Of a stretch of DNA of 64,000 nucleotides, positions 1 through 64,000 are shown piece after piece. Source of the DNA: Ilumatobacter fluminis (GTDB lineage: Bacteria; Actinomycetota; Acidimicrobiia; Acidimicrobiales; Ilumatobacteraceae); contig NZ_SOAU01000001.1 of NCBI RefSeq assembly GCF_004364865.1, forward strand, positions 806,001 to 870,000. The letters are read 5' to 3'. Both the position numbers and the translations under genes were made by a program. Under the pieces are notes generated by a model. That model was not told where the DNA came from. It made no database searches and saw only the letters and a program-made list of their open reading frames with translations. How positions within the stretch are numbered: position 1 is the first letter of the stretch; the number at the start of each line of letters is the position of its first letter.

Positions 1-1167
1 GCCGACGGCGCAGTGGTCGTTGAAGCTTTTGCAGGCGTCGCCGATCAGTCGGATGCTGTGGAGCACGTTGGCGGCCATCACCGGCTTGAAGACGTTGAGT
101 TGGAAGTGGCCGTGCGTGCCGGCGACGCTGACCGCCGTGTCGTTGCCGATCACCTGAGCACTCACCATCGTGAGCGCCTCACACTGGGTCGGGTTGACCT
201 TGCCCGGCATGATCGAGCTGCCCGGTTCGTTGGCCGGGAGCACGATCTCGCCGATCGCCGTGCGAGGACCGCTCGCCAGCATCCGGATGTTGTTGGCGAT
301 GTGCATCAGGCTCACGGCCAACCGCTTCAGCGCGCCGCTGATCTCGACCATTGCATCGTGGGCGCTGAGGCTCTCGAACTTGTTCTCGGCGGTGACGAAC
401 GGGTGGCCGGTCAGCTCGGCGATCTTGGCGGCGACCGCGACGTCGTAGCCCTCTGGGGTGTTGAGGCCGGTGCCGACGGCGGTGCCGCCGAGGGCCAGCT
501 CGCGCACCCGCACGAGGCTGTCGTCGACCGCCTCCATGCCTCGTTGCAGCTGCATCGCGTACCCGCTGAACTCCTGGCCGAGCGTGACGGGGGTGGCGTC
601 CATGAGGTGGGTTCGTCCCGTCTTCACGACATCCATGAACTCCGTCGACTTGGCAGCGAGCGTGTCGTGGAGGAGCCGCACGTTCGGCAGCATCCGAGTG
701 ACGATCGCGTCGTACACGGCGATGTGCATCGCCGTCGGGAAGGTGTCGTTCGAGCTCTGACTCTTGTTGACGTCGTCGTTGGCCTTCACGAGCTTCTCGG
801 CCCGGAAGTCGCCGCCGAGCAGTTCGGTGGCGCGGTTGGCGACGACCTCGTTGACGTTCATGTTGCTCTGGGTGCCCGAACCGGTCTGCCAGACGACGAG
901 CGGGAACTCGTCGTCGTGGTCGCCGGCCAGGATCTCGTCGCACGCAGCGGCGATCGCGTTCGCGGTCTCGGCCGGGAACTCCGTCAGGTCGGCGTTGACG
1001 AGCGCCGCTGCCTTCTTGAGCTGCGCGAAGGCCATGACGATCTCGCGCGGCATCGTCTGCCCACCGATGTCGAAGTTCTCGAGGCTGCGTTGGGTCTGGG
1101 CGCCCCAGTAGCGCACGTCGGGCACCTCGACCTCGCCGAGGGTGTCGGTTTCGATGCGTGTCGTCAT
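1..1167 (-). CDS. fumC: Class II fumarate hydratase, C-terminus cut by window edge
   Basis: Converts fumarate to L-malate in the TCA cycle; cytosolic homotetramer in the class II family. The frame runs unbroken from ATG at 1167 to base 1 (389 codons), so about 70-80 residues of a usual 460-residue protein are missing. The family signature [11 protein letters not shown] lies near residue 318, [10 protein letters not shown] around residue 100 and the [16 protein letters not shown] segment around residue 185, all typical of the fumarase/aspartase fold. A GGAGAT ribosome-binding site sits just before the ATG. Start and family are secure. It diverges from the DUF454 gene with about 130 bp between them. 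Confidence 0.96.
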
Positions 1168-1294
1168 GGTTGGATCTCCGATCGGTGGCGTCGACGGCGC
1201 GGTGCCCGTCCGTCGCGCACCCGAAACCTACGTCGCCGAGCGGTGATCTCCGAGAGGGGACCAAGGTCCGGTCGACACCTCGCCGGGCCGCCCG

Positions 1295-1300
1295 TACGAT
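1295..1300 (+). promoter_or_regulatory. -10 box (TACGAT) for a leaderless start at 1308
   Basis: TACGAT fits the actinobacterial TANNNT -10 pattern and is followed by exactly 7 nt and then ATG at 1308. The same spacing recurs at several other genes in this window, which supports transcription beginning at the start codon. Confidence 0.5.
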
Positions 1301-1307
1301 GACGGCG

Positions 1308-1778
1308 ATGTCGCCCGGATCGCCCCAGGGCTCGCTCGAACGAGACGAGCTGGCACTGGCCGCGACGCCGGTCGTGCGGTCACGGTTGGCTCGGGCACTC
1401 TGGGCCGTGGCGGGTCTGGTGTGCGTCGGTTTGGGCTTGATCGGTGTCGTCGTGCCGGGCCTGCCGACGACCGGCTTCATGATCCTCGCCGCTGCGGCGT
1501 TCTCCCGATCGAGCCCGCGCCTCGAACAGTGGGTCTTGGGTCTGCCGAAGGTCGGGCCGGCGGTGCAGGCTTACCGTGCCGGGCTGGGCATGCCGATGAA
1601 GGCCAAGGTGACGGCCATCGCGATGATGACGATCGCCATCGCGATCAGCGCCTTCCTGCTCGACAGTTGGGTGGTCCGTGGCGTCATCATCGCCGCCGGC
1701 GTCATCGGCACCGTCGTGATCCTCCGGACCCCGACCCGCCGCGACGATCCGATCATCGCTCCGCCCGAGCAGGGATGA
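1308..1778 (+). CDS. DUF454 family small membrane protein
   Basis: A 156-residue inner-membrane protein of the DUF454 (YbaN-like) family; biochemical role unknown. The family core is visible: a first helix (residues 26-50) ending in GVVVPGLPTTGFMILAAAAF, then a short loop SSPRLEQWVLG and two more hydrophobic segments towards the C-terminus. The ATG at 1308 is preferred over the in-frame ATG at 1299 because a TACGAT box lies 7 nt before it and no Shine-Dalgarno is visible for either. It stands alone, divergent from fumC and followed by a strong hairpin before tRNA-Thr. Confidence 0.85.
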   Translation: MSPGSPQGSLERDELALAATPVVRSRLARALWAVAGLVCVGLGLIGVVVPGLPTTGFMILAAAAFSRSSPRLEQWVLGLPKVGPAVQAYRAGLGMPMKAKVTAIAMMTIAIAISAFLLDSWVVRGVIIAAGVIGTVVILRTPTRRDDPIIAPPEQG

Positions 1779-1784
1779 ACGACG

Positions 1785-1812
1785 AACGGCCGGACCCGAG
1801 GGTCCGGCCGTT
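1785..1812 (+). terminator. 13-bp perfect hairpin after the DUF454 gene
   Basis: AACGGCCGGACCC and its exact complement are separated by GA. The stem is GC-rich and lacks a long T tract. It separates the DUF454 gene from the convergent tRNA-Thr gene and could serve both strands. Confidence 0.75.
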
Positions 1813-1818
1813 CTGCAG

Positions 1819-1891
1819 AGCCCAGAAGGGGAATTGAACCCCTGACCTACGCATTACGAGTGCGTTGCTCTACCGACTGAGCTATCTGGGC
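1819..1891 (-). tRNA. tRNA-Thr, anticodon CGT
   Basis: A 73-nt cloverleaf on the minus strand: acceptor GCCCAGA/TCTGGGC, D stem GCTC/GAGC, anticodon stem ACGCA/TGCGT with loop CTCGTAA (anticodon CGT, reads ACG), T loop TTCAATT. CCA is not encoded. A TAACCT box on the minus strand at 1903-1908 is a plausible -10. Confidence 0.96.
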
Positions 1892-1990
1892 AGCGGTCCG
1901 ACAGGTTAGCGCTGGATTCGCCGTCCCACATACGCCGGGGAGAGGCAAACGTGGTGCACGACCTGGTTGCCTCGTGTGCCTCGTGACGAT

Positions 1991-2521
1991 TCAGGTCGCA
2001 GCGCCTCGGCGGACGTCGGTGAGGAGTTCGTCGTCGATGTCGTTCGCGGCGAGAACGGCGACGTCGCCGGTGGTTTCGAGGACGACCGCACCGACCTCGT
2101 CCATCGAGGTCACGCCGGCGATGCGGAGCTTCGAGTAGAGGTCGCCGAGGGTCATGCGGACCTCGCGCAGGTTCTCTTCGATGGGCGTTCCGCGGTCCAT
2201 GAGGAGAATCGGTGCGTTGTCGGAAGCCCGCCGGGCGGCGTTGGATCGTCGGCGGATGGCGGTGAGCGCCGCCTGCACACCGAGGAGGGCCGCGACGGCG
2301 GCGACGCCGTCCAGCAGCGGCGTCGAGAGCGTCACGATCGATGCGAGCACCGAACCCAACGAGACGGTGACGGCGAAGTCAAAGCTCATCATTTTCGACA
2401 ACGAGCGGACGTCGGCGATGCGCACGGCCAGCGTGACGGTGAGCAGCATGGTCAGCGCGGCGATCGGAACGAACCACAGATCGAGCGCATCGGAGACGAG
2501 TCGGATCGAGGCGAGTGTCAT
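1991..2521 (-). CDS. DUF421 (YetF-like) membrane protein
   Basis: A 176-residue protein resembling the DUF421/YetF family: two or three hydrophobic helices in the first 85 residues (LWFVPIAALTMLLTVTLAV; FDFAVTVSLGSVLASIV; LLDGVAAVAALLGVQAAL), then a soluble C-terminal half with APILLMDRGTPIEENLREVRMT, which matches the family's GxxxxxNLxxxxxT region. The ATG at 2521 is chosen because upstream in-frame residues look non-coding. The function of the family is not established; roles in spore or envelope stress have been suggested for relatives. It diverges from the secreted-protein gene starting at 2664. Confidence 0.8.
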   Translation of the reverse strand: MTLASIRLVSDALDLWFVPIAALTMLLTVTLAVRIADVRSLSKMMSFDFAVTVSLGSVLASIVTLSTPLLDGVAAVAALLGVQAALTAIRRRSNAARRASDNAPILLMDRGTPIEENLREVRMTLGDLYSKLRIAGVTSMDEVGAVVLETTGDVAVLAANDIDDELLTDVRRGAAT

Positions 2522-2587
2522 GTCGGGGCCCGTACCCGTTTGGTTCGGCACGCCAACGTCGCAGCACGCCGCTCGACGGGGTCGGCG

Positions 2588-4438
2588 GCGTGTGCCATGC
2601 TCGGTGGACGATGCGTTCGGCAGTGGAGCTGAGCGCCCCATCTACTCGGCGGGAGTGTTGAGCATGACGACGTGGCGGTTTCGTGGTGTGTGGGTTGCTG
2701 GTGCGGCGGTGGTTGCGCTGTTGGCCTTCGTGGTGGTGTTGCAGGCGTGGTCGGTCGATGCTGCGCCGGGTGACGATGATGCGACGTTCGTGCCGACGGC
2801 GGGTTGTCGTTTGACCGATACGCGGCCGGCGCCGAACACGGTCGGGCCGCGTAGTGCGCCGATCGGTGCCGATGAGGCGGTCACGGTGACGGTGCGTGGT
2901 TCGAACGGTCAGTGCACGGGTGCGTTGGCGATTCCGTCCGATGCGGTCGGTGTGGCGTTGAACGTGACGGCGGTGAACGCGACGGCGCCGTCGAATGTGC
3001 GGTTGTATCCGGCGAATCTGTCGTCGGCGCCGACGTTGTCGAATCTGAACGTGACTGCGGGTGCGCCGGCGACGCCGAACAAGGTCGATGTGAAGTTGTC
3101 GCCCGACGGCAAGATCAAGGTGTACAACTTCGCGGGTTCGGTCAACATCATCATCGACGTGGTCGGGTACTACTCCGGGTCGTCGTTGCAGGAGCTCGCG
3201 GACGAGCTCGGTGCGGTGAAGTCCGATCTCGCCGCCGTCGAGTCCGAGGTCGCGTCGCTCGCCGCGCGCATGCCCTTCACGGTATCGGCCGGCGACCGCC
3301 CTCAACAGGCGATCGGATCGAGTGCCGCAGCAGTGACGGAGCTGTCGGTGACGGCGCCGGCCGATGGCCACGTGACGGTGCACCACTCGACGATCGTGAC
3401 CGTGACCGGAAGTCCGGGCGCCGTTTACGTGACGTGCGCACCGTTCGTCGATGGGACCTTGCCGACCGGACGAGTCGCTATCGACGACGTCGGGGTCGGG
3501 TTCGTCTCGGCCTACGGCCATGAGGTCAACAACGCTGAAGGCAACGCGACCGGTGAGCGGGTGTTCGAGATCGCTGCGGGTCAGACCGTCACGTACATCG
3601 TCGCCTGCAGCCGTAGTCAGTCGTCGACTTCGGGTTGGGCCTTCAGCCCGAGCCTGACGGCGACGTTCACGCCGGCGCCCTGAGATCGACGGTCGGCACC
3701 GGCCGCTCGATAGACAGGAGCGACCAGGGGATCAACATCACCGGCGCAAAGACGCGGTGCGCGTGGCGGCGTGTGCCATCCTCGGGCGGAACGCGTTCGG
3801 CAGCGGAGCCGGGCGCCCTGATAGCTCGGCGGGAGTGTTGAGAATGAGTACGTGGCGGTTTCGTGGTGTGTGGGTTGCTGGTGCGGCGGTGGTTGCGCTG
3901 TTGGCCTTCGTGGTGGTGTTGCAGGCGTGGTCGGTCGATGCTGCGCCGGGTGATGACGATGCGACGTTCGTGCCGACGGCGGGTTGTCGTTTGACCGATA
4001 CGCGGCCGGCGCCGAACACGGTCGGGCCGCGTAGTGCGCCGATCGGTGCCGATGAGGCGGTCACGGTGACGGTGCGTGGTTCGAATGGTCAGTGCACGGG
4101 TGCGTTGGCGATTCCGTCCGATGCGGTCGGTGTGGCGTTGAACGTGACGGCGGTGAACGCGACGGCGCCGTCGAATGTGCGGTTGTATCCGGCGAATCTG
4201 TCGTCGGCGCCGACGTTGTCGAATCTGAACGTGACTGCGGGTGCGCCGGCGACGCCGAACAAGGTCGATGTGAAGTTGTCGCCCGACGGCAAGATCAAGG
4301 TGTACAACTTCGCGGGTTCGGTCAACATCATCATCGACGTGGTCGGGTACTACTCGGGGTCGTCGTTGCAGGAGCTCGCGGACGAGCTCGGTGCGGTGAA
4401 GTCCGACCTCGCCGCCGTCGAGTCCGACGTCGCATCAC
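2588..4438 (+). repeat. Tandem gene duplication, copies 2588-3258 and 3768-4438
   Basis: Two direct copies offset by 1,180 bp. From the start codon to about 3250 the copies differ at only a handful of positions, mostly synonymous. The 76 bp upstream differs much more, and the 3' ends of the genes are clearly diverged. The near-identical block is therefore bounded by less conserved sequence on both sides. Confidence 0.9.
2664..3683 (+). CDS. Secreted coiled-coil protein with variable C-terminal head, copy 1
   Basis: A 339-residue exported or membrane-anchored protein. Residues 8-32 form a hydrophobic signal or anchor. Residues 40-165 are a beta-rich domain with GCRLTDTRPAP, VALNVTAVNATAP and IIIDVVGYY, a pattern found in many actinobacterial secreted proteins (my recollection, no named domain). 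Residues 170-197 (LQELADELGAVKSDLAAVES) have the heptad look of a short coiled coil. The remainder is a beta-rich head with two Cys (TCAPF, VACS) that may pair. A GGGAG sits about 9 nt before ATG 2664. The shape suggests an oligomeric stalk carrying a variable head. Ligand and function are unknown. Confidence 0.8.
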   Translation: MTTWRFRGVWVAGAAVVALLAFVVVLQAWSVDAAPGDDDATFVPTAGCRLTDTRPAPNTVGPRSAPIGADEAVTVTVRGSNGQCTGALAIPSDAVGVALNVTAVNATAPSNVRLYPANLSSAPTLSNLNVTAGAPATPNKVDVKLSPDGKIKVYNFAGSVNIIIDVVGYYSGSSLQELADELGAVKSDLAAVESEVASLAARMPFTVSAGDRPQQAIGSSAAAVTELSVTAPADGHVTVHHSTIVTVTGSPGAVYVTCAPFVDGTLPTGRVAIDDVGVGFVSAYGHEVNNAEGNATGERVFEIAAGQTVTYIVACSRSQSSTSGWAFSPSLTATFTPAP

Positions 4439-4881
4439 TGGAGGCCGAGGTGACCGATCTCGCCGAAGGCCGTTCGTTCGCCGTCTCGAACGAGATCGCC
4501 GCAGGAACGCCGTTGTCGTCGACGGCGGCGTCGGTCATCGACGTCAGCGTCACGGCGCCCGTCGACGGTCAGGTGACGATCAACTACTCGACCAACGCGA
4601 CCGTCTCGACGAGCGGTTCGTTCACGTACGCGACGTGCGCGCCGTTCGAGACGACCTCGATCCCCGGATCCGTGAACCTCAGCGACATCGGATCGTCCAC
4701 TGTGTCCGACTACGGCCACGAACAGCCACGGGCGGAGGGGACGCTGTCGGGAACTCGGACCTTCGACATCGACGCCGGTCAGACCGTGTCGTACAGCGTC
4801 GCCTGTTCCGACAAGGACCTGTCGACGAGCGGCAGCGTGCTCGGCCGCACGATCACCGCGATCTTCACGCCGGCCCCCTGA
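3844..4881 (+). CDS. Secreted coiled-coil protein with variable C-terminal head, copy 2
   Basis: A 345-residue paralogue of the preceding gene with the same order: signal or anchor (8-32), beta domain with VALNVTAVNATAP and IIIDVVGYY, coiled coil (about 170-205), C-terminal head. Its first ~190 residues are virtually identical to copy 1 at both protein and DNA level. The coiled coil is slightly longer (ASLEAEVTDLAEGR) and the head keeps only scattered identity (VTAP.DG.VT, TCAPF, YGHE, AGQTV.Y.VACS, FTPAP). Same GGGAG before ATG 3844. Codon choice in the shared half (many TTG, GCG, GTG) looks unlike that in the head, suggesting a mosaic. Function unknown. Confidence 0.8.
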   Translation: MSTWRFRGVWVAGAAVVALLAFVVVLQAWSVDAAPGDDDATFVPTAGCRLTDTRPAPNTVGPRSAPIGADEAVTVTVRGSNGQCTGALAIPSDAVGVALNVTAVNATAPSNVRLYPANLSSAPTLSNLNVTAGAPATPNKVDVKLSPDGKIKVYNFAGSVNIIIDVVGYYSGSSLQELADELGAVKSDLAAVESDVASLEAEVTDLAEGRSFAVSNEIAAGTPLSSTAASVIDVSVTAPVDGQVTINYSTNATVSTSGSFTYATCAPFETTSIPGSVNLSDIGSSTVSDYGHEQPRAEGTLSGTRTFDIDAGQTVSYSVACSDKDLSTSGSVLGRTITAIFTPAP

Positions 4882-4912
4882 GGTTGCCGGCTCCGCCGGT
4901 CAGCGCTCGCCG

Positions 4913-5956
4913 TCAGATCGACGGGAGCGACCAGAGCAGGTTCTGGAGCAGGAGCGGCTCGTTCGGGTTCCGTTCGAGCGCTTCCATCGCCTGGTGGAGC
5001 CGGTCGACGGCGTCCGCGATCTCGTCGGGTCGCCGGGCGCTGCCGCCCACCAGCGCGTCACGGTAGACGCCGGCCATCACCGTCAGACCGGAGCGGATCT
5101 CGTCGGTTCGGTGGCGTCGCTGCTCGCGTTTGTGGCGTGTCTCGAGCGCCTTCTTGCCCGAGCCCCGCTCGCCGTACCGCTCGATCCGCTCGTCCAACTC
5201 GGCGATCTCGGTCGCCTGCCGTTCCGACAGCGGACCGGCGGCCGACTCGATCAGGGCGAGCAGCTGGTCGACCAGACGCATGACCGTCGTGCCGTTGCCG
5301 TCGAGTTCTCGGGGCGCCGATGCGAAGGCGTTGCGCCGTTCGACGAGGGCCGGATCGGACGCGAGGACCCGTGCCCGGTCGAGGTTGCCGGCAGCCGCTC
5401 GTGCGGCCACCTGGGCGGCCTCGGCGTCGTGGCCGTCGGCGACGAGTCGGGCGGCGATGTCACCATCGGTGATGACCCGGAAGTCGATCCGGGCGCACCG
5501 GGACGAGATCGTGATCAGGTCGTGCGGGATCGTGTCGGCCAGGATCAGGAACGTCGTCGACGGGGGCGGTTCCTCGATGGTCTTCAGGAGCAGGGCTGCG
5601 CCTTCGGGCGAGAGCAGGTGGAACTCGTCGAGGATCATCACCTTGCGATCGCTCTCGGTCGGGGCGAGCGATGCGATGCGGGAGATCTCTCGAGCCTGAT
5701 CGAACGAGATACGGGCGCCCTCGCGCTCCACCTCGCGAACGTCGGGGTGCTCGCCGCGGAGGACGAGTTCGGCGTCGCGGGTGGTCGGATCGTCGCCACC
5801 GGTCAGCAGGCGAGCGGTGAAGGCCCGGGCCGCTTCCTTCTTCGTCGAGCCCGCCGGGCCGACGAACAGGTAGGCGTGGACCGGGTTGGCGGCCGCTCGG
5901 CGGAGGAGGTCGACCGCGGTCGGCTGGCCGACGACGCCATCCCAGACGGTGCTCAT
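4913..5956 (-). CDS. holB: DNA polymerase III delta' subunit
   Basis: A 347-residue clamp-loader subunit that helps load the beta clamp at replication forks. The N-terminal AAA+ module has a degenerate P-loop (GPAGSTKKEA at about 29-38, lacking the normal GKT), Walker-B-like VMILDEFHLL and the SRC sensor motif in ISSRCARIDF. A degenerate P-loop is normal for delta', which does not hydrolyse ATP. A long helical C-terminal region follows. The ATG overlaps the tmk stop by 4 bp, so the two genes are translationally coupled, a very common actinobacterial pairing. Convergent with the secreted-protein gene ending at 4881. Confidence 0.93.
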   Translation of the reverse strand: MSTVWDGVVGQPTAVDLLRRAAANPVHAYLFVGPAGSTKKEAARAFTARLLTGGDDPTTRDAELVLRGEHPDVREVEREGARISFDQAREISRIASLAPTESDRKVMILDEFHLLSPEGAALLLKTIEEPPPSTTFLILADTIPHDLITISSRCARIDFRVITDGDIAARLVADGHDAEAAQVAARAAAGNLDRARVLASDPALVERRNAFASAPRELDGNGTTVMRLVDQLLALIESAAGPLSERQATEIAELDERIERYGERGSGKKALETRHKREQRRHRTDEIRSGLTVMAGVYRDALVGGSARRPDEIADAVDRLHQAMEALERNPNEPLLLQNLLWSLPSI

Positions 5957-6561
5957 ACGCCCAACCGGTCCTGCACGATCGAGCGGATCGTCGTCGCGAC
6001 CTCGTCGAGCGGGGCCGACGCATCGACGATCGCCCAGCGTTCGGGGTCGGCGGCCGACATCTCGGCGAAGCCGGCGTCGACGCGGGCGTGGAAGTCGTCG
6101 CCCGCCCGTTCGAACCGGTCGAGCTCGCGGCGCTCCATGCGTCGGCGGGCGACGTCGTCGGGCACGCGCAGCAGGATCACGAGGTCGGGGGTCGTGTCGC
6201 CGATCGCCCACTCGTTGAGGGTGCGCAACTCGTCGACGTCGAGGCCACGGCCGTAGCCCTGGTAGGCGAGGGTCGAGTACACGCTGCGGTCGCTGACGAC
6301 GGGCGTGCCCGACTCGAGCGACGGACGCACGACCTGGGCGATGTGCTGAGCACGATCGGCAGCGACGATCAGTGCTTCGGCGCGGTCGTCGAGGTCGGTG
6401 ACGTCGGTGTCGTGCAGGATGGCGCGGAGGCGCTGGCCGACCGCGGTGCCGCCGGTTTCGCGGGTGAGTGTGGCGCCGAGCGCGTCGGCGAGGCGACGCG
6501 ACTGCGTGCTCTTGCCGCAGCCCTCGGAGCCCTCGAGGGCGATGTACACCGGTCGATCCAT
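5953..6561 (-). CDS. tmk: Thymidylate kinase
   Basis: Phosphorylates dTMP to dTDP. The 202-residue length is normal. P-loop EGSEGCGKST is at residues 8-17, the DR motif in VVSDRSVYSTLAYQG near 90-105, and the LID-type RRRMERRELDRFE segment near 140-152. Start at ATG 6561, preceded on the minus strand by GGTGA and a possible TAGGGT -10 a few bases further up. Its stop overlaps holB (ATGA). Confidence 0.95.
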   Translation of the reverse strand: MDRPVYIALEGSEGCGKSTQSRRLADALGATLTRETGGTAVGQRLRAILHDTDVTDLDDRAEALIVAADRAQHIAQVVRPSLESGTPVVSDRSVYSTLAYQGYGRGLDVDELRTLNEWAIGDTTPDLVILLRVPDDVARRRMERRELDRFERAGDDFHARVDAGFAEMSAADPERWAIVDASAPLDEVATTIRSIVQDRLGV

Positions 6562-6644
6562 CGGCCGGTCACCCTACCCACCGGGGAACGGTCCGGCGGG
6601 AACGGCGACCCGGGTAGACGGACGTGTCGAACCGGCTCGAACGG

Positions 6645-7301
6645 TCAGCCCTCGATGGGGTGGCCGGTGAGCTCGAGCTTGGTGGCGAAGACGGCGGCCT
6701 CGGTGCGGCGCTCCATACCGAGCTTGCCGAGCATGTTCGAGACGTAGTTCTTGATCGTCTTCTCGGCGAGGTACATCTCGGAGGCGATCTGGCGGTTCGT
6801 CATGCCGTCGGCGATGTAGTGGAGGATGCGGCGCTCCTGCGGGGTGAGGCGGGAGAGGCGCTCGTCCTCCTCGGAGGGGGTGCGGAGGCGCTGGAGCACG
6901 CGACCGGTGATGGCCGGGTCGAGCAGCGACTCGCCGGCGGCGACCCGCTTGACGGCGTCGAGCAGCTCCTTGCCGCGGATCTGCTTGAGCATGTAGCCGG
7001 ATGCGCCGGCCATGATCGCCTCGAACAGGGCTTCGTCGTCGCTGTACGAGGTGAGCATGAGGCAGTTGGTACCGACCGAGCTGCGGATCTCGCGGCACAC
7101 CTCGATGCCGTTGCCGTCGGGCACCCGGACGTCGAGCACGGCGACGTCGGGTTGCAGGGCCGGGATGCGTGCCAACGCCTCGGCGGCGTTGGACGCCTCA
7201 CCGACGACCTCGATCTCACCACTCGACTCGAGCAGGGCGCGAACGCCCTGACGAACCACTTCATGGTCGTCCATGAGGAATGCGCGAATCTCCGTTCCCA
7301 T
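6645..7301 (-). CDS. NarL/LuxR response regulator, DevR/DosR-like
   Basis: A 218-residue two-component regulator. The receiver has acidic pocket residues D11-D12, phospho-acceptor D57 ([11 protein letters not shown]), Thr/Ser in MLTSYS and a lysine in MLKQIRG. The C-terminal LuxR-type helix-turn-helix (about 150-210) reads [20 protein letters not shown], then [31 protein letters not shown]. From memory this is strikingly close to mycobacterial DevR/DosR ([40 protein letters not shown]). It diverges from a DevS-like kinase, its likely partner. A DosR-like palindrome in front of the nearby copper oxidase suggests one target. Confidence 0.9.
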   Translation of the reverse strand: [218 protein letters not shown]

Positions 7302-7423
7302 GCGCCACAGTCGATCACGCGATCGGCGCGATCACAAGGGACCTTCGGCCCCCGACGCCGGGATCGGGCCGGGACCCGGGGGTTCCTCGGTGCGGAACGG
7401 GCCCGCCACGTACAGTGTGCGGC

Positions 7424-8431
7424 GTGTCTGCCGCACCTGATACTGCGATGTTGCTCCACGCCGTCGAGCGCGCCCCCGACGGGGTGCTGATCGTCGATGA
7501 GGCAGGCACCGTCGTCTATGCGAACCGTGCGATGCTCGGCATGTCGGGGTATCCCGACCTCGAGGGACGCTCGGTCGACGAACTCGTGCCCTCGGCGTTG
7601 CGAGGCCAGCACGACGCGCTGCGAGCGCGGTACATGAGCGAGCCGACGCAGCGGCCGATGGGCGCCGGCCTCGAACTGGCGTTGCAGCACGCCGACGGGC
7701 GCGAGGTGCCCGTCGAGATCTCGCTAAGCCCGTTCGAGCACAACGGCCGATTCGTGATCACGGCGGTTCGTGACGTGTCCGATCGCCAGGAGGCGCAGCG
7801 ACGGTTGTCGGTGGCGCACGAGCAGCTGGCGCTGGTCGAAGAGCGTGAGCGGATCGGCCGTGACCTGCACGACGTGGTGCTGCAGCATCTGTACGGGATG
7901 GGCCTGACGGTTCAGGCGATCGGGGTGGGGGCGCCCGACGCGGTGGCCGACAAGCTCCAGGCCGTCGTCGAAGACGTCGACCGGATCATCTCCGAGGTGC
8001 GCACGATCGTGTTCACCCTCGGCACGGCCGGGGCCCGTGGCGCGCTCGGGCAGGAGCTCGCCGACGTGGTCGCCCAGGCGAGCCGGGTGCTCGGTTTCAC
8101 GCCGGCTCTGCGGCTCGAGGGACCGGTCGACTCGGTGCTGACGAACGAGGTTCGCACCGAGATGATCGCCTCGATGCGCGAAGCGCTCGGCAACGTGGCA
8201 CGGCACGCCAAGGCGTCGGAGGCGGCGGTCCTGGTGACCGTCGACGCCGGCAGCGTGGTGATGACGGTGGTCGACGACGGGGTCGGCCCGCCGGCCGACC
8301 AGGCGTCGGTGCAGGCAGGTCACGGCCTGAAGAACCTGCACTCCCGTGCGGCCGGTTTCGGGGGGACGTGCACCCTCCAGCGGCGCAACGGCACCCCCGG
8401 CGCCGAACTGCGCTGGACCGTCCCGTTCTGA
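7424..8431 (+). CDS. PAS-domain sensor histidine kinase (HisKA_3), DevS-like
   Basis: A 335-residue kinase with no transmembrane segment. Residues 10-125 are a PAS domain (APDGVLIVDEAGTVVYANRA, then VITAVRDVSDRQEA). Residues 140-205 are a HisKA_3 dimerisation/phosphoacceptor domain with the histidine in RERIGRDLHDVVLQHLYGMG. The ATPase domain has N-box EALGNVARHA and G-boxes DDGVGPP and GHGLKNL. DevS of mycobacteria uses GAF domains, so the sensor part differs here; a PAS could hold haem or flavin, but that is inference. GTG 7424 is chosen because TACAGT (7411-7416) lies exactly 7 nt before it, fitting a leaderless mRNA. Likely partner of the divergent regulator. Confidence 0.88.
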   Translation: MSAAPDTAMLLHAVERAPDGVLIVDEAGTVVYANRAMLGMSGYPDLEGRSVDELVPSALRGQHDALRARYMSEPTQRPMGAGLELALQHADGREVPVEISLSPFEHNGRFVITAVRDVSDRQEAQRRLSVAHEQLALVEERERIGRDLHDVVLQHLYGMGLTVQAIGVGAPDAVADKLQAVVEDVDRIISEVRTIVFTLGTAGARGALGQELADVVAQASRVLGFTPALRLEGPVDSVLTNEVRTEMIASMREALGNVARHAKASEAAVLVTVDAGSVVMTVVDDGVGPPADQASVQAGHGLKNLHSRAAGFGGTCTLQRRNGTPGAELRWTVPF

Positions 8432-8499
8432 TCCGGCGCACCTGACGGCTCGGGAACGGTCGGTTCGAGCCGGCCGTGAGTTCCCGACTTCCGGCGATT

Positions 8500-8519
8500 T
8501 TCGGGACTTTGGTCCCATC
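8500..8519 (+). promoter_or_regulatory. DosR-like palindromic operator before the copper oxidase
   Basis: GGGACTTTGGTCCC with a preceding TTC closely fits the published DosR box (TTSGGGACTWWAGTCCCSAA). Both GGGAC/GTCCC arms are perfect. It lies 58 bp before ATG 8577, next to the DevR/DevS-like pair. A weaker match (GGGACCTTCGGCCCC) at 7338-7352 lies between the regulator and kinase. Confidence 0.65.
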
Positions 8520-8576
8520 GCCACGGATCAGGGGTCCCTACGTCCGATTCTCAGCGGGCCACCAGGATTGTCCGCT

Positions 8577-9953
8577 ATGACCTCTGACGACCGTTCGTTT
8601 CTGAACTGGACAGCGATTTTCGTCGCACTCGCCGCCTTGTTCCTCGGCTTCTTCGCGTTGGGCCGCTCCGGCTCGACCGAGTCGGCCGCCGGTGAAGGTG
8701 GCGGCGGAACCGGTGCTGCCTCGATCATCGAGATGGAACTCGGTGCGCTCAAGTTCAGCCCGCAGCACATCATGGCGCCCCCAGGCCAGGTCACCTTGCG
8801 CATCACCAACACCGATTCGCAGGTGCACAACCTGCAGGTCCTGGGATCGAAGACGCGCGACCTCCAGCCGGGCGAGACCCAAGATCTCGAGCTCGGTGAG
8901 ATGGGCGTCGGGGTGTACCCGATGATCTGCGAGATCCCCGGACATAACGAAGCCGGCATGAACGGCAACCTGCACATCATCATGAACGCCGAGCCGGGTG
9001 CGTACACCGGTGCCGGTTCGTCCGACGGTGAGATCGACCACTTCCACGGCTACGACACCTGGCAGGAGATGCAGGAAGCGATGGACAGCCGTGCACTGCG
9101 CTTCGTCGAGGAGGCCAAGTCCGAGTTCGGCGGCCAGCTGATGGAGTACACGATGTCGGACGACGGCTACAAGGAGTTCGAGGTCACGGCGATGCTCGCC
9201 GACTGGGAGATCGAGCCGGGCAAGATCGTCGAGGCGTACACCTACAACGGCGTGGTGCCGGCACCCGAGATCCACGTCGAGGTCGGCGACATGGTCAGGG
9301 TCATCCTGAAGAACGAGCTGCCCGCGCCGACCGTGATCCACTGGCACGGCATCAAGGTGCCGAACGCGATGGACGGCGTGCCGCCCTTTACGCAGGACGC
9401 CGTGCCGCCGGGCGAGGAGTTCGTGTACGAGTTCGAGGCGCTCGAGCCGGCCGTCGGCATCTACCACAGCCACAACGGAGCCAGTCAGGTGCTCGACGGC
9501 TTGTTCGGAGCGTTCACCGTCGGTCAGATGCAGACCCCCGACGTGCTCATCGACCAGGGCTTCGCCGCCGAGCCGGATCAGGAGATCCAGATGGTGCTCA
9601 ACGACGCCGGCGTGATCGGCTTGACCCTCAACGGCAAGAGCTTCCCGGCCACCGAGATCTACTCGGGCACGGTTGGCGACACGATCATGGTGCACTACCA
9701 GAACGAGGGCCTGCAGGCGCACCCGATGCACCTCCACCAGCCGCTCGGTTGGATCATCGCCAAGGACGGCAAGGAGCTGCTCGTGCCGGTGCCGAGCGAC
9801 ACGATCAACGTGGCGCCGGGTGAGCGGTACACGGTGCTCTACAAGCTGACCGACCCCGGTGTGTGGGCGTGGCACTGCCACATCCTCACCCACGCCGAGC
9901 GTGACGACGGCATGTTCGGCATGGTGACCGCCTTCGTCGTCGAGGAGGCGTAG
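8577..9953 (+). CDS. Multicopper oxidase with extra N-terminal cupredoxin
   Basis: A 458-residue exported copper enzyme. Residues 9-27 are a signal or anchor helix. Residues 45-140 form a plastocyanin-like cupredoxin with apparent type 1 ligands in HNLQV and CEIPGHNEAGM. Residues 205-458 form two further cupredoxin domains with all four multicopper-oxidase signatures: HWHG, HSH, HPMHLH and HCHILTHAERDDGM. It probably oxidises a small donor (metal ion, phenol or redox protein) with O2. Domain 2 has Ser where copper nitrite reductases have a type 1 Cys, so I favour a laccase-like enzyme over NirK. Follows the DevS-like kinase on the same strand with its own upstream region and palindrome. Confidence 0.88.
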   Translation: MTSDDRSFLNWTAIFVALAALFLGFFALGRSGSTESAAGEGGGGTGAASIIEMELGALKFSPQHIMAPPGQVTLRITNTDSQVHNLQVLGSKTRDLQPGETQDLELGEMGVGVYPMICEIPGHNEAGMNGNLHIIMNAEPGAYTGAGSSDGEIDHFHGYDTWQEMQEAMDSRALRFVEEAKSEFGGQLMEYTMSDDGYKEFEVTAMLADWEIEPGKIVEAYTYNGVVPAPEIHVEVGDMVRVILKNELPAPTVIHWHGIKVPNAMDGVPPFTQDAVPPGEEFVYEFEALEPAVGIYHSHNGASQVLDGLFGAFTVGQMQTPDVLIDQGFAAEPDQEIQMVLNDAGVIGLTLNGKSFPATEIYSGTVGDTIMVHYQNEGLQAHPMHLHQPLGWIIAKDGKELLVPVPSDTINVAPGERYTVLYKLTDPGVWAWHCHILTHAERDDGMFGMVTAFVVEEA

Positions 9954-9967
9954 TTCTCCCCTGATGT

Positions 9968-9992
9968 ACTCGCCGGTGGGTGGCCGGCGAGT
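9968..9992. terminator. Hairpin after the copper oxidase
   Basis: A 9-bp perfect stem, ACTCGCCGG with CCGGCGAGT, around a 7-nt loop, 14 bp after the oxidase stop. First of three hairpins in this convergent gap. Confidence 0.6.
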
Positions 9993-10000
9993 GCAACCAC

Positions 10001-10036
10001 GATCGAGCCCGGACGGTGACCCGTCCGGGCTCGATC
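10001..10036. terminator. 16-bp hairpin between convergent genes
   Basis: GATCGAGCCCGGACGG pairs perfectly with its complement across a 4-nt loop. It lies between the copper oxidase and the convergent DUF1704 gene and probably acts on both strands; there is no T tract. Confidence 0.8.
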
Positions 10037-10064
10037 GCGTTCCGGGGGTGGGGTGGCCGGTCGT

Positions 10065-10109
10065 TGCTCGGTGTCTGCGGTGCGGTTCGCCGGACGTGAG
10101 CCGCCGAGA
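10065..10109 (+). repeat. Single copy of the 45-bp hairpin unit arrayed at 55140-55874
   Basis: Aligned base for base with the first array unit (55140-55184), 35 of 45 positions match, and the right arm CCGCCGAGA and arm spacing (36 bp) are identical. Like the array it sits between convergent genes. Confidence 0.65.
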
Positions 10110-10130
10110 AGCTGGCGGGCCTCGGTCGGG

Positions 10131-11432
10131 TCAGGGGGCTTCGGCGCGGAACCGGGCGCCGGCGACGATGTCGACTGCGGGGACCTGTGCGAGGAGCTCG
10201 GCGATGTGTTCCGTCACGACGTCGAGGTCGATGCCGGCCTGGAACGTACTCAGCGTGAGGTGGGTCAGTACCCACGACGGGTCGCTCGCCCACGGCGGCA
10301 GGAACCGGGCCGGGTTGACCAATCCGGCGGCGCGTAGCTCCGCAAGGGCGGCGACCGACCAGAGGTCGAGCTTGCCGGAGAAGAGGAGTGCCACCGTGTC
10401 GGCGCGGCCGGCGTTGAACGCGGCTCGGACGAAGGTCGCGACCGACAAGAATCCAGACAGGTACGCACAGTCCTTGGTGAAGGGCGCGCCGCCGTCGATC
10501 GGAGCGCCGCGGAAGATGCGGCGGGTCGACTCGAAGGCCTGCTCGTCGTCGGCCGACCGTTCCCGGAACCAACGGAACACCTCGATGAAGTCGGCGCCGT
10601 CGGCGGCGAGTTGGACGGCCACGATGCGATCGGCGAGGCGGCGGAGTCGGTCGAGACCGAGGGTCCCCGACAGGTACTCGGCGTAGACGGCGAGGCCTTC
10701 CTGGGTGCGGGTCGTGCCGGGGTGGCCGATCGCGAGGATCGGGATCTCTGTCTGCGCACGGCCGTTGAGCCCCGTCGCCACGTGGATGTGGGCTTCGTGG
10801 TTGAGGAGTTGGAGGGCGTCCTTGCGAGTGAACCGCGCATCGCGACGGACCTTGATCCGGCTGGTCGACGCCACGGCGTTGGCCGACAGTTCGTCGACGA
10901 TCAGGATCTCGGGCGCCTGCTCACCGAAGTGGTCGCGCACCGCAGGTTCGAGGGTGCTGACCACGTCGAGCGCCGTCTGGTCGCGGATCGGTTGAGGCAG
11001 GAGCTTCGAGGTGGCGAGTTCGTCGAGTGCGGTGTGGATCCGGTTGGCCAGGTCGAGCGGTGTCGCCGGGTCGTAGGGGAGTGGTCGGGTCGGCGAGCCG
11101 TACAGGCGGGCGCTGTACTCGTGGAAGTCGGCGGTGCCGACCGAGGCGAGCATGCAGGCCGTCGCCTCGATGGCGTCGCACTCGCGGACGAGCCAGTCGT
11201 CGACCACGAAGCCGGGTTCGAGCTCTGAACGGGCCGCCTCGACGGCGGCCACGGTGTCGGTCGCGTCGAACGGCTCGTAGGAAGGAGCCGGCAGGGCGGT
11301 GGCGCCCCCGGCGAGGAAGTCCTCGCGGATGTGGCCGGGCCAGTTGAGTCGGGACAGGACCCGCATCGGCTTGGCGATGTCGTGGAGCTGTCGGCTGACG
11401 GATCGGTACCGCTGAGCGGCGTCATCGTGCAC
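10131..11432 (-). CDS. DUF1704 / QEGLA-motif putative metallocarboxypeptidase
   Basis: A 433-residue protein of the DUF1704 family, often annotated as flavohemoglobin expression-modulating QEGLA motif protein. The family signature is present: a zinc-binding HExxxH in NHEAHIHVATGLNG near residue 215 and TRTQEGLAVYAEYLSG near residue 240, where the Glu would be a further ligand. Eukaryotic relatives (MATCAP) are tubulin tyrosine carboxypeptidases, so a C-terminal peptidase activity is plausible; the bacterial substrate is unknown. No signal peptide. GTG start at 11432, with AACACT 6 nt before it on the minus strand as a possible -10. Stands alone between the copper oxidase and the first pilin cassette. 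Confidence 0.87.
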   Translation of the reverse strand: MHDDAAQRYRSVSRQLHDIAKPMRVLSRLNWPGHIREDFLAGGATALPAPSYEPFDATDTVAAVEAARSELEPGFVVDDWLVRECDAIEATACMLASVGTADFHEYSARLYGSPTRPLPYDPATPLDLANRIHTALDELATSKLLPQPIRDQTALDVVSTLEPAVRDHFGEQAPEILIVDELSANAVASTSRIKVRRDARFTRKDALQLLNHEAHIHVATGLNGRAQTEIPILAIGHPGTTRTQEGLAVYAEYLSGTLGLDRLRRLADRIVAVQLAADGADFIEVFRWFRERSADDEQAFESTRRIFRGAPIDGGAPFTKDCAYLSGFLSVATFVRAAFNAGRADTVALLFSGKLDLWSVAALAELRAAGLVNPARFLPPWASDPSWVLTHLTLSTFQAGIDLDVVTEHIAELLAQVPAVDIVAGARFRAEAP

Positions 11433-11570
11433 GCGCGAAGTGTTCCACGTTTTGACGGAGCGCGCGTGCGGTTCCGCGCATGGTGAGGTTTCGGATCGGC
11501 GTTCGTCGGAATTCCGGTGTTCGTTACTCGTCGGCGAGCCACTTCACATAAATTTGTCGTTCGTGTGGGT

Positions 11571-11591
11571 GGACCTGTAGTAAAAAGGTCC
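11571..11591. promoter_or_regulatory. Inverted repeat with AT-rich centre before pilin cassette 1
   Basis: GGACCT and AGGTCC flank a 9-nt A/T-rich loop (GTAGTAAAA), 67 bp before the GTG start of the first prepilin. AT-rich sequence (CACATAAATTTG) just upstream suggests the promoter lies here. Operator or 5'-leader hairpin cannot be told apart. Confidence 0.4.
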
Positions 11592-11657
11592 CTGCCGATC
11601 GATGGAGCGCCGGGCGGGCGTTTCGGCGGGCACCGAGATCGATCCACGGAGGACGAC

Positions 11658-12155
11658 GTGCACAACTTGGCGGGCAACTTGGATGAGGAATCACCCGTGC
11701 ACGCGCGCGACCCGGGAGTGACCTTCATCGAGATCTTGGTTGCGATCGTCTTGATCGGCACGGTGATCGTCGGGATCCTGGCCGCGATGCGAACGAGCAT
11801 CGTCGTGTCCGCCAATGCGCAAGAGGCAGCCAAGGTCGAAACGGCACTGCTCAACGCAAGCGATCGGGTTTCGCGCGCCCCACTCAAGTGCGCCGCCGGC
11901 GGCTACGACCCGTTCGTGCAGGCCGCAATCGCCACCTGGGAGGGCGAAGGGTCGGCCGTCGCGACCGTGACGCATCTCAGCTACGACGCCGACGGCGGCG
12001 CCTTCGCCCCCTCGTCGTGGATCGCAGGTGCGTGCCCCACCGATCCCACTGCTCAGCGCGTCCAAAGGGTCGAGATCACGATCACCGGGCCTGACGGCCG
12101 GGTGACCCGTTCGATCGAGGTCATCAAGTCGAAAATCGGAGGAACGAATGTCTGA
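11658..12155 (+). CDS. PilV-like type IV prepilin, cassette 1
   Basis: A 165-residue minor pilin or pseudopilin. After a 21-residue leader comes the prepilin peptidase/methylation motif: cleavage expected after Gly in DPG/VTFIEILVAI with the conserved Glu at +5, followed by a 25-residue hydrophobic helix. The small globular part has two Cys (LKCAAGG, AGACPTD) and ends in VTRSIEVIKSK. GTG 11658 is chosen because GGAGG lies 5 nt before it. It overlaps the next gene by 8 bp. The order PilV-like, PilW-like, PilX-like matches minor-pilin operons of Gram-negative type IV pili. The closest relative in view is the first gene of cassette 2 at 18165. Confidence 0.85.
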   Translation: MHNLAGNLDEESPVHARDPGVTFIEILVAIVLIGTVIVGILAAMRTSIVVSANAQEAAKVETALLNASDRVSRAPLKCAAGGYDPFVQAAIATWEGEGSAVATVTHLSYDADGGAFAPSSWIAGACPTDPTAQRVQRVEITITGPDGRVTRSIEVIKSKIGGTNV

Positions 12156-14028
12156 CCCAAGAACCGGCAGGGATCGGGGTATGACACTGGTCGAGCTGTT
12201 GGTGACCGTCACCTTGCTCGGGCTCGTCGCAACGGTGATCAGTGCCGCTCTCGTCGTGACGTTCCGGACGACCGACTCGACCGAGGGACGCCTCACGCTG
12301 GCGCGCAGCGAGCAATCGTTCACGACGTGGATGCCTGCTGACCTGGCCTCGGTCAATCTCGAAGTGAGCACCACCCCAGTGGACGACGGCACAGACCCGT
12401 ACGGATTGGTCTCGGGTTTCGTGCCGGTCGATACCTCTGCCACGGCGCAACCGTGCGGGACCGGCATCAGCTGCCCCCCGGGTTTCTCGTTCGAGGGGGA
12501 CAACCAAGTGGTGCTTCGCTGGAGGACGGTGGCGGCCGGCCCCACCACCATGGAGACTGCGGTGTCGTACCGTCTGGTGCCGGGCGCCGACGGCTCCGAA
12601 CTCGTTCGCTACGAGTGCTCGGGTGCTCTCGGTTCGCAGGCCACCTGCTCGTCGATCGTCGTGCTGAGGAATCTCGGCACCGACTGGAGCATGACCACGT
12701 CGTCACCTGACTTCGAGGGCGAGGGCGTCGAGTACGAGAACGTTGCCGGCCAGCAAGTGTCGGTGACCATCAACGGGGGCTTGGGTGCGTCCGAGGAGCT
12801 GTCGGCGGCCGAGGGTGGGCAGGACACCGTCACGCTGACGGCCGGCGGCGTCTCGATGGGCGCCATCTCCTCGTCGGCGCCGACCGGCTCGCCGTCGTTC
12901 GTCCGCGAGCCGTCTCGGTGCGGTGGCCCGATCGTGATCATGGTCGACGACTCCAACTCGATCGGAACGGCGGCGATGGGCACGGTGCGTACGAGCGTCC
13001 GCGCGTTCATCGAAGAGTTTCGAGGTACTCCGGTGCAGCTGCAGGTGGTCGAGTTCGGCACGTGGGCGCAGGTGCTGGGCAACGGCACGACCGGCAACGG
13101 CTACTACGACATGAGCGAGTCGAGCGAAGTCGACGCCGTGAAGGCGCAGATCAACTCGACCAACCTGAGCGGCAACAGCGGAAGCGCCGGCGGTACGAAC
13201 TGGGAGCACGCCTGGTACCGGGCGCTGGTCAATGACGGCAAGCCCGGCGACCAGGTGACCCCGGACACTGTGGTCTTCTTCACCGACGGTGTCCCGACGT
13301 ACTACGTCAACTCGTCCGGCAACCTCGGCGGCTCGGGTAGCTCGTTCACGTACACGAACTGGGCGGAAGCCGAAGCTGTGGCGGCTCCGTTCCGTCGGGC
13401 CACCCCGCCGTCGATCATCGGCGTGGGGGTCAACGGTCCCGACAACGGTCTCAACAACACTCAGTACTTCGATCCGCCCGGCAATTACAACGCCACCTAC
13501 AAGACCGGTCGTCAAATCCTGGCGCAGTTGGTCGATGGCACCGACTCGGGTGTTCAATACAACGGCAGCAACGCTGAGCAGGCCAATCTCTATCTTTTGG
13601 ACGGCTTCGGCGGCCTCACCGAGGCGCTCAAGACCGTTGCGTTGAAGGACTGCGGCGGAACGCTCACCATCCGGACCCGTATCGATTCCGGCGGCGATGG
13701 ACAGAAGTTCCAACCCGAGGTCGTGTACGAGAACGTCGGCGAGACGAGCGAGGGCGGAGCCACCCGCACCGTTGCGACGAGCGGCAGCTTCCCGACCGGG
13801 ACGTTCGACTTCGAGCTCGCCAGTTCATCAGTGACCACCGAAGTCGTGCCGCAGATCTCGAGTGCCCTCGCCGGCTATCGGTTGTCCCGCTGGGAGTGCC
13901 GTGCTGGACCGACCACGCTGGCCGCGTCGGAGACCGACATCGAGGGTGTCGCTGACTTCAAGGGCGTCGAGGTGACGCTCGGCGCCAACCAGGCCGCCTC
14001 CTGCACGATGTGGGTCGTCCCGAAGTGA
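12148..14028 (+). CDS. PilW-like prepilin fused to a von Willebrand A domain, cassette 1
   Basis: A 626-residue modular pilin. A short leader ends in DRG/MTLVELLVTVTLLG, with Glu at +5 and a hydrophobic helix to about residue 36. Residues 36-250 are a pilin-like beta region with several Cys. Residues about 260-440 are a vWA domain with a complete-looking MIDAS: DxSxS at 267-271 (DDSNS), Thr in GGTNWEHAW, and Asp in FFTDGVP near 379. A C-terminal beta region follows (CGGTLTIRTRI, then CTMWVVPK). vWA domains usually bind protein ligands through a metal ion. A vWA modular pilin, PilB, is known in Streptococcus sanguinis, and PilY1 tip adhesins carry vWA domains, so adhesion at a pilus tip is a reasonable inference. 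Confidence 0.87.
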   Translation: MSDPRTGRDRGMTLVELLVTVTLLGLVATVISAALVVTFRTTDSTEGRLTLARSEQSFTTWMPADLASVNLEVSTTPVDDGTDPYGLVSGFVPVDTSATAQPCGTGISCPPGFSFEGDNQVVLRWRTVAAGPTTMETAVSYRLVPGADGSELVRYECSGALGSQATCSSIVVLRNLGTDWSMTTSSPDFEGEGVEYENVAGQQVSVTINGGLGASEELSAAEGGQDTVTLTAGGVSMGAISSSAPTGSPSFVREPSRCGGPIVIMVDDSNSIGTAAMGTVRTSVRAFIEEFRGTPVQLQVVEFGTWAQVLGNGTTGNGYYDMSESSEVDAVKAQINSTNLSGNSGSAGGTNWEHAWYRALVNDGKPGDQVTPDTVVFFTDGVPTYYVNSSGNLGGSGSSFTYTNWAEAEAVAAPFRRATPPSIIGVGVNGPDNGLNNTQYFDPPGNYNATYKTGRQILAQLVDGTDSGVQYNGSNAEQANLYLLDGFGGLTEALKTVALKDCGGTLTIRTRIDSGGDGQKFQPEVVYENVGETSEGGATRTVATSGSFPTGTFDFELASSSVTTEVVPQISSALAGYRLSRWECRAGPTTLAASETDIEGVADFKGVEVTLGANQAASCTMWVVPK

Positions 14029-16361
14029 CGCGCGTCGGTGCGCCGCAACGGAGGCGGGTCGCGGCCAACGGGCGTGACACCGGTTCGGTGCTGCCGTTGG
14101 TGCTCGTGCTCATGGTGATCGGCGCGCTCGTCGTGCTGCCGCTGATGAACTATGCGATCACGGTGATGCGGGCGGGCGAGGTCGAGTCGGACAAGACCCG
14201 CTCGCTCGAGTACGCACGAGCGGGACTCCGAACGGCGCTCACGAGTACGGCTTCGCTCTACGACAACTGCGGCGGGTTCGCGGGCGATGTCCCTCGCAAC
14301 CTGGCGAGTATCGACCTGGCGGGCGTGTCGTCGACGTGCCAGGTCGTCGGCACGACGAACTATCTCAGCAACGATCAAGTGCCGTTTCATCTGGCGACGT
14401 TGCAGATCGATCAGCCGATCCCTCCGGAGCTCGAGGATCCACGGAACTACACGAACCCATCTGCGGCTCCCGACGACGAAGATCTCTGGCAGCCCGACCG
14501 GTCGCCAAATCCAGCGGTCGGGACGGTTTGGGTCCCGAACCTTCCGGTTCGTCCGGAGATCGATCGGACGACGCCGGCTCGTGGCGACGGCGACTACAGC
14601 CGCGCGATGTCGTTCGGCACGTGCGACGTCTACTTCCCTGGCACCTACACCGAACCCGTTGCGGTCCGCGGTCCGCGTCCGACCTACTTCGTGTCCGGCG
14701 TCTACTACTTCGAGTCGACCATCACCTTCGAGGGAGGCGCCGACGTCGTCGTCGGTGCGGGTGAAACCGAAGGCTGCACGGGTGACATCGATGCGCTCAA
14801 CTACGTGTCCAACCCGCCCGAGTCGACACTGATCAGCGGGGTCGGGGCCACGTTCGTGTTCGGGCACGAAGGGCAGTTCATCGTCGACAACTCCGGCGGC
14901 GCCGTCGACGTCGTGATGAACCAGCGCTATGCCGACGACAGCGAGGAGGGCGCGCTGCCGAGCGACGGCGTCTCGATCATGACGGTGAACGGCGATCTCG
15001 ACGACGGTGACCCGACCGGAGACGTGCTGCCGCTCTTCGTCGATGACGTCCTTGCGACGCTGCCGGCCAACGTCACGGTGAACGGCGAGATCGTCAATGT
15101 CGCCGACGACGGCTACGTGCCGTCGGTCCACACCCCCGAGCCGATCCCTCCTGAAGCGCCAGCGGCGCCGAGCGTGGCCGAGTACATCTCCGCTACGTGC
15201 AGCAACCCCACGAACTGCGCTGACAAGGCGGCTGCGTTTCTCTCTTGGGCAACTCCTGACGACAATGGCTTCGTCATCACCGACTACGTCGTCGAAGTCC
15301 GGAGTAAGAGGCGGAACCAGAGCTCGTACGGAAGCTGGTCTCCAACTCCGTGCCCGCTGGACGCGCCGTGGGCGACAGGAGCGGCGGCGAGAGTGTCCTG
15401 CACGGTCCAAGGGCTGAATGGCTACTCGAATCCAGGGCTCAGCTCCAACGAGAGCGATTACCAGTTCCGAGTGACTGCGGTGAGCTACGGCGGCTCCTCT
15501 GACCCCGGGCCCGAGTCGCCGGGCGACACGCGTATCTATGCCCGCCCGTACTCCGGCGGGATTGCTGTCGACCCTCTCTTGTCCGTCGCGGATCCGGTGC
15601 AGCCGATCAACGATCTCGGGTCGCCGACGACGAACTTCGCCGACGGCAAGCTGATCTCCTGGAATCCGGTCGGCGAGCCGAGTGACTCCGGCGGTTTGCC
15701 GATCGATGGGTACCGGGTTGTGGCGACGCCCGTCGGTCCGAACCCCGGTGGCCATCCATTGGTCGAGTGCAGTGCCAACTGGGATCAGACCAGCTGTCTG
15801 CTTCCGGCCGATGATCCCGACACGCCCGCTCCGGCGTTCGAGGGTCTGGTGAGGGGTGCGCCGTACCGCATCACGATGCATGCGATCAATGAACTCGGTG
15901 AGTCGTCGTTGCCGCCGTCGCCGCCGCCGACGCTGGTCTTCCTCGACGGTCTCTCGGACTCGGAGGTCGACGCTCTTCCGCCGTACACGCCGCCACCACC
16001 GCCGCCGACTCCGGCGATCTATCGCACACCGCCTGCCATCATCGAGGTCGTGGCGTCGTCGGCCTCGCCGATACAGCTCGACATCGCCGGCTACGTGTCA
16101 ATGCCGCAAGGCCGGATCGAACTCGACGGTGGTTCGTCGGCCGAGCAGCATGCGATGCGACTCACGGGCGGCGCCGTGACGGCTCGCATCGATGTTGCAA
16201 ATCTGGGCACGAACTCGCGCATCGAGTTCGAGAACCCGTCGACGCAGAAGACAATTCTCATCGTCACGACAGTGAACGGCGACTACGACGCCCGTGCCGA
16301 GGCGGTCGTCCAGGTGAACGCGAACGGTGGCTGGGCTCTGAACTCCTGGGAAGCTGAATAG
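14025..16361 (+). CDS. PilX-like prepilin with adhesin-like beta and FN3 domains, cassette 1
   Basis: A 778-residue protein starting at a GTG that overlaps the previous stop (GTGA); ATG 14010 is the alternative. Residues about 18-45 are a hydrophobic helix after DTG (SVLPLVLVLMVIGALVVLPL), PilX-N-like and lacking the +5 Glu. Residues about 190-340 form a beta-rich domain with FPGTYTEPVAV and SGVYYFE, shared with the cassette 2 protein. Two fibronectin-III-like domains follow at roughly 375-500 and 520-640, then a Pro-rich linker (PPYTPPPPPP) and a C-terminal beta domain ending ANGGWALNSW. Probably the large outer subunit of the minor pilin complex; ligand unknown. Confidence 0.8.
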   Translation: MTRVGAPQRRRVAANGRDTGSVLPLVLVLMVIGALVVLPLMNYAITVMRAGEVESDKTRSLEYARAGLRTALTSTASLYDNCGGFAGDVPRNLASIDLAGVSSTCQVVGTTNYLSNDQVPFHLATLQIDQPIPPELEDPRNYTNPSAAPDDEDLWQPDRSPNPAVGTVWVPNLPVRPEIDRTTPARGDGDYSRAMSFGTCDVYFPGTYTEPVAVRGPRPTYFVSGVYYFESTITFEGGADVVVGAGETEGCTGDIDALNYVSNPPESTLISGVGATFVFGHEGQFIVDNSGGAVDVVMNQRYADDSEEGALPSDGVSIMTVNGDLDDGDPTGDVLPLFVDDVLATLPANVTVNGEIVNVADDGYVPSVHTPEPIPPEAPAAPSVAEYISATCSNPTNCADKAAAFLSWATPDDNGFVITDYVVEVRSKRRNQSSYGSWSPTPCPLDAPWATGAAARVSCTVQGLNGYSNPGLSSNESDYQFRVTAVSYGGSSDPGPESPGDTRIYARPYSGGIAVDPLLSVADPVQPINDLGSPTTNFADGKLISWNPVGEPSDSGGLPIDGYRVVATPVGPNPGGHPLVECSANWDQTSCLLPADDPDTPAPAFEGLVRGAPYRITMHAINELGESSLPPSPPPTLVFLDGLSDSEVDALPPYTPPPPPPTPAIYRTPPAIIEVVASSASPIQLDIAGYVSMPQGRIELDGGSSAEQHAMRLTGGAVTARIDVANLGTNSRIEFENPSTQKTILIVTTVNGDYDARAEAVVQVNANGGWALNSWEAE

Positions 16362-16376
16362 TTCGGAAAGTGTGTG

Positions 16377-16401
16377 ACACCCCTTGGTCATGATGGGGTG
16401 T
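16377..16401 (+). promoter_or_regulatory. Inverted repeat covering the RBS of HNH gene 1
   Basis: ACACCCC and GGGGTGT, a perfect 7-bp inverted repeat, enclose 11 nt. The right arm contains the ribosome-binding GGGG and ends one base before ATG 16402. The same arms and position occur in front of HNH gene 2. It could be an operator or an mRNA hairpin masking the ribosome-binding site. Confidence 0.7.
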
Positions 16402-17712
16402 ATGAGTTCTCCCGACCCCGCAGCCGAGTTGGCGGCGATCTTCGCCGTTGATGTCACGGTTGCTGACCCGACTGGGTGCGCGACGGTGTTGGGTGCGACG
16501 CGTCGGTTGCGGGGGTTCATCGATCAGGTGGAGGCGGGTGTGACGCGTCGGATGATCGAGTTGCACGAAGAGCAGGGTGCGGCTCCGGCTGCGGATGTTC
16601 ATGCTCGGACAGGTGGTGTGTCGTCGGCGGAGGGGAAGCGCAAGGAGCGTCGGTCGAAGACGTTGGATGAGGCGCCGTCGTTCGAAGATGCGTTGGGTGC
16701 GGGTGAGATCGGTGCTGAGCATGTCGATGCGTTGGCGAATGCGACGGCGAAGCTCGACGATGACGTGAAGGATCAGTTGTTCGACCGTGAATCCGATTTG
16801 TTGGATGATGCGAGGCGTCTGTCGCCGGAGGAGTTCGGTCGGTCGGTGCGTGATCTCGCTCGGGCGATCGAACGCGACAACGGCATCGAACGTGCGACCC
16901 GACAGCGCAAAAGCACGTTCTTGTCCCGCAAGACGAACACCGCCACCGGGTTGGTGGAGGGACGGTTCGCGTTCCACCCGGAACTCGCCAGCAAGGTGTT
17001 CGGTCCGGTCGACCGACACGTCTCGACGTTGATCAAGGAGGGTGCCCAGGCCGGTGATCCGGAGTGTGTCGATCGCAGCGTCGACCGCAACCGATTGGCA
17101 GCCGAAGCGCTCGGCGAACTCGTCGCCTCCGGGAACCAGAACCTGCATCCCGGCACCGCCGATGCGACCGCGATCGTCGACGCGACCGCACTCGTCACCG
17201 GTGAGATCGACGATGACACCGTCTGCGAAACCGGGGACGGCAACGCCCTCCCACCGGCTGCGGTGTCACGAATGATCTGCAACGGACAGGTCACCCCGAT
17301 CCTCGTCGATGCCGACCGTGTCCCACTCGCGGCTGGGCGGACGGTGCGTCACGCCAACCGAGCCCAACGGCGAGCCCTCAGGGCGATGTATCGCACCTGC
17401 GGGTTCGGGGACTGTGATGTGGCGTTCGACCGGTGCGAGATGCACCACATCGTCCCCTGGGAACACGGTGGCAGCACCGATCTCGACAACCTCATCCCGC
17501 TCTGCTCGCGGCATCACCATGTGGTCCACGAAGGCGACTGGGCCCTCGAACTCGCACCGGACCGGACACTCACGACCCGGCAACCCGACGGCCGAGTGTT
17601 CACGGTCAGTGAGCCCGATGTGCCACCACAACGGCGCCGACGGCGAACCGTCGACGAACAGGAACCGGCACCGGCACCGGAACGGGTGCGGGAGCGACAA
17701 CCCGCAGCGTGA
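16402..17712 (+). CDS. DUF222 / HNH endonuclease (13E12 repeat family), copy 1
   Basis: A 436-residue protein. The N-terminal two thirds is DUF222 (VLGATRRLRGFIDQVEAGVTRR, ARRLSPEEFGRSVRDLAR). The C-terminal HNH domain is intact: CGFGDCDVAFDRCEMHHIVP, then WEHGGSTDLDNLIPLCSRHH, with the Cys pairs and catalytic His expected of an HNH nuclease. It ends in a basic RRRRRR tail. This is the 13E12 repeat family, multi-copy in actinobacteria; its natural job is unclear. ATG 16402 is preferred over 16384-16393 because GGGG precedes it, embedded in the inverted repeat. It follows the pilin gene by 40 bp on the same strand, so it may be co-transcribed. About 90% identical to copy 2. Confidence 0.9.
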   Translation: MSSPDPAAELAAIFAVDVTVADPTGCATVLGATRRLRGFIDQVEAGVTRRMIELHEEQGAAPAADVHARTGGVSSAEGKRKERRSKTLDEAPSFEDALGAGEIGAEHVDALANATAKLDDDVKDQLFDRESDLLDDARRLSPEEFGRSVRDLARAIERDNGIERATRQRKSTFLSRKTNTATGLVEGRFAFHPELASKVFGPVDRHVSTLIKEGAQAGDPECVDRSVDRNRLAAEALGELVASGNQNLHPGTADATAIVDATALVTGEIDDDTVCETGDGNALPPAAVSRMICNGQVTPILVDADRVPLAAGRTVRHANRAQRRALRAMYRTCGFGDCDVAFDRCEMHHIVPWEHGGSTDLDNLIPLCSRHHHVVHEGDWALELAPDRTLTTRQPDGRVFTVSEPDVPPQRRRRRTVDEQEPAPAPERVRERQPAA

Positions 17713-18164
17713 CGCACGCCGCCCGACCCCGACACCCTGAACGGAACAGTCGACCCAGCCCCCGCTGGGGCAGCGGCGTGCCCCGGCCGATCGAGGGCGC
17801 CCGACCACACCTGCACAGCGGTCGGCTGGCGTCGGGTTCGATCATCGCTCCCGCCGGAACCGAGCGATGCGTCGTCCCGAGCTGGCCGTCGAGCAGGCGG
17901 CGAGCACTGCCGACGCACACCTGCCGAGACCGGACGCACCGCAACTCGCGGCTATCGCGGCGCTATTGCACTCGTCCGCTGGGGCACCTGATCGCGAAAA
18001 CTGACTCAAGATTCTCCGGACGGTGCCGATTCGTTACAGCGAGCGGATGACTTTGCGAAGACTTCAGTGTCGGCGCGAGGTCACGACAACTGAACAACCG
18101 ATCGGATCAGGGCGCTGGGTAGGGACGGCGTCGGCGGGGTTCGACCTGACGGATCGGAGTGCCC
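17713..18164. other. Intergenic spacer between the two pilin cassettes
   Basis: No convincing gene. The first 80 bp, including hairpin CCCAGC/GCTGGG at 17754-17769, is homologous to the sequence after HNH gene 2 (hairpin at 26240-26258), so the duplicated unit extends past the HNH stop. The last 160 bp must hold the promoter of cassette 2; no clear -10 can be picked. Confidence 0.5.
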
Positions 18165-18665
18165 ATGCGGGTACGCGCACGAGCAACAGACAGAACGCCA
18201 GACGCCCTGGCCGACGCGTCCACAGCGCGCGACGCCGGCGCGACCCTCGTCGAGGTCTTGATCACCATCGTCCTGCTGGGGACCCTCGTCGCCGGCATCT
18301 TGACGCTGACGCAGACGTCGATCATCGCATCGAAGACGAGCGAGGAAGCGGCACGAGTCGAGTCGGCGCTCCTCACTGCGGCCGAACGCGTCGAACGAGC
18401 CGACCGCCTGCAGTTCCCCTGCGACGACACCTTGCCGGCGCCGGTCGAGGCTGCCGCGCAGCTCAAGCTCGGCGTCAGCGAAACCGACGTGGAGCACCAC
18501 GCCTGGATCACGACCGAGCACCTCGACGGCTCGGGCCAGTGGGCTCCCGGCGCCTGCCCCGGTGGCGTGTATCAGCCGAACTTGGTGCAGCGAATCACGA
18601 TCACGATGGTCAGCCCCGACACCGGCCTGACCCGATCACTGGAGGTGATCAAGGGTGACATCTGA
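18165..18665 (+). CDS. PilV-like type IV prepilin, cassette 2
   Basis: A 166-residue paralogue of the 11658 gene. The leader of about 24 residues ends in RDAG, then ATLVEVLITIVLLGTLVAGI with Glu at +5 and a hydrophobic helix. The region after the helix keeps the same spacing as cassette 1 (EEAARVESALLTAAERVERA against QEAAKVETALLNASDRVSRA), a Cys in the FPCDD segment, Cys in PGACPGG, and the same ending TRSLEVIKG. ATG 18165 is chosen because GGAG lies 5 nt upstream; a GTG at 18159 overlaps that GGAG. It overlaps the next gene by 11 bp. Confidence 0.85.
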   Translation: MRVRARATDRTPDALADASTARDAGATLVEVLITIVLLGTLVAGILTLTQTSIIASKTSEEAARVESALLTAAERVERADRLQFPCDDTLPAPVEAAAQLKLGVSETDVEHHAWITTEHLDGSGQWAPGACPGGVYQPNLVQRITITMVSPDTGLTRSLEVIKGDI

Positions 18666-20622
18666 GACCACACCACGAACCCGCAGCGATCGGGGTATGA
18701 CCCTGATCGAACTGCTCGTGTCGATCACGGTGATCGGACTCATCGCCACGGTGCTCGCCGCCACGATCACCGTCGTACTCCGGCAGTCGCCCGAGACGAC
18801 GGCTCGGGTCGACACGGCGCGCTGGGAACAGAACCTGGGCACCTGGCTCCCGGCCGACCTGGCCTCGGCCCAGTGGCCGACGGACGACGACGGCGACGGC
18901 CTCCCGGACGACCCGACCCAAGCGGTCGACTACGACCTGTACTCGCCCTGTGCGGAAGCGCAGTGCACCTGGGGCGAGAACGTCGTCCACCTCGCGTGGG
19001 AAGAAGGCGGCGTCGCCATCGACGTGTCGTATCGGTACGGCCAGGCCGACGACGGCACGTACGAGTTCCGCCGGGTCGCGTGCCGAAACGGCGACTGCTC
19101 GACCCAGACGCTCGTTCGTGACATGCCAGAACCGTCGAGTGGCGGCGAACCGCCGATCTCGGTGTCCTTCCCGCCCGACGTGCTCGACACCGACCCCAAC
19201 GGCAGCCCGATCGTGAACACGAGCGGTCGCCGGGTGAGCGTCACCATCAAGTCGATGGACGGCACCGAGCTGCTCTCGTTCACCGGTGGCGGTACCGAGC
19301 GGGTCGATCTCGAACCGGCGGCGATCCAGCCTCCCGAGTTCCTCCAGGCCCGCAGCGGTTGCGGCGGCCCGATCACCCTCATCGTCGACGAGTCGGGTTC
19401 GCTGACGGCGAGCGATGCCGGCAAGGTGCAGAACGGCGTCCGTTCGTTCGTCTCCACCTTCTCCGGCACCCCGACCCAGCTCCAGATCATCGGCTTCAAC
19501 TCCGACGCACGAGTCCTCGGCAGCTCCGGATGGAACAACTGGTACGACCTGAGCGAGCAGTCGGTGGTCGACTCGTTGCTGGGCGGCTCTTCGCCGATCA
19601 ACTCACTCGGACACGGCGGTGCGACCAACTGGGAGGACGCCATCTACCGCGCCCTTTACACCGAGTCGGGCCAGACGTATCAGGCGCTCGGCAACCCGGC
19701 CAACCCGGCACCCGAGATGATCGTGTTCTTCACCGACGGCATGCCGACCTATCACCGGGACGAGGACCAGACCGGTCCCGAGTCACCCGAGATCCCGAGC
19801 GGCAACGTCCCGTCGCACTTCAACTACAACAACACCACCGAGGCGACCTACACCCAGTTCGACCCGCTGGCCTGGTACCGGGCAGCGTGGCTGCTCGGCC
19901 AGACACAGACCCGGGTCATCGGGGTCGGCGTCGGCACGGCGTTCGGTATGTCGGCCAACCTCGACCGCGACACGACCATCCCCGACTCGGTCATCGCGTC
20001 CGACTGGTCGGCGCCGAACGGCCCGAGTGATGGCTACTCGCACCCGCGTGCGCTCCCCGCGGAGGTCGCGCTCGGCGACCTGATCGCCGGCAACGACATC
20101 TCGAACTACGACGGCAACACTGCCGATCGGTACGTCAAGGTGTCGTACGACGGTGGATGGAACGCCGAGGCCGTCGCCGAGGCCGACCTGTTGACGACGA
20201 CGAACTTCAACGAGTTCGGCGGTGCCCTCGACTCGATCGCCTTGAGCGAGTGTGGCGGCACGTTGACCGTGCAGACCCGTCTCCGTTCGAACACGTCGCC
20301 GCTGCGCGAGACCGTCGGCTACGAGGTGTCGGCCGAAGACATGCCCGTCACCGAGGCGTCGACCTCGGCGGTGAACAAGTCGGCAGCGTTCGACATCTCG
20401 ACCGACGGCGGTGCCTCGGTTGACATCCTGCTCAAGCCCCGCAGCCTCGACGGAACGGGCTACCGAGCCGACGGCTGGACCTGCCGTACGAAGAACGTCG
20501 AGATCACCGACTCGTCGAAGATGTCGCTCCACGACGCCGGCGAAGGCCCGGCCGGCGGCATCGACCTGACCGTTGCGGCCAACGAAGCAGTCGCCTGCGT
20601 CCTCTGGGTGGTGCCCTCATGA
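18655..20622 (+). CDS. PilW-like prepilin fused to a von Willebrand A domain, cassette 2
   Basis: A 655-residue paralogue of the 12148 gene. Leader then DRG/MTLIELLVSITVIG with Glu at +5; pilin-like region to about 235; vWA domain from about 240 with MIDAS DESGS at 245-249, Thr in GGATNWEDA and Asp in FFTDGMPTYH; C-terminal beta region with CGGTLTVQTRL and a final CVLWVVPS. An excellent ribosome-binding site, GGAGGTG at 18641-18647, lies 8 nt before GTG 18655, inside the end of the previous gene, so translation is coupled. The stop overlaps the next start (ATGA). Presumed surface adhesin pilin; ligand unknown. Confidence 0.87.
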   Translation: MTSETTPRTRSDRGMTLIELLVSITVIGLIATVLAATITVVLRQSPETTARVDTARWEQNLGTWLPADLASAQWPTDDDGDGLPDDPTQAVDYDLYSPCAEAQCTWGENVVHLAWEEGGVAIDVSYRYGQADDGTYEFRRVACRNGDCSTQTLVRDMPEPSSGGEPPISVSFPPDVLDTDPNGSPIVNTSGRRVSVTIKSMDGTELLSFTGGGTERVDLEPAAIQPPEFLQARSGCGGPITLIVDESGSLTASDAGKVQNGVRSFVSTFSGTPTQLQIIGFNSDARVLGSSGWNNWYDLSEQSVVDSLLGGSSPINSLGHGGATNWEDAIYRALYTESGQTYQALGNPANPAPEMIVFFTDGMPTYHRDEDQTGPESPEIPSGNVPSHFNYNNTTEATYTQFDPLAWYRAAWLLGQTQTRVIGVGVGTAFGMSANLDRDTTIPDSVIASDWSAPNGPSDGYSHPRALPAEVALGDLIAGNDISNYDGNTADRYVKVSYDGGWNAEAVAEADLLTTTNFNEFGGALDSIALSECGGTLTVQTRLRSNTSPLRETVGYEVSAEDMPVTEASTSAVNKSAAFDISTDGGASVDILLKPRSLDGTGYRADGWTCRTKNVEITDSSKMSLHDAGEGPAGGIDLTVAANEAVACVLWVVPS

Positions 20623-23600
20623 ACACGTTCCGTCGATTCCGCCGCTACCGAGCCGAGCGGCTCGAGCGCCAGTACACCACCGAGTGGGTCGCCAACCAGC
20701 GCGACCGCGGTGCCGTGCTCCCCTTGGTGCTCGTCATGATCATCGTCGGGGCGCTCATCGTGATCCCGGTGACGCACTACACCACGTCGGTGCTTCGTGC
20801 GAACAAGGTCGAGGAAGAGAAGACACGCAACTCGGAGTCGGCGAAGGGCGCCATTCGTGTCGCGCTGCACTCGCCGTCGCTGGTGTTCGGTGACGACGAC
20901 CGCGCCGACGACGGCTGCCCCGACAACGTCGCCGATCTCATCCCCGACGGTGTCATGACCGAGACGGGTGTGTCGCTGACGTGCAACCACGTCGACGAGC
21001 TCAGCGCCGACGAGGTATTCGGCCTCGAAGTGCCCGTCGGGCTGGCCCAGTTGCAGATCGCTCCCGATCCGGCCGGTCTCGATCGCTACAGCGGTGTGGT
21101 TGCGACCTCGGGCGAGGCTCCGCCGTACACCGACAGCGGTTTCGAGCCGTCGTGGGCATGGTGGCTCGGCTTCGACCCGGGGGCCACCGGCGAGGCGCGC
21201 AGCGTCGCGCCGCTGCCGGAGCTCCCTTCGTTCTCCGGCGTCCTGCGTGACTCGGGTCCGCTCGACATGCCCGGCTTCGACTGCAAGGTCTTCCTGCCGG
21301 GTCACTACACCGATCCGGTCGTCGTGGACGGCAGCTTCGGATCGAACAACTTCTACTTCGCCAGCGGCGTCTATTACTTCGAGGAGCCGATCTCGATCTC
21401 CGGCAACGTCGACATCGTCGTCGGTCAGGGTCTCGCCGACTTCGGCGTGACGAACGACTGCGCCGATGACATCCAGGTCGGCGCCCACGTCGACGTCCCG
21501 CTCGGCACGACCTACGGCATCGACGGCAACACCGGTGGTGCGACGTGGGTGCTCGGCGACAACGCCCGTCTCTCCGTGTCGGAATCCGGGGGCGCACCGT
21601 CGGTCCGCTTCAACCAGCGCTACGCCGAGAACCAGAGTGGCGCCTGGACGAACATCATCTCCGTCAACGGCGACTGGTCGTACGGCGATGCCGATCCGGA
21701 CAACGACGACGGATTCGAGGACGCCGACGGCGACCACTCGGTCACGAACGTCAACTTCGTGCCGCGCAGCCAGGTGATCTCCGGTGAGACCGTCGTACCG
21801 CTGTACCTGTCCGGTGCACCGTACGTCCCGAGCCATCCGTCGCTCACCGACGAGGCCCGCATCCCCGACGCGCCGATCAACGTCAACGCCGTCGCTGCCA
21901 TCCGTGAGGTGTCGGGCCCCGACGATGGTGCCGTCATCGTCACGTTCGAGGGCGTCGAAGGTGCCAACACGAACGGCGCGATCATCGACGACTACGAGGT
22001 CGGGATCGCGACCAGCGCCGGCGGTGATCCGACGGTCGCCTGCTCGGCCTCCACGAGCACGGTGTGGCCGACCTACGAAGGATCCGACGGCACGACGCCC
22101 TGGGGCAACCCGTCCGGCGAGAACGCTGGATCACCCGACGGCTACTCGTGCATGATCACGGAGTTGCCGGAGGACGCGACGTACTGGGTCACGGCACGCG
22201 CCCACTCCGAAGTCGGCTGGAGCGATTGGGCCACGCGGGCGGAGGTCACGGTGGCTCTCGGCGCCCCGGCTGCCCTCCCACCGGGCTCGGCCTCGAACAT
22301 CACGATCGAGACGTACGACACCGACGACGCGTTGATCAGCTGGGACGCAGCCATCGACGCAAACCTTGCGCCGGTCCAGGCGTACGAGGTCACCGTGTAT
22401 CGCGTCGGCGACGTCAGGATCGACAGCATCGTGCCCGACCTCGGGCTCGAGACCGGCGGTTTGCCGGTGGTGATCACCGGCTCGGGCTTCACGTCAGCGC
22501 CGGTCGATGATGTCACCTTCGGCGGCTTGTCGGCGACGTCGTTCACCGTGGTGAGCGACACGGAGATCGCGGCGGTCACCCCGCCGCACGCTCCCGGCGG
22601 TGTCGACGTCGTCGTCGACTTCGGGTCGACCGTGTCGGGTTCGGCGAACTTCAACTATCAGCCGGTCACCTCACCGCTACCGGGGCTGCCGGCGATCACC
22701 GGCCTCAGTCAGACGAACGGCCCCGAGGCTGGGGGTGACACCGTCACGATCACGGGTACTGATCTCGACCTCGTCACGTCGGTCTCGTTCGGGCCGAACG
22801 CAGCGTCGATCGTCTCGACTTCGCCGACCGAGGTCGTGGTCACGGTTCCCGCCGGTTCGGGCACGGTCGCGGTGAGTGTGAGCAACCTGATCGGTTCGAG
22901 CACGCCGACCGGCTACACGTACGACACGCCGCCGCCGGTCCCGCCGTCGGTCGGGGGGATCGGCCCGTCCTCAGGGCCGCAGGCGGGTGGCAACACCGCG
23001 ACCATCACCGGCACCGCACTGGGTGAGACGAGTCTCGTGACGTTCGGCGGTGTGCCGGCGACCGACCTGACCGTCGTCAGCGACTCGGAGATCACCGTCA
23101 CGGTGCCCGAGCACCCGTCGGGTGACGTCACGGTCGAGGTCGTCGTCACGACTCCGGTCGACACGAGTGGCCCGGTCGACTACACGTACGACCCGAAGCC
23201 GATCCCCGCACCGGTGATCGACTCGATCGGCCCCGACGTCGGCACGACCTCCGGTGGGACGACCGTCGTGATCAGTGGCGAGCACTTCACCGACGCGACG
23301 ACCGTCCGCTTCGAAGGTGTCGCGGCGCCGTATCTCGCCGTCGACAGCGATACGCAGATCACGGTCACCACGCCGTCGCACAGCGCCGGTTCGGTCGGCG
23401 TGGTGGTCGAGACGCCGGGTGGAACGAGCAACGCAGCGTCGTTCACCTATTCAGCCAACGTTCCGACGCCGCCACCGGTCGCCTGCGGTGACGTCGCACC
23501 GAACAGCGTGTGCGACGACGAGGGTTTCCAGGCGTGCGCAGCGCCGGTCATCATCCGGACCGGCCCGCGCGGTAATCGTCGCTACTCGTGGAGCTGTGAC

Positions 23601-24437
23601 GCTCCTGCTTGCTACAACGGCGAGCAGCAGATCTACACCTACGGCAACTGGTATTGCGCCACGGGTTGTCCCGCCGGGGAAGAGCCGTACTGGGACCGGG
23701 GTTGGCGTTGCGACGAGATCGACTGCAACGGTGGGCGGACCGGTGTCTACGCCTTCGGACGGGCGTGGTGTTACCGACCCGGCGGCTTCGCCGGGTCGGG
23801 CCAACCGACCGGACTGAGTGCGTTCGCCAGCCATCTCATCGAACAAACACCACCCCCCATCGCCACTGTGGAAGAGGCAGTGGGTTCGTGTACGGCGACG
23901 CCGATCATGGGCGGGGTCGGATACGAGGACAAAGAGTGGATGGCTCGGACGCAGTGCGTCATCGAGGATCTCCCGCCGTTGCCGGTAGGCAGCGAGTATC
24001 GGGTCGAGGTGACCGCCATCAACTCGGTCGGTACGTCCGACTCGAGCGTGACCGTCAGCTCGATCAGCGGACCGGGCACCCTCGACGAGCCGTTCGACCG
24101 AGTGTGGTTCCCCTACTACGAGCAGTCGATCATCAACATCGACGCGAGTGGCGGTGGGTCGACGCACATCGAGATCCCCGGCTACATCTCGGTCCCGATG
24201 GGGCGACTGACGATCAACAACCCGAGCGGCGATCCCATCAGCTTCACCGGGGGCGTCGTCGCCGGCCGGATCGCCATCAGCGACTCTCGTGACCCGCTGC
24301 CGATGGGGTACGTCCCCTCGGTGATCATGCAGCGCACCGTCGACCTGACGGCCACGTCCGGCAACATCACGTCGACGGCGAGGGTGAAGATCAACTCCGA
24401 CACCAGCTACGGCATCCTCAACTGGGTAACCCAGTAG
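20619..24437 (+). CDS. Giant PilX-like prepilin with FN3, four IPT/TIG and Cys-rich domains, cassette 2
   Basis: A 1,272-residue paralogue of the 14025 gene. Residues about 30-55 are a PilX-N-like helix (AVLPLVLVMIIVGALIVIPV). The shared beta domain (FLPGHYTDPVVV, SGVYYFE) lies near 225-360. An FN3 domain follows near 415-545. A second FN3 begins near 560, breaks off after YEVTVYRVGD (about 600) and resumes near 1085-1150 (CVIEDLPPLPVGSEYRVEVT). Between the halves lie four IPT/TIG domains (about 600-685, 688-770, 777-860, 864-950; for example SGPQAGGNTATITGT) and a region with ten Cys (about 955-1060). The C-terminal domain (SVPMGRLTINNPSG) matches cassette 1. Probably a long adhesive pilus-associated protein. 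Confidence 0.82.
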   Translation: MNTFRRFRRYRAERLERQYTTEWVANQRDRGAVLPLVLVMIIVGALIVIPVTHYTTSVLRANKVEEEKTRNSESAKGAIRVALHSPSLVFGDDDRADDGCPDNVADLIPDGVMTETGVSLTCNHVDELSADEVFGLEVPVGLAQLQIAPDPAGLDRYSGVVATSGEAPPYTDSGFEPSWAWWLGFDPGATGEARSVAPLPELPSFSGVLRDSGPLDMPGFDCKVFLPGHYTDPVVVDGSFGSNNFYFASGVYYFEEPISISGNVDIVVGQGLADFGVTNDCADDIQVGAHVDVPLGTTYGIDGNTGGATWVLGDNARLSVSESGGAPSVRFNQRYAENQSGAWTNIISVNGDWSYGDADPDNDDGFEDADGDHSVTNVNFVPRSQVISGETVVPLYLSGAPYVPSHPSLTDEARIPDAPINVNAVAAIREVSGPDDGAVIVTFEGVEGANTNGAIIDDYEVGIATSAGGDPTVACSASTSTVWPTYEGSDGTTPWGNPSGENAGSPDGYSCMITELPEDATYWVTARAHSEVGWSDWATRAEVTVALGAPAALPPGSASNITIETYDTDDALISWDAAIDANLAPVQAYEVTVYRVGDVRIDSIVPDLGLETGGLPVVITGSGFTSAPVDDVTFGGLSATSFTVVSDTEIAAVTPPHAPGGVDVVVDFGSTVSGSANFNYQPVTSPLPGLPAITGLSQTNGPEAGGDTVTITGTDLDLVTSVSFGPNAASIVSTSPTEVVVTVPAGSGTVAVSVSNLIGSSTPTGYTYDTPPPVPPSVGGIGPSSGPQAGGNTATITGTALGETSLVTFGGVPATDLTVVSDSEITVTVPEHPSGDVTVEVVVTTPVDTSGPVDYTYDPKPIPAPVIDSIGPDVGTTSGGTTVVISGEHFTDATTVRFEGVAAPYLAVDSDTQITVTTPSHSAGSVGVVVETPGGTSNAASFTYSANVPTPPPVACGDVAPNSVCDDEGFQACAAPVIIRTGPRGNRRYSWSCDAPACYNGEQQIYTYGNWYCATGCPAGEEPYWDRGWRCDEIDCNGGRTGVYAFGRAWCYRPGGFAGSGQPTGLSAFASHLIEQTPPPIATVEEAVGSCTATPIMGGVGYEDKEWMARTQCVIEDLPPLPVGSEYRVEVTAINSVGTSDSSVTVSSISGPGTLDEPFDRVWFPYYEQSIINIDASGGGSTHIEIPGYISVPMGRLTINNPSGDPISFTGGVVAGRIAISDSRDPLPMGYVPSVIMQRTVDLTATSGNITSTARVKINSDTSYGILNWVTQ

Positions 24438-24453
24438 GGAGCGTCCGTACCCA

Positions 24454-24483
24454 CGCAGCCGCCGGGTTCACCCGGCGGCTGCG
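24454..24483 (+). terminator. 13-bp hairpin after pilin cassette 2
   Basis: CGCAGCCGCCGGG and its exact complement around a TTCA loop, 17 bp past the stop. Cassette 1 has no such hairpin before its HNH gene. If it works, HNH gene 2 needs its own promoter. Confidence 0.75.
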
Positions 24484-24863
24484 CCGCGCCCGGGGGGATC
24501 GTCGGTGACGGGCGACAGTCGTTGAGTCGACCGGTGAGTGCAGTCTCATTCGCACACATCGGTACTCACCGCAGCTGCCGGGGCGCGGCTGCGCCGCGCC
24601 CGGGGATGCGGGTGACGCTCGGCGGCCGGTGCGTCGAAAGGCCCGCGGAAAGGATGACGTGTCTTGCGTCAGGCGTCGCTGGTCGCATCGTGAACCGGAG
24701 CCGCCAGGCGGTCGATGAGCGCGACGCCGCGGGTATCGGGAGCGCCGTAGCTCGTCGGCTGAAAGGACCGGCCCGATGGTCATCGGCCCAACCCCGTCGG
24801 ACCGGTACGTCGAATACTTCGAGATTTCTTCGTCGGGAGGGTCCGGAATCGGGAAACTCTGTC
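24484..24863. other. Intergenic region between pilin cassette 2 and HNH gene 2
   Basis: No gene recognised. It contains a direct repeat of GGCTGCGCCGCGCCCGGGG (24477-24495 and 24588-24606). Cassette 1 has only 40 bp here, so about 400 bp was gained in copy 2 or lost from copy 1. Confidence 0.5.
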
Positions 24864-24888
24864 ACACCCCTTCGTCATGATGGGGTGT
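24864..24888 (+). promoter_or_regulatory. Inverted repeat covering the RBS of HNH gene 2
   Basis: ACACCCC and GGGGTGT enclose 11 nt; the right arm holds the ribosome-binding GGGG and abuts ATG 24889, exactly as at 16377-16401. Confidence 0.7.
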
Positions 24889-26193
24889 ATGAATTCTCCC
24901 GACCCCGCAGCCGAGTTGGCGGCGATCTTCGCGGTCGATGTCAGGGTTGCTGACCCGACCGGGTGCGCCGCGGTGTTGGGTGCGACGCGTCGCCTGCGGG
25001 GGTTCATCGATCAGGTCGAGGCGGGTGTGACGCGTCGGATGATCGAGTTGCACGAACAGCAGGGTGCGGCTCCGGCTGCGGATGTGCACGCGCAGACCGG
25101 TGGTGTGTCGTCGGCGGAGGGCAAGCGCAAGGAGCGTCGCTCGAAGACGTTGGACGAGGCGCCGTCGTTCGAAGACGCTCTCGGCTCGGGTGAGATCGGT
25201 GCTGAGCATGTCGATGCGTTGGCGAATGCCACAGCGAAGCTCGACGACGATGTGAAGGGTCAGTTGTTCGATCGTGAAGCCGATCTGTTGGATGATGCGA
25301 GGCGTCTGTCGCCGGAGGAGTTCGGTCGGTCGGTGCGTGATCTGGCTCGGGTGATCGAACGTGACAATGGGATCGAGCGTGCGACGCGGCAGCGGAAGAG
25401 CACGTTCTTGTCCCGCAAGACGAACACCGCCACCGGCCTGGTCGAAGGACGATTCGCTTTCCATCCGGAACTCGCGTCGAAGGTGTTCGGCCCGGTCGAC
25501 CGACACGTCGGCACCCTCATTGCAGAGGGCGCGGCCGCGGGTGACCCGGAGTGTGTCGATCGCAGCGTCGACCGCAACCGGTTGGCGGCCGAAGCACTCG
25601 GCGAACTCGTCGCCTCCGGGAACCATGAGCTGCATCCCGGCACCGCCGATGCGACCGCGATCATCGACGCCACGGCGCTCGTGACCGGCGAGATCGACGA
25701 TGACACCGTCTGCGAAACCGGTGACGGCAACGCCCTCCCACCGGCTGCGGTGTCACGAATGATCTGCAACGGACAGGTCACCCCGATCCTCGTCGATGCC
25801 GACCGTGTCCCACTCGCGGCTGGGCGGACGGTGCGTCACGCCAACCGAGCCCAACGGCGAGCCCTCAGGGCGATGTATCGGACGTGTGGGTTCGGGGACT
25901 GTGATGTGGCGTTCGACCGGTGCGAGATGCACCACATCGTCCCCTGGGAACACGGTGGCAGCACCGATCTCGACAACCTCATCCCGCTCTGCTCGCGGCA
26001 TCACCATGTGGTCCACGAAGGTGGCTGGCAGCTCGAACTCGCCGACGATCGCACGCTCACGGTTCGTCAACCGGACGGCCAGGTGTTCACCGTCAGTGAG
26101 CCCGATGTGCCGCCACAGCGGCGCCGACGGCGAACCGTCGCCGAACAGGAACCGGCACCGGAACGGGTGCGGGAGCGACAACCCGCAGCGTGA
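24889..26193 (+). CDS. DUF222 / HNH endonuclease (13E12 repeat family), copy 2
   Basis: A 434-residue paralogue of the 16402 gene with the same DUF222 plus HNH layout and the same catalytic block (CEMHHIVPWEHGGSTDLDNL, SRHHHVVHEG). Scattered substitutions occur through the first 270 codons. From about 25727 to 26023 the DNA is almost identical to copy 1, including synonymous positions, then diverges again, as expected from recent gene conversion. The Arg-rich tail is present. Unlike copy 1 it lies about 450 bp after its pilin cassette and behind a hairpin. It may be an active nuclease or a selfish element. Confidence 0.9.
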   Translation: MNSPDPAAELAAIFAVDVRVADPTGCAAVLGATRRLRGFIDQVEAGVTRRMIELHEQQGAAPAADVHAQTGGVSSAEGKRKERRSKTLDEAPSFEDALGSGEIGAEHVDALANATAKLDDDVKGQLFDREADLLDDARRLSPEEFGRSVRDLARVIERDNGIERATRQRKSTFLSRKTNTATGLVEGRFAFHPELASKVFGPVDRHVGTLIAEGAAAGDPECVDRSVDRNRLAAEALGELVASGNHELHPGTADATAIIDATALVTGEIDDDTVCETGDGNALPPAAVSRMICNGQVTPILVDADRVPLAAGRTVRHANRAQRRALRAMYRTCGFGDCDVAFDRCEMHHIVPWEHGGSTDLDNLIPLCSRHHHVVHEGGWQLELADDRTLTVRQPDGQVFTVSEPDVPPQRRRRRTVAEQEPAPERVRERQPAA

Positions 26194-26581
26194 CGCGCGC
26201 CGCCCGACCCGAGTCCGCCGACTCGAACGGAACAGTCGACCCAGCCCTGCCCGCTGGGACAGCGGCGTGCCCCGGACCGTGTTCACCGCGGCCCGATGTC
26301 GAGGATCACTCGGATCGACTCATCCGGTCCGACGCCACCCGACTGGTTCGATCGCGGCAGCGCCCGGGTGGCGCGCTCGGGGAACGAGGCGTCGACCGGG
26401 TCACAGGATTCCGGAGTCAGGTGACCGCCGGTCACGCCTCGCCCTGGGGGCGAGTCGTCACCTCTGGCACCTGACCCGGGGTGGTGGGGCGTGTCGTCGC
26501 GTTTGGCGCCTGGGTCGGGTCGGTGGGGCGTGTCGTCGCGTTTGACACCTGGCCCGCGACGCCGTTGCTCGGGCGGCGGGG
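26194..26581. other. Convergent gap between HNH gene 2 and topA
   Basis: No gene recognised. Contains hairpins at 26240-26258 (shared with the HNH 1 downstream region), 26421-26435 (GTGACC/GGTCAC) and 26438-26454 (CTCGCCC/GGGCGAG), which may end transcription from both sides, and a 39-bp tandem repeat near 26483-26560. Confidence 0.5.
26483..26560 (+). repeat. Two copies of a 39-bp tandem repeat
   Basis: Both units begin GGTGGGGCGTGTCGTCGCG and continue TTTGRCRCCTGG; a shorter, more degenerate unit seems to precede them. No coding potential is apparent. Confidence 0.6.
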
Positions 26582-29281
26582 TCAGTCGTCCTGCTCGGCG
26601 GCGGGCTTCTTGGCCGCCGCCTTCTTCTTCGCAGCAGCCTTCTTCTTGGTCGCCTTCTTCTTGGCGGCGGCCTTCTTCTTCGCCGCCTTCTTCTTGGTCG
26701 GCCCACCCTTGGCGGCCACGGCCTCGCGACGGATCGCGATCAGCTCGTACGCACGCTCGGGCGTCATCTCCTCGATGCGGTCGCCCTTGCCGATCGACGC
26801 GTTGGTCTCGCCGTCGGTCACGTAGACGCCGAAACGGCCGTCCTTGGCCACCACCGGACGCTCCGACACCGGGTCGGTTCCGAACTCGCGCAGCGGCCCT
26901 TTGGCGGCCATGTTGCGACCGCCCCGCTTGAACACCTTCGGCTCGGAGAAGATCTTGGCGGCCTGCTCCAGCGTGATCTCGAGCAGTTGGTTCTCGGAGT
27001 CGATCGAGCGGAAGTCCTTCTCCTTCACCACGTACGGCCCGTAGCGGCCGTTGTTGGCGACGATCTCCTTGCCGTCGGCGGGGTCGTCACCGAGCGAGCG
27101 CGGGAGCTGGAGCAGCTTCTCGGCGTCGTCCATCGTGATCGAGTCGAGCGACATCGAGGCGAACAGGCTCGACATCTTCGGCTTCTCGAGTCCTGGCGGC
27201 AGATTGTCGGGAGCACCCCACTGGACGTAGGGGCCGAAGCGACCGTTCTTGGCGAACACGGGGTAGCCGTCGAGCTCGCCGATCGGCTCGTCGCTCTTCG
27301 GGAGCGAGAGCAGTTCGATCGCCTTGGCGACGTCGAGCTCGTCGGGCGGGAGGTCGTCGGGGACCGACGCCGTGTCGTCGCCACGCTTCACGTAGGGGCC
27401 GTAGCGGCCGGGCTTGACCACGATGATCTCACCGTTCTCGTCGGCGCCCAGCCGGAACGTGTTGATCTCGGCAGCGTCGATCTTGTCGAGATTCTCCTCG
27501 ACCAGCCGCTTCAGCCCGATCAGTGCGTCACCGTCGTGATCGGCGTCACCGCCGTCGCCGTTGTCGGAACCACCGAGCGAGTCCTCGCCGAAGTAGAACC
27601 GTCGCAGCCATTCGTCCTTCTGCTGCTCGCCGCTGGCGATCTCGTCGAGATCGGCGTCCATCTTCGCGGTGAGCTCGTAGTCGACCAGGTTGCCGAAGTG
27701 CTGCTCGAGCAGACCGACGACGGCGAACGCGGTCCAGGTCGGCACGAGCGCCTGACCCTTCTTCCACACGTAGCCGCGGTCCTGGATGGTCTGGATGATC
27801 GACGCCCAGGTGGATGGGCGACCGATCTCGAGCTCCTCCAGCCGCTTCACGAGTGAGGCCTCGGTGTAGCGGGCGGGCGGTGAGGTGGTGTGACCGTTCG
27901 GGGTCAGGGTGTCGACCGGCACGGTGTCGCCCTGCGCCAACGGCGGGAGCAGTGCTTCCTTGGTGCCGTCACCGTCGTCGTCGGCCGCGACGTAGACGGC
28001 CCGGTAGCCGGGGAAGGTGATGGTGGTGCCGGCGGCCGAGAACTCGCAGTCGGTGTTCTCGTGCTGCGACACGGCGCCGATGCGCACGCTGACGGTGACG
28101 CCGGTGGCGTCGGCCATCTGCGAGGCGAGGGTCCGCTGCCAGATCAGCCGGTAGAGCGCCAGCTCCTGGCTGTTCAGCTCGCCCTCGACCTGCTTGGGCG
28201 ATCGGTACGGCGTCGTCGGGCGGATCGCCTCATGCGCCTCCTGGGCGTTCTTCGACTTGGAGGTGTAGGTCTTCGGCTGCGGCGAGAGATGATTCGAGCC
28301 GTACTCCGACTCGATCGCCGCACGGGTGGCCTTCATCGCCTCGTCGGACAGCGTGACCGAGTCGGTACGCATGTAGGTGATGAAGCCACGCTCGTAGAGG
28401 CCCTGCGCCACACGCATCACCTGCGACGACGACAGGCGCAGCTTGCGGCCGCCCTCCTGCTGGAGCGTCGAGGTCATGAACGGTGCACGCGGCGACGAGC
28501 GGTAGGGCTTCTCCTCGACCGAACGGACGGTGAAGGTCTGCCCGTCGAGACCGTCGGCTAGGGCGCGGGCCCGGGCCTCGTCGACGGCGACTGCCTTGGC
28601 GCTCACCTGGCCACGGTCGTCGAAGTCCTTGCCGGTGGCGACCTTCGTGCCGCCGACCGACACCAGCTTGGCCTCGAAGGCGGGACCGGTGGCGGTCAGC
28701 AGATCGATGTCCCAGTAGTCGGCCGAGACGAACGCGATCCGCTCCCGTTCGCGCTCGACGATGAGGCGGATCGCCGGGCTCTGGACGCGACCGGCCGACA
28801 GGCCGCGGTTCACGCGGCGCCACAGCACCGGTGACACCTCGTAGCCGTACAGACGGTCGAGGAGGCGGCGCGTCTCGGCGGCGTCGACGAGTCCGTAGTC
28901 GATGCCGCGCGGGTTCGCGATCGCCTGATCGATGGCCGACTTGGTGATCTCGTGGAACACCATCCGCTTCACCGGCACCTTGGGCTTCAGGTACTCGACC
29001 AGGTGCCACGAGATGGCTTCGCCCTCGCGGTCTTCATCGGTCGCGAGATAGAGCTCGGAGGCATCTTTCAGGGCCGCACGCAGGTCTTTCACGACCTGTT
29101 TGCCGCGCTCGGTCAACTCGTACGTGGGCTTGAAGCCGTTGTCGACGTCGATGTTGAGGCCCTTGCTCGGCAGGTCGGCGACGTGGCCCACGGAGGCGCG
29201 CACGTCGAACTGGTCGCCGAGGAATTTGGAGATCGTCTTGGCCTTCGCCGGAGATTCGACGACGACGAGTGGCTTCGCCAT
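26582..29281 (-). CDS. topA: DNA topoisomerase I
   Basis: An 899-residue type IA topoisomerase that relaxes negative supercoils. TOPRIM domain at the N-terminus (KPLVVVESPAKAKTISKFLG, DEDREGEAISWH), SAGRVQSPAIRLIVERE, and the catalytic tyrosine in GFITYMRTDSV. The second half carries repeated C-terminal modules of the pattern GRYGPYVKRGDD / NGRFGPYVQWG / NGRYGPYVVKE / DGRFGVYVTDGE, followed by a lysine/alanine tail that in actinobacteria aids DNA binding and processivity. ATG 29281 is chosen since the conserved family start MAKPLVVVESPAKAK follows and AAAGG lies upstream; an in-frame ATG 54 bp further up is possible. Confidence 0.96.
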   Translation of the reverse strand: MAKPLVVVESPAKAKTISKFLGDQFDVRASVGHVADLPSKGLNIDVDNGFKPTYELTERGKQVVKDLRAALKDASELYLATDEDREGEAISWHLVEYLKPKVPVKRMVFHEITKSAIDQAIANPRGIDYGLVDAAETRRLLDRLYGYEVSPVLWRRVNRGLSAGRVQSPAIRLIVERERERIAFVSADYWDIDLLTATGPAFEAKLVSVGGTKVATGKDFDDRGQVSAKAVAVDEARARALADGLDGQTFTVRSVEEKPYRSSPRAPFMTSTLQQEGGRKLRLSSSQVMRVAQGLYERGFITYMRTDSVTLSDEAMKATRAAIESEYGSNHLSPQPKTYTSKSKNAQEAHEAIRPTTPYRSPKQVEGELNSQELALYRLIWQRTLASQMADATGVTVSVRIGAVSQHENTDCEFSAAGTTITFPGYRAVYVAADDDGDGTKEALLPPLAQGDTVPVDTLTPNGHTTSPPARYTEASLVKRLEELEIGRPSTWASIIQTIQDRGYVWKKGQALVPTWTAFAVVGLLEQHFGNLVDYELTAKMDADLDEIASGEQQKDEWLRRFYFGEDSLGGSDNGDGGDADHDGDALIGLKRLVEENLDKIDAAEINTFRLGADENGEIIVVKPGRYGPYVKRGDDTASVPDDLPPDELDVAKAIELLSLPKSDEPIGELDGYPVFAKNGRFGPYVQWGAPDNLPPGLEKPKMSSLFASMSLDSITMDDAEKLLQLPRSLGDDPADGKEIVANNGRYGPYVVKEKDFRSIDSENQLLEITLEQAAKIFSEPKVFKRGGRNMAAKGPLREFGTDPVSERPVVAKDGRFGVYVTDGETNASIGKGDRIEEMTPERAYELIAIRREAVAAKGGPTKKKAAKKKAAAKKKATKKKAAAKKKAAAKKPAAEQDD

Positions 29282-29470
29282 AACTGCCTTTGCGTAGGGG
29301 ATATCGGGCGCCTTGTCAAGAACACCGGTGGTCATGGTCCGTCTGCGAGTGTGCCCCGAACCAGGGCCGAACGACACCCCGGACCTCACGGAACGGTGGG
29401 ACGCCGGTCGGCGTCACCTCGTGCCGGGCCTGTGGATAACTGCCGTCCGACGGTCGCCTACGATGGAGTC

Positions 29471-31645
29471 GTGGGCGATCCGGGGCACGCCGCCGGACCG
29501 GCCGGGTCCGGGGCCCCGGTCGATCCCGATGCGATGTGGCGACCGAGCGCGGATCCGACGTCGGCCACCGCGTCACGGCCCACTCGTCCTGCTCGAGTCC
29601 GTGACGCCGGAACGTCGACACCATCTCGTTCGCCACGCTCGTCGGCTCGCCGCCGGCTACCGATCGGCTGCAACGATGCCGGCCCCTGGTCGCCCCGCAA
29701 CACCGGTCGTGAGCCCGACGGTTCCGACCCGGGTTCGAGCACCGTCGATTCGTCGGCGCAGCGCACGGGTTCCTCGTCGGGGCACGACCCACCAATCGGC
29801 GACCGACCCGACACCGCCCGGTCGCGCCGAGCCCCGCCCGACACTGCGGCACCAGCCCACGACGCGACGTTCGGTCCGTCGTCATCCGGTGCGTCGTCAT
29901 CCGGTGTGTCGTGGTCTGGTGTGTCGTCATCCGGTGTGTCGTCCGAGGCGGCACATCCGTCGTGCGGGCCGCCGGATGGAGCGTCGGCACCGCCGACAGC
30001 GCCGTCGGATGCGCCTGGAGACACGGACACCGATGCGCTCGGGCCGGGTTCTCGTCCGGCGTCCTCAGCGGCTCGCCGCCGCCGCATCGGGGTGTCGTGG
30101 CCTTCGCGGTGGCGGGCGATCGCCGCTGGACCGTCGCCCTCGGACGTGTCGACTTCGTCGCCGGCGCGTGTCGCTCCACCGGTCGCCCGGTCGTGGTCCG
30201 GCCACGGCGACGAGATCCCCATCGACATCGCCGTGTCGTCGCGGAGCCTGTCGCCGAGTTCGCCGCCTCCCGGTATGCCGACCGATCCGCCCGGCGGGTG
30301 GAGGCCGTCTGGTCGGCAGCTCCTCGTCGCCGCAGCCGTCGTGGTCGCAACCGTCGCGGCCACGACGGTCTGGGCGACGAAACCATCCGCCGACCGGGAC
30401 GTGGCTGCCGACGAGCGCGCCGCCGACGATGCCGGCGGGTACTGGACGCTGGCACCGTCGATCGATACCGGACCCGGAGCACCCGAGATCCCGCCCGGCG
30501 CAGAGCCCCGATGGACCCTCGATCCGACCGCCGACCGGGATGCGCCGATCGCGTGGGGCCGCACCGCCATGGCGCGGGTGGTGGCGGCCGAGATCATCGT
30601 CTACGACCTCGCCGACGGCGACCTGAAGTGGCGCGCTCCGTTCGTCGGCTCCGACCCGGCGATCGCGTTCTCCGACGAGGCGGCGGTGGTCGTGACGACG
30701 ACGGGCGGCACCGACGTGACCATCGTCGGCTTCGATCCCGCCGACGGCACGCTGCTCTGGCGCCGGCGTAACGATCACGCCATCGCCGTGCCGGGGCCCG
30801 GCGCCCCCGTGGTCTTCGACGGACGGCGCGACGCCGTCGTGATGCGGGTCCTCGATCCGCTGACCGGTGACGAAGTCGGTCATCCGGCGGAGGCGGTGAC
30901 GATGTCGACGGCCACGCCGTACGTCGTCGCCCTGGTCGGTGACCTGTTCGCCGTGCTCGATCTCCGGAACGGCACTCGGGTCGGCCCCGCCGTGCCGGCC
31001 GATGGGCTGGAGGCGATCGCCCCGATCGGCCAGCACATCGTCGGGGTGAGTGACGTGAACGAGTTGGTGTTGTTCGACGCCGACGGTGAGGTCGCCGATC
31101 GCCGACCGTTCGCCGACCTCACCGCCGCGCTCCGCGACGGCCCAGACGACGAAGACGGCGACAGCCGGGGCACGACCGTCGACGTCGTCCCCGAACTCGT
31201 CGGCGAAGTGCCGGGGACATCGCTCGGGATCGTCGCCGGTGGCACCTCGGTCGGCTTCGACGTGAGCAGCGGCCGGATCGAGCCCGTGTGGGAAGTCGAC
31301 GGCCGGGTGCGCCCGCCGGTCGAGACCGAGATCGGCCCGGTCGCCGCGACCCGCATCGTCGACGCCGAGACCGGACACGTCGGCCATTCCCTGATCGACG
31401 CACGCAACGGCTCGACGATCGCCATGACCGACACCGGCATCGTCCGAGCGGGCACCCCGGTGATCGGCGCCGACGGCTTCGTCGTCGCCACGGCGTTCGG
31501 CGAGCACGGTCGCTCCGTCTCTGCGTTCGGGTTCGACGGCGACGAGCGCTGGCACGTCTCGCTCCCACCTGCTGCCTCGTTCGAGGTTGCACCGGGCACC
31601 CTGCTCGTGCTCGAACCGTCGGGATCGATCTCGGCGTTCTCGTGA
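29471..31645 (+). CDS. Membrane-anchored PQQ-type beta-propeller protein
   Basis: A 724-residue protein of unknown role. The first ~270 residues are low-complexity, rich in Ser, Pro, Asp and Arg, with a short tandem SSGVSSSGVSWSGVSSSG stretch near residues 140-160. A single helix (QLLVAAAVVVATVAATTVWA near 280-300) then leads to an extracytoplasmic C-terminal region whose blades have the PQQ/BamB flavour (ADGDLKWRAPF, PADGTLLWRR, GFDGDERWHVSLPP). GTG 29471 is chosen because TACGAT (29459-29464) lies 6 nt upstream and the stretch before it is promoter-like. The stop overlaps rsgA by 4 bp. The propeller may be a surface scaffold; the N-terminal disordered part would be cytoplasmic. Confidence 0.7.
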   Translation: MGDPGHAAGPAGSGAPVDPDAMWRPSADPTSATASRPTRPARVRDAGTSTPSRSPRSSARRRLPIGCNDAGPWSPRNTGREPDGSDPGSSTVDSSAQRTGSSSGHDPPIGDRPDTARSRRAPPDTAAPAHDATFGPSSSGASSSGVSWSGVSSSGVSSEAAHPSCGPPDGASAPPTAPSDAPGDTDTDALGPGSRPASSAARRRRIGVSWPSRWRAIAAGPSPSDVSTSSPARVAPPVARSWSGHGDEIPIDIAVSSRSLSPSSPPPGMPTDPPGGWRPSGRQLLVAAAVVVATVAATTVWATKPSADRDVAADERAADDAGGYWTLAPSIDTGPGAPEIPPGAEPRWTLDPTADRDAPIAWGRTAMARVVAAEIIVYDLADGDLKWRAPFVGSDPAIAFSDEAAVVVTTTGGTDVTIVGFDPADGTLLWRRRNDHAIAVPGPGAPVVFDGRRDAVVMRVLDPLTGDEVGHPAEAVTMSTATPYVVALVGDLFAVLDLRNGTRVGPAVPADGLEAIAPIGQHIVGVSDVNELVLFDADGEVADRRPFADLTAALRDGPDDEDGDSRGTTVDVVPELVGEVPGTSLGIVAGGTSVGFDVSSGRIEPVWEVDGRVRPPVETEIGPVAATRIVDAETGHVGHSLIDARNGSTIAMTDTGIVRAGTPVIGADGFVVATAFGEHGRSVSAFGFDGDERWHVSLPPAASFEVAPGTLLVLEPSGSISAFS

Positions 31646-32691
31646 GCTCCGAACCGACTCGACTGGGTACCGTCTCGTCGGTGGAACCGGATCGTTCGCT
31701 CGGCTGGAACGACGCGCTCGACGCGTCGTGGCAGTCGATCGGCGCGCTCGGCGCGCCCGGACGCGTGTCGCGCATCGACCGCGGCTGGAGCAGCGTGATG
31801 CGTCACGCCGACGACACCGACCCGCTGCGGGTGCGCAACCTGTTCGTCGACGTCGCGGTCGGTGACTGGGTGGTCCCGTCCGACGACGGCGAACGAGTCG
31901 ACCACATCATCGAGCGCACCTCGGCGTTCACCCGCCGCGCCTCCCACGAAGGTGATCGGTTCGAGGCCGACGTCCTCGCGGCGAACATCGACGTCGTCTT
32001 CCTCGTGCACGCGTTCGGATCACCGCCGAACCAGCGCCGGCTCGAACGCGAACTCGTCCTCGCCTACGACTCCGGTGCCGAGCCCGTCGTCGTCCTCACC
32101 AAGGTCGATCTCGTCGCCGATCCCGAGCCGACGCGTCGCGAGCTGGCCGAGGTCGCTCTCGGTGCGCCGGTGCTCATCGTCAGCGGGCTCGAGAGCATCG
32201 GGATCGACCCGGTCCTCGACCACGCGCGTGGCAACAAGACCCTGGCCTTCCTCGGCGCGTCGGGTGTCGGCAAGTCGACCCTGGTGAACGCCCTCCTCGA
32301 CAGTGAGGTGATGGACACCGGACACGTGCGCGAAGGCGACCAGCGCGGCCGGCACACGACCGTCGCCGCGCAGCTCCTCCGGCTACCGGGTGAGGGCTGG
32401 CTCATCGACACGCCCGGCGTGCGAGCCGTGAGCCTGTGGCTGTCGGGCGACGGCATCGAGCGGGCATTCGCCGACGTGTTCGACCTGATGGATCACTGTC
32501 GGTTCCGCGACTGCAAGCACGATCGAGAGCCGGGCTGTGCGGTGCGAGCGGCGGTCGACGCCGGCGACCTCGACCCCCGACGGCTGGCGAGCCTCGAGCG
32601 GCTGGTCGCGGAGGAGCACGCCCTCGAGGAGGAACAGGAGCGGTTCATGCGGCGAGCCGACCGGCGCCGCAAGCCCCGCCCCACCGACTGA
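31642..32691 (+). CDS. rsgA: Ribosome small subunit-dependent GTPase A
   Basis: A 349-residue circularly permuted GTPase that checks late 30S ribosome maturation. The G motifs run in permuted order: G4 TKVD, then G1 GASGVGKST, then G3 DTPGVRAV. The zinc site is intact: CRFRDCKHDREPGC. N-terminal OB-like domain about 30-110. The GTG at 31642 overlaps the previous stop (GTGA) and gives a sensible N-terminus, so the gene is probably coupled to the propeller gene although the functions are unrelated. Confidence 0.93.
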   Translation: MSSEPTRLGTVSSVEPDRSLGWNDALDASWQSIGALGAPGRVSRIDRGWSSVMRHADDTDPLRVRNLFVDVAVGDWVVPSDDGERVDHIIERTSAFTRRASHEGDRFEADVLAANIDVVFLVHAFGSPPNQRRLERELVLAYDSGAEPVVVLTKVDLVADPEPTRRELAEVALGAPVLIVSGLESIGIDPVLDHARGNKTLAFLGASGVGKSTLVNALLDSEVMDTGHVREGDQRGRHTTVAAQLLRLPGEGWLIDTPGVRAVSLWLSGDGIERAFADVFDLMDHCRFRDCKHDREPGCAVRAAVDAGDLDPRRLASLERLVAEEHALEEEQERFMRRADRRRKPRPTD

Positions 32692-32887
32692 CATCGTTCC
32701 CATCGGGAGCGCTGCTGTCCGGCGGGCCCCTGGTCTGCTTTGCGGTGCCCCGGCCGGCCCGGCCGACCATCGACCCGGCCATTCGAGCCGTCGGAGCGTC
32801 CCGTCGCCCGATGGGAGATCGAACGAACCGCGTGGCTAAGTTCGCCGCAGACGCCCGTTCTCATCCCGACCAAACGAGGAGCCCCGC

Positions 32888-34219
32888 ATGACAGCGTTGC
32901 CATCGACCGTCGACATGTTCGACCTCCGCATGTCCGACAAGGCCAAGCCCCTGTACGAAGCCGTGAAGAAGTTCATCGCCGACGAGGTGGAGCCGAAGAC
33001 CGAGGAGTACTTCAAGCTCGGCGAAGGACGCGCCGAGCGGTGGGGCTACGGCGAGGGCCAGCTCGAACTGCTCGAGTCGATCAAGTCGAAGGCCAAGGAG
33101 CAGGGCCTGTGGAACTTCTTCCTCCCCGACGCCGAAACCGGTGAGGGCCTGTCGAACCTCGACTACGCGTACATCGCGATCGAGCTCGGCAAGAACCCGA
33201 TCGCGTCCGAGTGCCTCAACTGTTCGGCGCCCGACACGGGCAACATGGAAGTGCTCGAGCGTGTCGGCACGCCCGAGCAGAAGGAGCAGTGGCTGAAGCC
33301 GCTCCTGAACGGCGAGATTCGGTCGGCCTACGTGATGACCGAGCCCGACGTGGCCTCGTCCGACGCCAAGCAGATCTCGTGCCGCGCGGAGCGCGACGGC
33401 GACGAGTACGTCATCAACGGTGAGAAGTACTACGCATCGGGCGCCGGCGATCCGCGCTGCAAGATCTACATCGTCATGTTGCAGACCGACCCCGACGGTC
33501 CGCCCCACAAGCGTCAGTCGCAGATCCTGGTCCCGGCCGACACCCCGGGCGTCCAGATCCTCGGCCCCATGCACGTGTTCGGTGAGGACGACGCGCCGCA
33601 CGGCCACATGCACATCCGGTTCGACAACGTGCGCGTGCCGGCGAGCAACATGCTGCTCGGTGAGGGGCGCGGCTTCGAGATCAGCCAGCTCCGCCTCGGC
33701 CCTGGCCGTATCCACCACTGCATGCGCTCGGTCGGTGCGGCCGAACGGGCGCTCGAGCTGATGGTCAAGCGGGGTCTCACTCGCGAGGCGTTCGGCAAGC
33801 CGCTCTCGCGTCTGGGCAAGAACCCCGAGGTGATCGCCAAGGCTCGTATCGAGATCGAGGCCTGCCGACGCATGGTGCTCACCGCCGCCAAGGCCATGGA
33901 CGAACTCGGCAATGCCGAGGCTCGCGTGTGGGTGTCCGCCGTCAAGGCCATGGTGCCGATCCGCACCTGTGCGATCGTCGACGAGGCGATCCAGATCCAC
34001 GGCGCCACCGGCGTGTCGCAGTGGACGCCGCTCGCCCGGATGTACGCCAGCCAGCGCACGCTCCGACTGGCCGACGGCCCCGACGAGGTGCACTGGTTCG
34101 TCGTCGGCCGCGCCGAGACGGCCAGCCACGAAGAGGCCTCGCGCGATTACGACCCGAAGGTCACCTACTACGAGAACCTCGAGAACTCGTCCGCCGACGG
34201 GATCTTCAGCGGTCCCTGA
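32888..34219 (+). CDS. Acyl-CoA dehydrogenase, ACAD10/11-type
   Basis: A 443-residue FAD enzyme that oxidises acyl-CoA to enoyl-CoA. Features: substrate/FAD motif AYVMTEPDVASSDAKQI, FDNVRVPASNMLLGEGRGFEI, the R-rich segment ERALELMVKRGLTREAFGKPL and IQIHGATGVSQWTPLARMYA near the C-terminus. The N-terminal FDLRMSDKAKPLYEAVKKFI and ECLNCSAPDTGNMEVL are typical of the long ACAD10/11 branch rather than short-chain enzymes; exact chain-length preference cannot be read. GAGGAG precedes ATG 32888 by 6 nt; TAAGTT at 32837-32842 is a plausible -10. Monocistronic. Confidence 0.92.
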   Translation: MTALPSTVDMFDLRMSDKAKPLYEAVKKFIADEVEPKTEEYFKLGEGRAERWGYGEGQLELLESIKSKAKEQGLWNFFLPDAETGEGLSNLDYAYIAIELGKNPIASECLNCSAPDTGNMEVLERVGTPEQKEQWLKPLLNGEIRSAYVMTEPDVASSDAKQISCRAERDGDEYVINGEKYYASGAGDPRCKIYIVMLQTDPDGPPHKRQSQILVPADTPGVQILGPMHVFGEDDAPHGHMHIRFDNVRVPASNMLLGEGRGFEISQLRLGPGRIHHCMRSVGAAERALELMVKRGLTREAFGKPLSRLGKNPEVIAKARIEIEACRRMVLTAAKAMDELGNAEARVWVSAVKAMVPIRTCAIVDEAIQIHGATGVSQWTPLARMYASQRTLRLADGPDEVHWFVVGRAETASHEEASRDYDPKVTYYENLENSSADGIFSGP

Positions 34220-34243
34220 TCCGCATCGCCCGACCCGTCGGGT

Positions 34244-34915
34244 TCAGCCGAGGGGTCGGTCCGTCGTCACCGGCGGATCGACCCAGACCTCGCCGTCACG
34301 TCGCCACATCGTGGTCGAGGTGACGGCGTTCGTCGTGATGGGGGCGTACAGGTGCGGGAACTGCTCGTCGACGAGGTCGGAGGCCGGTTCGATCCGAAGG
34401 GTGTCGGCGATCGAACCTCGGTCGAGGTGGAGGACGACGAGCTCGTCGAGGTCGGCGTAGAAGCGGTTGGCGACGCCCTCCATCTGGTCGACGAACGAGC
34501 AGTGCACGAACCCCTGCTGCTCGAACGTCAGCCCGCGTGTGCTCAGCGGGTACGTGCCCGACTGTTCGGCGGCCGCCCAGTCGGTGGGCAACGCGAGGTG
34601 GAAGATCGGCCGGACGAAGGCGTACTCGCGCTCGACCGTGGCGATACGGACCCGGTACTCGTCGTACCAGCGTTCCCGGCCGACGCGCTGGGCCACGAGA
34701 TGCTCGGCCTCGAGCTTCCACGCTGCAGCCGACTCGTGGTCGACCCAGTACGACACCGTGATGCCGGCCCCGTCGGTAGCGCGCACCGACTCGATCCCGA
34801 GGTAGCCGGGCTGCTCGCCGGCCAGGCGTTCCATGTCGTCCGCCATCGCGGTATAGCCGGTCTCGTCGTGGTCGGTCCGGTGGTTCGTGAAGATGACGGC
34901 GGTGTACGGGGTCAC
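34244..34915 (-). CDS. Fusion of an ABM-type monooxygenase-like domain and DUF952
   Basis: A 223-residue two-domain protein. Residues 1-100 look like a dimeric alpha/beta-barrel ABM domain (YTAVIFTNHRTDHDETGY, QPGYLGIESVR, GITVSYWVDHESAAAWK). Residues 105-223 match DUF952 (IFHLALPTDWAAAEQSGTYP, GFVHCSFVDQMEGVANRFY, LRIEPASDL..EQFPHLYAPI). Neither part reveals a substrate. GTG 34915 is chosen because CACACT lies 6 nt upstream and the residues before it lack family similarity. Convergent with the acyl-CoA dehydrogenase. Confidence 0.82.
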   Translation of the reverse strand: MTPYTAVIFTNHRTDHDETGYTAMADDMERLAGEQPGYLGIESVRATDGAGITVSYWVDHESAAAWKLEAEHLVAQRVGRERWYDEYRVRIATVEREYAFVRPIFHLALPTDWAAAEQSGTYPLSTRGLTFEQQGFVHCSFVDQMEGVANRFYADLDELVVLHLDRGSIADTLRIEPASDLVDEQFPHLYAPITTNAVTSTTMWRRDGEVWVDPPVTTDRPLG

Positions 34916-34965
34916 CGGTCCAGTGTGCCCGGTGGACACTCGCGCGGCCTGGGCGGTTCGGCCGC

Positions 34966-35292
34966 TCAGTGCGTCGTGCGGTCGTCGACGGGAACTATCT
35001 GGTCGAGCCGGGTGTCGGCCAGACGCTCACGACGTCGGGGTTCGGTGCACACCAACCGCAGCTCGACCCCGCGACGTCGAGCCGCCGCTGCGGCGCCGAT
35101 GACCAGGCCGAGCGCCGCGTCGTCGAGCACCGTCAGGCCGTCGAGATCGACCAGCACGACGTTCGTCGCCCGATCGACCGCGCGCGTCAGCAGCTGGTGG
35201 AGCGTCGGGAGCGCGCCGAGGTCGGCGTCGCCGTCGAGGTCGACGACGGTCGTCCCGTCGCCGCGTTCTCGGATTCGGCCCAAGGGTGACAC
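34966..35292 (-). CDS. STAS-domain protein (anti-sigma antagonist-like)
   Basis: A 108-residue single STAS domain. In antagonists of the SpoIIAA/RsbV type the phosphorylated Ser lies in a DSSG-like loop after beta-3. Here the equivalent segment is LVDLDGLTVLDDAALGLVIG, with Asp where Ser is expected, so regulation by Ser phosphorylation looks impossible. GTG 35292 follows TACATT by exactly 7 nt on the minus strand, a leaderless arrangement. No anti-sigma factor is adjacent; the Tad operon downstream on the same strand is separated by about 2.2 kb of other genes in reverse order. Confidence 0.83.
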   Translation of the reverse strand: MSPLGRIRERGDGTTVVDLDGDADLGALPTLHQLLTRAVDRATNVVLVDLDGLTVLDDAALGLVIGAAAAARRRGVELRLVCTEPRRRERLADTRLDQIVPVDDRTTH

Positions 35293-35333
35293 GCTCCGGA
35301 ATGTACCGGGCGTCCCCGCCGACCGACCGCGAC

Positions 35334-35388
35334 CATGTGGCCGGGCCCATCAGGCCGTGACCATGTGGCCGGGCTCATGTGGCCGGGC
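35334..35388 (+). repeat. Three copies of CATGTGGCCGGGC
   Basis: The 13-mer occurs at 35334, 35362 and 35376 in the gap between the STAS gene and tadE. No further structure or coding is evident. Confidence 0.6.
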
Positions 35389-35402
35389 TCGTGAGCCCGT
35401 GA

Positions 35403-35768
35403 TCATGGGGGTTCGCGCGGCATCGTGGCGCGCCCGGTGAGCCTGACATCGCCGATCGCCGCGCCGACGATCGGGACGCTCGTCGGGTCGACGAACTCGA
35501 CCTCGACGGTGACCGTGGAGTCGGCCACCGTCGTGGTCACGGCCAGCGGCGCCAGGCCGGTCGCCGACGATGCGTGGGCCGACGCCGCCGAAGCGGGATC
35601 GGCAGCCACGCTCGCTGCTCGTGCCGCCGACCGTGCGACGTGTTCGAGCGCCAGCTGACGGGTCGCGATGATCGACACCTGGACGATGCCGAGCGCGAGC
35701 ACGATCACGGCCGGGCAGACGATCGCGAACTCGACCGCCGCCTGGCCGCGATCGCGTCGGCGCGTCAT
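35403..35768 (-). CDS. TadE-like pseudopilin
   Basis: A 121-residue protein with the TadE signature right at the start: RRRDRGQAAVEFAIVCPAVIVLALGIVQ, cleavage expected near the Gly-Gln and the conserved Glu in the helix. The rest is a small beta-rich domain (VTTTVADSTVTVEVEFVDP). The start ATG overlaps the stop of the flp-like gene by 4 bp. Last gene of the Tad operon; minor pseudopilins of this type assist assembly of Flp pili. Confidence 0.85.
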   Translation of the reverse strand: MTRRRDRGQAAVEFAIVCPAVIVLALGIVQVSIIATRQLALEHVARSAARAASVAADPASAASAHASSATGLAPLAVTTTVADSTVTVEVEFVDPTSVPIVGAAIGDVRLTGRATMPREPP

Positions 35769-36031
35769 CCGAGCTGGTCGATCGCCGCGTTGATGGCGCT
35801 GTCGAACAGGCGGCCGATGGCGGCCGCCCCGCCGCCGGCGGTCGCCCAGCCGATGACGAGCACCGCCACCAGCGCAGCGGCGAGCAGGATCAGCGCGTAC
35901 TCGGTCGTGGCCTGGCCTCGGTCTCGGACCGGTGGACGCCCGACGGCATCGCGGCCGTGGTCGGTGTTGCGGCGGGCCTGGCGACTGCCGGGACGCAGCG
36001 TGGTCCGGGACGTGGTTCTGGTCGGATACAT
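35765..36031 (-). CDS. Flp-like major pilin candidate (DUF4244 type)
   Basis: An 88-residue protein. A long basic leader of about 38 residues ends in RDRGQATTEYALILLAAALV, the Flp-type motif with Glu-Tyr at the start of the hydrophobic helix, followed by only about 30 residues (GWATAGGGAAAIGRLFDSAI). A strong AGGAGA lies 4 nt before ATG 36031, the best ribosome-binding site in the operon, fitting a protein needed in quantity. The likely structural subunit of the Tad pilus. Confidence 0.85.
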   Translation of the reverse strand: MYPTRTTSRTTLRPGSRQARRNTDHGRDAVGRPPVRDRGQATTEYALILLAAALVAVLVIGWATAGGGAAAIGRLFDSAINAAIDQLG

Positions 36032-36074
36032 GGTGTCTCCTGCTGGTGTGTGACGGTGGGGAGCGTCAGCTCGA

Positions 36075-36554
36075 TCAGGGCAACGAGTCGCCGAGGCTGG
36101 CCACGGCGCCGAGCACGGCCGGCACGATGGCGAGGAGGACGAAGGCGGGGAGCGAACACGCGACCAGTGGGAACGACAGCGCGACCGGCAGCCGACGGGC
36201 CGCCTCGGCCGCCTGACGCCGTCGCTCGGCACGCGCCTCGTCGACGAGCCGGTCGAGGACGGGTGCCAGGGGGAGCCCGTAGCGATCGGCGGTCGCCATG
36301 GCGTCGGCCATCGGCACGGCAGGGCCACCGACCTGGTCGGCGAACGCCGTGAGGGCGTCGGCGAACGCAGCGCCTCGTCGGAGACGGTGTTCGAACGCGT
36401 CGAAGGCAGGTGCGAGCACGGCATCGGCCGCGACCGACGCCGTGAGCACGGCGTCGGTCGGTGTGCGGCCCGCTCGCACCGCGACCACGATCAGTTCGAT
36501 CGCGTCGGGGAGCGCGGCCCGCCGTCGCCGCCGATCGGTCTGTTGCCGAGTCAT
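36075..36554 (-). CDS. TadC-like inner-membrane platform protein
   Basis: A 159-residue protein of the T2SSF family half: PDAIELIVVAVRAGRTPTDA, GLPLAPVLDRLVDEARAERR, then a hydrophobic stretch LPVALSFPLVACSLPAFVLL and AIVPAVLGAVASL. Short compared with Gram-negative TadC (about 300 residues), typical of actinobacterial loci. Start overlaps the tadB stop (ATGA). Works with TadB as the membrane base of pilus assembly. Confidence 0.82.
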   Translation of the reverse strand: MTRQQTDRRRRRAALPDAIELIVVAVRAGRTPTDAVLTASVAADAVLAPAFDAFEHRLRRGAAFADALTAFADQVGGPAVPMADAMATADRYGLPLAPVLDRLVDEARAERRRQAAEAARRLPVALSFPLVACSLPAFVLLAIVPAVLGAVASLGDSLP

Positions 36555-37204
36555 CGTGATGCCCGTTCGACGATCCGGCGCATCCACCACCAGCCGGCGA
36601 GGTTGAGCAGCGATCCGGCGGCCACCAGCATGACTCCGATGGGTGTCGTCACGACGCGGCGAACCTCGTCGGACGTGACGACCAGCAGGACCAGGACGAC
36701 GACGGGGAGCCAGGTGAGCACGACCGCGGAGAGCCGGGCCTGGGCGCTCTGCACCCGACGCTCGTCCCGTTCGGCGGCCCGCGCTCGCAAGACACCAGCG
36801 GCCCGGTCGAGCGGCTCGGCCGAGGGGCCGCCCTGGTCGAGGCACGCCGACACCACGGCGGCGACGAGTGCGGCGTCGGGCGTCAGCTGGGTGCGGTGGG
36901 GGTCGGCGATGTGCCGCCTGATCGCCTCGACGATCGCGGTGATCGATGCGTCGTCGGGTGGCCGGTCGACGGCCGTTCGCAGTGCGTCGCCGCCTCGAAC
37001 GCAACGAGCGATCCCTTCGCACCAGTGGGCGAGGGCGATCGGGTCGGGCGTCGGGGGACGTCGTCGTGGCCATGGTCGGCGTCGAGTCGTCGATGTCGTC
37101 GAGACGGTGGGCTCGCCCGGCGTGAGGCGGCGGACTGGAGGTCTGGGGCGGCACGTCCACATGACCGAGCCGACCAGCGGGAGGGCTGCGACGATCTCGT
37201 TCAT
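36551..37204 (-). CDS. TadB-like inner-membrane platform protein
   Basis: A 217-residue T2SSF-type protein with an N-terminal hydrophobic segment, a cytoplasmic helical core (GDALRTAVDRPPDDASITAI, DQGGPSAEPLDRAAGVLRAR) and two C-terminal membrane helices (LSAVVLTWLPVVVLVLLVV; PIGVMLVAAGSLLNLAGWWW). The AER repeat of charged residues before the helices is typical. Start overlaps the tadA stop by 4 bp and its stop overlaps tadC. Confidence 0.82.
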   Translation of the reverse strand: MNEIVAALPLVGSVMWTCRPRPPVRRLTPGEPTVSTTSTTRRRPWPRRRPPTPDPIALAHWCEGIARCVRGGDALRTAVDRPPDDASITAIVEAIRRHIADPHRTQLTPDAALVAAVVSACLDQGGPSAEPLDRAAGVLRARAAERDERRVQSAQARLSAVVLTWLPVVVLVLLVVTSDEVRRVVTTPIGVMLVAAGSLLNLAGWWWMRRIVERASR

Positions 37205-38304
37205 CGCCGACTCCGTGTCGGCGCACCGACGACGCCTGTGCGATCGACGATCACGTGTGCGGCCGGTTCGTCATCCGATTCGATCGGCTCGATCACCTCG
37301 GCGATCGATCGTCCGGCGGCGGTTCGTTCGACGTGGACGACGGCGTCGATCGTGCGTGACACCTGTCGTCTGATCGCGGTCATCGGCCACGCCGGCGCGG
37401 CCTGCAACACCAGCCCTTCGAGTCGCCGCAGCCCGTCGATCGCCGAGTTGGCATGACACGTGGCGAACGACCCGTCGTGCCCGGTGTTGAGCGCCTGGAT
37501 CGCCGCCAGGGCCTCGTCGCCACGGAACTCGCCGATCACGAGCCGGTCGGGACGGAGCCGGAGTGCCGTTCTGACCAGCTCGTCGGCACCGATCGCCCGT
37601 AAGCCGTCGGCGGTCGCTCGCCGGGTCTCGAGCCGGACGACGTGCCGGTCGGGCACCGCCAGCTCGGCAGTGTCCTCGACCACCACGATCCGCTCGTCGC
37701 GACGACACCGGCGGAGCATGGCGGCGAGCAGGGTCGTCTTGCCGGTCGACGTCGCGCCGGTGACGAGCACGTTGGAGCGACGCCCGATCAGCTGCTCGAT
37801 CACGTCGAGGACCGGTGGCGGGGCAAACGCTGCCGCCGGGACGTTGCGGAGTCGGTGTCGGCGGATGGCCACGATCGATCCGTCGACGGCGACGGGCTCG
37901 ATGACGGCGCACAACCGGGAGCCGTCGGGCAGTCGGGCGTCGATGATCGGCTCGGTCCGGTCGAGTCGGCGTCCGAGTGGGGCGATCGCCCGCTGGACGA
38001 TCACGTCGATCGACCCGGTCGGGAGGCGGTCGACCCGCCGCAGGCGACCCGACCGCTCGACCCAGACCTCGACACCGCGGTGGACGATTACCTCGTCGAC
38101 GTCGGGGTCGGCCAGGTAGGTCTCGAGCACGTCGAGACCGTCGAGTCGCGCGACGGCGCGGTCGACGAGGTCGGTGCGGGCCCGGTCGTCGGCGAGTGGC
38201 GCCATGCGTTCGGCGAGTGCTCGCACGACGTCGCGGACGTCGCCTTCGTGTTCGATCGCCGCGACGCAGACGCGCTCGAGGATGTCGTCGTCGAGCGCGC
38301 TCAT
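37201..38304 (-). CDS. TadA/CpaF secretion ATPase
   Basis: A 367-residue hexameric ATPase expected to power Flp pilus assembly. Walker A GATSTGKTT at 183-191, Asp box region IVVVEDTAELAVPDRHVVRL, Walker B-like LRPDRLVIGEFRGDEALAAI and His box TGHDGSFATCHANSAIDGL. The N-terminal domain has DEVIVHRGVEVWVERSGRL, the usual CpaF start. ATG 38304 overlaps the stop of the upstream ParA-like gene by 4 bp. Confidence 0.92.
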   Translation of the reverse strand: MSALDDDILERVCVAAIEHEGDVRDVVRALAERMAPLADDRARTDLVDRAVARLDGLDVLETYLADPDVDEVIVHRGVEVWVERSGRLRRVDRLPTGSIDVIVQRAIAPLGRRLDRTEPIIDARLPDGSRLCAVIEPVAVDGSIVAIRRHRLRNVPAAAFAPPPVLDVIEQLIGRRSNVLVTGATSTGKTTLLAAMLRRCRRDERIVVVEDTAELAVPDRHVVRLETRRATADGLRAIGADELVRTALRLRPDRLVIGEFRGDEALAAIQALNTGHDGSFATCHANSAIDGLRRLEGLVLQAAPAWPMTAIRRQVSRTIDAVVHVERTAAGRSIAEVIEPIESDDEPAAHVIVDRTGVVGAPTRSRR

Positions 38305-38927
38305 GCGGCGTTCCGGAGCTGCCGGATGCAGGTGGCGGGCAGCCGCGAGACCGCGAGTCCGGAGTCGACGGCTCGAGCGATCTTCGGGTCGTACGAGACG
38401 ACGGCGACGACGGGAGCGCCGAGTGCTGCGCTGATGTCGTCGGGCCGGAGCGCTCGCCCGGGCTCGTCGACCAGGACCACGCCATGGGGGCGCGCCGACG
38501 ATCGCTGCGCTCGTGTCAGTGCGAGGTAGCACGGCCGGATCACGAGGAGGGAGACGTCGGCGATCGCCTGGAAAGTGGCGGGCGGCGGACCCGTCCCGGC
38601 ATCGACGACGACGTCGTGCCCGATCGCCGCAGCGGCGCGTGCGAGATCGCCCCAACGGCCGTGTGCGCGGTCGATCCGTCGCCGAGATGGGACGAGCTGA
38701 ACGTCGTCGCGGACGTGTCGAGCCAGCCGCATGACGCGGTCGGCCGATGCATCGGACTCCAACCAGTCGTCGAGCGTCGGGCCGCCGTCGTCACCGAGGC
38801 CGATGGCGAGTGCGGCGTCGCCGTCGAGGTCGAGGAGCACCGTCGGACGACGGCGCGAGAGCGCGAGTGCGGCAGCGACGGTGGTGACGCCGCTCCCACC
38901 CTTTGCTCCCCAGCAGAGGGTGATCAT
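38301..38927 (-). CDS. TadZ/CpaE-like ParA-type ATPase
   Basis: A 208-residue P-loop protein, first gene of the Tad operon. The loop reads KGGSGVTT, with Val replacing the usual Lys-Thr lysine; such deviant loops are common in CpaE/TadZ proteins, which place the pilus machine in the cell. Further motifs: TVLLDLDGDAALAIG and HDVVVDAGTGPPP. No receiver domain is fused. GAGGAGGAAT lies directly before ATG 38927. The gap to the divergent protease gene holds a 9-bp direct repeat (CACGAGAGT) and two TCGATAA motifs (39056, 39094). Confidence 0.82.
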   Translation of the reverse strand: MITLCWGAKGGSGVTTVAAALALSRRRPTVLLDLDGDAALAIGLGDDGGPTLDDWLESDASADRVMRLARHVRDDVQLVPSRRRIDRAHGRWGDLARAAAAIGHDVVVDAGTGPPPATFQAIADVSLLVIRPCYLALTRAQRSSARPHGVVLVDEPGRALRPDDISAALGAPVVAVVSYDPKIARAVDSGLAVSRLPATCIRQLRNAA

Positions 38928-39183
38928 GATTCCTCCTCACGAGAGTCACGAGAGTCGTGGGAGGGGAAGTCGGTGCGGTCACGCTAGCGAGCCGGAACCT
39001 CCTTCGCACCGACGGTCGACGGGCGACCTGACCGCGCACGGTGGGATCACAGGTCGATAACGCCGACGTGACGCGTTCAAACCTCAAGAGATCGATAAAT
39101 GGGGCCACGGAGGGTCGAGATCTCGATGAATCGGACCGATACCTCGCGCACAACGACGGCTTCCCGCTGGAGAGGTGCAACCC

Positions 39184-40710
39184 ATGAATTCGACGCTCGA
39201 CCGCCCCGACACTCACCCCGAACTCCTCGAGTTCGACGCCCGAGGTGGCGATCTGCCTCGGCATGAGGAGCGTCGTCGCACGCCTCGCGGTGCGTGGGCC
39301 GGTCTGGTCGCCGCCGTGGCGATGATCGCCGGCGGCGCCGTGGCGATGGATCGCCTCGACGACGGCCCGGCCACCCCGGTGGTCGCGTCCGACTCGCCGG
39401 GTTCGCTGTCGGCGCTCGCTGCGCAGCTCGACGTTCCGGCCGCCTGGGGCAACGGCTTCACGGGCGCCGGTGTCAACATCGCGATGGTCGACACCGGGGT
39501 CGCACCGGTCGACGCACTCGCCGACCAGGTCGTCGTCGCGGTCGACTTCACCGACGAGGCGGCCGACGCCACGACGGCCGGCATCGACACCTACGGTCAC
39601 GGCACGCACCTCGCCGGGATCGTGGCTGCCGACGACCCGGCCAACGGCATCAGCGGTCTCGCCCCCGAGGCCGGCATCGTGTCGGTCAAGGTCGCCGGTC
39701 GTGACGGCTCGGTGATGCCGCTCGATCTGATCAACGGCATCGACTGGGTGGTCGCCAACGCCGACCGCTACGACATCAGCGTCCTGTCGCTCGCATTCAA
39801 CGCACCGACGACCGATCCGGCCACCGAGCAGATGCTGCTCGACGCCGTCGAGCGGGCGTGGGACGCCGGCATCGTGGTCATCACGGCCGCCGGCAACGAC
39901 GGTGGTGTCGGCCTCACGGCGCCGGCGTCGAGCCGTTCGTCGATCGCCGTTGCCTCGGTCGAGGCCACCGAGTACGGCTTCGAGATCACCGACTTCAGCT
40001 CGATGGGTGACGGCCTCCGCAACCCGGATGTCGCCGTTCCCGGCAAGAGCATCCAGAGCCTCCGTGTGCCCGGCTCGTACGCCGACACGGAGCACCCCGA
40101 GGGCTATGTCGACGAGGTGCGCTTCAAGGGCACCGGCACGTCGCAGTCGGCTGCGGCGGTCGCTGCCCTCTCGGCGCTCATGCTCGAGGCGAATCCCGAC
40201 CTGACGAACGATCAGGTCCGTGACGCACTCATCTCGGCGTCGACCCCGGTCGGCACTCCTGAACAGACCGGTGCCGGCGTCCCGTCGGCCCTCGTCGCCA
40301 TCGACCTCGTCAGCGACGGTGTCTCCTGGACCGGCCAGGCGTGGAGCGGTCAGGCGTGGAGCGGTCAGGCGTGGAGCGGTCAGGCGTGGAGCGGTCAGGC
40401 ATGGAGCGGTCAGGCATGGAGCGGTCAGGCATGGTCGGGTCAGGCGTGGTCGGGTCAGGCGTGGTCGGGTCAGGCGTGGTCGGGTCAGGCGTGGTCGGGT
40501 CAGGCGTGGTCGGGTCAGGCGTGGTCGGGTCAGGCGTGGAGCGGTCAGGCATGGTCGGGTCAGGCGTGGTCGGGTCAGGCGTGGTCGGGTCAGGCGTGGT
40601 CGGGTCAGGCCTGGAGTGGTCAGGCATGGTCGGGTCAGGCCTGGAGCGGTCAGGCATGGTCGGGCCAGGCGTGGTCGGGTCAGGCGTGGTCGGGCCAGGC
40701 CTGGAGCTGA
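39184..40710 (+). CDS. Subtilisin-family serine protease with WSGQA repeat tail
   Basis: A 508-residue S8 peptidase. A helix at about residues 40-57 (WAGLVAAVAMIAGGAVAM) would serve as signal or anchor. The catalytic triad is visible: Asp103 (AMVDTG), His139 (YGHGTHLAGI) and Ser320 (GTGTSQSAAAV), with oxyanion Asn238 (TAAGNDG). After the catalytic domain, from residue 382, come 25 consecutive pentapeptides WxGQA (first WTGQA, then WSGQA) and a final WS. Such Trp-Ser-Gly tails occur on some actinobacterial subtilases, but their job is unknown; cell-wall or matrix association is a guess. GAGAGG precedes ATG 39184. Followed by a hairpin. Confidence 0.9.
   Translation: MNSTLDRPDTHPELLEFDARGGDLPRHEERRRTPRGAWAGLVAAVAMIAGGAVAMDRLDDGPATPVVASDSPGSLSALAAQLDVPAAWGNGFTGAGVNIAMVDTGVAPVDALADQVVVAVDFTDEAADATTAGIDTYGHGTHLAGIVAADDPANGISGLAPEAGIVSVKVAGRDGSVMPLDLINGIDWVVANADRYDISVLSLAFNAPTTDPATEQMLLDAVERAWDAGIVVITAAGNDGGVGLTAPASSRSSIAVASVEATEYGFEITDFSSMGDGLRNPDVAVPGKSIQSLRVPGSYADTEHPEGYVDEVRFKGTGTSQSAAAVAALSALMLEANPDLTNDQVRDALISASTPVGTPEQTGAGVPSALVAIDLVSDGVSWTGQAWSGQAWSGQAWSGQAWSGQAWSGQAWSGQAWSGQAWSGQAWSGQAWSGQAWSGQAWSGQAWSGQAWSGQAWSGQAWSGQAWSGQAWSGQAWSGQAWSGQAWSGQAWSGQAWSGQAWSGQAWS
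40327..40707 (+). repeat. 25 x 15-bp coding tandem repeat (WSGQA)
   Basis: The unit is TGG, Ser codon, GGT, CAG, GCN. Blocks with Ser as AGC and blocks with TCG alternate, showing that the array grew by copying multi-unit segments. It is G-rich on the plus strand. Confidence 0.95.
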
Positions 40711-40725
40711 ACCTCGTCGATGCCG

Positions 40726-40751
40726 AACGGCGCCGGCAGAACGGCGCCGTT
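40726..40751 (+). terminator. 10-bp hairpin after the subtilase
   Basis: AACGGCGCCG and CGGCGCCGTT flank a GCAGAA loop, followed by CCCCC. It is 16 bp past the stop. TAGCTT at 40776-40781 downstream is a likely -10 for the next gene. Confidence 0.7.
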
Positions 40752-40811
40752 CCCCCAGCGTGTGCCACTGACGGCTAGCTTGGGTCGCATCGCGACCAGG
40801 AGGGCTGTTGT

Positions 40812-43358
40812 GTGAGCGAACCCATCACCGCCTCTGTCCGGCAGGTGGCCGGACCAGAGCGTGATGCCGGTCGACTGTCACCGAACACCCAGGCATGGAT
40901 GATCGTCGTCGGGATGACGGCGATCGTCGTCATCGGCGGGCTGGTGATGCCGTGGCCGTCCGATCCGCTTCGGTCCGCACCGGCATGGATCCTCATCCCG
41001 ATCGCCATCGCGCACGCCCTCGCCGAACGGGCGGCGTTCGACATCGAGGTCGGTGAGGAAGGCCACTCGTACTCGCTGTCGGAGATCCCGACCGCGTTCG
41101 CCGTCGTCTTCTTGTCGCCGCCGCTCGCCCTTGCGGCCCGATTGGTCGGCGCGATCCCGAACATGTACCGCTCCCGCCGCAATCGCGGCGTCAAGCTGGC
41201 GTTCAACCTCGCCCTGTTCAGCATGGAGATGGTGGTCGCGCTGCTGGTGTCGCGCTTCCTCATCCGTTGGTGGGGCGACAGCGACGGCATCCTGCTCGGC
41301 GCTCTGGCGATCGCAATGGTCGTGAGCGGCGCGACCGTCGGTTTCGCCGTGGCCCTCGTCGTCTCCCGGTTCGAGGGCACCCTGCTCGCCGGTCTCCGCG
41401 TCGAGGTCCTGTCGATGTGGTGGTACTACGCATTCAACAACGTGTACGCCACGATGGCCGTTGCGCTCGCCCTGGTGCAGCCGTGGCTGGTGCTCGTCGT
41501 GGTGCCGGCGTCGTTCGGTATCTGGTCGGTGCTGCGGCGGTTCGGTTCGCTCGTCCAGGATCTGCGCGATCTCGACGACGTCCACGGCTTCGCCGGTCGC
41601 GTCGGGAGCTCGCTCGACACCGACGCGATCGCCACCCACGCGGTCGCCGACATCGTCGAGCTGATGCGCGCCGACGGTGCCGCCCTGTTGCGGGTCGACG
41701 GGTCCGAGCTCGACACCCACATCGCCGGACGTCTCCCGCTGCGTCTGCCCCAGTCGGTCGACGACGACTTCTGGCGGCTCCTCACGGCGTTCGCCGACGA
41801 GCGGCTGGTGTCGTCCGACGACCTCCGACCGCTCGGTGTCGTCACCGATCAACGGCTCCGGACGATCGCCGTCGCTCCCATCCTCGACGAGGGCCGCGTC
41901 TTCGCCGTGTTGGTGGTCGCCGAGCGCAACGTGCAACGGTTCCGTTTCGCCGAGTCCGATCTGCCCCGGCTGCGCAACATGGCCGACCAGGTCGCGGTCA
42001 GCCTCCGCCGTGGTCTGCTGCACAAGCAGCTCGAGTACGAGGCACGCCACGACGCGTTGACCGATCTGCCGGGCCGCACACTGTTCGAGTGGGCGGTGAG
42101 CTCGGCGCTGGCCGACGACTCCCGGCGGTTGGCCGCCGTGATGATGCTCGACCTCGACCGGTTCAAAGAGGTCAACGACACCCTCGGTCACCACGCCGGC
42201 GACGCACTGCTGGTCGAGTTCAGCAGGCGCATCTCGGCGATCCTGCGCGAGGGCGACATGTTGGCGCGCCTCGCCGGTGACGAGTTCGCCCTGCTCTGCT
42301 ACCGCGACGACACCGACGGCCTCGTCGAGGCGGCGCGCCGGTGTGTCGATATCGGTGGCAGCCCGGTTGTGCTGGACGGTCTCGAGATCGTCGTGACCGT
42401 CAGCGTCGGCGTCGCCGTCATCGACGACGACGAGACCGATCCGATGCAGCCCATCCGACGGGCCGACATCGCGATGTACAACGCCAAGTGGCAGCGCAGT
42501 GGCGTCGAGCTGTATCGCGACGAGATCGATCGGCGGACGCCGGCTCGTCTGTCGATGCTCGGCGACCTTCGCGCAGCGATCGAGGGCGACGAGATCGACG
42601 TCGTCTTCCAGCCGAAGCTCGAGCTCGGCACCGGCCGAGTCGTCGGCGCCGAAGCGCTCGTGCGGTGGGAGTCACCGACCCGGGGCCGCGTGTCACCGGC
42701 CGAGTTCGTGCGCGTCGCCGAGGACACCGGCCTCATCAAGGATCTGACCGACCTCGTGCTGAAGCGCGGCATCGCCGCGCTGCGCATGTTCGACGATGCC
42801 GGGCTGGGACTGCGTCTCGCGATCAACCTGTCGACCCACGATCTGTTCGACACGAAGTTGCCGGCGCGCGTCCTCACCCAGCTCGAGTACAACCAGGTGC
42901 AGCCGTCCGAACTCACTCTCGAGATCACCGAGTCGTCGTTGCTCGTCGATGCTCCGCGTACCCGTGCCACGATCGACGACCTCCACGATGCCGGTTTCCG
43001 TCTGGCGATCGACGACTTCGGGACCGGCTATTCGTCGCTCAGCTACCTTCGGCGCCTGCCCGTGCAGGAGCTGAAGATCGATCAGAGCTTCGTGAGCGGC
43101 ATGCTGCTCGACCCTCAGGACGAGGTGATCGTGCGGTCGACCATCGACCTCGGGCACAACCTGCGGTTGTCGGTCGTCGCGGAAGGCGTCGAGGACGAAG
43201 CGACACTGCACGCGCTCGCGTCGATGGGCTGCGACGTGGCGCAGGGGTACTGGATCGCCCGGCCGTTGTCGGCGCCCGAGCTGATCGCCTGGGTGATCGA
43301 GCGGCGCCGGAGCACGGCGACCGGTCAGGCGTTGCCGTCGGTCAGCCGACCGGGTTGA
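40812..43358 (+). CDS. Membrane GAF-GGDEF-EAL cyclic-di-GMP protein
   Basis: An 848-residue protein. Residues 25-245 hold about six membrane helices (MASE-like sensor). Residues about 265-400 look like a GAF domain (DTDAIATHAVADIVELMRAD, RLRTIAVAPILDEGRVFAVL). Residues 410-570 are GGDEF (ARHDALTDLPGRTLFE, MMLDLDRFKEVNDTLGHHAG) with active loop RLAGDEFALL, AGDEF instead of GGDEF. Residues 590-835 are EAL with all catalytic elements: GAEALVRW, INLS, LEITES, AIDDFGTGYSS, LKIDQSFV, AEGVE, AQGYW. Phosphodiesterase activity is likely; cyclase activity is possible, since AGDEF variants can be active. GTG 40812 has AGGAGGG 7 nt before it. Confidence 0.92.
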   Translation: MSEPITASVRQVAGPERDAGRLSPNTQAWMIVVGMTAIVVIGGLVMPWPSDPLRSAPAWILIPIAIAHALAERAAFDIEVGEEGHSYSLSEIPTAFAVVFLSPPLALAARLVGAIPNMYRSRRNRGVKLAFNLALFSMEMVVALLVSRFLIRWWGDSDGILLGALAIAMVVSGATVGFAVALVVSRFEGTLLAGLRVEVLSMWWYYAFNNVYATMAVALALVQPWLVLVVVPASFGIWSVLRRFGSLVQDLRDLDDVHGFAGRVGSSLDTDAIATHAVADIVELMRADGAALLRVDGSELDTHIAGRLPLRLPQSVDDDFWRLLTAFADERLVSSDDLRPLGVVTDQRLRTIAVAPILDEGRVFAVLVVAERNVQRFRFAESDLPRLRNMADQVAVSLRRGLLHKQLEYEARHDALTDLPGRTLFEWAVSSALADDSRRLAAVMMLDLDRFKEVNDTLGHHAGDALLVEFSRRISAILREGDMLARLAGDEFALLCYRDDTDGLVEAARRCVDIGGSPVVLDGLEIVVTVSVGVAVIDDDETDPMQPIRRADIAMYNAKWQRSGVELYRDEIDRRTPARLSMLGDLRAAIEGDEIDVVFQPKLELGTGRVVGAEALVRWESPTRGRVSPAEFVRVAEDTGLIKDLTDLVLKRGIAALRMFDDAGLGLRLAINLSTHDLFDTKLPARVLTQLEYNQVQPSELTLEITESSLLVDAPRTRATIDDLHDAGFRLAIDDFGTGYSSLSYLRRLPVQELKIDQSFVSGMLLDPQDEVIVRSTIDLGHNLRLSVVAEGVEDEATLHALASMGCDVAQGYWIARPLSAPELIAWVIERRRSTATGQALPSVSRPG

Positions 43359-44295
43359 GCAGCGGTTCGCCGGCCGCCCGACGTCGGACGTTCTCCATGA
43401 TGATGTCGACTGCTCGGACGTCGGCGGTGTCGCTGTCGCCCGAGCAGTGCGCGGTGATGATCACGTTGTCGAGTTCCCACAGCGGGCTCTCGACGGGGAG
43501 CGGCTCCACGTCGAACACGTCGAGCCCCGCTCCGCCGAGATGGCCGTCGGTGAGCGCGGTCACGAGCGCCGTTTCGTCGACGATCGGGCCGCGCCCGACG
43601 TTGACGAACCACGCGCCCGGCTTCATGCGGGCGAACTCGGCGGCGCCGAACATGCCGCGGGTCGCGTCGGTCAGGGGAGCGGCGACGACGATCGCGTCGG
43701 CCCAGCCGAGTAGCTCGTCGAGGCGGTCGTTGCTCCACGTCTCGAACCGATCGGTCGGGTCGGGCGTGCGCCGCAGCCCGACCACGTGCATCCCCAACGC
43801 CTCGGCTCGGGTGGCGACCTCGTGCCCGATCGCTCCGAAGCCGACGATGCCGACGTTGAGGCCGGCGAGCTCGACGACACGTCGCTGGTTCCAGTGCCGC
43901 TGCGCCTGATCGCGCAGCATCGCAGGCAGGTCGCGACTGAGGGCGAGGAGGTACATGATCACCGTCTCGGCGATGGCAGGTGCAGTTGCGCCCGAACCGG
44001 TGTTGAACTGCACGCCCCGTTCGAGGAGCGATTGGAAGACCGGGTGATCGGTGCCGGCGAATGCACCCTGGAACCACTGCAGGTTCGGGCACCGCACGAC
44101 CGCCGCCATGAACTGCCGCGACCGGAGCGGATAGAGGTCGGGGCTGAAGATCGCGATCGTCACCCGGTCGAGATCGCCCGGCGTGACGTGCTCGTCACCG
44201 ACGAGTCGTACCACCTCGATCGTGGGGTCGATCGCGACGATCTCGTCGCCCTGGGCGTCCCAGAATTCGTCCGAACACAGCAGCACGTCTCCCAT
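43342..44295 (-). CDS. D-2-hydroxyacid dehydrogenase family protein
   Basis: A 317-residue NAD(P)-dependent dehydrogenase. Rossmann motif GIVGFGAIGHEV near 150; catalytic Arg in FVNVGRGPIVDE, Glu in GLDVFDVEPLP, and His in VIITAHCSG. It reduces 2-keto acids or oxidises D-2-hydroxy acids; the substrate (glyoxylate, hydroxypyruvate or other) cannot be inferred. ATG 44295 follows TAGGGT by 8 nt on the minus strand. The 3' end overlaps the convergent GGDEF-EAL gene by 17 bp. Confidence 0.88.
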   Translation of the reverse strand: MGDVLLCSDEFWDAQGDEIVAIDPTIEVVRLVGDEHVTPGDLDRVTIAIFSPDLYPLRSRQFMAAVVRCPNLQWFQGAFAGTDHPVFQSLLERGVQFNTGSGATAPAIAETVIMYLLALSRDLPAMLRDQAQRHWNQRRVVELAGLNVGIVGFGAIGHEVATRAEALGMHVVGLRRTPDPTDRFETWSNDRLDELLGWADAIVVAAPLTDATRGMFGAAEFARMKPGAWFVNVGRGPIVDETALVTALTDGHLGGAGLDVFDVEPLPVESPLWELDNVIITAHCSGDSDTADVRAVDIIMENVRRRAAGEPLLNPVG

Positions 44296-44351
44296 CGCCG
44301 TCGACCCTACGTGACGCCGGCTGCGACCGACCGACTCGCCGACGACGCCGC

Positions 44352-44357
44352 TACCGT
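44352..44357 (+). promoter_or_regulatory. -10 box (TACCGT) of selC
   Basis: TACCGT fits TANNNT and is followed by exactly 7 nt before the first base of the tRNA, matching the spacing seen at leaderless genes here. Confidence 0.5.
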
Positions 44358-44364
44358 GGTCGAC

Positions 44365-44460
44365 GGAGGTGTCTGGGTACCTGGTGGGCTCCGCCGCCTT
44401 CAAAGCGGTTGGGACGGGCGATCCCCGTCCGGCGGGTTCGATTCCCGTCCACCTCCGCCA
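44365..44460 (+). tRNA. selC: tRNA-Sec (selenocysteine), anticodon TCA
   Basis: A long tRNA of 93 nt plus encoded CCA. Acceptor GGAGGTG/CACCTCC with G73; anticodon arm CCGC-CTTCAAA-GCGG with anticodon TCA at 44400-44402 (reads UGA); an extended variable arm (GGGACGGGCGATCCCCGTCC) and T loop TTCGATT. The CTTCAAA loop followed by GTTGGG matches Escherichia coli selC as I remember it. It implies the genome decodes some UGA as selenocysteine; selA, selB, selD and any selenoprotein must lie elsewhere. Confidence 0.95.
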
Positions 44461-44466
44461 CGCGAG

Positions 44467-44493
44467 CCCTGCCCCCGTTTATCGGGGGCAGGG
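44467..44493 (+). terminator. Terminator of selC
   Basis: An 11-bp perfect stem, CCCTGCCCCCG/CGGGGGCAGGG, with loop TTTAT, 6 bp after the encoded CCA. Confidence 0.8.
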
Positions 44494-44574
44494 CGTCGCT
44501 CGTTCGTGAGGGCGATCGCCGGGGTGGATGCTCGCGCCGGATGACGGCCGGTTCGCTTGGCTAGCCTGGATCCC

Positions 44575-45330
44575 ATGCGACCGGAGCACGCTGACGAACT
44601 CGACGGTGTCGAGTTCGACGCGCTCCGTGCCGCGCTCGACGATCTCGATGCGTCCGACGTCGAGATGCACATTCCGCCGCCGTCGATCTGGAATGCCATC
44701 GATGCGTCCGCTGCTTCGGAAGCGGCGCGCCGTGCGCCCGGGCGGATGGCCGTGCCGTCGACCGTCGTCGAGTACACCATCGACGAGCACGACGCCGTCG
44801 TCGGCGTCGGCGGCCACTGGGCCGAGTTCGCGGCCGACAACGGTGCCGCCGAGCTCGTCGCGCCGCCGGTCGACCGGACGCTCTGGTCGTACTTCGACCA
44901 GCCAGAGGTCAGAGAGCTCTGGCAGATGGTCGTGAGCCACGTGCGTGCGCACGCGGCGTCGGCGAGATTGCCGTTCCGATGCGACGCGCCTCAGGCTCGC
45001 CGCTGGTTCGAGATGACGGTCGCGCCGGCGGCCGCGGGCCAGATTCACTTCCGTTCCGAGCTGGTGTTCGAGGAGGAACGGTCGCCGATCGCTCTGCTCG
45101 ACGCAACCGTCGAACGAGCCGCTGATGTCGATCCGGTCACGGTGTGCACATGGTGTGGTCGGGGTGACAACGGTGGCGACTGGTTGGAGATCGACGAGTT
45201 GTTGCGGTCCCAGCGGCTCCTCGAACGCACTGCGCTGCCGGCGATCACGTGGAGCATCTGTGCGCCGTGCCGTGACGACATGACCGCCGAACTCCTGGTG
45301 GCCGGCGGCATCGCCGACGCCTCGGCCTGA
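44575..45330 (+). CDS. PAS-like protein with C-terminal Cys-pair motif, function unknown
   Basis: A 251-residue soluble protein. The middle (about 65-170, VVEYTIDEHDAVVGVGGHWA, FEMTVAP) resembles a PAS-like fold. The C-terminus has two CxxC pairs, VCTWCGRGDNGGDWLEIDEL and WSICAPCRDDM, a layout I recall from bacterial sensor proteins of the CSWC...GICP-C type, perhaps binding zinc. The N-terminal PPPSIWNAI is reminiscent of anti-sigma-linked proteins. No catalytic domain is fused. ATG 44575 follows TAGCCT (44562-44567) by exactly 7 nt: leaderless. It is 12 bp ahead of an alpha/beta hydrolase gene, so the two are likely an operon. Confidence 0.6.
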   Translation: MRPEHADELDGVEFDALRAALDDLDASDVEMHIPPPSIWNAIDASAASEAARRAPGRMAVPSTVVEYTIDEHDAVVGVGGHWAEFAADNGAAELVAPPVDRTLWSYFDQPEVRELWQMVVSHVRAHAASARLPFRCDAPQARRWFEMTVAPAAAGQIHFRSELVFEEERSPIALLDATVERAADVDPVTVCTWCGRGDNGGDWLEIDELLRSQRLLERTALPAITWSICAPCRDDMTAELLVAGGIADASA

Positions 45331-45342
45331 CGGGCATCGCGG

Positions 45343-46146
45343 ATGGAGGCAGTTCGCGTCGGTGACATCGACGTGTGCTTCGAGGTCCATGGCTCCGGAC
45401 CGCATGTGCTGCTCATCAGCGGCACCGGTGGCGACCTCCGCGTCGACGCGAACCGGTCGGCGCACCCGCTCACGGACGGCCACGAGGTCCTGATGTACGA
45501 CCAGCGCGGTCTCGGCCGGACGTCGAAACCCGACGAGCCGTACACGATGGAGCAGTATGCGGACGACGCCGCCGGCCTGATGCGCGAGCTCGGATGGGCC
45601 CGGGCCCACGTGGTCGGCATCAGCTTCGGTGGCATGGTCGCCCAGCACCTGGCGCTTCGCCATCCGGGGCTCGTCGATCGGCTGGTTCTCTGTTGCACGT
45701 CGTCCGGTGGTGCCGGCGGCTCCTCGTTCGACCTGCTGTCGCTCGCCGATCGGCCGCGTGCGGAGCGGGCCGAGCTGCTCCTGCCCGTGATGGACACCCG
45801 CAACGACCTGTCGACCGATCCGCCGACGCTGGCACCCTTGTTCGACCGGCTCGCACCGTTCATGGCCGCTCCGCCGCTCAACGCCGACGACCCGGCGTCG
45901 GAGCTCGGTGCACGCCGCCAGCTCGAAGCGCGGGCTGATCACGACGTCTACGACCGGCTCGGTGAGATCACGATGCCGACGCTCGTCGCCGGCGGGCTGC
46001 ACGACGGGCAGGCCCCACCCGAGAACGTGGAACGGCTCGCCGCCGCACTGCCCGATGCCACGCTCCGGTTCTTCGAAGGTGGCCACATGTTCCTGCTCCA
46101 GGACCGCAGCGCCTGGCCCGCCATCGTCGATTTCTTGGCTCCGTAG
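45343..46146 (+). CDS. Alpha/beta-fold hydrolase
   Basis: A 267-residue hydrolase. Nucleophile elbow GISFGG (Ser near 93), oxyanion region ISGTGGD, acid Asp in GGLHDGQAP and catalytic His in FEGGHMFLLQD. Cap region around 130-190. Substrate unknown; its closeness to the molybdenum hydroxylase operon 67 bp downstream may mean both act in one catabolic route. ATG 45343 lies 12 bp after the previous stop and is preceded by GGCATCGCGG, a weak ribosome-binding site. Confidence 0.87.
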   Translation: MEAVRVGDIDVCFEVHGSGPHVLLISGTGGDLRVDANRSAHPLTDGHEVLMYDQRGLGRTSKPDEPYTMEQYADDAAGLMRELGWARAHVVGISFGGMVAQHLALRHPGLVDRLVLCCTSSGGAGGSSFDLLSLADRPRAERAELLLPVMDTRNDLSTDPPTLAPLFDRLAPFMAAPPLNADDPASELGARRQLEARADHDVYDRLGEITMPTLVAGGLHDGQAPPENVERLAAALPDATLRFFEGGHMFLLQDRSAWPAIVDFLAP

Positions 46147-46213
46147 ACGGTCGTCCGTCACCTTCGGAGCCGTCCTTGCCTCGGGGCGCGGCCCGTGTGC
46201 CAATCTGTGTCGC

Positions 46214-48508
46214 ATGACGACGCTGGTGCGGGCCGATGGGCCCGACAAGGTGACGGGATCGGGGCGCTACACCGCCGACATCACGCTCACGGGCATGCTG
46301 CACGCCGCTTTTCGGTACGCCGATCATCCGCACGCACGGATCACCCGGCTCGACACGACGGCGGCGAAGGCGATGCCGGGCGTGTTCGCCGTGCTGACCC
46401 AGGACGACGTGCCTGACGCTCGCTACGGACCGTTCATCCAGGACCGCTACCTGTTCGCGAACGACGTGGTCCGGTACGAAGCCGACGTCGTCGCCGCCGT
46501 CGCCGCGCTCACACCCGAGATCGCCCGTGACGCTGCGGCGGCGATCGAGGTCGACTACGAGCCGCTCCCGATCGTCCACGACTTGGAAGCCGCGTTCGCT
46601 CCCGACAGCCCGCTCGTGCATCCCGACTGGGAGCACTACGGCGCCGACGACTACCTGGTTCGCGACGGCAACGACGCATCGTTCTCGTCGATCGTCAAAG
46701 GTGACGTCGACGCCGGTATGGCCGAAGCCGACGAGATCGTGACGAGCCGCTACGTCGCCGACCCGTCGCACGGCGCCCCGATCGAGCCCCGCGCCGTCGT
46801 CGCGCAGTGGGAAGGCGATCACGTCACGATCTGGACGTCGACCCAGGTGCCGTACGACGCCCGCGCCGGCGTGTGCGAGACCCTGCAGCTGCCGACCAAC
46901 CGGGTGCGCATCATCGTGCCGCACCTCGGCGGCGGGTTCGGTGGCAAGTGCGGCTTCCACTATGAAGCGCACGTCGCGGCACTCGCGCGCGCCGCCAAGC
47001 GGCCGGTCAAGCTGACCTTCACCCGGATGGAGGAGTTCCTCGCGCCCGATCGTCGTCGGGAGGGCATGGTGATCGAGATCGAGTCGGGCGTGATGCGCGA
47101 CGGGACGATCGTCGCCCGCCGAGCCACGCTCCTGCTCGACAACGGGGCGTACAGCGCCGACGCCACCTTCTTCCCACAGACCGCGGCCATGCACGTCGCC
47201 GGCCCGTACGCGATCCCGAACGTCGCGATCGACGCGCACCTGCTCTACACGAACCATCAGCCGTCCGGTTCGATCCGTGCGCCAACGGCGCCGCAGGCCT
47301 GCTGGGCCGCCGAATCGCACACCGACGAGATCGCCGCCCGACTCGGCATCGACCCGGTCGAACTCCGCAGGATCAACGGTGTCGACACCGGCAAGGTGGG
47401 CCCGAGCGGTCAGACCTACGACGAGATCGGGCTGCAGCAGTGTCTCGACATCGCACCGGGGCTCGTCGGCTACGGCCACGACCTGCCCGACGACGAGGCG
47501 ATCGGCGTCGCCGTCGGCTGGTGGCCGAGCTTCCCGGCTGCATCGGGTGCGATCGTGAAGATCGACGACGACGGCTACGGCCAGATAATTACCGGTGCGC
47601 AGGAGTGCGGCACCGGGGCGGTCATGACGCTGCGACAGCTGGTCGCCGACGAGTTGGGAATGGACCCCGAACGGTTCCGGCTCGTCTACCAGGACACGTC
47701 CGTCGCCCCGTACGACATGGGCGCCACCGGCTCGCAGACGCTGTTCAACAACGGCCGCGCCGCGCTGGCGGCAGCCGGGCAGATCGCCGAGCAGCTCCGT
47801 GAGTTGGCGGCCGATCGGCTCGAGGCAGCGCCCGCCGACATCGTGCTGGCCGACGGGTCCGCACACGTCGCCGGCACCCCCGACCGGGCGGTGTCGATCG
47901 ACGAGCTGGCCGGCATCGCCGCCGGCGGAGAGTTGCTGATCGGCCACGGGTCGGGTCCGAAGCCGACCTTCCCGGAGTTGCGCGGCTCCACGTGTCTCGG
48001 CGACAACGGTATGGCCGCATGGGTCGCACCCCAGTTCTCGTGCCACGCCGCTCGGGTCCGGCTCGACCGCGACACCGGCGTCGTCCGGGTCCTCCACGTC
48101 GGCGCGGCGCACGACTCGGGCACGATCCTCAACATGCAGGGCGCACTCGGTCAGGTCGAAGGTGGCGTGATGATGGGCGTCGGCCAGGCCCTCACCGAAG
48201 GCACCCAGTACGACGACGAGGGCCGCCAACGCAACGCCGGCCTGCTCGAGTACAAGCTCCAGACCTGCGCCGACGCACCGACCATCACCACCGAGTTCGT
48301 GCAGATCCCGACGCCGAACGCCGGCCCGAAGGGCGCGAAGGGGCTGGCCGAGGCGCCGAACGTCGCGACGGCGGCGGCGATCTCGAATGCGATCGCGAAG
48401 CTGGTCGGCGGTCCGGTGCGGCAACTGCCGATGACCGCCGAGCGGGTGTGGGAGACGATGCACGACCATGCCGCGTCGGGGTCGACGTCGACGGAGGTGG
48501 CGCCATGA
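46214..48508 (+). CDS. Molybdenum hydroxylase large (molybdopterin) subunit
   Basis: A 764-residue subunit of the xanthine dehydrogenase/CO dehydrogenase family carrying the molybdenum cofactor. Recognisable: KVTGSGRYTADI at the start, VPHLGGGFGGKCGFHYEAH, SGSIRAPTAPQACWAAE, QECGTGAVMTLRQ and near the C-terminus GPKGAKGLAEAP. The last contains the Glu expected for base catalysis, though the usual GVGE has become GLAE. It lacks the CSFR-type active loop of CO dehydrogenase, so CO is unlikely; an aromatic or N-heterocyclic substrate is more plausible. ATG 46214 follows CAATCT by 7 nt. Its stop overlaps the FAD subunit start (ATGA). Confidence 0.9.
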   Translation: MTTLVRADGPDKVTGSGRYTADITLTGMLHAAFRYADHPHARITRLDTTAAKAMPGVFAVLTQDDVPDARYGPFIQDRYLFANDVVRYEADVVAAVAALTPEIARDAAAAIEVDYEPLPIVHDLEAAFAPDSPLVHPDWEHYGADDYLVRDGNDASFSSIVKGDVDAGMAEADEIVTSRYVADPSHGAPIEPRAVVAQWEGDHVTIWTSTQVPYDARAGVCETLQLPTNRVRIIVPHLGGGFGGKCGFHYEAHVAALARAAKRPVKLTFTRMEEFLAPDRRREGMVIEIESGVMRDGTIVARRATLLLDNGAYSADATFFPQTAAMHVAGPYAIPNVAIDAHLLYTNHQPSGSIRAPTAPQACWAAESHTDEIAARLGIDPVELRRINGVDTGKVGPSGQTYDEIGLQQCLDIAPGLVGYGHDLPDDEAIGVAVGWWPSFPAASGAIVKIDDDGYGQIITGAQECGTGAVMTLRQLVADELGMDPERFRLVYQDTSVAPYDMGATGSQTLFNNGRAALAAAGQIAEQLRELAADRLEAAPADIVLADGSAHVAGTPDRAVSIDELAGIAAGGELLIGHGSGPKPTFPELRGSTCLGDNGMAAWVAPQFSCHAARVRLDRDTGVVRVLHVGAAHDSGTILNMQGALGQVEGGVMMGVGQALTEGTQYDDEGRQRNAGLLEYKLQTCADAPTITTEFVQIPTPNAGPKGAKGLAEAPNVATAAAISNAIAKLVGGPVRQLPMTAERVWETMHDHAASGSTSTEVAP

Positions 48509-49401
48509 CGTTCACGATCGCCGCCACGGTCGACGAGGCGCTCGCTGCACTGGCGGCCGGCGCCCGTCCGGTCGCCGGCGGTTCCGACCTCGTGGTCGGA
48601 GCCCGACACGGCAAGTCGCCGCTGCCGACCGACCTGGTCGCCATCGACCGGATCGACGGCCTCCGAACGATCGAACAGACCGACGCCGGGCTGCGAGTGG
48701 GCGCACTCGTCTCCCACGCCACGCTCATGACCGACGCCGCCGTCGTCGGTGGGTACACCGGCCTGGCCGACGCCGCGGCTCTGGTCGGCTCGCCGGCCAC
48801 ACGCCACGTCGGCACGCTCGGCGGCAACGTGATGAACGCGTCGCCCGCCATGGACACCGGTGCTCCGCTGCTGGTGCTCGAGGCGACGGCCGAACTGCGG
48901 TCGGTCGACGGTACCCGCGAGGTGCCCGTCGGTGAGCTCTGGACCGGACCCGGACGCACCGTGGCGACCGCCGACGAGCTGTGCACCGCACTCGTGATTC
49001 CGACACGGCCCGACCGGTCGGGGAGTGCCTACGTGCGGCTCGAGTACCGCCGTGCGATGGAGATCGCCGTCGTCGGTGCAGCGGCGTCGGTCGTGCTCGA
49101 CGACGACGGGTCGATCGGCTCGCTCGTCGTCGCCCTGTCCGCCGTCGCGCCGACGATCGTGTCGGTCGACGTGTCGTCGCTCACGGGGCGAGTCGTCGAC
49201 GATGCGCTGCTGTCGGAGGTCGCCGACCTCGCCTCCGAACGGGCGACCCCGATCAGCGACCTGCGTGCGAGCGACCGATACCGCCGCCACACCGTCGGTG
49301 TGATGGCCCGCCGTGCGGTCGAGGCCGCCGCTCGACGCGCCCGAGGCGAACACATCACCGTCCCCGTCAATCGCGCTTTCGGAATCGGAGCCACCGCATG
49401 A
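48505..49401 (+). CDS. Molybdenum hydroxylase medium (FAD-binding) subunit
   Basis: A 298-residue flavoprotein of the CoxM type passing electrons from the Fe-S subunit. FAD motifs: ARPVAGGSDLVVGARHGK and ATRHVGTLGGNVMNASPAMD. C-terminal CO_deh_flav_C-like domain from about 180 (EYRRAMEIAVVGAAASVVLD). GGAGGTGG lies upstream of ATG 48505; both ends overlap neighbours by 4 bp. Confidence 0.92.
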   Translation: MTFTIAATVDEALAALAAGARPVAGGSDLVVGARHGKSPLPTDLVAIDRIDGLRTIEQTDAGLRVGALVSHATLMTDAAVVGGYTGLADAAALVGSPATRHVGTLGGNVMNASPAMDTGAPLLVLEATAELRSVDGTREVPVGELWTGPGRTVATADELCTALVIPTRPDRSGSAYVRLEYRRAMEIAVVGAAASVVLDDDGSIGSLVVALSAVAPTIVSVDVSSLTGRVVDDALLSEVADLASERATPISDLRASDRYRRHTVGVMARRAVEAAARRARGEHITVPVNRAFGIGATA

Positions 49402-49865
49402 GCGAGCAATACGTCCTCACCGTCAACGGCGTCGACTACCCGGTCGCCGCCGACGTCTCGCGCAACCTCTTGAGCGTGATCCGCAACGAGGTCGGTCTCA
49501 CCGGCACCAAGGAGGGGTGCGACGACTGTGAGTGTGGCGCCTGCATGGTGTTGCTCGACGGTCAGCCCGTCAACTCGTGCTCGTACCTGGCGGTCCAGGC
49601 GCAAGGACGCGCCGTCACGACGGTGGAAGGTTTGGCCGACGGCGACGAGCTGGCCGACCTGCAGCGCAACCTGCTCGAGGTGGGCGGGGTCCAGTGCGGC
49701 TTCTGCACGCCCGGCATGCTCATGTCGGCAACGGCGTTGCTGGCCGACAACCCCGAGCCGTCGCACGACGACATCCGCATCGGCCTGTCCGGCAACCTTT
49801 GCCGCTGCACCGGCTACGCCCGCATCATCGAAGCCGTCCAGGTCACCGCCCGCTCCCGTTCGTAA
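49398..49865 (+). CDS. Molybdenum hydroxylase small ([2Fe-2S]) subunit
   Basis: A 155-residue CoxS-type protein with two [2Fe-2S] clusters. The plant-type ferredoxin cluster is CDDCECGACMVLLDG plus Cys in VNSCSY; the second cluster is GGVQCGFCTPGM and GNLCRCTGYARI. Standard length. Together the three genes encode a complete L-M-S hydroxylase; maturation genes (coxDEF-like) are not in the window. Confidence 0.95.
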   Translation: MSEQYVLTVNGVDYPVAADVSRNLLSVIRNEVGLTGTKEGCDDCECGACMVLLDGQPVNSCSYLAVQAQGRAVTTVEGLADGDELADLQRNLLEVGGVQCGFCTPGMLMSATALLADNPEPSHDDIRIGLSGNLCRCTGYARIIEAVQVTARSRS

Positions 49866-49898
49866 CCCGCTGCCGACTCACCGAACCCCGGGTCGGGT

Positions 49899-49972
49899 CA
49901 GAACGGGTCGGGTGTCGCACGGAACGCTGAGGCGCAGCCGAAGCGTTTCGGGAGATCACCCGACCCGTTCTG
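49899..49972. terminator. 16-bp inverted repeat with nested stem between convergent genes
   Basis: CAGAACGGGTCGGGTG (49899-49914) and its exact complement (49957-49972) enclose 42 nt, which contain an inner AACGCT/AGCGTT pair. It lies between the hydroxylase operon and the convergent Eis-like gene. Probably a two-way terminator; a structured RNA is possible. Confidence 0.7.
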
Positions 49973-49978
49973 GCCGGC

Positions 49979-51202
49979 TCAGAAGAAGGTGCCGCAGAAC
50001 GGGCCGGGGGTGGTGCGGAACAGGGTGTCGGCGAGGGCGACCGACGCCGGGTCGCCCGTCGACGCCCGACCGGTCGCCGTGACCGCGAACCAGCTGGTAC
50101 CGCCGAGGTACGCGGCCGACAGACCGACGATGTCGGTCACGATGTCGGCCTCGGCCGTATCGTCGCGCCGCACGCCGCCGGCCGAGACCACGAACGTGCC
50201 GTCGTTGCGAGGCAAGAGCGGGTCGGTGACCCGGATCGCGACCTCGCCGTCGGCGGGGGAGTAGGTGCGGGCCGCCAGTGCGATGTCGACGTCGACCAAT
50301 CGCAGCCACTGCTCGTCGTCGACGCTGCGGACCCGGTACGCACGAGTGTCGTGGCACGCCGTCCGCACGAGGTCGTCGATCGGGCGCTCGGTCGCCTTCC
50401 ACCGGGTGACGAGGTCGACGTCGCACAGGTACTGCCAGAGTGCGAGTTCGGTCGCGGGCGTGGCGCCGTATGCGTCGTAGACCTCGCCCTTGCCGGTCGG
50501 GCCGTCTGCGTGACCGTCGTCCCACTCGTTCTCGTAGTGGATGTACCCGTCGTCGATCCCGTCGGCATTCGTGTGCACCGCCACGAACGACGCCTTGCTG
50601 CCTTCGATCGCGTCCTTGAACAGCCGCCGGTACCAGCTCGCCGGACGGGTGATCACCCCCGGACGTCCGAAGGCGACGCGGTCGTACAGGTCGGGGAGCA
50701 CGTCGACGATCTCGTCCGGCCGGAGCAAACGCATCGAGCCGTCGGTGGCAGCGCCGCGAATGGGCGCCGCCTGCCTCGGGATCAGTTCGATCCCACAGAA
50801 CTCGCCGGCGAGCCCGAATCCGAACCGCTCGTAGATCGTCGCCTCGCTGGCACGCAGGCTCATCAGCGGGAGACCGCGACGATCGGCGTCGGCGACCAGC
50901 TCGTGCATCAACCCCTTGGCAATGCCGCGACGTCGGTAAGTCGGGAGCACCCCGACGCGGGAGACGGCCCCGGTACCCAGCCGGGTGCCACCCGGCACCA
51001 CGGTCTCGACGAGGAAGTGGCCGACGTGGCCGACGCAGCGGTCGTCGTCCCATGCCGTGTACGAGGGCATCTCCTCCCATGAGGCCTGGCCGCGCTCGTT
51101 CCAGTCGTCGTCGCTCGGCGGTGACCCCATCAGCGCGGTGGTGACGACGACGGCGGCACGCCGCAGTTCGTCGGGCTGCGTCGCCCGGAAGACGATGGTC
51201 AT
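49979..51202 (-). CDS. Eis-like GNAT acetyltransferase
   Basis: A 407-residue protein with the tripartite Eis layout: N-terminal GNAT with acetyl-CoA loop VSRVGVLPTYRRRGIAKGLM, a second GNAT-like region, and a C-terminal sterol-carrier-like domain. The general acid Tyr of Eis matches ATIYERFGFG and, as in Eis, the chain ends in Phe (GPFCGTFF), whose carboxylate is thought to act as base. Family members acetylate amines of aminoglycosides, peptides or polyamines; the native substrate here is unknown. ATG 51202. Confidence 0.88.
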   Translation of the reverse strand: MTIVFRATQPDELRRAAVVVTTALMGSPPSDDDWNERGQASWEEMPSYTAWDDDRCVGHVGHFLVETVVPGGTRLGTGAVSRVGVLPTYRRRGIAKGLMHELVADADRRGLPLMSLRASEATIYERFGFGLAGEFCGIELIPRQAAPIRGAATDGSMRLLRPDEIVDVLPDLYDRVAFGRPGVITRPASWYRRLFKDAIEGSKASFVAVHTNADGIDDGYIHYENEWDDGHADGPTGKGEVYDAYGATPATELALWQYLCDVDLVTRWKATERPIDDLVRTACHDTRAYRVRSVDDEQWLRLVDVDIALAARTYSPADGEVAIRVTDPLLPRNDGTFVVSAGGVRRDDTAEADIVTDIVGLSAAYLGGTSWFAVTATGRASTGDPASVALADTLFRTTPGPFCGTFF

Positions 51203-51231
51203 GAGGTTCCTTCGAGGTTCGGACCGAAAGG

Positions 51232-51756
51232 TCAGGTGAGGATGGTGCGGTACTCGACTTCGGGCACGCTGAGTTCGCAGTGCACGTCGTAGTCGGCGTC
51301 GATGCCGGTCGGCGACCAGCCGTGCCGCTCGTAGAACGCCCGCGCCCGCGGGTTGTCGTCGAGCACCCAGAGGACTGCTTCGCCGAAGCCTTCGGCGCCG
51401 AGGCGTTCGTAGACGCGGCTCATGAGGTCGGCGGCCGCGCCGCTTCCCCAGGTGTCGGGATGGAAGTAGAACGCGTACAACTCGCCGCGACCGGTGTTCC
51501 CGCGGGCTCGTTCGCGTTCGGGGCCATACGTGGCGAAGCCGACGACGCGATCGGTCTCGTCGACGCTGACGATGATGCGCTGGGCCGGGCCGAACCGCCA
51601 CTCGGTCCAGATCGCCCGTCGGCGCGGCTCGAAGTCGTCGGCGAAGAGCACCGACTCGGGGATGACATGGCCGTATCCGGCCCGCCACGACGCGATGTGC
51701 ACGTCGGCGATCGCGTCGGCGTCGTCACGAACCGCAGCACGAATGGTCCATCCCAT
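51232..51756 (-). CDS. GNAT family N-acetyltransferase
   Basis: A 174-residue acetyltransferase. N-terminal IRAAVRDDADAIADVHIASW and motif A region LYAFYFHPDTWGSGAAADLM, with Q/RxxGxG/A replaced by WGSGAA, still typical of the RimI-like subfamily; NPRARAFYERHGWSPTG ends the fold. Start MGWTIR at 51756 follows CAGAAT by 7 nt on the minus strand. It lies 29 bp ahead of the Eis-like gene on the same strand, so both are probably co-transcribed. Confidence 0.9.
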   Translation of the reverse strand: MGWTIRAAVRDDADAIADVHIASWRAGYGHVIPESVLFADDFEPRRRAIWTEWRFGPAQRIIVSVDETDRVVGFATYGPERERARGNTGRGELYAFYFHPDTWGSGAAADLMSRVYERLGAEGFGEAVLWVLDDNPRARAFYERHGWSPTGIDADYDVHCELSVPEVEYRTILT

Positions 51757-51841
51757 GCGCGAGATTCTGCCACTCGCCGCCGATCCCGCAGCGCCGGGTT
51801 TCGGGTGGTACGACTCGTCGCGAGCGTGCAGCGGGTGAGGC

Positions 51842-52207
51842 TCAGACGAGCGGCGTCTGGGTCGGGTCGAGACCGTGCTGGACGCGGCGGGCGATCTCGT
51901 CTCGTGCGCGGCCGGCACTCCGGAAACCTTGGACGAACCAGTCGCGCCGTTCCCCGTCGGTCGCGGCCTCGACCCGTCACGGGCGCCCCAGGACCACGCG
52001 GCCGACCAGTCCGGCGGCGCCGACCAGCAGCAACCACAACAGGTCGATGCCGAGCAGCAGGATCGTCCATCCGAACAGCACCGTGAGCACGATCAACACC
52101 AGCACGGCGATGATCGCAACGGCGGCGGCGATGCTGTCGCCGAGGTCGGGCGCGTCGAGGTGGTCGTACCAACGGGACTCGTCGGACCGCCCGGCGTCGG
52201 ACTCGAC
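51842..52207 (-). pseudogene. Decayed small membrane protein, no start codon and an internal TGA
   Basis: In one frame on the minus strand, hydrophobic residues GDSIAAAVAIIAVLVLIVLT and GWTILLLGIDLLWLLLVGAA are followed by RVVLGRP, a TGA at 51977-51979, and then RVEAATDGERRDWFVQGFRS through GLDPTQTPLV to a final stop at 51842. The part after the TGA has strong high-GC codon bias, so it looks genuinely coding. Upstream, no ATG, GTG or TTG occurs in any frame back to the sigma-factor stop at 52304. A Trp-to-stop change (RP-W-RVEA) plus start loss is the simplest reading. UGA read as selenocysteine cannot be excluded given selC, but no start remains. Confidence 0.6.
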
Positions 52208-52303
52208 GCAGCGGAGAGGCTGTGGCGTCGCGCAACGGTGGAACTGGAGCGACGGATCGCTGGTCCGCGCTGACGCCGTCGGACCGAGTCCGAGAAATCC
52301 TCT

Positions 52304-53242
52304 TTATACGGCGAGGAGGTCGCGGGCGCCGGTGTCGCTCGAGGGGTGGCGCAGCTTGCTCATCGCTCGCGCCTCGATCTGGCGGATGCGCTCGCGGGTG
52401 AGGTTGAAGTGTTCGCCGACCTCTTCGAGGGTGCGGGGCTCGCCACGGTCGAGGCCGAAGCGGAGCTTCAGGATCTCGCGCTCGCGCTCGTCGAGCGGTG
52501 CGAGCAGGCGTGCGATCTCCTCGGGCAGCAGCGCCGTGGCGGCCACCTCGAACGGCGACTCGGCCGAACGGTCCTCGACGACATCGCCGAGTTCGGCGTC
52601 GCCGTCTTCGCGGAGCGGCTCGGAGAGCGACAGCGGCTCGGCGGCGAAGCGCAGCGCCTCGGTCACCTTGTCCTCGGGCATCTCGACTTCCTTCGCCAGC
52701 TCGGCGAGGGTGGCGGGACGGCCGTACTTGAGCTCGAGGCGCGACCGCGCCTTCTGCAGCCGGGCGAGGGTGTCGCCGGCGTGCACGGGGAGACGGATGG
52801 TGCGACCGGTGTTGGCGATGCCGCGGGTGATCGCCTGGCGGATCCACCACGTGGCGTATGTAGAGAACTTGAAGCCCTTGCGCCAGTCGAACTTCTCGAC
52901 GGCGTGCATCAGGCCGAGGTTGCCTTCCTGGATCAGGTCGAGGAGCGGCAGGCCGGACGCCTGGTACTTCTTGGCGATCGACACGACGAGTCGGAGGTTC
53001 GACTGGACGAACTGGCGCTCGGCCTCCTCGCCCTGGCGGGCGGTGCGGCGCAGCTCACGCTTCTTGGCAGCAGTGAGTTCCTTGCCGCCGGCGTCGAGTG
53101 CCTCGATCGCTTCCTTGCCTGCTTCGATCGCTTTCGCGAGACGTACCTCGTCCTCTTTCGTCAGCAGCGTGTACTGACCGATGTCGGTCAGATACAGCCG
53201 GACGAGGTCTTCGTCGTCTCGTTCGACGCGATCTTTGGCCAC
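52304..53242 (-). CDS. Group 2 sigma-70 factor (SigB/HrdB-like)
   Basis: A 312-residue principal-like sigma factor without the N-terminal region 1.1. Region 1.2 [20 protein letters not shown]; region 2 with [40 protein letters not shown] and [20 protein letters not shown] (core binding and -10 recognition); region 3 [20 protein letters not shown]; region 4 [20 protein letters not shown] and [12 protein letters not shown] (-35 recognition). Full set of regions, so active. ATG 53242. Probably an alternative housekeeping-like factor for stress or stationary phase. Confidence 0.93.
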
Positions 53243-53589
53243 GTTGGCTCCTCAGGCTCGGAGGGTGCGCTCGCACCCATGGCGATGTCGGTTGTCCTCG
53301 ACAAAGGTCGTGGTCAGCGTGGGTGTCGCGGAGCGATCGCCAATCCACCACCCGTTGACGAGGTTGTGCTAACGATACCGATCCCGTTGTCCACAGCAAC
53401 GTCCGGGTGCCGCTCGGGGCACCGGTAGCTGTGTTCCGCATACGCAGATCGGTCCCATCACTGTTCCAGATAGGTGCCGGTTCGGTGCCGCCGACACAGA
53501 TGGCGCACGACCGGTTCCCGGGTCGGATGACCAGCAGGTTCCTGCCGTCGTCGATAGCATTTTCGTTCAACGTCTCAGGAGGACATCAC
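53243..53589. other. Divergent promoter region of the sigma factor and the Bax-inhibitor-1 gene
   Basis: No gene recognised. For the rightward gene, TAGCAT at 53555-53560 is a likely -10 and AGGAGG at 53577-53582 the ribosome-binding site. For the leftward gene, no box can be chosen with confidence; relatively AT-rich sequence lies near 53365-53395. Confidence 0.5.
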
Positions 53590-54414
53590 ATGTCGAATCC
53601 CGTGCTGAACGAGCGGGTCATGAAGGACGCACCCACCACGTGGGCGCCGCCCGAACCGACCAACCAGCACTTCCCGCCGGTCACCGACGGGCCGATCACG
53701 CCGTTGAGCGGATCGCCGAAGGTGATGACGGTCAACGGCACGATCTCGGCCACCGCCGTCCTGTTCGTGCTGCTGCTCGTGTCGGCGACGGTCGGCTGGA
53801 TGCAGACCGAGACCGTCGAGGTCGACGGCCAGGAGTTCGTGTCGGGCATCCCGGCCCTCGCCTGGGTCGGCATGATCGTCGGCGTCGGCCTGACGTTCCT
53901 CCTCATGTTCAAGCCGCACCTGGCCAAGTTCGTGGCACCGGTCTACGCGATCGCCGAGGGCTTCTTCATCGGTGCGATCTCCAAGGCGTACGAATCGTGG
54001 TACGACGGCATCGTCGTCCAGGCGATCGGTGCGACCGTCGCCGTGTTCATGGTGATGCTGGTGCTGTACCGGACGAACATCATCAAGGTCACGAACCGAT
54101 TCCGCAAGATCGTCGTCACGGCCACGATCGGCGTGATGCTCTTCTATGGCGTGACCTTCATCATCAGCCTCTTCGCCGGGGCCGACTCGATCAGCTTCCT
54201 CAGCAGCCCGAGCCTGCTCGGCATCGCCTTCAGCGTGTTCGTCGCCGGTCTCGCGGCGATGAACCTGGCGCTCGACTTCGACTTCATCGAGCGTGGCGCG
54301 CAGCAGGGCCTCGACAAGAACTTCGAGTGGTACGCCGCCTTCGGCCTGCTGGTCACGCTGATCTGGCTGTACCTCGAGCTGCTCCGCCTGCTCGCCAAGC
54401 TCCGCGAGCGCTGA
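53590..54414 (+). CDS. Bax inhibitor-1 / YccA-like membrane protein
   Basis: A 274-residue protein with about seven membrane helices from residue 50 to the end (ATAVLFVLLLVSATVGWM; VGMIVGVGLTFLLMF; FVAPVYAIAEGFFIGAIS; AIGATVAVFMVMLVL; IVVTATIGVMLFYGVTFII; GIAFSVFVAGLAAMNLAL). The family hallmark YAIAEGFFIGAIS and the C-terminal DFDFIERGAQQGLDKNFEWY identify the actinobacterial BI-1/YccA group; related proteins are pH-sensitive calcium leak channels. Good AGGAGG and ATG 53590. Confidence 0.9.
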   Translation: MSNPVLNERVMKDAPTTWAPPEPTNQHFPPVTDGPITPLSGSPKVMTVNGTISATAVLFVLLLVSATVGWMQTETVEVDGQEFVSGIPALAWVGMIVGVGLTFLLMFKPHLAKFVAPVYAIAEGFFIGAISKAYESWYDGIVVQAIGATVAVFMVMLVLYRTNIIKVTNRFRKIVVTATIGVMLFYGVTFIISLFAGADSISFLSSPSLLGIAFSVFVAGLAAMNLALDFDFIERGAQQGLDKNFEWYAAFGLLVTLIWLYLELLRLLAKLRER

Positions 54415-54415
54415 C

Positions 54416-55111
54416 GTGTCGGCGTCGGAGACGACGCTCACGACGGTCGCCGGTGCCGCGCTCGGCGCGGCCACCGGCGCACTCGTCGGACTGCCGGTGA
54501 TCGGCGCGCTCGCCGGCGGAGCGAACGGTGCCGTCTCCGGAGCGCGCCAGGTCTACGACTGGTCGACGGGGAAGGGCCGCCTGGCGTTCGCGCTCGACTC
54601 CACCTGGGCGCTCGCCACGACCACGGCCGGGCTCGTCGCCCACGCAGTGGCGGCGACCCAGCCCGACGCCGCCTACCAGAAGGCGTTGAGCCGGCGGCAG
54701 AACCGCCACGTGTACGGGCGCGGATTCCGGATGCGGAAGGGATTCGCGATCACGCTCGGCAACGTCGTGAACGGCGCCGGCGACGTCACCCGGCCGCGCA
54801 AGGCGAAGCTCGTCACCGACCACGAGGACGTCCACGTCTGGCAGGCCCGCTGGTTCGGCCCGCTGTATCCGTTCCTGTACGGCGGCTGGATGGCCGGTGC
54901 CGCCCTCGTCGCCACGCTGACGTGGCCGATCGTCGGGCGCGGGCGTTCGTGGTTCCGTCTGGTCGAGACCTACAGCTACTACCTGAACCCGTTCGAGTGG
55001 TGGGCGTACAGCCGAGACGACCACTGGCCCCCATCGGGCAAGCTCGCCGACGTCGGCTGGCAGCGCCCCATCGTCCAGAGTCTCGCTAGCCGCCGATCCC
55101 GCCCCGTCTGA
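54416..55111 (+). CDS. Glycine-zipper membrane protein with HExxH motif
   Basis: A 231-residue protein. Residues 10-45 are a Gly/Ala-rich zipper (AGAALGAATGALVGLPVIGA). Residue ~140 carries HEDVHVWQARWFGPLYPFLY, an HExxH motif reminiscent of zinc metallopeptidases followed by an aromatic-rich segment, and a hydrophobic helix (GGWMAGAALVATLTWPIVG). Downstream residues ETYSYYLNPFEWWAYSRDD include an E that could be a third ligand. I do not recognise a named family. GTG 54416 begins one base after the BI-1 stop, so the two are probably coupled. Peptidase activity is a guess. Confidence 0.6.
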   Translation: MSASETTLTTVAGAALGAATGALVGLPVIGALAGGANGAVSGARQVYDWSTGKGRLAFALDSTWALATTTAGLVAHAVAATQPDAAYQKALSRRQNRHVYGRGFRMRKGFAITLGNVVNGAGDVTRPRKAKLVTDHEDVHVWQARWFGPLYPFLYGGWMAGAALVATLTWPIVGRGRSWFRLVETYSYYLNPFEWWAYSRDDHWPPSGKLADVGWQRPIVQSLASRRSRPV

Positions 55112-55139
55112 CCCGGGCACTCACCCGACCACAGCCGCC

Positions 55140-55874
55140 TTCTCGGTGGCGGTGGTGCGGTATCTCGGACAAGAGCCGCCGAGATCGTGGTGTTGGCCGT
55201 CGCCGGGGTTCTCGGCGGCGGTGGTTGCGGTATGTGCGTCGAGGGCCGCCGAGATCGTGGTGTGGGGCTCGTCGTCGGGTTTCTCGGTGGCTGTGGTTGC
55301 GGTGCGTGCGTCGAGGGCCGCCGAGATCGTGGGGTGGGGCTTGTCGGTGGTCCTGGTTCGGGGTGGTGACCGGGGTTCACCGAGATCGTGGGTGGTTCCG
55401 GGGGCGCTGTCGTTTCTCGGCGGTTGTGGTGCGGGATTCGGACCGGGGCCGCCGAGAACGTGTGTGTTGTGGGTCGGTGGACGCTTCTCGGCGGCGGTGG
55501 TTGCGGTGCGTGCGTCGAGGCCGCCGAGATCGTGGGGTGGGGCTTGTCGGTGGTCCTGGTTCGGGGTGGTGACCGGGGTTCACCGAGATCGTGGGTGTTT
55601 CCGGGCCGCTGGTGTTCTCGGCGGTTGTGGTGCGGGATCTCGGACGGGAGCCGCCGAGATGGCGGGCGGTGGCCGTCGCCGGGGTTCTCGGCGGCGGTGG
55701 TTGCGGCAAGTGCGTCGAACGCCGCCGAGATCGTGGGTGGATTCGGGGCGCTGTCGTTTCTCGGCGGTTGTGGTGCGGGATTCCGGACCAGGTTCACCGA
55801 GAACGTGGACCGGGGTTGGGGCGCTGGTGTTCTCGGCGGTTGTGGTGCGGGATCTCGGACGGGAGCCGCCGAGA
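55140..55874 (+). repeat. Array of eleven ~71-bp units, each a potential hairpin
   Basis: Left arms (TTCTCGGYGG or TTGTCGGTGG) begin at 55140, 55209, 55281, 55341, 55414, 55485, 55544, 55615, 55685, 55758 and 55830. Each is followed 35-37 bp later by a right arm, CCGCCGAGA in eight units and CACCGAGA in three. In the two units whose left arm is TTGTCGGTGG the right arm is CACCGAGA, which keeps pairing. Between arms lies GGTGGTTGCGGTGCGTGCG-like sequence. About 95 bp at 55300-55395 is repeated almost exactly at 55503-55598. The array fills the gap between convergent genes and has no credible ORF. Confidence 0.85.
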
Positions 55875-55891
55875 ACCCGGGCGTCCGGCGG

Positions 55892-56302
55892 TCAGGTGGG
55901 GGCGCGGTCGAGGAGGTCGACGAGGTCGGCTCGCACGAGGGTGATCACCCTGGCGGTGCTCGGGTCGAGCGTGGCGTCGATGCGGGGCGACAACTCGTCC
56001 AGGTCGGCGACCATCTGCTCGAGGTGTTGCCGGTAGGCGTCGGCCCGACCGGTCGTGATCAGCACATCGCCGCGCCCGCCCTCCATCGGGATCTTCGGGA
56101 GCCGCTCATCCCACAGGTCGGCGTGCCACGCATGACGGTGCGAACCCACCGCGAACCAGCGTTGCAGCGCCGGGTCGGACTCGTCGGCGACCCACTCACC
56201 GACCTGTTCGAAGAGCGCCTGGTTGCGGCTCCTCATGTCGCGGCACACGTCGACGAGGTCGACGATGCCGAGCGTCCCGGTCGACTCGGTGCCGGCGCTC
56301 AT
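55892..56302 (-). CDS. Small helical protein of unknown function
   Basis: A 136-residue protein, not recognised. It looks all-helical with repeated His/Asp/Glu: FAVGSHRHAWHADLWDERLP around 52-72 and QHLEQMVADLDELSPRIDAT around 95-115, which could suit a four-helix metal-binding bundle, but no ligand pattern is complete. The ATG at 56302 overlaps the stop of the UbiB-like kinase gene by 4 bp, so it is coupled to it and is probably a partner or accessory. Confidence 0.65.
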   Translation of the reverse strand: MSAGTESTGTLGIVDLVDVCRDMRSRNQALFEQVGEWVADESDPALQRWFAVGSHRHAWHADLWDERLPKIPMEGGRGDVLITTGRADAYRQHLEQMVADLDELSPRIDATLDPSTARVITLVRADLVDLLDRAPT

Positions 56303-57753
56303 GAGTTCGCCCCTGCCTTCATCCACGCTGCCTCGGCGGCGCCGATCTCGGTGGCGGGCGGACCGTCGGCGACGTACTCGAGGAGCATCGCCCGGAACGG
56401 CCCCTCGACCTCGAGCTTGCCCAGGATCGCGTTGACGCCCCACACCACCCGGTCGAGGATGACGAAGCTCGGCGGCATGTTGAGCACCTCGATCACCGCG
56501 GCGTTCGGGCCCTTCACGTCCATGACCCGTCCGAGCGTCTCGATCATCCATTCCCGCGAGAACCGGAACTCGTCGACGAGGTAGGGGCGATAGGGGCTGC
56601 TCACGTAGTCGAAGATCAGCTGCGGATCGAGGCCGTGCCCCTCCCGGAGGAACCCGCTGCCCTCCATCGCCGCACACACCAGCTCCGGATCGCGGTCGAT
56701 CACCACCGCGTCGAGCGTCGGCTGCAGCGACTCCCATTCGCCCGGTTCCCATCGCTTGACGAGACCGAAGTCGAGAAAGGTGACACTGCCGTCGTGGTGG
56801 AACTTGTAGTTGCCGGGGTGCGGGTCGCCGTTGAAGATCCCGTGCCGGTTCACCGCGTGCTGGGCGAACCGCCACAGCACCTCGCCGGCACGTTGCTTGG
56901 TGTCCTGCGACGCCTCACGCATGAACTGATCGAACGACATGCCGTCGACCCACTCGGTCGTCAGGATGCGGTCGGTCGAGCACGACGGCACGAGCGTCGG
57001 GATGCGTGCCCACGGATGGTTGGCGAACACCTCGGCGAACGTCAGCACGTTCTGCGCCTCGAGTCGGTAGTCGAGTTCTTCGCGCATCCGCATGCGGAGC
57101 TCGTCGACCAAGCCCTTGGCGTCGAGGCCCTTCAGCATCATCGACGAGAACATGCCGTACATCACCTCGGCCGCGTCGAGGTCGTGTTCGATCGCGTCGT
57201 GAACGCCGGGATACTGCACCTTGACCGCGACGTCGCGGCCGTCGTGGGTGACGGCGCGGTGCACCTGGCCGATGCTGGCGGCGGCGACGGGACGATCGGT
57301 CCAGTCGAGGAAGACCTGTTCGGGTGGACCGCCGAGATCGGCTTCCACCACGGCAGCCGCGAGCGTCGGCGACATCGGCTCGCCGTCGGACTGGAGGGTC
57401 GCCAGGGCCGATTGGGCCTCCTCGGGGAGCGACTCGAGGATGAAGCTGATCATCTGACCGGCCTTCATCAGCACCCCCTTCATCTGCCCGAGCTCGCGAG
57501 CGACGTCCTCGGCCGTGCGGATCGCGAACTCCTGATCGAGCTGCGCTCGTCGCTCGTCGGCGCTCCCGAGGCCCCGTGCCTTCGCGATCGCGAACCGTGC
57601 CGAGTTGCGGGCCGACAGCCGCCAGACCCGCAGCGTTCGCCCGGCGCGACCGACCGCCGGCGGCGGATCGTCGAGCCGTGTCGCGGCGACGGCCGCAGCG
57701 ATCGCCGCACCGGCGGCGACCAGCCCTGCGATCGGCAACGCCTTGCGCGACAT
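56299..57753 (-). CDS. ABC1/UbiB-family atypical kinase
   Basis: A 484-residue protein of the ADCK/UbiB family. An N-terminal helix (ALPIAGLVAAGAAIAAAVAA) anchors it. Hallmarks: KxGQ motif in GVLMKAGQMISF, Ala-rich loop AAASIGQVHRA, catalytic region IFNGDPHPGNYKF and metal-binding LDFGL. Family members support quinone or lipid metabolism and can hydrolyse ATP; the target here is unknown. ATG 57753 lies one base after the stop of the DksA-like gene (TGACATG). Confidence 0.92.
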   Translation of the reverse strand: MSRKALPIAGLVAAGAAIAAAVAATRLDDPPPAVGRAGRTLRVWRLSARNSARFAIAKARGLGSADERRAQLDQEFAIRTAEDVARELGQMKGVLMKAGQMISFILESLPEEAQSALATLQSDGEPMSPTLAAAVVEADLGGPPEQVFLDWTDRPVAAASIGQVHRAVTHDGRDVAVKVQYPGVHDAIEHDLDAAEVMYGMFSSMMLKGLDAKGLVDELRMRMREELDYRLEAQNVLTFAEVFANHPWARIPTLVPSCSTDRILTTEWVDGMSFDQFMREASQDTKQRAGEVLWRFAQHAVNRHGIFNGDPHPGNYKFHHDGSVTFLDFGLVKRWEPGEWESLQPTLDAVVIDRDPELVCAAMEGSGFLREGHGLDPQLIFDYVSSPYRPYLVDEFRFSREWMIETLGRVMDVKGPNAAVIEVLNMPPSFVILDRVVWGVNAILGKLEVEGPFRAMLLEYVADGPPATEIGAAEAAWMKAGANS

Positions 57754-57754
57754 G

Positions 57755-58051
57755 TCAGCCTTCGACGCGCCGGGCAACCGGGTCGGCGGCGAGCAACTCG
57801 TCGGGCAAGGCCTCGCCGGTCACCTCGTCGCTCCAGTAGGTGCCGTCGTCGAGTCGGCGCAGGGCGGCCTCGACGCCGTCGAGGTCTCGCCCGATCCGTT
57901 CGAGATCGAGCGGGTCGGGTGCCTCGTCGGGGCCGACGGGAGCGGGCGTCTGTGGGCCATCGGCCGTCTCGGCGACGGGCTCGGCGCCCGGGCTGGTCGG
58001 TGCGGCTGCCGGGTCGGCGGAGGGAGCGGGTGCGCCGTCGTGGGGGTTCAC
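57755..58051 (-). CDS. DksA/TraR-like small protein without zinc cysteines
   Basis: A 98-residue protein. The N-terminal half is Ala/Pro-rich. The C-terminal half (DLERIGRDLDGVEAALRRLD, GTYWSDEVTGEALPDELLAA) follows the DksA/TraR pattern DGTYGxCExCGxPI but all four Cys are replaced, so the zinc finger is lost. GTG 58051 is preferred over ATG 58138 because TACGTT (58059-58064) sits exactly 7 nt upstream, and the longer form would overlap the next gene. It lies one base ahead of the UbiB-like kinase gene. Confidence 0.7.
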   Translation of the reverse strand: MNPHDGAPAPSADPAAAPTSPGAEPVAETADGPQTPAPVGPDEAPDPLDLERIGRDLDGVEAALRRLDDGTYWSDEVTGEALPDELLAADPVARRVEG

Positions 58052-58097
58052 CCGGCCCAACGTAGCGCCGTCGTCGCGGTCGCCGACGTCGAGTGGC

Positions 58098-58805
58098 TCA
58101 GGACCGGTCGGCGGCGGGGAACTCGACGACTTCGCCACGGTTGATGCTCACCCAGTCGCGCGCCTCGAGGTACGGGCGGAACGTCCGCGTGATCGCGTCG
58201 TTGTGCTCCCGGGTCTTCGGCTGCTGCAGTTCGAACAGGTGCGGAAATTCGAGCCACGTGGTGGTCGCGTTCCAGAGCCGCATCGCCGCGTCGCCGTCGG
58301 GCGGGTCGATCAACACGGGCCCGAACAGGCAGTGATCGCCGAAGAACAACGTCGGCACGCCGTAGCCGCCGGCGTCGACGACGCGTGCATGCTCGCGGTG
58401 GATGTCGTCGTGGGTGGTCGGATCGGCGATCGCCTCGTCGACCAGTCCCGGATCGAGGTCGAGTTCGGCGAGCAGCGCACGCGCGACGTCGGGGTCGTGA
58501 GCGCGCAGCCCCTCCTCGTGGAGCGCTCGCCCGGCTCGTTCGTAGTACCGATCGAGGTGCTCCATGCCGTCGCGGCGCAGGCGAGCTCCGATGCGCATCA
58601 TCGACCAGCCGTACGACCACTCACGTTCCCACGGATGCTTCTTGCCGGGTTGACGGTTGACCTCCTCGAGGGAGAAGAACCGCCAGTTGATCGTCAGATC
58701 GGTCTGCTCGCGGACCCGCCGGATCCACACCGACGTCTGGTACGCGAACGGACACATCAAGTCGAAGTGGAAATCGACCTCGGTCGGGGCGGCGGGAGCG
58801 GTCAT
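58098..58805 (-). CDS. DsbA-family protein (Rv2466c-like)
   Basis: A 235-residue thioredoxin-fold protein. The active-site region reads [20 protein letters not shown], where DsbA relatives have CPxC; only the first Cys is kept, as in mycothiol-linked or HCCA isomerase-like members. The helical insert ([20 protein letters not shown]) and cis-Pro loop [12 protein letters not shown] are clear. Mycobacterial Rv2466c reduces disulfides and nitro prodrugs with mycothiol; a similar role is inferred. ATG 58805. Confidence 0.85.
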
Positions 58806-58945
58806 CTCACCACGTTGCCACGGACGTCGCCGCCGAGTGGTAGCGGGGCGAAGGTGGCGGTCTCGACGCCGGGCGGGATGGCGTCGAGACCGCCGTCGTC
58901 CACCGAGCCGAGGCCGGGCGGACGGCACGAGAGCGCATCGACCAC
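58802..58945 (-). CDS. Possible small ORF coupled to the DsbA-like gene
   Basis: A 47-residue frame from GTG 58945 whose stop overlaps the DsbA-like start (ATGA). Residues such as [20 protein letters not shown] and [20 protein letters not shown] show normal high-GC codon bias. No ribosome-binding site or known family is visible; it may be the end of a degraded gene. The rest of the gap to 59163 shows nothing clear. Confidence 0.3.
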
Positions 58946-59162
58946 ATGCGGGAACCATGGGACGCTGCTCTCGCGATCTGGGTTGATCGTCGATGACGAG
59001 TGCTGACGAGTGTGGACCGTAGCGGACGGGCGTGCCCGTCCTCCTGTTCTCATGCTACGACACAACACAGGTGCATCGGAACACAGGTCGCGAATCCGCT
59101 TGCGGCACCGGATCGGATGGGGGAAACTGCGACGCAGCGGGCAACGATCGACGGGGGTCGAC

Positions 59163-60368
59163 ATGTTGGAACGAAGCGGATGGCGTCGCGGTGCCATCAC
59201 GGTGCTGGCTGCAGTGGTGGCCTTCGTCGGGGCGGCGGCGGTCGGTGGTACCGGCGCATCAGCCGACGACGCACGATGGGTCGTCACACTCGGCGACTCG
59301 GCGATCTCCGGTGAGGCCGGCCGATGGGCCGGCAACACCAACCAGTGGTCGGGCAAGGTCGACACCGGCGCCGACGCCTACTTCGACAATGCGACGAACA
59401 CCGCCGAGACGACGCCGAACTGTCACCGGTCGAAGTCGGCCGAGGCCCACATCGGCGAGGGCATCAACTCGCTCAACCTCGCCTGCTCGGGCGCCCGCAC
59501 GTACACCCAGACGGGCGGCGACTTCAAGCCCGGGCTCGACTGGTACGACGACGGCGCCGGCCGCCAGAGCCAGGTCGTCCAGCTCCAGTCGTTCGCCGCG
59601 TCGAACGATGTCGACGCGGTGGTCGTCCTCGTCGGCGCGAACAACTTCGGCTTCGCCGACATCGTGACACGCTGCGTCAGCAACTGGCTGACGTCGCCGT
59701 CGTGGTGGAAGAACTACTGCTCCGACGACTCGTACGTCCGGAACCGTTTCACGTCGAACGCGGTCGACGCACGCACGAACGAGGTCGCCGGCGCGATCTC
59801 GAACGTCGCGCAAGCGATGTCGTCGGCCGGATACCAGCCGTCCGACTACACGATCATCGTCCAGACCTACTGGTCGCCGATCCCACGAGGCAACCAGTTC
59901 CGCTACTCGCAGAACGGCTGGACCCGGCAGAGCGTCGGCGGCTGTGGCGTCTGGAACCGCGACGCCAACTGGGCGAACGACACGGCGGTCGTCAAGATGA
60001 ACCAGGCACTGACCGAGGGCGCCGTACGGTCCGGCGTGCCCAACTACGTGGTGCTCGACATGTCTCGCTCGCTCGACGGCCATCGGCTGTGCGAACAAGG
60101 GGTCGGGTTGCTCGAGGAAACCGGCATCGCGAACTATCAGCAGGCCGGCGCCGCCGACGCCGCGGAGTGGGTCAGCCAGATCCGGACCCTGACGACGATC
60201 TTCGGTCCGTACCAGCTCCAGGAAGACCTCCACGCCAACTACTGGGGTCAGCTCGCGATGCGGAACTGCCTGCGGCAGGCCTACAACGGCGGCGCAGTGC
60301 AGGGTGGCCAGTGCACGAGCACCGGTGGTGTCAATGCGCTCGGCGAGCCCAACATGGTGCTGAACTGA
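59163..60368 (+). CDS. Secreted SGNH/GDSL-type esterase
   Basis: A 401-residue exported hydrolase. Signal peptide residues 8-35 (RGAITVLAAVVAFVGAAAVG, probable cut after GASA). Block I with the nucleophile in VVTLGDSAISGE, block III GANN in VVLVGANNFGF, and block V with Asp and His in EDLHANYWGQ. Several Cys (NCHRS, LACSG, TRCVS, YCSDD, GGCGVW, LCEQG, NCLRQ, GGQCTS) suggest disulfides typical of actinobacterial secreted lipases. Substrate unknown (lipid or acetylated glycan). ATG 59163 is the start nearest the signal peptide. Confidence 0.87.
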   Translation: MLERSGWRRGAITVLAAVVAFVGAAAVGGTGASADDARWVVTLGDSAISGEAGRWAGNTNQWSGKVDTGADAYFDNATNTAETTPNCHRSKSAEAHIGEGINSLNLACSGARTYTQTGGDFKPGLDWYDDGAGRQSQVVQLQSFAASNDVDAVVVLVGANNFGFADIVTRCVSNWLTSPSWWKNYCSDDSYVRNRFTSNAVDARTNEVAGAISNVAQAMSSAGYQPSDYTIIVQTYWSPIPRGNQFRYSQNGWTRQSVGGCGVWNRDANWANDTAVVKMNQALTEGAVRSGVPNYVVLDMSRSLDGHRLCEQGVGLLEETGIANYQQAGAADAAEWVSQIRTLTTIFGPYQLQEDLHANYWGQLAMRNCLRQAYNGGAVQGGQCTSTGGVNALGEPNMVLN

Positions 60369-60376
60369 TTCGAGTG

Positions 60377-60439
60377 GAGGAGCAGTGCTCCTCGTGGCCG
60401 CCCGGCCGGCCGCGGTCGTGTCACGTGACGCGACCGCGG
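60377..60439 (+). terminator. Two hairpins after the SGNH esterase
   Basis: GAGGAGCA-G-TGCTCCTC at 60377-60393, then CCGCGGTCG/CGACCGCGG at 60410-60439 with TCACGTGA, itself a palindrome, in its loop. Confidence 0.6.
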
Positions 60440-60680
60440 TCGCGTCGGCGGTGCCGGGACGGTTCGCGACGCCTTGCCATGGCTCCGTGCTCGGCGCCGG
60501 CGGAACCCACGCGCTCGGTGAGGCCGTGCGATGGGCAGCGTTCGCTGCGGAGGTTCGGAGCAGCACCGGTGGCGGCTCACCCGCTCCGGTCAGGTGCGGT
60601 GGACGACGCGTTCGTGGTGGCCGCGACGACACACGCCGACCGATCACCTCGCTGCATCGAACCGCTCGGCCGGGTTCGGG
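60440..60680. other. Spacer between convergent genes
   Basis: No gene or clear signal recognised. Base use is coding-like but no frame has a recognisable protein. Confidence 0.4.
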
Positions 60681-61493
60681 TCAGGTGACGCGGTCGCGGT
60701 CGAGTCGACGGAGGCGCTCTTCGCGGCGGCGCGCCTTCTTGCGTCGGGCCAGTGCCACGAACACGATGAAGCCGGTCGCCATCACCACCCAGACGACGAG
60801 CAGCACGAGCGAGATCGTCGCGAGCGGACCGGCCCACGCCGTGCCACCGCTCGCCGGGATCTGCACCGTCTGCACATAGAGGTTCGTGCTCGACCCGTCG
60901 AGCGGCGCCTGCCACTCGATCACACCGTCGACCTCGGTGCCCTCCTCGGCCGACACCAACTCGCCGGGAAGCGACACCCGATAGGTGAACGACATGGCGT
61001 CGGACGGCGCGAGCCCGCTGGCAGCGATCTGTTCCTCGAACGGCAGACCACCGACGGTGTCGATCAGGTCGGCATCGGCGAACCCGGCGTAGCCGTCGGT
61101 GAGCTGCATGACGCCGTTGATCGCATTCGTGGTCTGCTCGGTGTCGGGGTCGGTCGTGCGGGCGGCTGCCATCCGGGTGAGGGGCGGTCCGATGCTGTTG
61201 AGGACATTCGCCAACTCCTCGGCCGAACTGACGTCGTGGGTGAGAACCAACTCGAGTCCACCGTCGTCGGTGGCGGTCGGACCGTCGACCGACCAGCCGT
61301 TCGCGATCGCGTCGTCGAGTCGGAGATCGTCGACCAGGTCGGGGACCTGTTCGACCAGTTCTGCGTCGGCCACGGCGGTCATGGTGACCGTACCGGTGCC
61401 ATCGGGTTCGATCGCCACGTCGACCGTCACGTCGAGACGGCACGCGCTGAGCGCGAGCACACAGGCGACGAGCAACATCAGACGGCGGACCAC
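60681..61493 (-). CDS. LppM-like lipoprotein with C-terminal membrane helix
   Basis: A 270-residue lipoprotein. Signal MVRRLMLLVACVLALSAC ends in lipobox LSAC. The extracytoplasmic part (RLDVTVDVAIEPDGTGTVTM, ELVEQVPDLVDDLRLDDAIA, MSFTYRVSLPGELVSAEEGT) matches the LppM/DUF3153 pattern of mycobacteria, and a C-terminal helix (ISLVLLVVWVVMATGFIVFV) with a basic tail ends it, as in LppM. LppM affects phagosome maturation in M. tuberculosis; in a free-living host it is probably an envelope lipid-binding protein. GTG 61493 follows AAGATT by 7 nt on the minus strand. Confidence 0.85.
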   Translation of the reverse strand: MVRRLMLLVACVLALSACRLDVTVDVAIEPDGTGTVTMTAVADAELVEQVPDLVDDLRLDDAIANGWSVDGPTATDDGGLELVLTHDVSSAEELANVLNSIGPPLTRMAAARTTDPDTEQTTNAINGVMQLTDGYAGFADADLIDTVGGLPFEEQIAASGLAPSDAMSFTYRVSLPGELVSAEEGTEVDGVIEWQAPLDGSSTNLYVQTVQIPASGGTAWAGPLATISLVLLVVWVVMATGFIVFVALARRKKARRREERLRRLDRDRVT

Positions 61494-61561
61494 GACGGCC
61501 AATCTTCGCAGCCCGTCCCCCCGATCCGACGCCACCCCACGAAAAAGCTGCCGCCCCACCC

Positions 61562-61735
61562 GGACGCCTGGTGGATTCAATCGCCTCGGCGTCCGGGGCG
61601 GTGGGTGTCGTGGACGCCTGGTCGATTCGATCGCCTGGGTGTCCGGGGTGGCGTGGGACGACCGGACGCCTGGTGGATTCGATCGCCTGGGTGTCCACCG
61701 GTGGACACCTGGTGGATTAAATCGCCTGGGTGTCC
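61562..61735 (+). repeat. Four 33-bp palindromic repeats, left of the DUF1353 gene
   Basis: Copies at 61562-61594, 61612-61644, 61664-61696 and 61703-61735, each exactly 33 bp: GGACRCC, then TGGTSGATTNRATCGCCT, then GGYGTCC. Outer arms are complementary and GATTNAATC forms a second palindrome at the centre. The last two copies are joined by ACCGGT. All have the same orientation. Confidence 0.9.
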
Positions 61736-61760
61736 GGGGCCGGCGTGGGACACTCGGGGG

Positions 61761-62576
61761 ATGGGGGTCTTCACGTACGGGACCGACACGATCACGATCG
61801 GCGACACCGGCAACATCGTCCTGGAACGGCTCCCGATCCAGGAGGGTGACTGCGAGGAGTTCCGGCTGCACCGCACCGTCACGTACGCGACGACGCTCGC
61901 CGACGGGTCGCCGTTCGTCTACACCGTGCCGCCCGCGAACGAGCCCGACTGGGTGACCGACCTCGCCTCCGTGCCCCAGTTGCTCACCTGGCTGGTGCCG
62001 ACGTCGGGCAAGCACCTGCCCGCCGCCCTCGTGCACGACGCACTGGTCGACGACCCGGCCATCGACCGATACCACGCCGACGAACTGTTCCGTGACGGGA
62101 TGGGCGATCTCGAGGTCGGTTTCATCCGGCGCTGGTTGATGTGGACCGCGGTCACGCTCGAGACCATCCGCCGACGTGCCGACGTGTTGACCAAGGTGCG
62201 CACGTTCGGGTCGCTGCTGCTGATCGTCCTCCTCGGTGCGGCGGCGACCGTGAACCTGGCGACCGACGTCACGATCCTGCCGTGGATGGGGACCGAGGAG
62301 GGAGTGAGCGGCTTCTTTGTCGAGACGGCCTTCGGGCTCGCCGGGGCGATCGTGATCCCGGTCGTGCTCGGGGTGCTGCTGTGGGCGCCGGTCCGAACGG
62401 CCGGGGTGATCGCCGGGGTGTCGATCGCCGTGCTGTTCCACGCCATGCTGCTCGTCGCCGGGGTGTACGGCTTCTACCGCCTGCTCGAGGGCACGCCGCG
62501 ACGGCTTCAGCAGGCCGTCGGCATCGTGCTCCTCCTCGCCGCGACCGTCGTCTTCACCTGGTCGTTCCTCCGCTGA
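61761..62576 (+). CDS. DUF1353 domain protein with C-terminal membrane helices
   Basis: A 271-residue protein. Residues 1-135 match DUF1353 (VTDLASVPQLLTWLVPTSGK, ALVHDALVDDPAIDRYHADE, LFRDGMGDLEVGFIRRWLMW), a domain common in phage and in some bacterial proteins with conserved His-Asp that hints at a hydrolase. Residues 150-271 add about four membrane helices (LLLIVLLGAAATVNLAT; IVIPVVLGVLLWAPV; GVIAGVSIAVLFHAMLLVAG; IVLLLAATVVFTW), an unusual fusion. ATG 61761 follows GACACT by 6 nt, perhaps leaderless. It is bracketed by four palindromic repeats on each side. Confidence 0.8.
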   Translation: MGVFTYGTDTITIGDTGNIVLERLPIQEGDCEEFRLHRTVTYATTLADGSPFVYTVPPANEPDWVTDLASVPQLLTWLVPTSGKHLPAALVHDALVDDPAIDRYHADELFRDGMGDLEVGFIRRWLMWTAVTLETIRRRADVLTKVRTFGSLLLIVLLGAAATVNLATDVTILPWMGTEEGVSGFFVETAFGLAGAIVIPVVLGVLLWAPVRTAGVIAGVSIAVLFHAMLLVAGVYGFYRLLEGTPRRLQQAVGIVLLLAATVVFTWSFLR

Positions 62577-62595
62577 CCCGACCCGAATCGGCGCC

Positions 62596-62798
62596 GGACG
62601 CCTGGTGGATTCAATCGCTTTGGCGTCCGGGGAGGTGGGTGGTCGAGGTCGGGGTGGTGGCGGACTCCTGGTGGATTTAATCGCCTGTGCGTCCACCGGT
62701 GGACGCCTGGTGGATTTAATCGCTTTGGCGTCCGGGGTGGTGGGTGGTCGAGGTCGGGTGGTGGCGGACTCCTGGTGGATTCAATCGCCTGGGCGTCC
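62596..62798 (+). repeat. Four 33-bp palindromic repeats, right of the DUF1353 gene
   Basis: Copies at 62596-62628, 62662-62694, 62701-62733 and 62766-62798, same 33-bp element and orientation as the left group. The middle two are again joined by ACCGGT. The other two spacers contain nearly the same GGTGGGTGGTCGAGGTCGGG sequence, so a pair-plus-spacer unit was itself duplicated. Confidence 0.9.
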
Positions 62799-62854
62799 GG
62801 GGTGACGGGTGGGTGCGGAGCCGCGGCCTGGTCGAGACCTGGGGTCGGACGCGG

Positions 62855-62901
62855 CGACGCGGCCGCCGCAACCCCGGGTGGGGGAGCGAGCGGCCGCGTC
62901 G
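62855..62901 (-). terminator. 12-bp hairpin downstream of clpC
   Basis: CGACGCGGCCGC and GCGGCCGCGTCG enclose 23 nt, 10 bp past the clpC stop on the minus strand. Confidence 0.65.
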
Positions 62902-62910
62902 GCTCGGAAC

Positions 62911-64000
62911 TCAGTTGTCGGGGTCGGGCTGCGGTTCGTCGGTGGCCGTGGTGGCCAACTCGACCGACGCCGGGGGCACGAAGCCTTCGACGGCGTTGAA
63001 CGTGAACCGCTGGCGACCCGGGTTCTCCGGATCGTCCTCGACGTCGACGACGATGATCTCGCCGGCCGAGAACGACTTGTACAGGATCTTCTCCGACAAG
63101 ATGTCCTCGATCTTGCGCTGGATCGCACGACGCAACGGACGGGCACCGAGCTGCGGGTCGTAGCCCACCTTGGCGAGTTCTTCCTTCGCCGCCTGGGTGA
63201 CCTCGATCCCGAGACCCTGGCCCTCGAGCTGACCCACGAGACGCTTCAGCATCAGGTCGACCATCTCGACGACCTCCTGCTGCGACAGCTCGTGGAACAC
63301 GATCGTCTCGTCGATGCGGTTCAGGAACTCGGGCCGGAAGTGCGTCTTCAACGCATCGTTGACCTTCTCCTTCATCCGCTCGTACGACATCGCCGAGTCG
63401 CCGGTGGTGAAGCCGACGTTGGCCTTGCGCAGATCCTGCGTGCCGAGGTTCGACGTCATGATCAGCACCGTGTTGCGGAAATCGACCGAACGACCCTGGC
63501 TGTCGGTGAGGCGACCCTCTTCGAGGATCTGCAGCAACGTGTTGAACACGTCGGCGTGCGCCTTCTCGATCTCGTCGAACAGCACGACCGAGAACGGCTT
63601 GCGCCGCACGGCCTCGGTGAGCTGACCGCCCTCTTCGTAACCGACGTAGCCCGGAGGCGAACCGACGAGACGGCTGACCGTGTGCTTCTCCATGTACTCG
63701 GACATGTCGAGCGTGATCAGTGCCGAGTCGTCGCCGAAGAGGAACTCGGCGAGCGTCTTGGCGAGCTCGGTCTTGCCGACACCGGTGGGGCCGAGGAAGA
63801 TGAACGAGCCGCTCGGGCGGCGCGGGTCCTTGAGGCCCGCCCGGGTGCGACGGATCGACTGCGAGACCGCCGCGACGGCGTTCTCCTGGCCGATGATCCG
63901 CTTGTGCAGCTCGGCTTCCATGTTGAGGAGCTTCTCGGTCTCCTCCTCGGTGAGCTTGTACACCGGGATGCCCGTCCAGATCGACAGCACCTCGGCGACG
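62911..64000 (-). CDS. clpC: ClpC-type AAA+ ATPase, C-terminal part only
   Basis: The last 362 residues of an unfoldase that feeds proteins to ClpP; the N-terminal domains and first AAA+ module lie beyond the window. The second AAA+ module is complete: [20 protein letters not shown], Walker A GPTGVGKT, Walker [12 protein letters not shown], sensor 1 LIMTSNLG, arginine finger region [10 protein letters not shown] and sensor 2 [16 protein letters not shown]. The pore loop [12 protein letters not shown] is intact. Ends in an acidic DEPQPDPDN tail. Confidence 0.95.

Follow-up and report, generated by a model that had tools for sequence, protein, structure and literature searches.

The window, a 64,000-nucleotide stretch of the Ilumatobacter fluminis genome (C1:806001–870000; the genome is one contig of 4.775 Mb), carries two operons of three prepilin genes each, V, W, and X, which lie head to tail in the same direction at 11658–24437. 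Each V-W-X set is followed by an HNH gene. All eight genes were found, and the pilin genes overlap by 8 nt (V1/W1), 19 nt (W1/X1), 11 nt (V2/W2), and 4 nt (W2/X2), as an earlier note had described in reporting three overlapping prepilin genes twice side by side. The features are listed in Table 1. GTG was selected as the start codon of V1 on account of the GGAGGA upstream. The HNH1 gene starts at 16390 or 16402 and ends at 17712, and the HNH2 gene starts at 24877 or 24889 and ends at 26193; the first HNH element begins 4 nt 3′ of the stop codon of X1.

Table 1 Features of the two pilin cassettes and the HNH elements (window positions).
Feature	Position	Strand	Basis
V1, small minor prepilin (PilV/GspI-like), cassette 1	11658..12155	+	N_methyl E=0.0017; TIGR02523 PilV sub-threshold; cleavage motif DPG|VTFIE
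W1, modular vWA prepilin, cassette 1	12148..14028	+	N_methyl and VWA matches; invariant MIDAS; AlphaFold model
X1, GspK/PilX-like pilin without Glu5, two fn3 modules, cassette 1	14010..16361	+	fn3 E=3.6e-8; model
HNH element copy 1, passenger (box and gene with a tail of ~74 bp)	16365..17786	+	Five-copy genomic alignment
Promoter-like box ending at HNH1 start	16365..16401	+	Pattern count in genome: 14 vs 0 for reversed control
V2, small minor prepilin, cassette 2	18159..18665	+	N_methyl E=3.8e-4; G112 orthologue 83% identical
W2, vWA modular prepilin, cassette 2	18655..20622	+	N_methyl, VWA; G112 orthologue 80%; genus clade in tree
X2, giant GspK/PilX-like pilin, fn3 and four IPT/TIG modules, cassette 2	20619..24437	+	TIG E=6.4e-48; fn3
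HNH element copy 2, passenger	24852..26275	+	Alignment of genomic copies
Promoter-like box ending at HNH2 start	24852..24888	+	Pattern scan

V carries a prepilin motif with Glu5 (VTFIE or ATLVE). The N-termini of X (GSVLPLVLVLM and GAVLPLVLVMI) are GspK/PilX-like and have no Glu5, a residue that GspK also lacks. In the model of X1, a long N-terminal helix (27–78) is followed by a beta-rich domain and a pair of FnIII domains, for which tandem FnIII structures were matched, and then by the conserved C-terminal part. The N- and C-terminal parts of X were conserved among 24 homologues, and a search of solved structures with the X sequence returned nothing usable. Domain search of X2 revealed four TIG stretches in addition to fn3, in agreement with the giant domain-rich pilin noticed earlier. 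The scores for the curated minor-pilin models were 19.1 bits against a cut-off of 52.2 for PilV (TIGR02523) and 14.5 bits against 27 for PilX (PF13681). The names PilV and PilX are thus based on the gene order and on matches below threshold. The V-W-X order with a vWA-fused PilW/GspJ-like member is supported.

W1 is composed of a pilin module (residues ~1–185), a vWA domain with a MIDAS (~258–500), and, at the C-terminus, a beta domain of ~120 aa (505–626). The prepilin motif of W contains Glu5 (MTLVE or MTLIE), and the N_methyl scores of W1 (25.4 bits) and W2 (26.9 bits) were above the cut-off, identifying a class III prepilin signal in both. The Pfam vWA scores in a single-sequence search, 21.4 bits for W1 and 22.0 bits for W2, were just under the gathering cut-off of 23.8. 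Among 26 aligned W proteins, the MIDAS residues D267-x-S269-x-S271, T350, and D380 did not vary. The AlphaFold model of W1 (pLDDT 75) comprised a long pilin helix (helices 14–41 and 43–68), a pilin beta sheet, the vWA domain, and the C-terminal beta domain, and Foldseek aligned it with vWA adhesins that included PilB of S. sanguinis (7ba2; E=4e-7) and RrgA of S. pneumoniae (E=4e-7). The earlier claim of a PilW-like member with a full vWA MIDAS is therefore borne out by the N_methyl and vWA matches, the invariant residues, and the model. We concluded that W is a type IV pilin (PilW/GspJ-like) with an intact vWA MIDAS, for which metal-dependent adhesion and a position at the pilus tip are predicted.

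That a vWA pilin was already known in S. sanguinis is correct: PilB is an experimentally characterised, bimodular type IV pilin adhesin (PMC8179133, PDB 7ba2). Like W, it combines an N-terminal pilin module with a vWA domain bearing a canonical MIDAS, and its tip position has been modelled. Unlike PilB, W has an extra conserved C-terminal beta domain and is fixed in a V-W-X operon with an fn3/TIG-rich X, in tandem copies, in Acidimicrobiia. The PilVWX/FimU-PilY1 tip complex of Pseudomonas shares the V, W, X order and the vWA adhesive function at the tip, the latter being predicted here. In the present operons, however, the vWA domain lies inside the W pilin, no Pfam match to the C-terminal beta-propeller of PilY1/PilC was obtained in W, and the PilV and PilX cut-offs were not reached.

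The pilins of the two cassettes share 41% (V), 31% (W), and 36% (X) of amino acids, whereas HNH1 and HNH2 are 95% identical in amino acids and 90.5% in nucleotides. The cassette is thus duplicated in the sense that two V-W-X sets are present, but their pilins are much diverged. In the tree of W, W2 was grouped with the orthologues of G112, G019, and G123 (support 100), and W1 was placed outside. The tree and the low pilin identity indicated that the duplication is old or that the two sets have different histories. The site is shared by the sister genome G112, as judged from a response regulator (99% identity), MCO (92%), a MATCAP-like gene (88%), and a histidine kinase (80%); the upstream flanks of cassette 1 are thus 80–99% identical to those of this neighbouring species. 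G112 has three cassettes (A, B, and C) compared with two in the window genome, on two contigs whose adjoining was deduced from gene content. Its cassette C, on the second contig, shares 80–83% identity with window cassette 2, but its middle cassette (B) is only 36–44% identical to cassette 1. Considering this low identity next to upstream flanks conserved at 80–99%, cassette 1 occupies a hypervariable slot.

Nothing relevant on pilins of Ilumatobacter or Acidimicrobiia was found in the literature. A scan of genome contigs identified 43 loci with W in Acidimicrobiia, and at all 43 V lay 5′ and X lay 3′ of W as far as the contigs extended; tandem cassettes were observed at several of them. An adjoining HNH gene, expected under the four-gene order of the earlier note, was absent at 42 of the 43 loci; the one exception was G112 (L120), which has a decayed remnant. 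Counting also a distant HNH gene ~6 kb off in L145, two related loci had an HNH gene or a piece of one, against ~2.2 expected in 656 kb from the density in the window genome (16 per 4.78 Mb). The number near cassettes thus equals the background, which argues that HNH is not part of the cassette. In the window genome, three HNH genes lay within 2 kb of pilin genes against 0.2 expected (p=0.002), a proximity that was not significant when HNH1 and HNH2 were left out (p=0.16); no significant enrichment near pilins was obtained in G019 or around the 43 cassettes.

Five HNH copies with 84–100% protein identity, and 11 distant ones, are present in the window genome. Three of the five are unlinked to pilins and lie in unrelated surroundings. 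Reading of the translations indicated groEL-like and transporter-like genes among the neighbours of these unlinked copies. The HNH copies are under purifying selection (dN/dS 0.08–0.15; dS 0.28 for HNH1/HNH2). Alignment of the five copies revealed a conserved block that begins with the box at the start codon and ends ~74 bp past the stop codon; sharp ends, terminal repeats, and target duplication were looked for in it, and no clean terminal repeats were found. At C1:3717k, where a copy is also present in G112, the flanks are contiguous in G019 and G101, i.e., the site is empty. The insertion there measures 2.5 kb and takes in a neighbouring gene, and it therefore does not represent the HNH element inserted cleanly on its own. 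The junction of G112 cassettes B and C is a ~360 bp spacer without HNH. Of the DUF222/HNH gene described after each cassette, the HNH gene is indeed present twice, but only the HNH domain was matched in HNH1 and HNH2, DUF222 being matched in the paralogue L056. The homologous tail that had been taken to tie HNH to the repeated unit is real but is common to the dispersed copies. A four-gene unit including HNH was thus rejected, and the other suggestion of the earlier note, a mobile passenger, was upheld: the copies are dispersed and less diverged than the pilins. REP13E12 repeats (HNH/DUF222) of actinobacteria have been listed among repetitive elements (PMC10589994, PMC13061034) and are similarly multicopy, dispersed, and HNH-encoding; the differences here are the missing DUF222 match in HNH1/2 and the box, which is common with other genes (below). 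We concluded that HNH is a REP13E12-like passenger, a dispersed repeat separate from the pilin cassettes.

The HNH copies might nevertheless act as recombination sites that drive gain, loss, and exchange of cassettes at the locus. Near-identical repeats lie on both sides of cassette 2, the cassette number varies between the window genome and G112, a decayed HNH 3′ remnant is located between G112 cassettes A and B, and frequent gene conversion of REP13E12 repeats has been described in M. tuberculosis (PMC13061034). However, tandem cassettes occur without HNH in G079, G037, G018, and G076, and intact flanking copies were present in one genome only; we hence regard this role as unlikely.

The pilus machinery on which an adhesive function would depend is encoded in the same genome: PilB, PilC, PilD, and PilT genes are clustered at C1:4.541–4.545 Mb (T2SSE matched twice, T2SSF, and A24 peptidase), with small pilins nearby. 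No PF11104 match for PilM was obtained in the window genome, so either the pilus differs from a canonical T4aP or its PilM is too diverged. Further V-W(-X) sets are located at C1:1.14 Mb and 4.61 Mb, and the W at 4.61 Mb has Big_9/HYR domains instead of vWA. By analogy with modular pilins, for which 264 architectures have been reported (PMC8179133), these sets would fit one scaffold with exchangeable effector modules.

V-W-X also resembles the GspI-GspJ-GspK pseudopilus tip trimer in that three minor pilins are present, the third of which is large and without Glu5. This organisation, the several cassettes per genome, and the lack of a PilM match would suit a complex that caps a pseudopilus or secretion machine of the T2SS type instead of a motile adhesive pilus. 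We judge this quite improbable, because a PilT-like, retraction-type second ATPase is present alongside PilB, PilC, and PilD, the vWA of the J-like subunit and the fn3/TIG modules of the K-like subunit suit adhesion, and the vWA pilin that has been characterised acts as a T4P adhesin (PMC8179133).

The box at the HNH start codons, GGAAACnnTGTnACAnCCnTTnGTCAnGATGG, occurs 14 times in the window genome at ≤3 mismatches compared with none for the reversed pattern, and five times in G019; a shorter form occurs 16 and seven times, respectively. In the window genome it lies directly 5′ of the start codons of HNH genes, RadA (TIGR00416, above cut-off), a ComF-family gene (below the curated cut-off), RmuC, and a DUF2786 gene, and in G019 directly 5′ of a CoiA_N gene, a ComF-family gene, and RmuC. 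None of the pilin or T4P genes examined had the box 5′ of it at ≤3 mismatches, and the box thus does not tie HNH to the cassettes. It suggests a competence or DNA-processing regulon joined by the HNH elements. That HNH functions as the fourth gene of the cassette, processing for example DNA taken up by the pilus, is very unlikely: its position 3′ of X in both window cassettes, the different HNH paralogue 3′ of a V-W-X set in G079 (L112), and the box common with RadA, ComF-family, RmuC, and CoiA genes stand against an own promoter-like box for each HNH, the copies unlinked to pilins, the related vWA cassettes without adjoining HNH, and the background density near cassettes.

Taking these results together, the locus likely consists of two tip-adhesin operons of a type IV pilus, arranged in tandem, with separately inserted HNH repeats. 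In this model, V (GspI/PilV-like), W (GspJ/PilW-like), and X (GspK/PilX-like) would be cleaved by PilD, and a V-W-X heterotrimer would probably prime and cap a pilus that PilB/PilC build and PilT retracts. The vWA MIDAS of W may bind a metal ion together with a ligand, either protein or glycan, so that the role of PilY1 would be performed within a pilin, and X would add an fn3/TIG stalk or second binding modules. The two diverged cassettes would provide alternative tips, cassette 1 in a fast-changing slot. Paired adhesin cassettes, for which the earlier note suggested two binding specificities, are the likely meaning of the pair. The HNH genes are dispersed REP13E12-like repeats that probably inserted downstream of each cassette and would be dispensable for the pilus.

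The box provides a testable link of the HNH repeats with RadA, ComF-family, RmuC, and CoiA genes. Speculatively, and with rather low probability, selfish HNH repeats in Ilumatobacter may have captured a competence/DNA-processing box, so that they would be expressed on DNA uptake or repair and be able to spread by transformation; some would have settled beside hypervariable tip-adhesin cassettes, possibly helping cassette exchange. The pilin part of the earlier proposal holds and adds a further form of modular vWA pilin; the four-gene part fails. The former extends the modular-pilin idea, represented by PilB of S. sanguinis, to an environmental lineage of actinobacteria in which a family of operons with multiple paralogues is conserved. 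With a vWA adhesin built into the PilW/GspJ position in tandem diversifying sets, tip specificity could be studied via natural cassettes.

The related genome G112 has, between two pilin cassettes at its locus in synteny with the window, a decayed remnant of the 3' part of the HNH element (a dispersed repeat of box, HNH gene and tail). In another relative, G019, a sigma-factor-like region adjoins an orthologue of cassette 2 (L066, G019:C1:3.954 Mb); the counterpart of this region in the window is located at 52-59 kb, approximately 30 kb from the cassettes. Therefore, the cassettes change place.

In the I. fluminis genome, a DUF222/HNH gene comes after a type IV pilin bearing a cellulose-binding CBM_2 domain (L056). 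In G079, a different HNH paralogue immediately follows a further V-W-X set of prepilin genes (L112) on the same strand; the W protein of this set (348 aa) gave no vWA match. In another V-W-X set of I. fluminis, the W-type pilin bears Ig-like domains (Big_9/HYR) where vWA would be. The pilin array of the window neighbours a gene for a MATCAP/tyrosine carboxypeptidase-like protein.

Coordinates of the pilin-associated, HNH-related and other features
Feature	Position	Strand	Match
MATCAP/tyrosine carboxypeptidase-like protein	window 10131-11432	(-)	PF08014, E=5e-113
Promoter-like box, HNH elements	window 16365-16401 and 24852-24888		
Tad/Flp-type genes (TadE, T2SSF, T2SSE)	window 35403-38655	(-)	
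tRNA-SeC gene	window 44365-44460		
Promoter-like box, own genome	sites including C1:291923, 721917, 1348178, 1639564 and others		
Promoter-like box, G019	C1:295246, 3798272, 4412297		
CBM_2 type IV pilin, then DUF222/HNH gene	L056:7538-8716 and 9247-10662 (C1:3281.5-3284.7 kb)		
W-type pilin with Big_9/HYR	L058:7899-9524 (C1:4.61 Mb)		
Decayed HNH element 3' remnant	L070:2088-2268 (G112:C153)		
V-W-X set and HNH paralogue	L112:7118-11672 (G079:C10)	same	

The HNH elements and the RadA, ComF-family, RmuC, CoiA_N and DUF2786 genes share a common promoter-like box immediately 5' of their start codons. This box is possibly the mark of a competence or DNA-damage regulon of Ilumatobacter.

Follow-up and report, generated by a model that had tools for sequence, protein, structure and literature searches.

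A selenocysteine tRNA gene, a complete selenocysteine-decoding gene set and six genes most likely read through UGA in Ilumatobacter fluminis

Results

The tRNA-Sec gene and its surroundings

The stretch of I. fluminis DNA analysed here (64,000 nucleotides, hereafter the window) carries a gene (selC) of 96 nt, including an encoded CCA, for tRNA-Sec, which inserts the 21st amino acid, selenocysteine; it lies at positions 44365–44460 on the plus strand. ARAGORN called it as tRNA-Sec(TCA), and Rfam RF01852 matched it from end to end with 66.6 bits (E 2.2e-11; gathering score 47). The anticodon TCA, which reads UGA, occupies 44400–44402 (ARAGORN, anticodon at position 36) in the loop CTTCAAA, the variable arm is long, with a 7-bp stem, and the 3' end consists of a discriminator G followed by CCA, both encoded in the DNA. 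A sequence-only reading had proposed a selenocysteine tRNA from the anticodon, the variable arm and the loop, and both programs agree with it, to the exact base at either end. Across 150 genomes of the family Ilumatobacteraceae, tRNA-Sec genes scored 58.8–67.7 bits in the Rfam search, and the next-best RF01852 matches, at 53.1 bits or less, had lengths that look like those of other tRNAs.

The gene is flanked by a D-2-hydroxyacid dehydrogenase gene on the minus strand and, on the plus strand, by a gene without a Pfam family and then an alpha/beta hydrolase gene. Folding indicated that a strong hairpin follows immediately on the 3' side of the tRNA (44462–44499, plus strand; −37.0 kcal/mol and z −6.6 for the region 44461–44510). 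It lacks a T tract, and a search for a T-tailed terminator 3' of the tRNA found none; the hairpin is a possible 3'-end signal, acting in processing or termination.

Secondary structure of tRNA-Sec

We aligned 16 of the 31 tRNA-Sec sequences collected, 15 of them distinct, leaving out duplicates and one mis-bounded copy. The alignment favours a 7-bp acceptor stem (44365–44371 with 44450–44456) and a six-pair D arm (44375–44391) from which an A bulges out at 44379, arranged as 4 bp, bulge, 2 bp and a TGGT loop; 98.9% of the D-arm cells are paired in this form, and two of its pairs have changed on both sides. The variable arm (44412–44430) has a 7-bp stem and a 5-nt loop, with four pairs changed on both sides. 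The T arm (44431–44449) can be read with six pairs, including the G–C pair 44431–44449, which makes an acceptor/T stack of 13 bp; its columns are invariant and thus give no covariation support, so that the sixth T pair is allowed only. With the bulged D stem, 7-bp acceptor and 6-bp T stem, 99.6% of 465 cells pair in the 15 distinct sequences, and nine pairs have changed on both sides, against a shuffle mean of 1.6 (0 of 500 shuffles as high). We preferred this version to one whose acceptor has 8 bp and whose D stem lacks the bulge; there, only 95.3% of cells are paired and pair 8–66 is never formed.

The gene shares with bacterial tRNA-Sec (RF01852) the TCA anticodon, long variable arm, discriminator G, CCA and a full-length match, and differs in its bulged D stem and unpaired base 8, the latter also common across the phylum. 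Base 8 (T, 44372) stands opposite C at 44449, and none of the 23 distinct family sequences pairs it. The usual bacterial 8/5 fold (8-bp acceptor, 5-bp T stem) is thus absent, pair 8–66 being T–C in 15 of 15 distinct sequences of the alignment. Among 24 distinct tRNA-Sec sequences from the best 30 loci by score in a phylum-wide sample (L148–L177), base 8 is unpaired in 18; base 66 pairs with base 8 in six, and in 16 its pairing with the base preceding the T stem is possible, which gives two ways of retaining a stack of 13 pairs. The 8/5 fold is therefore no defining feature of tRNA-Sec, 7/5 forms having also been published. An initial view of the 7/6 stack as a speciality of the family was dropped, since the same 16 phylum sequences allow it. 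The Secmarker paper describes D-stem bulges in Clostridiales, 12-bp stacks in other groups, and 7/5 forms (PMC5330540).

Selenium machinery

The genome is a single contig of 4,775,416 bases, to which we applied NCBIfam profile cut-offs. One gene each exceeded the cut-off for selA (genome positions 766771–767898, minus strand; 405.6 bits, cut-off 267.9), selB (765588–766661, minus; 271.9 bits, cut-off 242.25) and selD (3521124–3522032, minus; 324.5 bits, cut-off 125), all on the same contig as the tRNA-Sec gene and the first two about 40 kb before the window. The sequence-only reading had staked its claim on the presence of these three genes, and with selC they complete the Sec-decoding set. 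Ten further matches to the SelB profile did not reach the cut-off; these are presumably ordinary GTPases of translation.

Genes with an in-frame UGA

Six genes, lying about 0.5 to 3.7 Mb from the window, run through an in-frame TGA within a recognisable domain. Formate dehydrogenase alpha (FdhA; 649 aa from ATG; UGA at 1379218–1379220, minus strand) and the UGSC protein (173 aa from ATG at 3091836; UGA at 3092112, plus) contain one TGA each, in the contexts DSCNRT-U-HAPSV and DUGSC. The other four are a ResA-like WAxxUGC protein (UGA at 4588567, minus; APYUGCS), which scores 553.5 bits with NCBIfam WAxxUGC_long (cut-off 300); a TlpA-like protein with a ResA/TlpA-like domain and a long N-terminal extension (UGA at 3132168, plus; WAPWUSTC); a Prx-like protein with an AhpC/Redoxin domain (UGA at 4191657, minus; GDWUPYC); and a SelW-like protein of the Rdx/SelW type (UGA at 1672726, minus; YCVPU), which is over the TIGR02174 cut-off. 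Three of the 13 AhpC-TSA matches in the genome contain one TGA, as does the single Rdx match; none of the three CMD-family matches does. Six is a lower bound, the genome search having covered a set of families outside which stand HesB, DsbA, ArsC, GrdA and GrdB, among others. The motifs UGSC, CxxU, UxxC and UGC are tabled for known selenoproteins (PMC2398784), and the UGA in these six genes is most likely read as selenocysteine.

The suggestion that some UGA codons may be mis-annotated as stops thus holds for six genes across the genome and finds no instance inside the 64-kb window, where a coding-potential scan, extended to nearby stretches, gave no convincing recoded UGA. The scan's best match in the window, a TGA at 45328, is the end of one gene, followed in the same frame by the start of the alpha/beta hydrolase. 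Its sensitivity is low, since the FdhA TGA lay outside its best seven for the genome.

Recoding signals after the UGA

The sequence-only reading had proposed a search for in-frame TGA codons followed by hairpins in formate dehydrogenase or similar genes, and conserved downstream hairpins were found for two of the six, FdhA and UGSC. In a check made without preselection for TGA, the FdhA codon before HAPSV was TGA at all 34 loci, drawn from 32 genomes. Among 25 distinct windows of sequence after this codon, a set chosen with TGA in the search pattern, GTC GGT CTG is identical in all, and GTG and GCC in 24 each. The exception, L110, carries GTC and GCG at these two sites, a double change that keeps the stem around the GGUCU loop. 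This loop probably resembles the signal of E. coli fdhF.

For UGSC, the Sec codon is TGA in all 80 named loci, these being the best 80 of 578 confirmed. An 8-bp hairpin follows across codons 4–10 after the UGA. Its serine codon is AGT in 76 of 76 distinct windows, against 4% of 537 serine codons in the flanks of the same genes, and the codons GTG and GAC are likewise each present in 76 of 76. Pair 17–29 is always standard (GC in 66, AT in 7, GT in 3; 0 of 20,000 shuffles as good), and pair 15–31 is broken in 7 of the 76 windows. The WAxxUGC, TlpA-like, Prx-like and SelW-like candidates had no match in the loci from other genomes (1.41 Mb searched).

A split formate dehydrogenase

The formate dehydrogenase locus (contig positions 1374964–1379493, minus strand; 8964–13493 of L024) consists of fdhA with its UGA, a NuoE–NuoF fusion, and an iron-sulphur gene ending in a Mo-4Fe4S domain (PF04879). 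This domain usually begins the catalytic subunit of formate dehydrogenase; here it closes the third gene, which lies two genes downstream of the one holding the Sec codon. FdhA matches TIGR01591 with 659.3 bits, below the single-chain cut-off of 666.25 and over profile positions 51–672 only, because profile positions 1–49 and PF04879 sit on the third subunit. FdhA thus looks, by its sequence, like the catalytic subunit of a formate dehydrogenase with its first domain carried by another chain. The same three-part order occurs at three other loci (L110 in G012, L111 in G019 and L146 in G054); the Mo-4Fe4S part was not found in the other 30 loci searched, most of which are too short to reach that gene.

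In Actinomycetospora chiangmaiensis, FDH3 is described as a cytoplasmic enzyme of Sec-containing FdhA, FdhB and FdhC (640, 614 and 316 aa), and formate removal or oxidation in culture is described as selenium-dependent (PMC7176365). The subunits in I. fluminis are an FdhA of 649 aa, a NuoEF fusion of up to 585 aa and an iron-sulphur subunit of about 280 aa. From subunit sizes and roles, rather than sequences, we infer that the layout is probably homologous to FDH3 as described there.

The UGSC protein and its partner

A family relative of the UGSC protein matches PF24696 (E 4.5e-46) and NF041046 (163.9 bits, cut-off 125); the I. fluminis copy is 71% identical to it and carries the motif DUGSC, which places it in the UGSC family. 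An AlphaFold2 model (27 close sequences; pLDDT 89.5) has the order E-H-E-H-E-H-E-H-E-H, five strands alternating with helices, and places Sec93 right after strand 85–91 and before helix 94–109. The predicted order differs from that of thioredoxin. In Foldseek the best match was a flavodoxin (E 1.5e-4); Foldseek and VIA matches are to flavodoxin-like and other common alpha/beta folds, and thioredoxin is absent among the matches listed (50 each). The UGSC profile, run against PDB sequences, gave no match of weight. A presumably similar motif in GrdB-type selenoproteins suggested a possible link between the two; Pfam gave no second family even at E 10. A 2008 ocean survey counts UGSC among the major selenoproteins, with a higher frequency in non-marine samples and some fusions to an unknown domain, and describes it as likely Trx-like (PMC2398784), whereas the model here predicts a five-stranded alternating beta-alpha structure.

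Directly upstream on the same strand lies a partner gene (contig positions 3090343–3091818, plus; 8343–9818 of L142) combining a thioredoxin-like and an unknown domain. It is similarly placed in 74 of the 80 named UGSC loci, and three of the six loci without it have less than 1,400 bases of upstream sequence. In a further count of 36 loci, mostly from the family, a UGSC match was present in 35 and the partner in 30. The N-terminal thioredoxin-like domain of the partner scores 19.9 bits, below the cut-off, and PDB thioredoxins match at E 0.0016 and up; no Pfam family was found for the protein. Its model is poor (pLDDT 72.4) and gave weak matches, to thioredoxins only. One family genome (G019, contig C1, 1393564–1394043; L145) has a distant second UGSC copy, also with TGA, in which the partner-like part lies downstream instead, and similar paralogues occur in several other family genomes.

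Distribution in the family and phylum

Among the 150 Ilumatobacteraceae genomes, tRNA-Sec (58.8 bits or more) was found in 103 and selB in 116 at E 1e-60 or better, with 112 of these exceeding the cut-off. Both were present in 100 genomes, tRNA-Sec only in three, selB only in 16 and neither in 31; with many of the genomes incomplete, little weight attaches to any single absence. A UGSC-like match is present in 106 genomes, of which 104 are Sec-positive, and a close relative of the I. fluminis FdhA in 49, of which 47 are Sec-positive; the latter count leaves out 25 genomes with only distant matches (less than 40% identity). Ten of the 119 Sec-positive genomes (tRNA-Sec or selB) have neither UGSC nor a relative of this FdhA, which may reflect incompleteness or other selenoproteins. 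One UGSC piece, in G124, does not extend as far as the Sec codon, and TGA is missing from a paralogue in G113 and from a second match in G078. In G118, selB (contig C8, 24300–25517) contains an inner TAA, and tRNA-Sec and UGSC were undetected; a recent loss of the Sec trait is possible there.

Across the phylum sample, tRNA-Sec (E 1e-9 or better) was present in 164 of 296 genomes, in keeping with the earlier remark that selenocysteine use is patchy among actinobacteria, though in Ilumatobacteraceae it is common. General surveys of the Sec trait are available (PMC5029168, PMC13188914); our search of open-licence PubMed Central found no paper on the trait in Ilumatobacter or Ilumatobacteraceae, or on selenoproteins of Acidimicrobi-.

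Discussion

We consider it nearly certain (probability about 0.97) that this selC is functional, that it works through a SerRS/SelA/SelD/SelB route, and that UGA is read through in six or more genes of the genome. Taking charging, recoding and protein activity from the known bacterial pathway, the observed genes, in-frame UGA codons and two hairpins would act together as follows. The tRNA-Sec would presumably be charged with serine by SerRS, SelA would make Sec-tRNA using selenophosphate from SelD, and SelB would bring the Sec-tRNA to UGA codons with a hairpin downstream, allowing the UGA to be read through in the formate dehydrogenase alpha, UGSC, WAxxUGC, TlpA-like, Prx-like and SelW-like genes.

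Conceivably, selC is a remnant, an ordinary suppressor tRNA gene or a gene resembling tRNA-Ser, in a genome that has lost Sec insertion. Several acceptor-stem and D-stem pairs are flagged by Rfam as non-standard, and the 31 family genomes with neither tRNA-Sec nor selB would fit such a loss. However, the odd D-stem pairs vanish under the covarying bulged D stem, selA, selB and selD are intact and over their cut-offs, and six open genes depend on the tRNA, which together make this explanation highly improbable. We give equally little weight to the view that the in-frame TGA codons are sequencing errors or pseudogenes. It is least improbable for the WAxxUGC, TlpA-like, Prx-like and SelW-like copies, whose relatives were absent from the 1.41 Mb searched. 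Against it stand a TGA at the same codon in every UGSC locus checked (80/80) and every FdhA locus checked (34/34) and the synonymous sites frozen into a hairpin after it, and UGSC, CxxU, UxxC and UGC are motifs of known selenoproteins as tabled in PMC2398784. The tRNA-Sec of I. fluminis belongs to a known system, as an ordinary and functional representative in a family where the Sec trait is common.

More tentatively, and at somewhat less than even odds, UGSC may be a flavodoxin-like or Rossmann-like selenoenzyme in which cysteine is unusable, working with a dedicated partner of thioredoxin-like and unknown domains, and may be the main reason why the family keeps its Sec system. If true, this would also account for some of the UGSC signal that has been reported for fresh, estuarine and hypersaline waters. 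In this genome, standard gene calling would truncate six or more proteins at the active-site codon. Because UGSC occurs in most Sec-positive genomes of the family, with UGA in all of the named copies checked, Ilumatobacteraceae offer a clear system for probing the role of UGSC.
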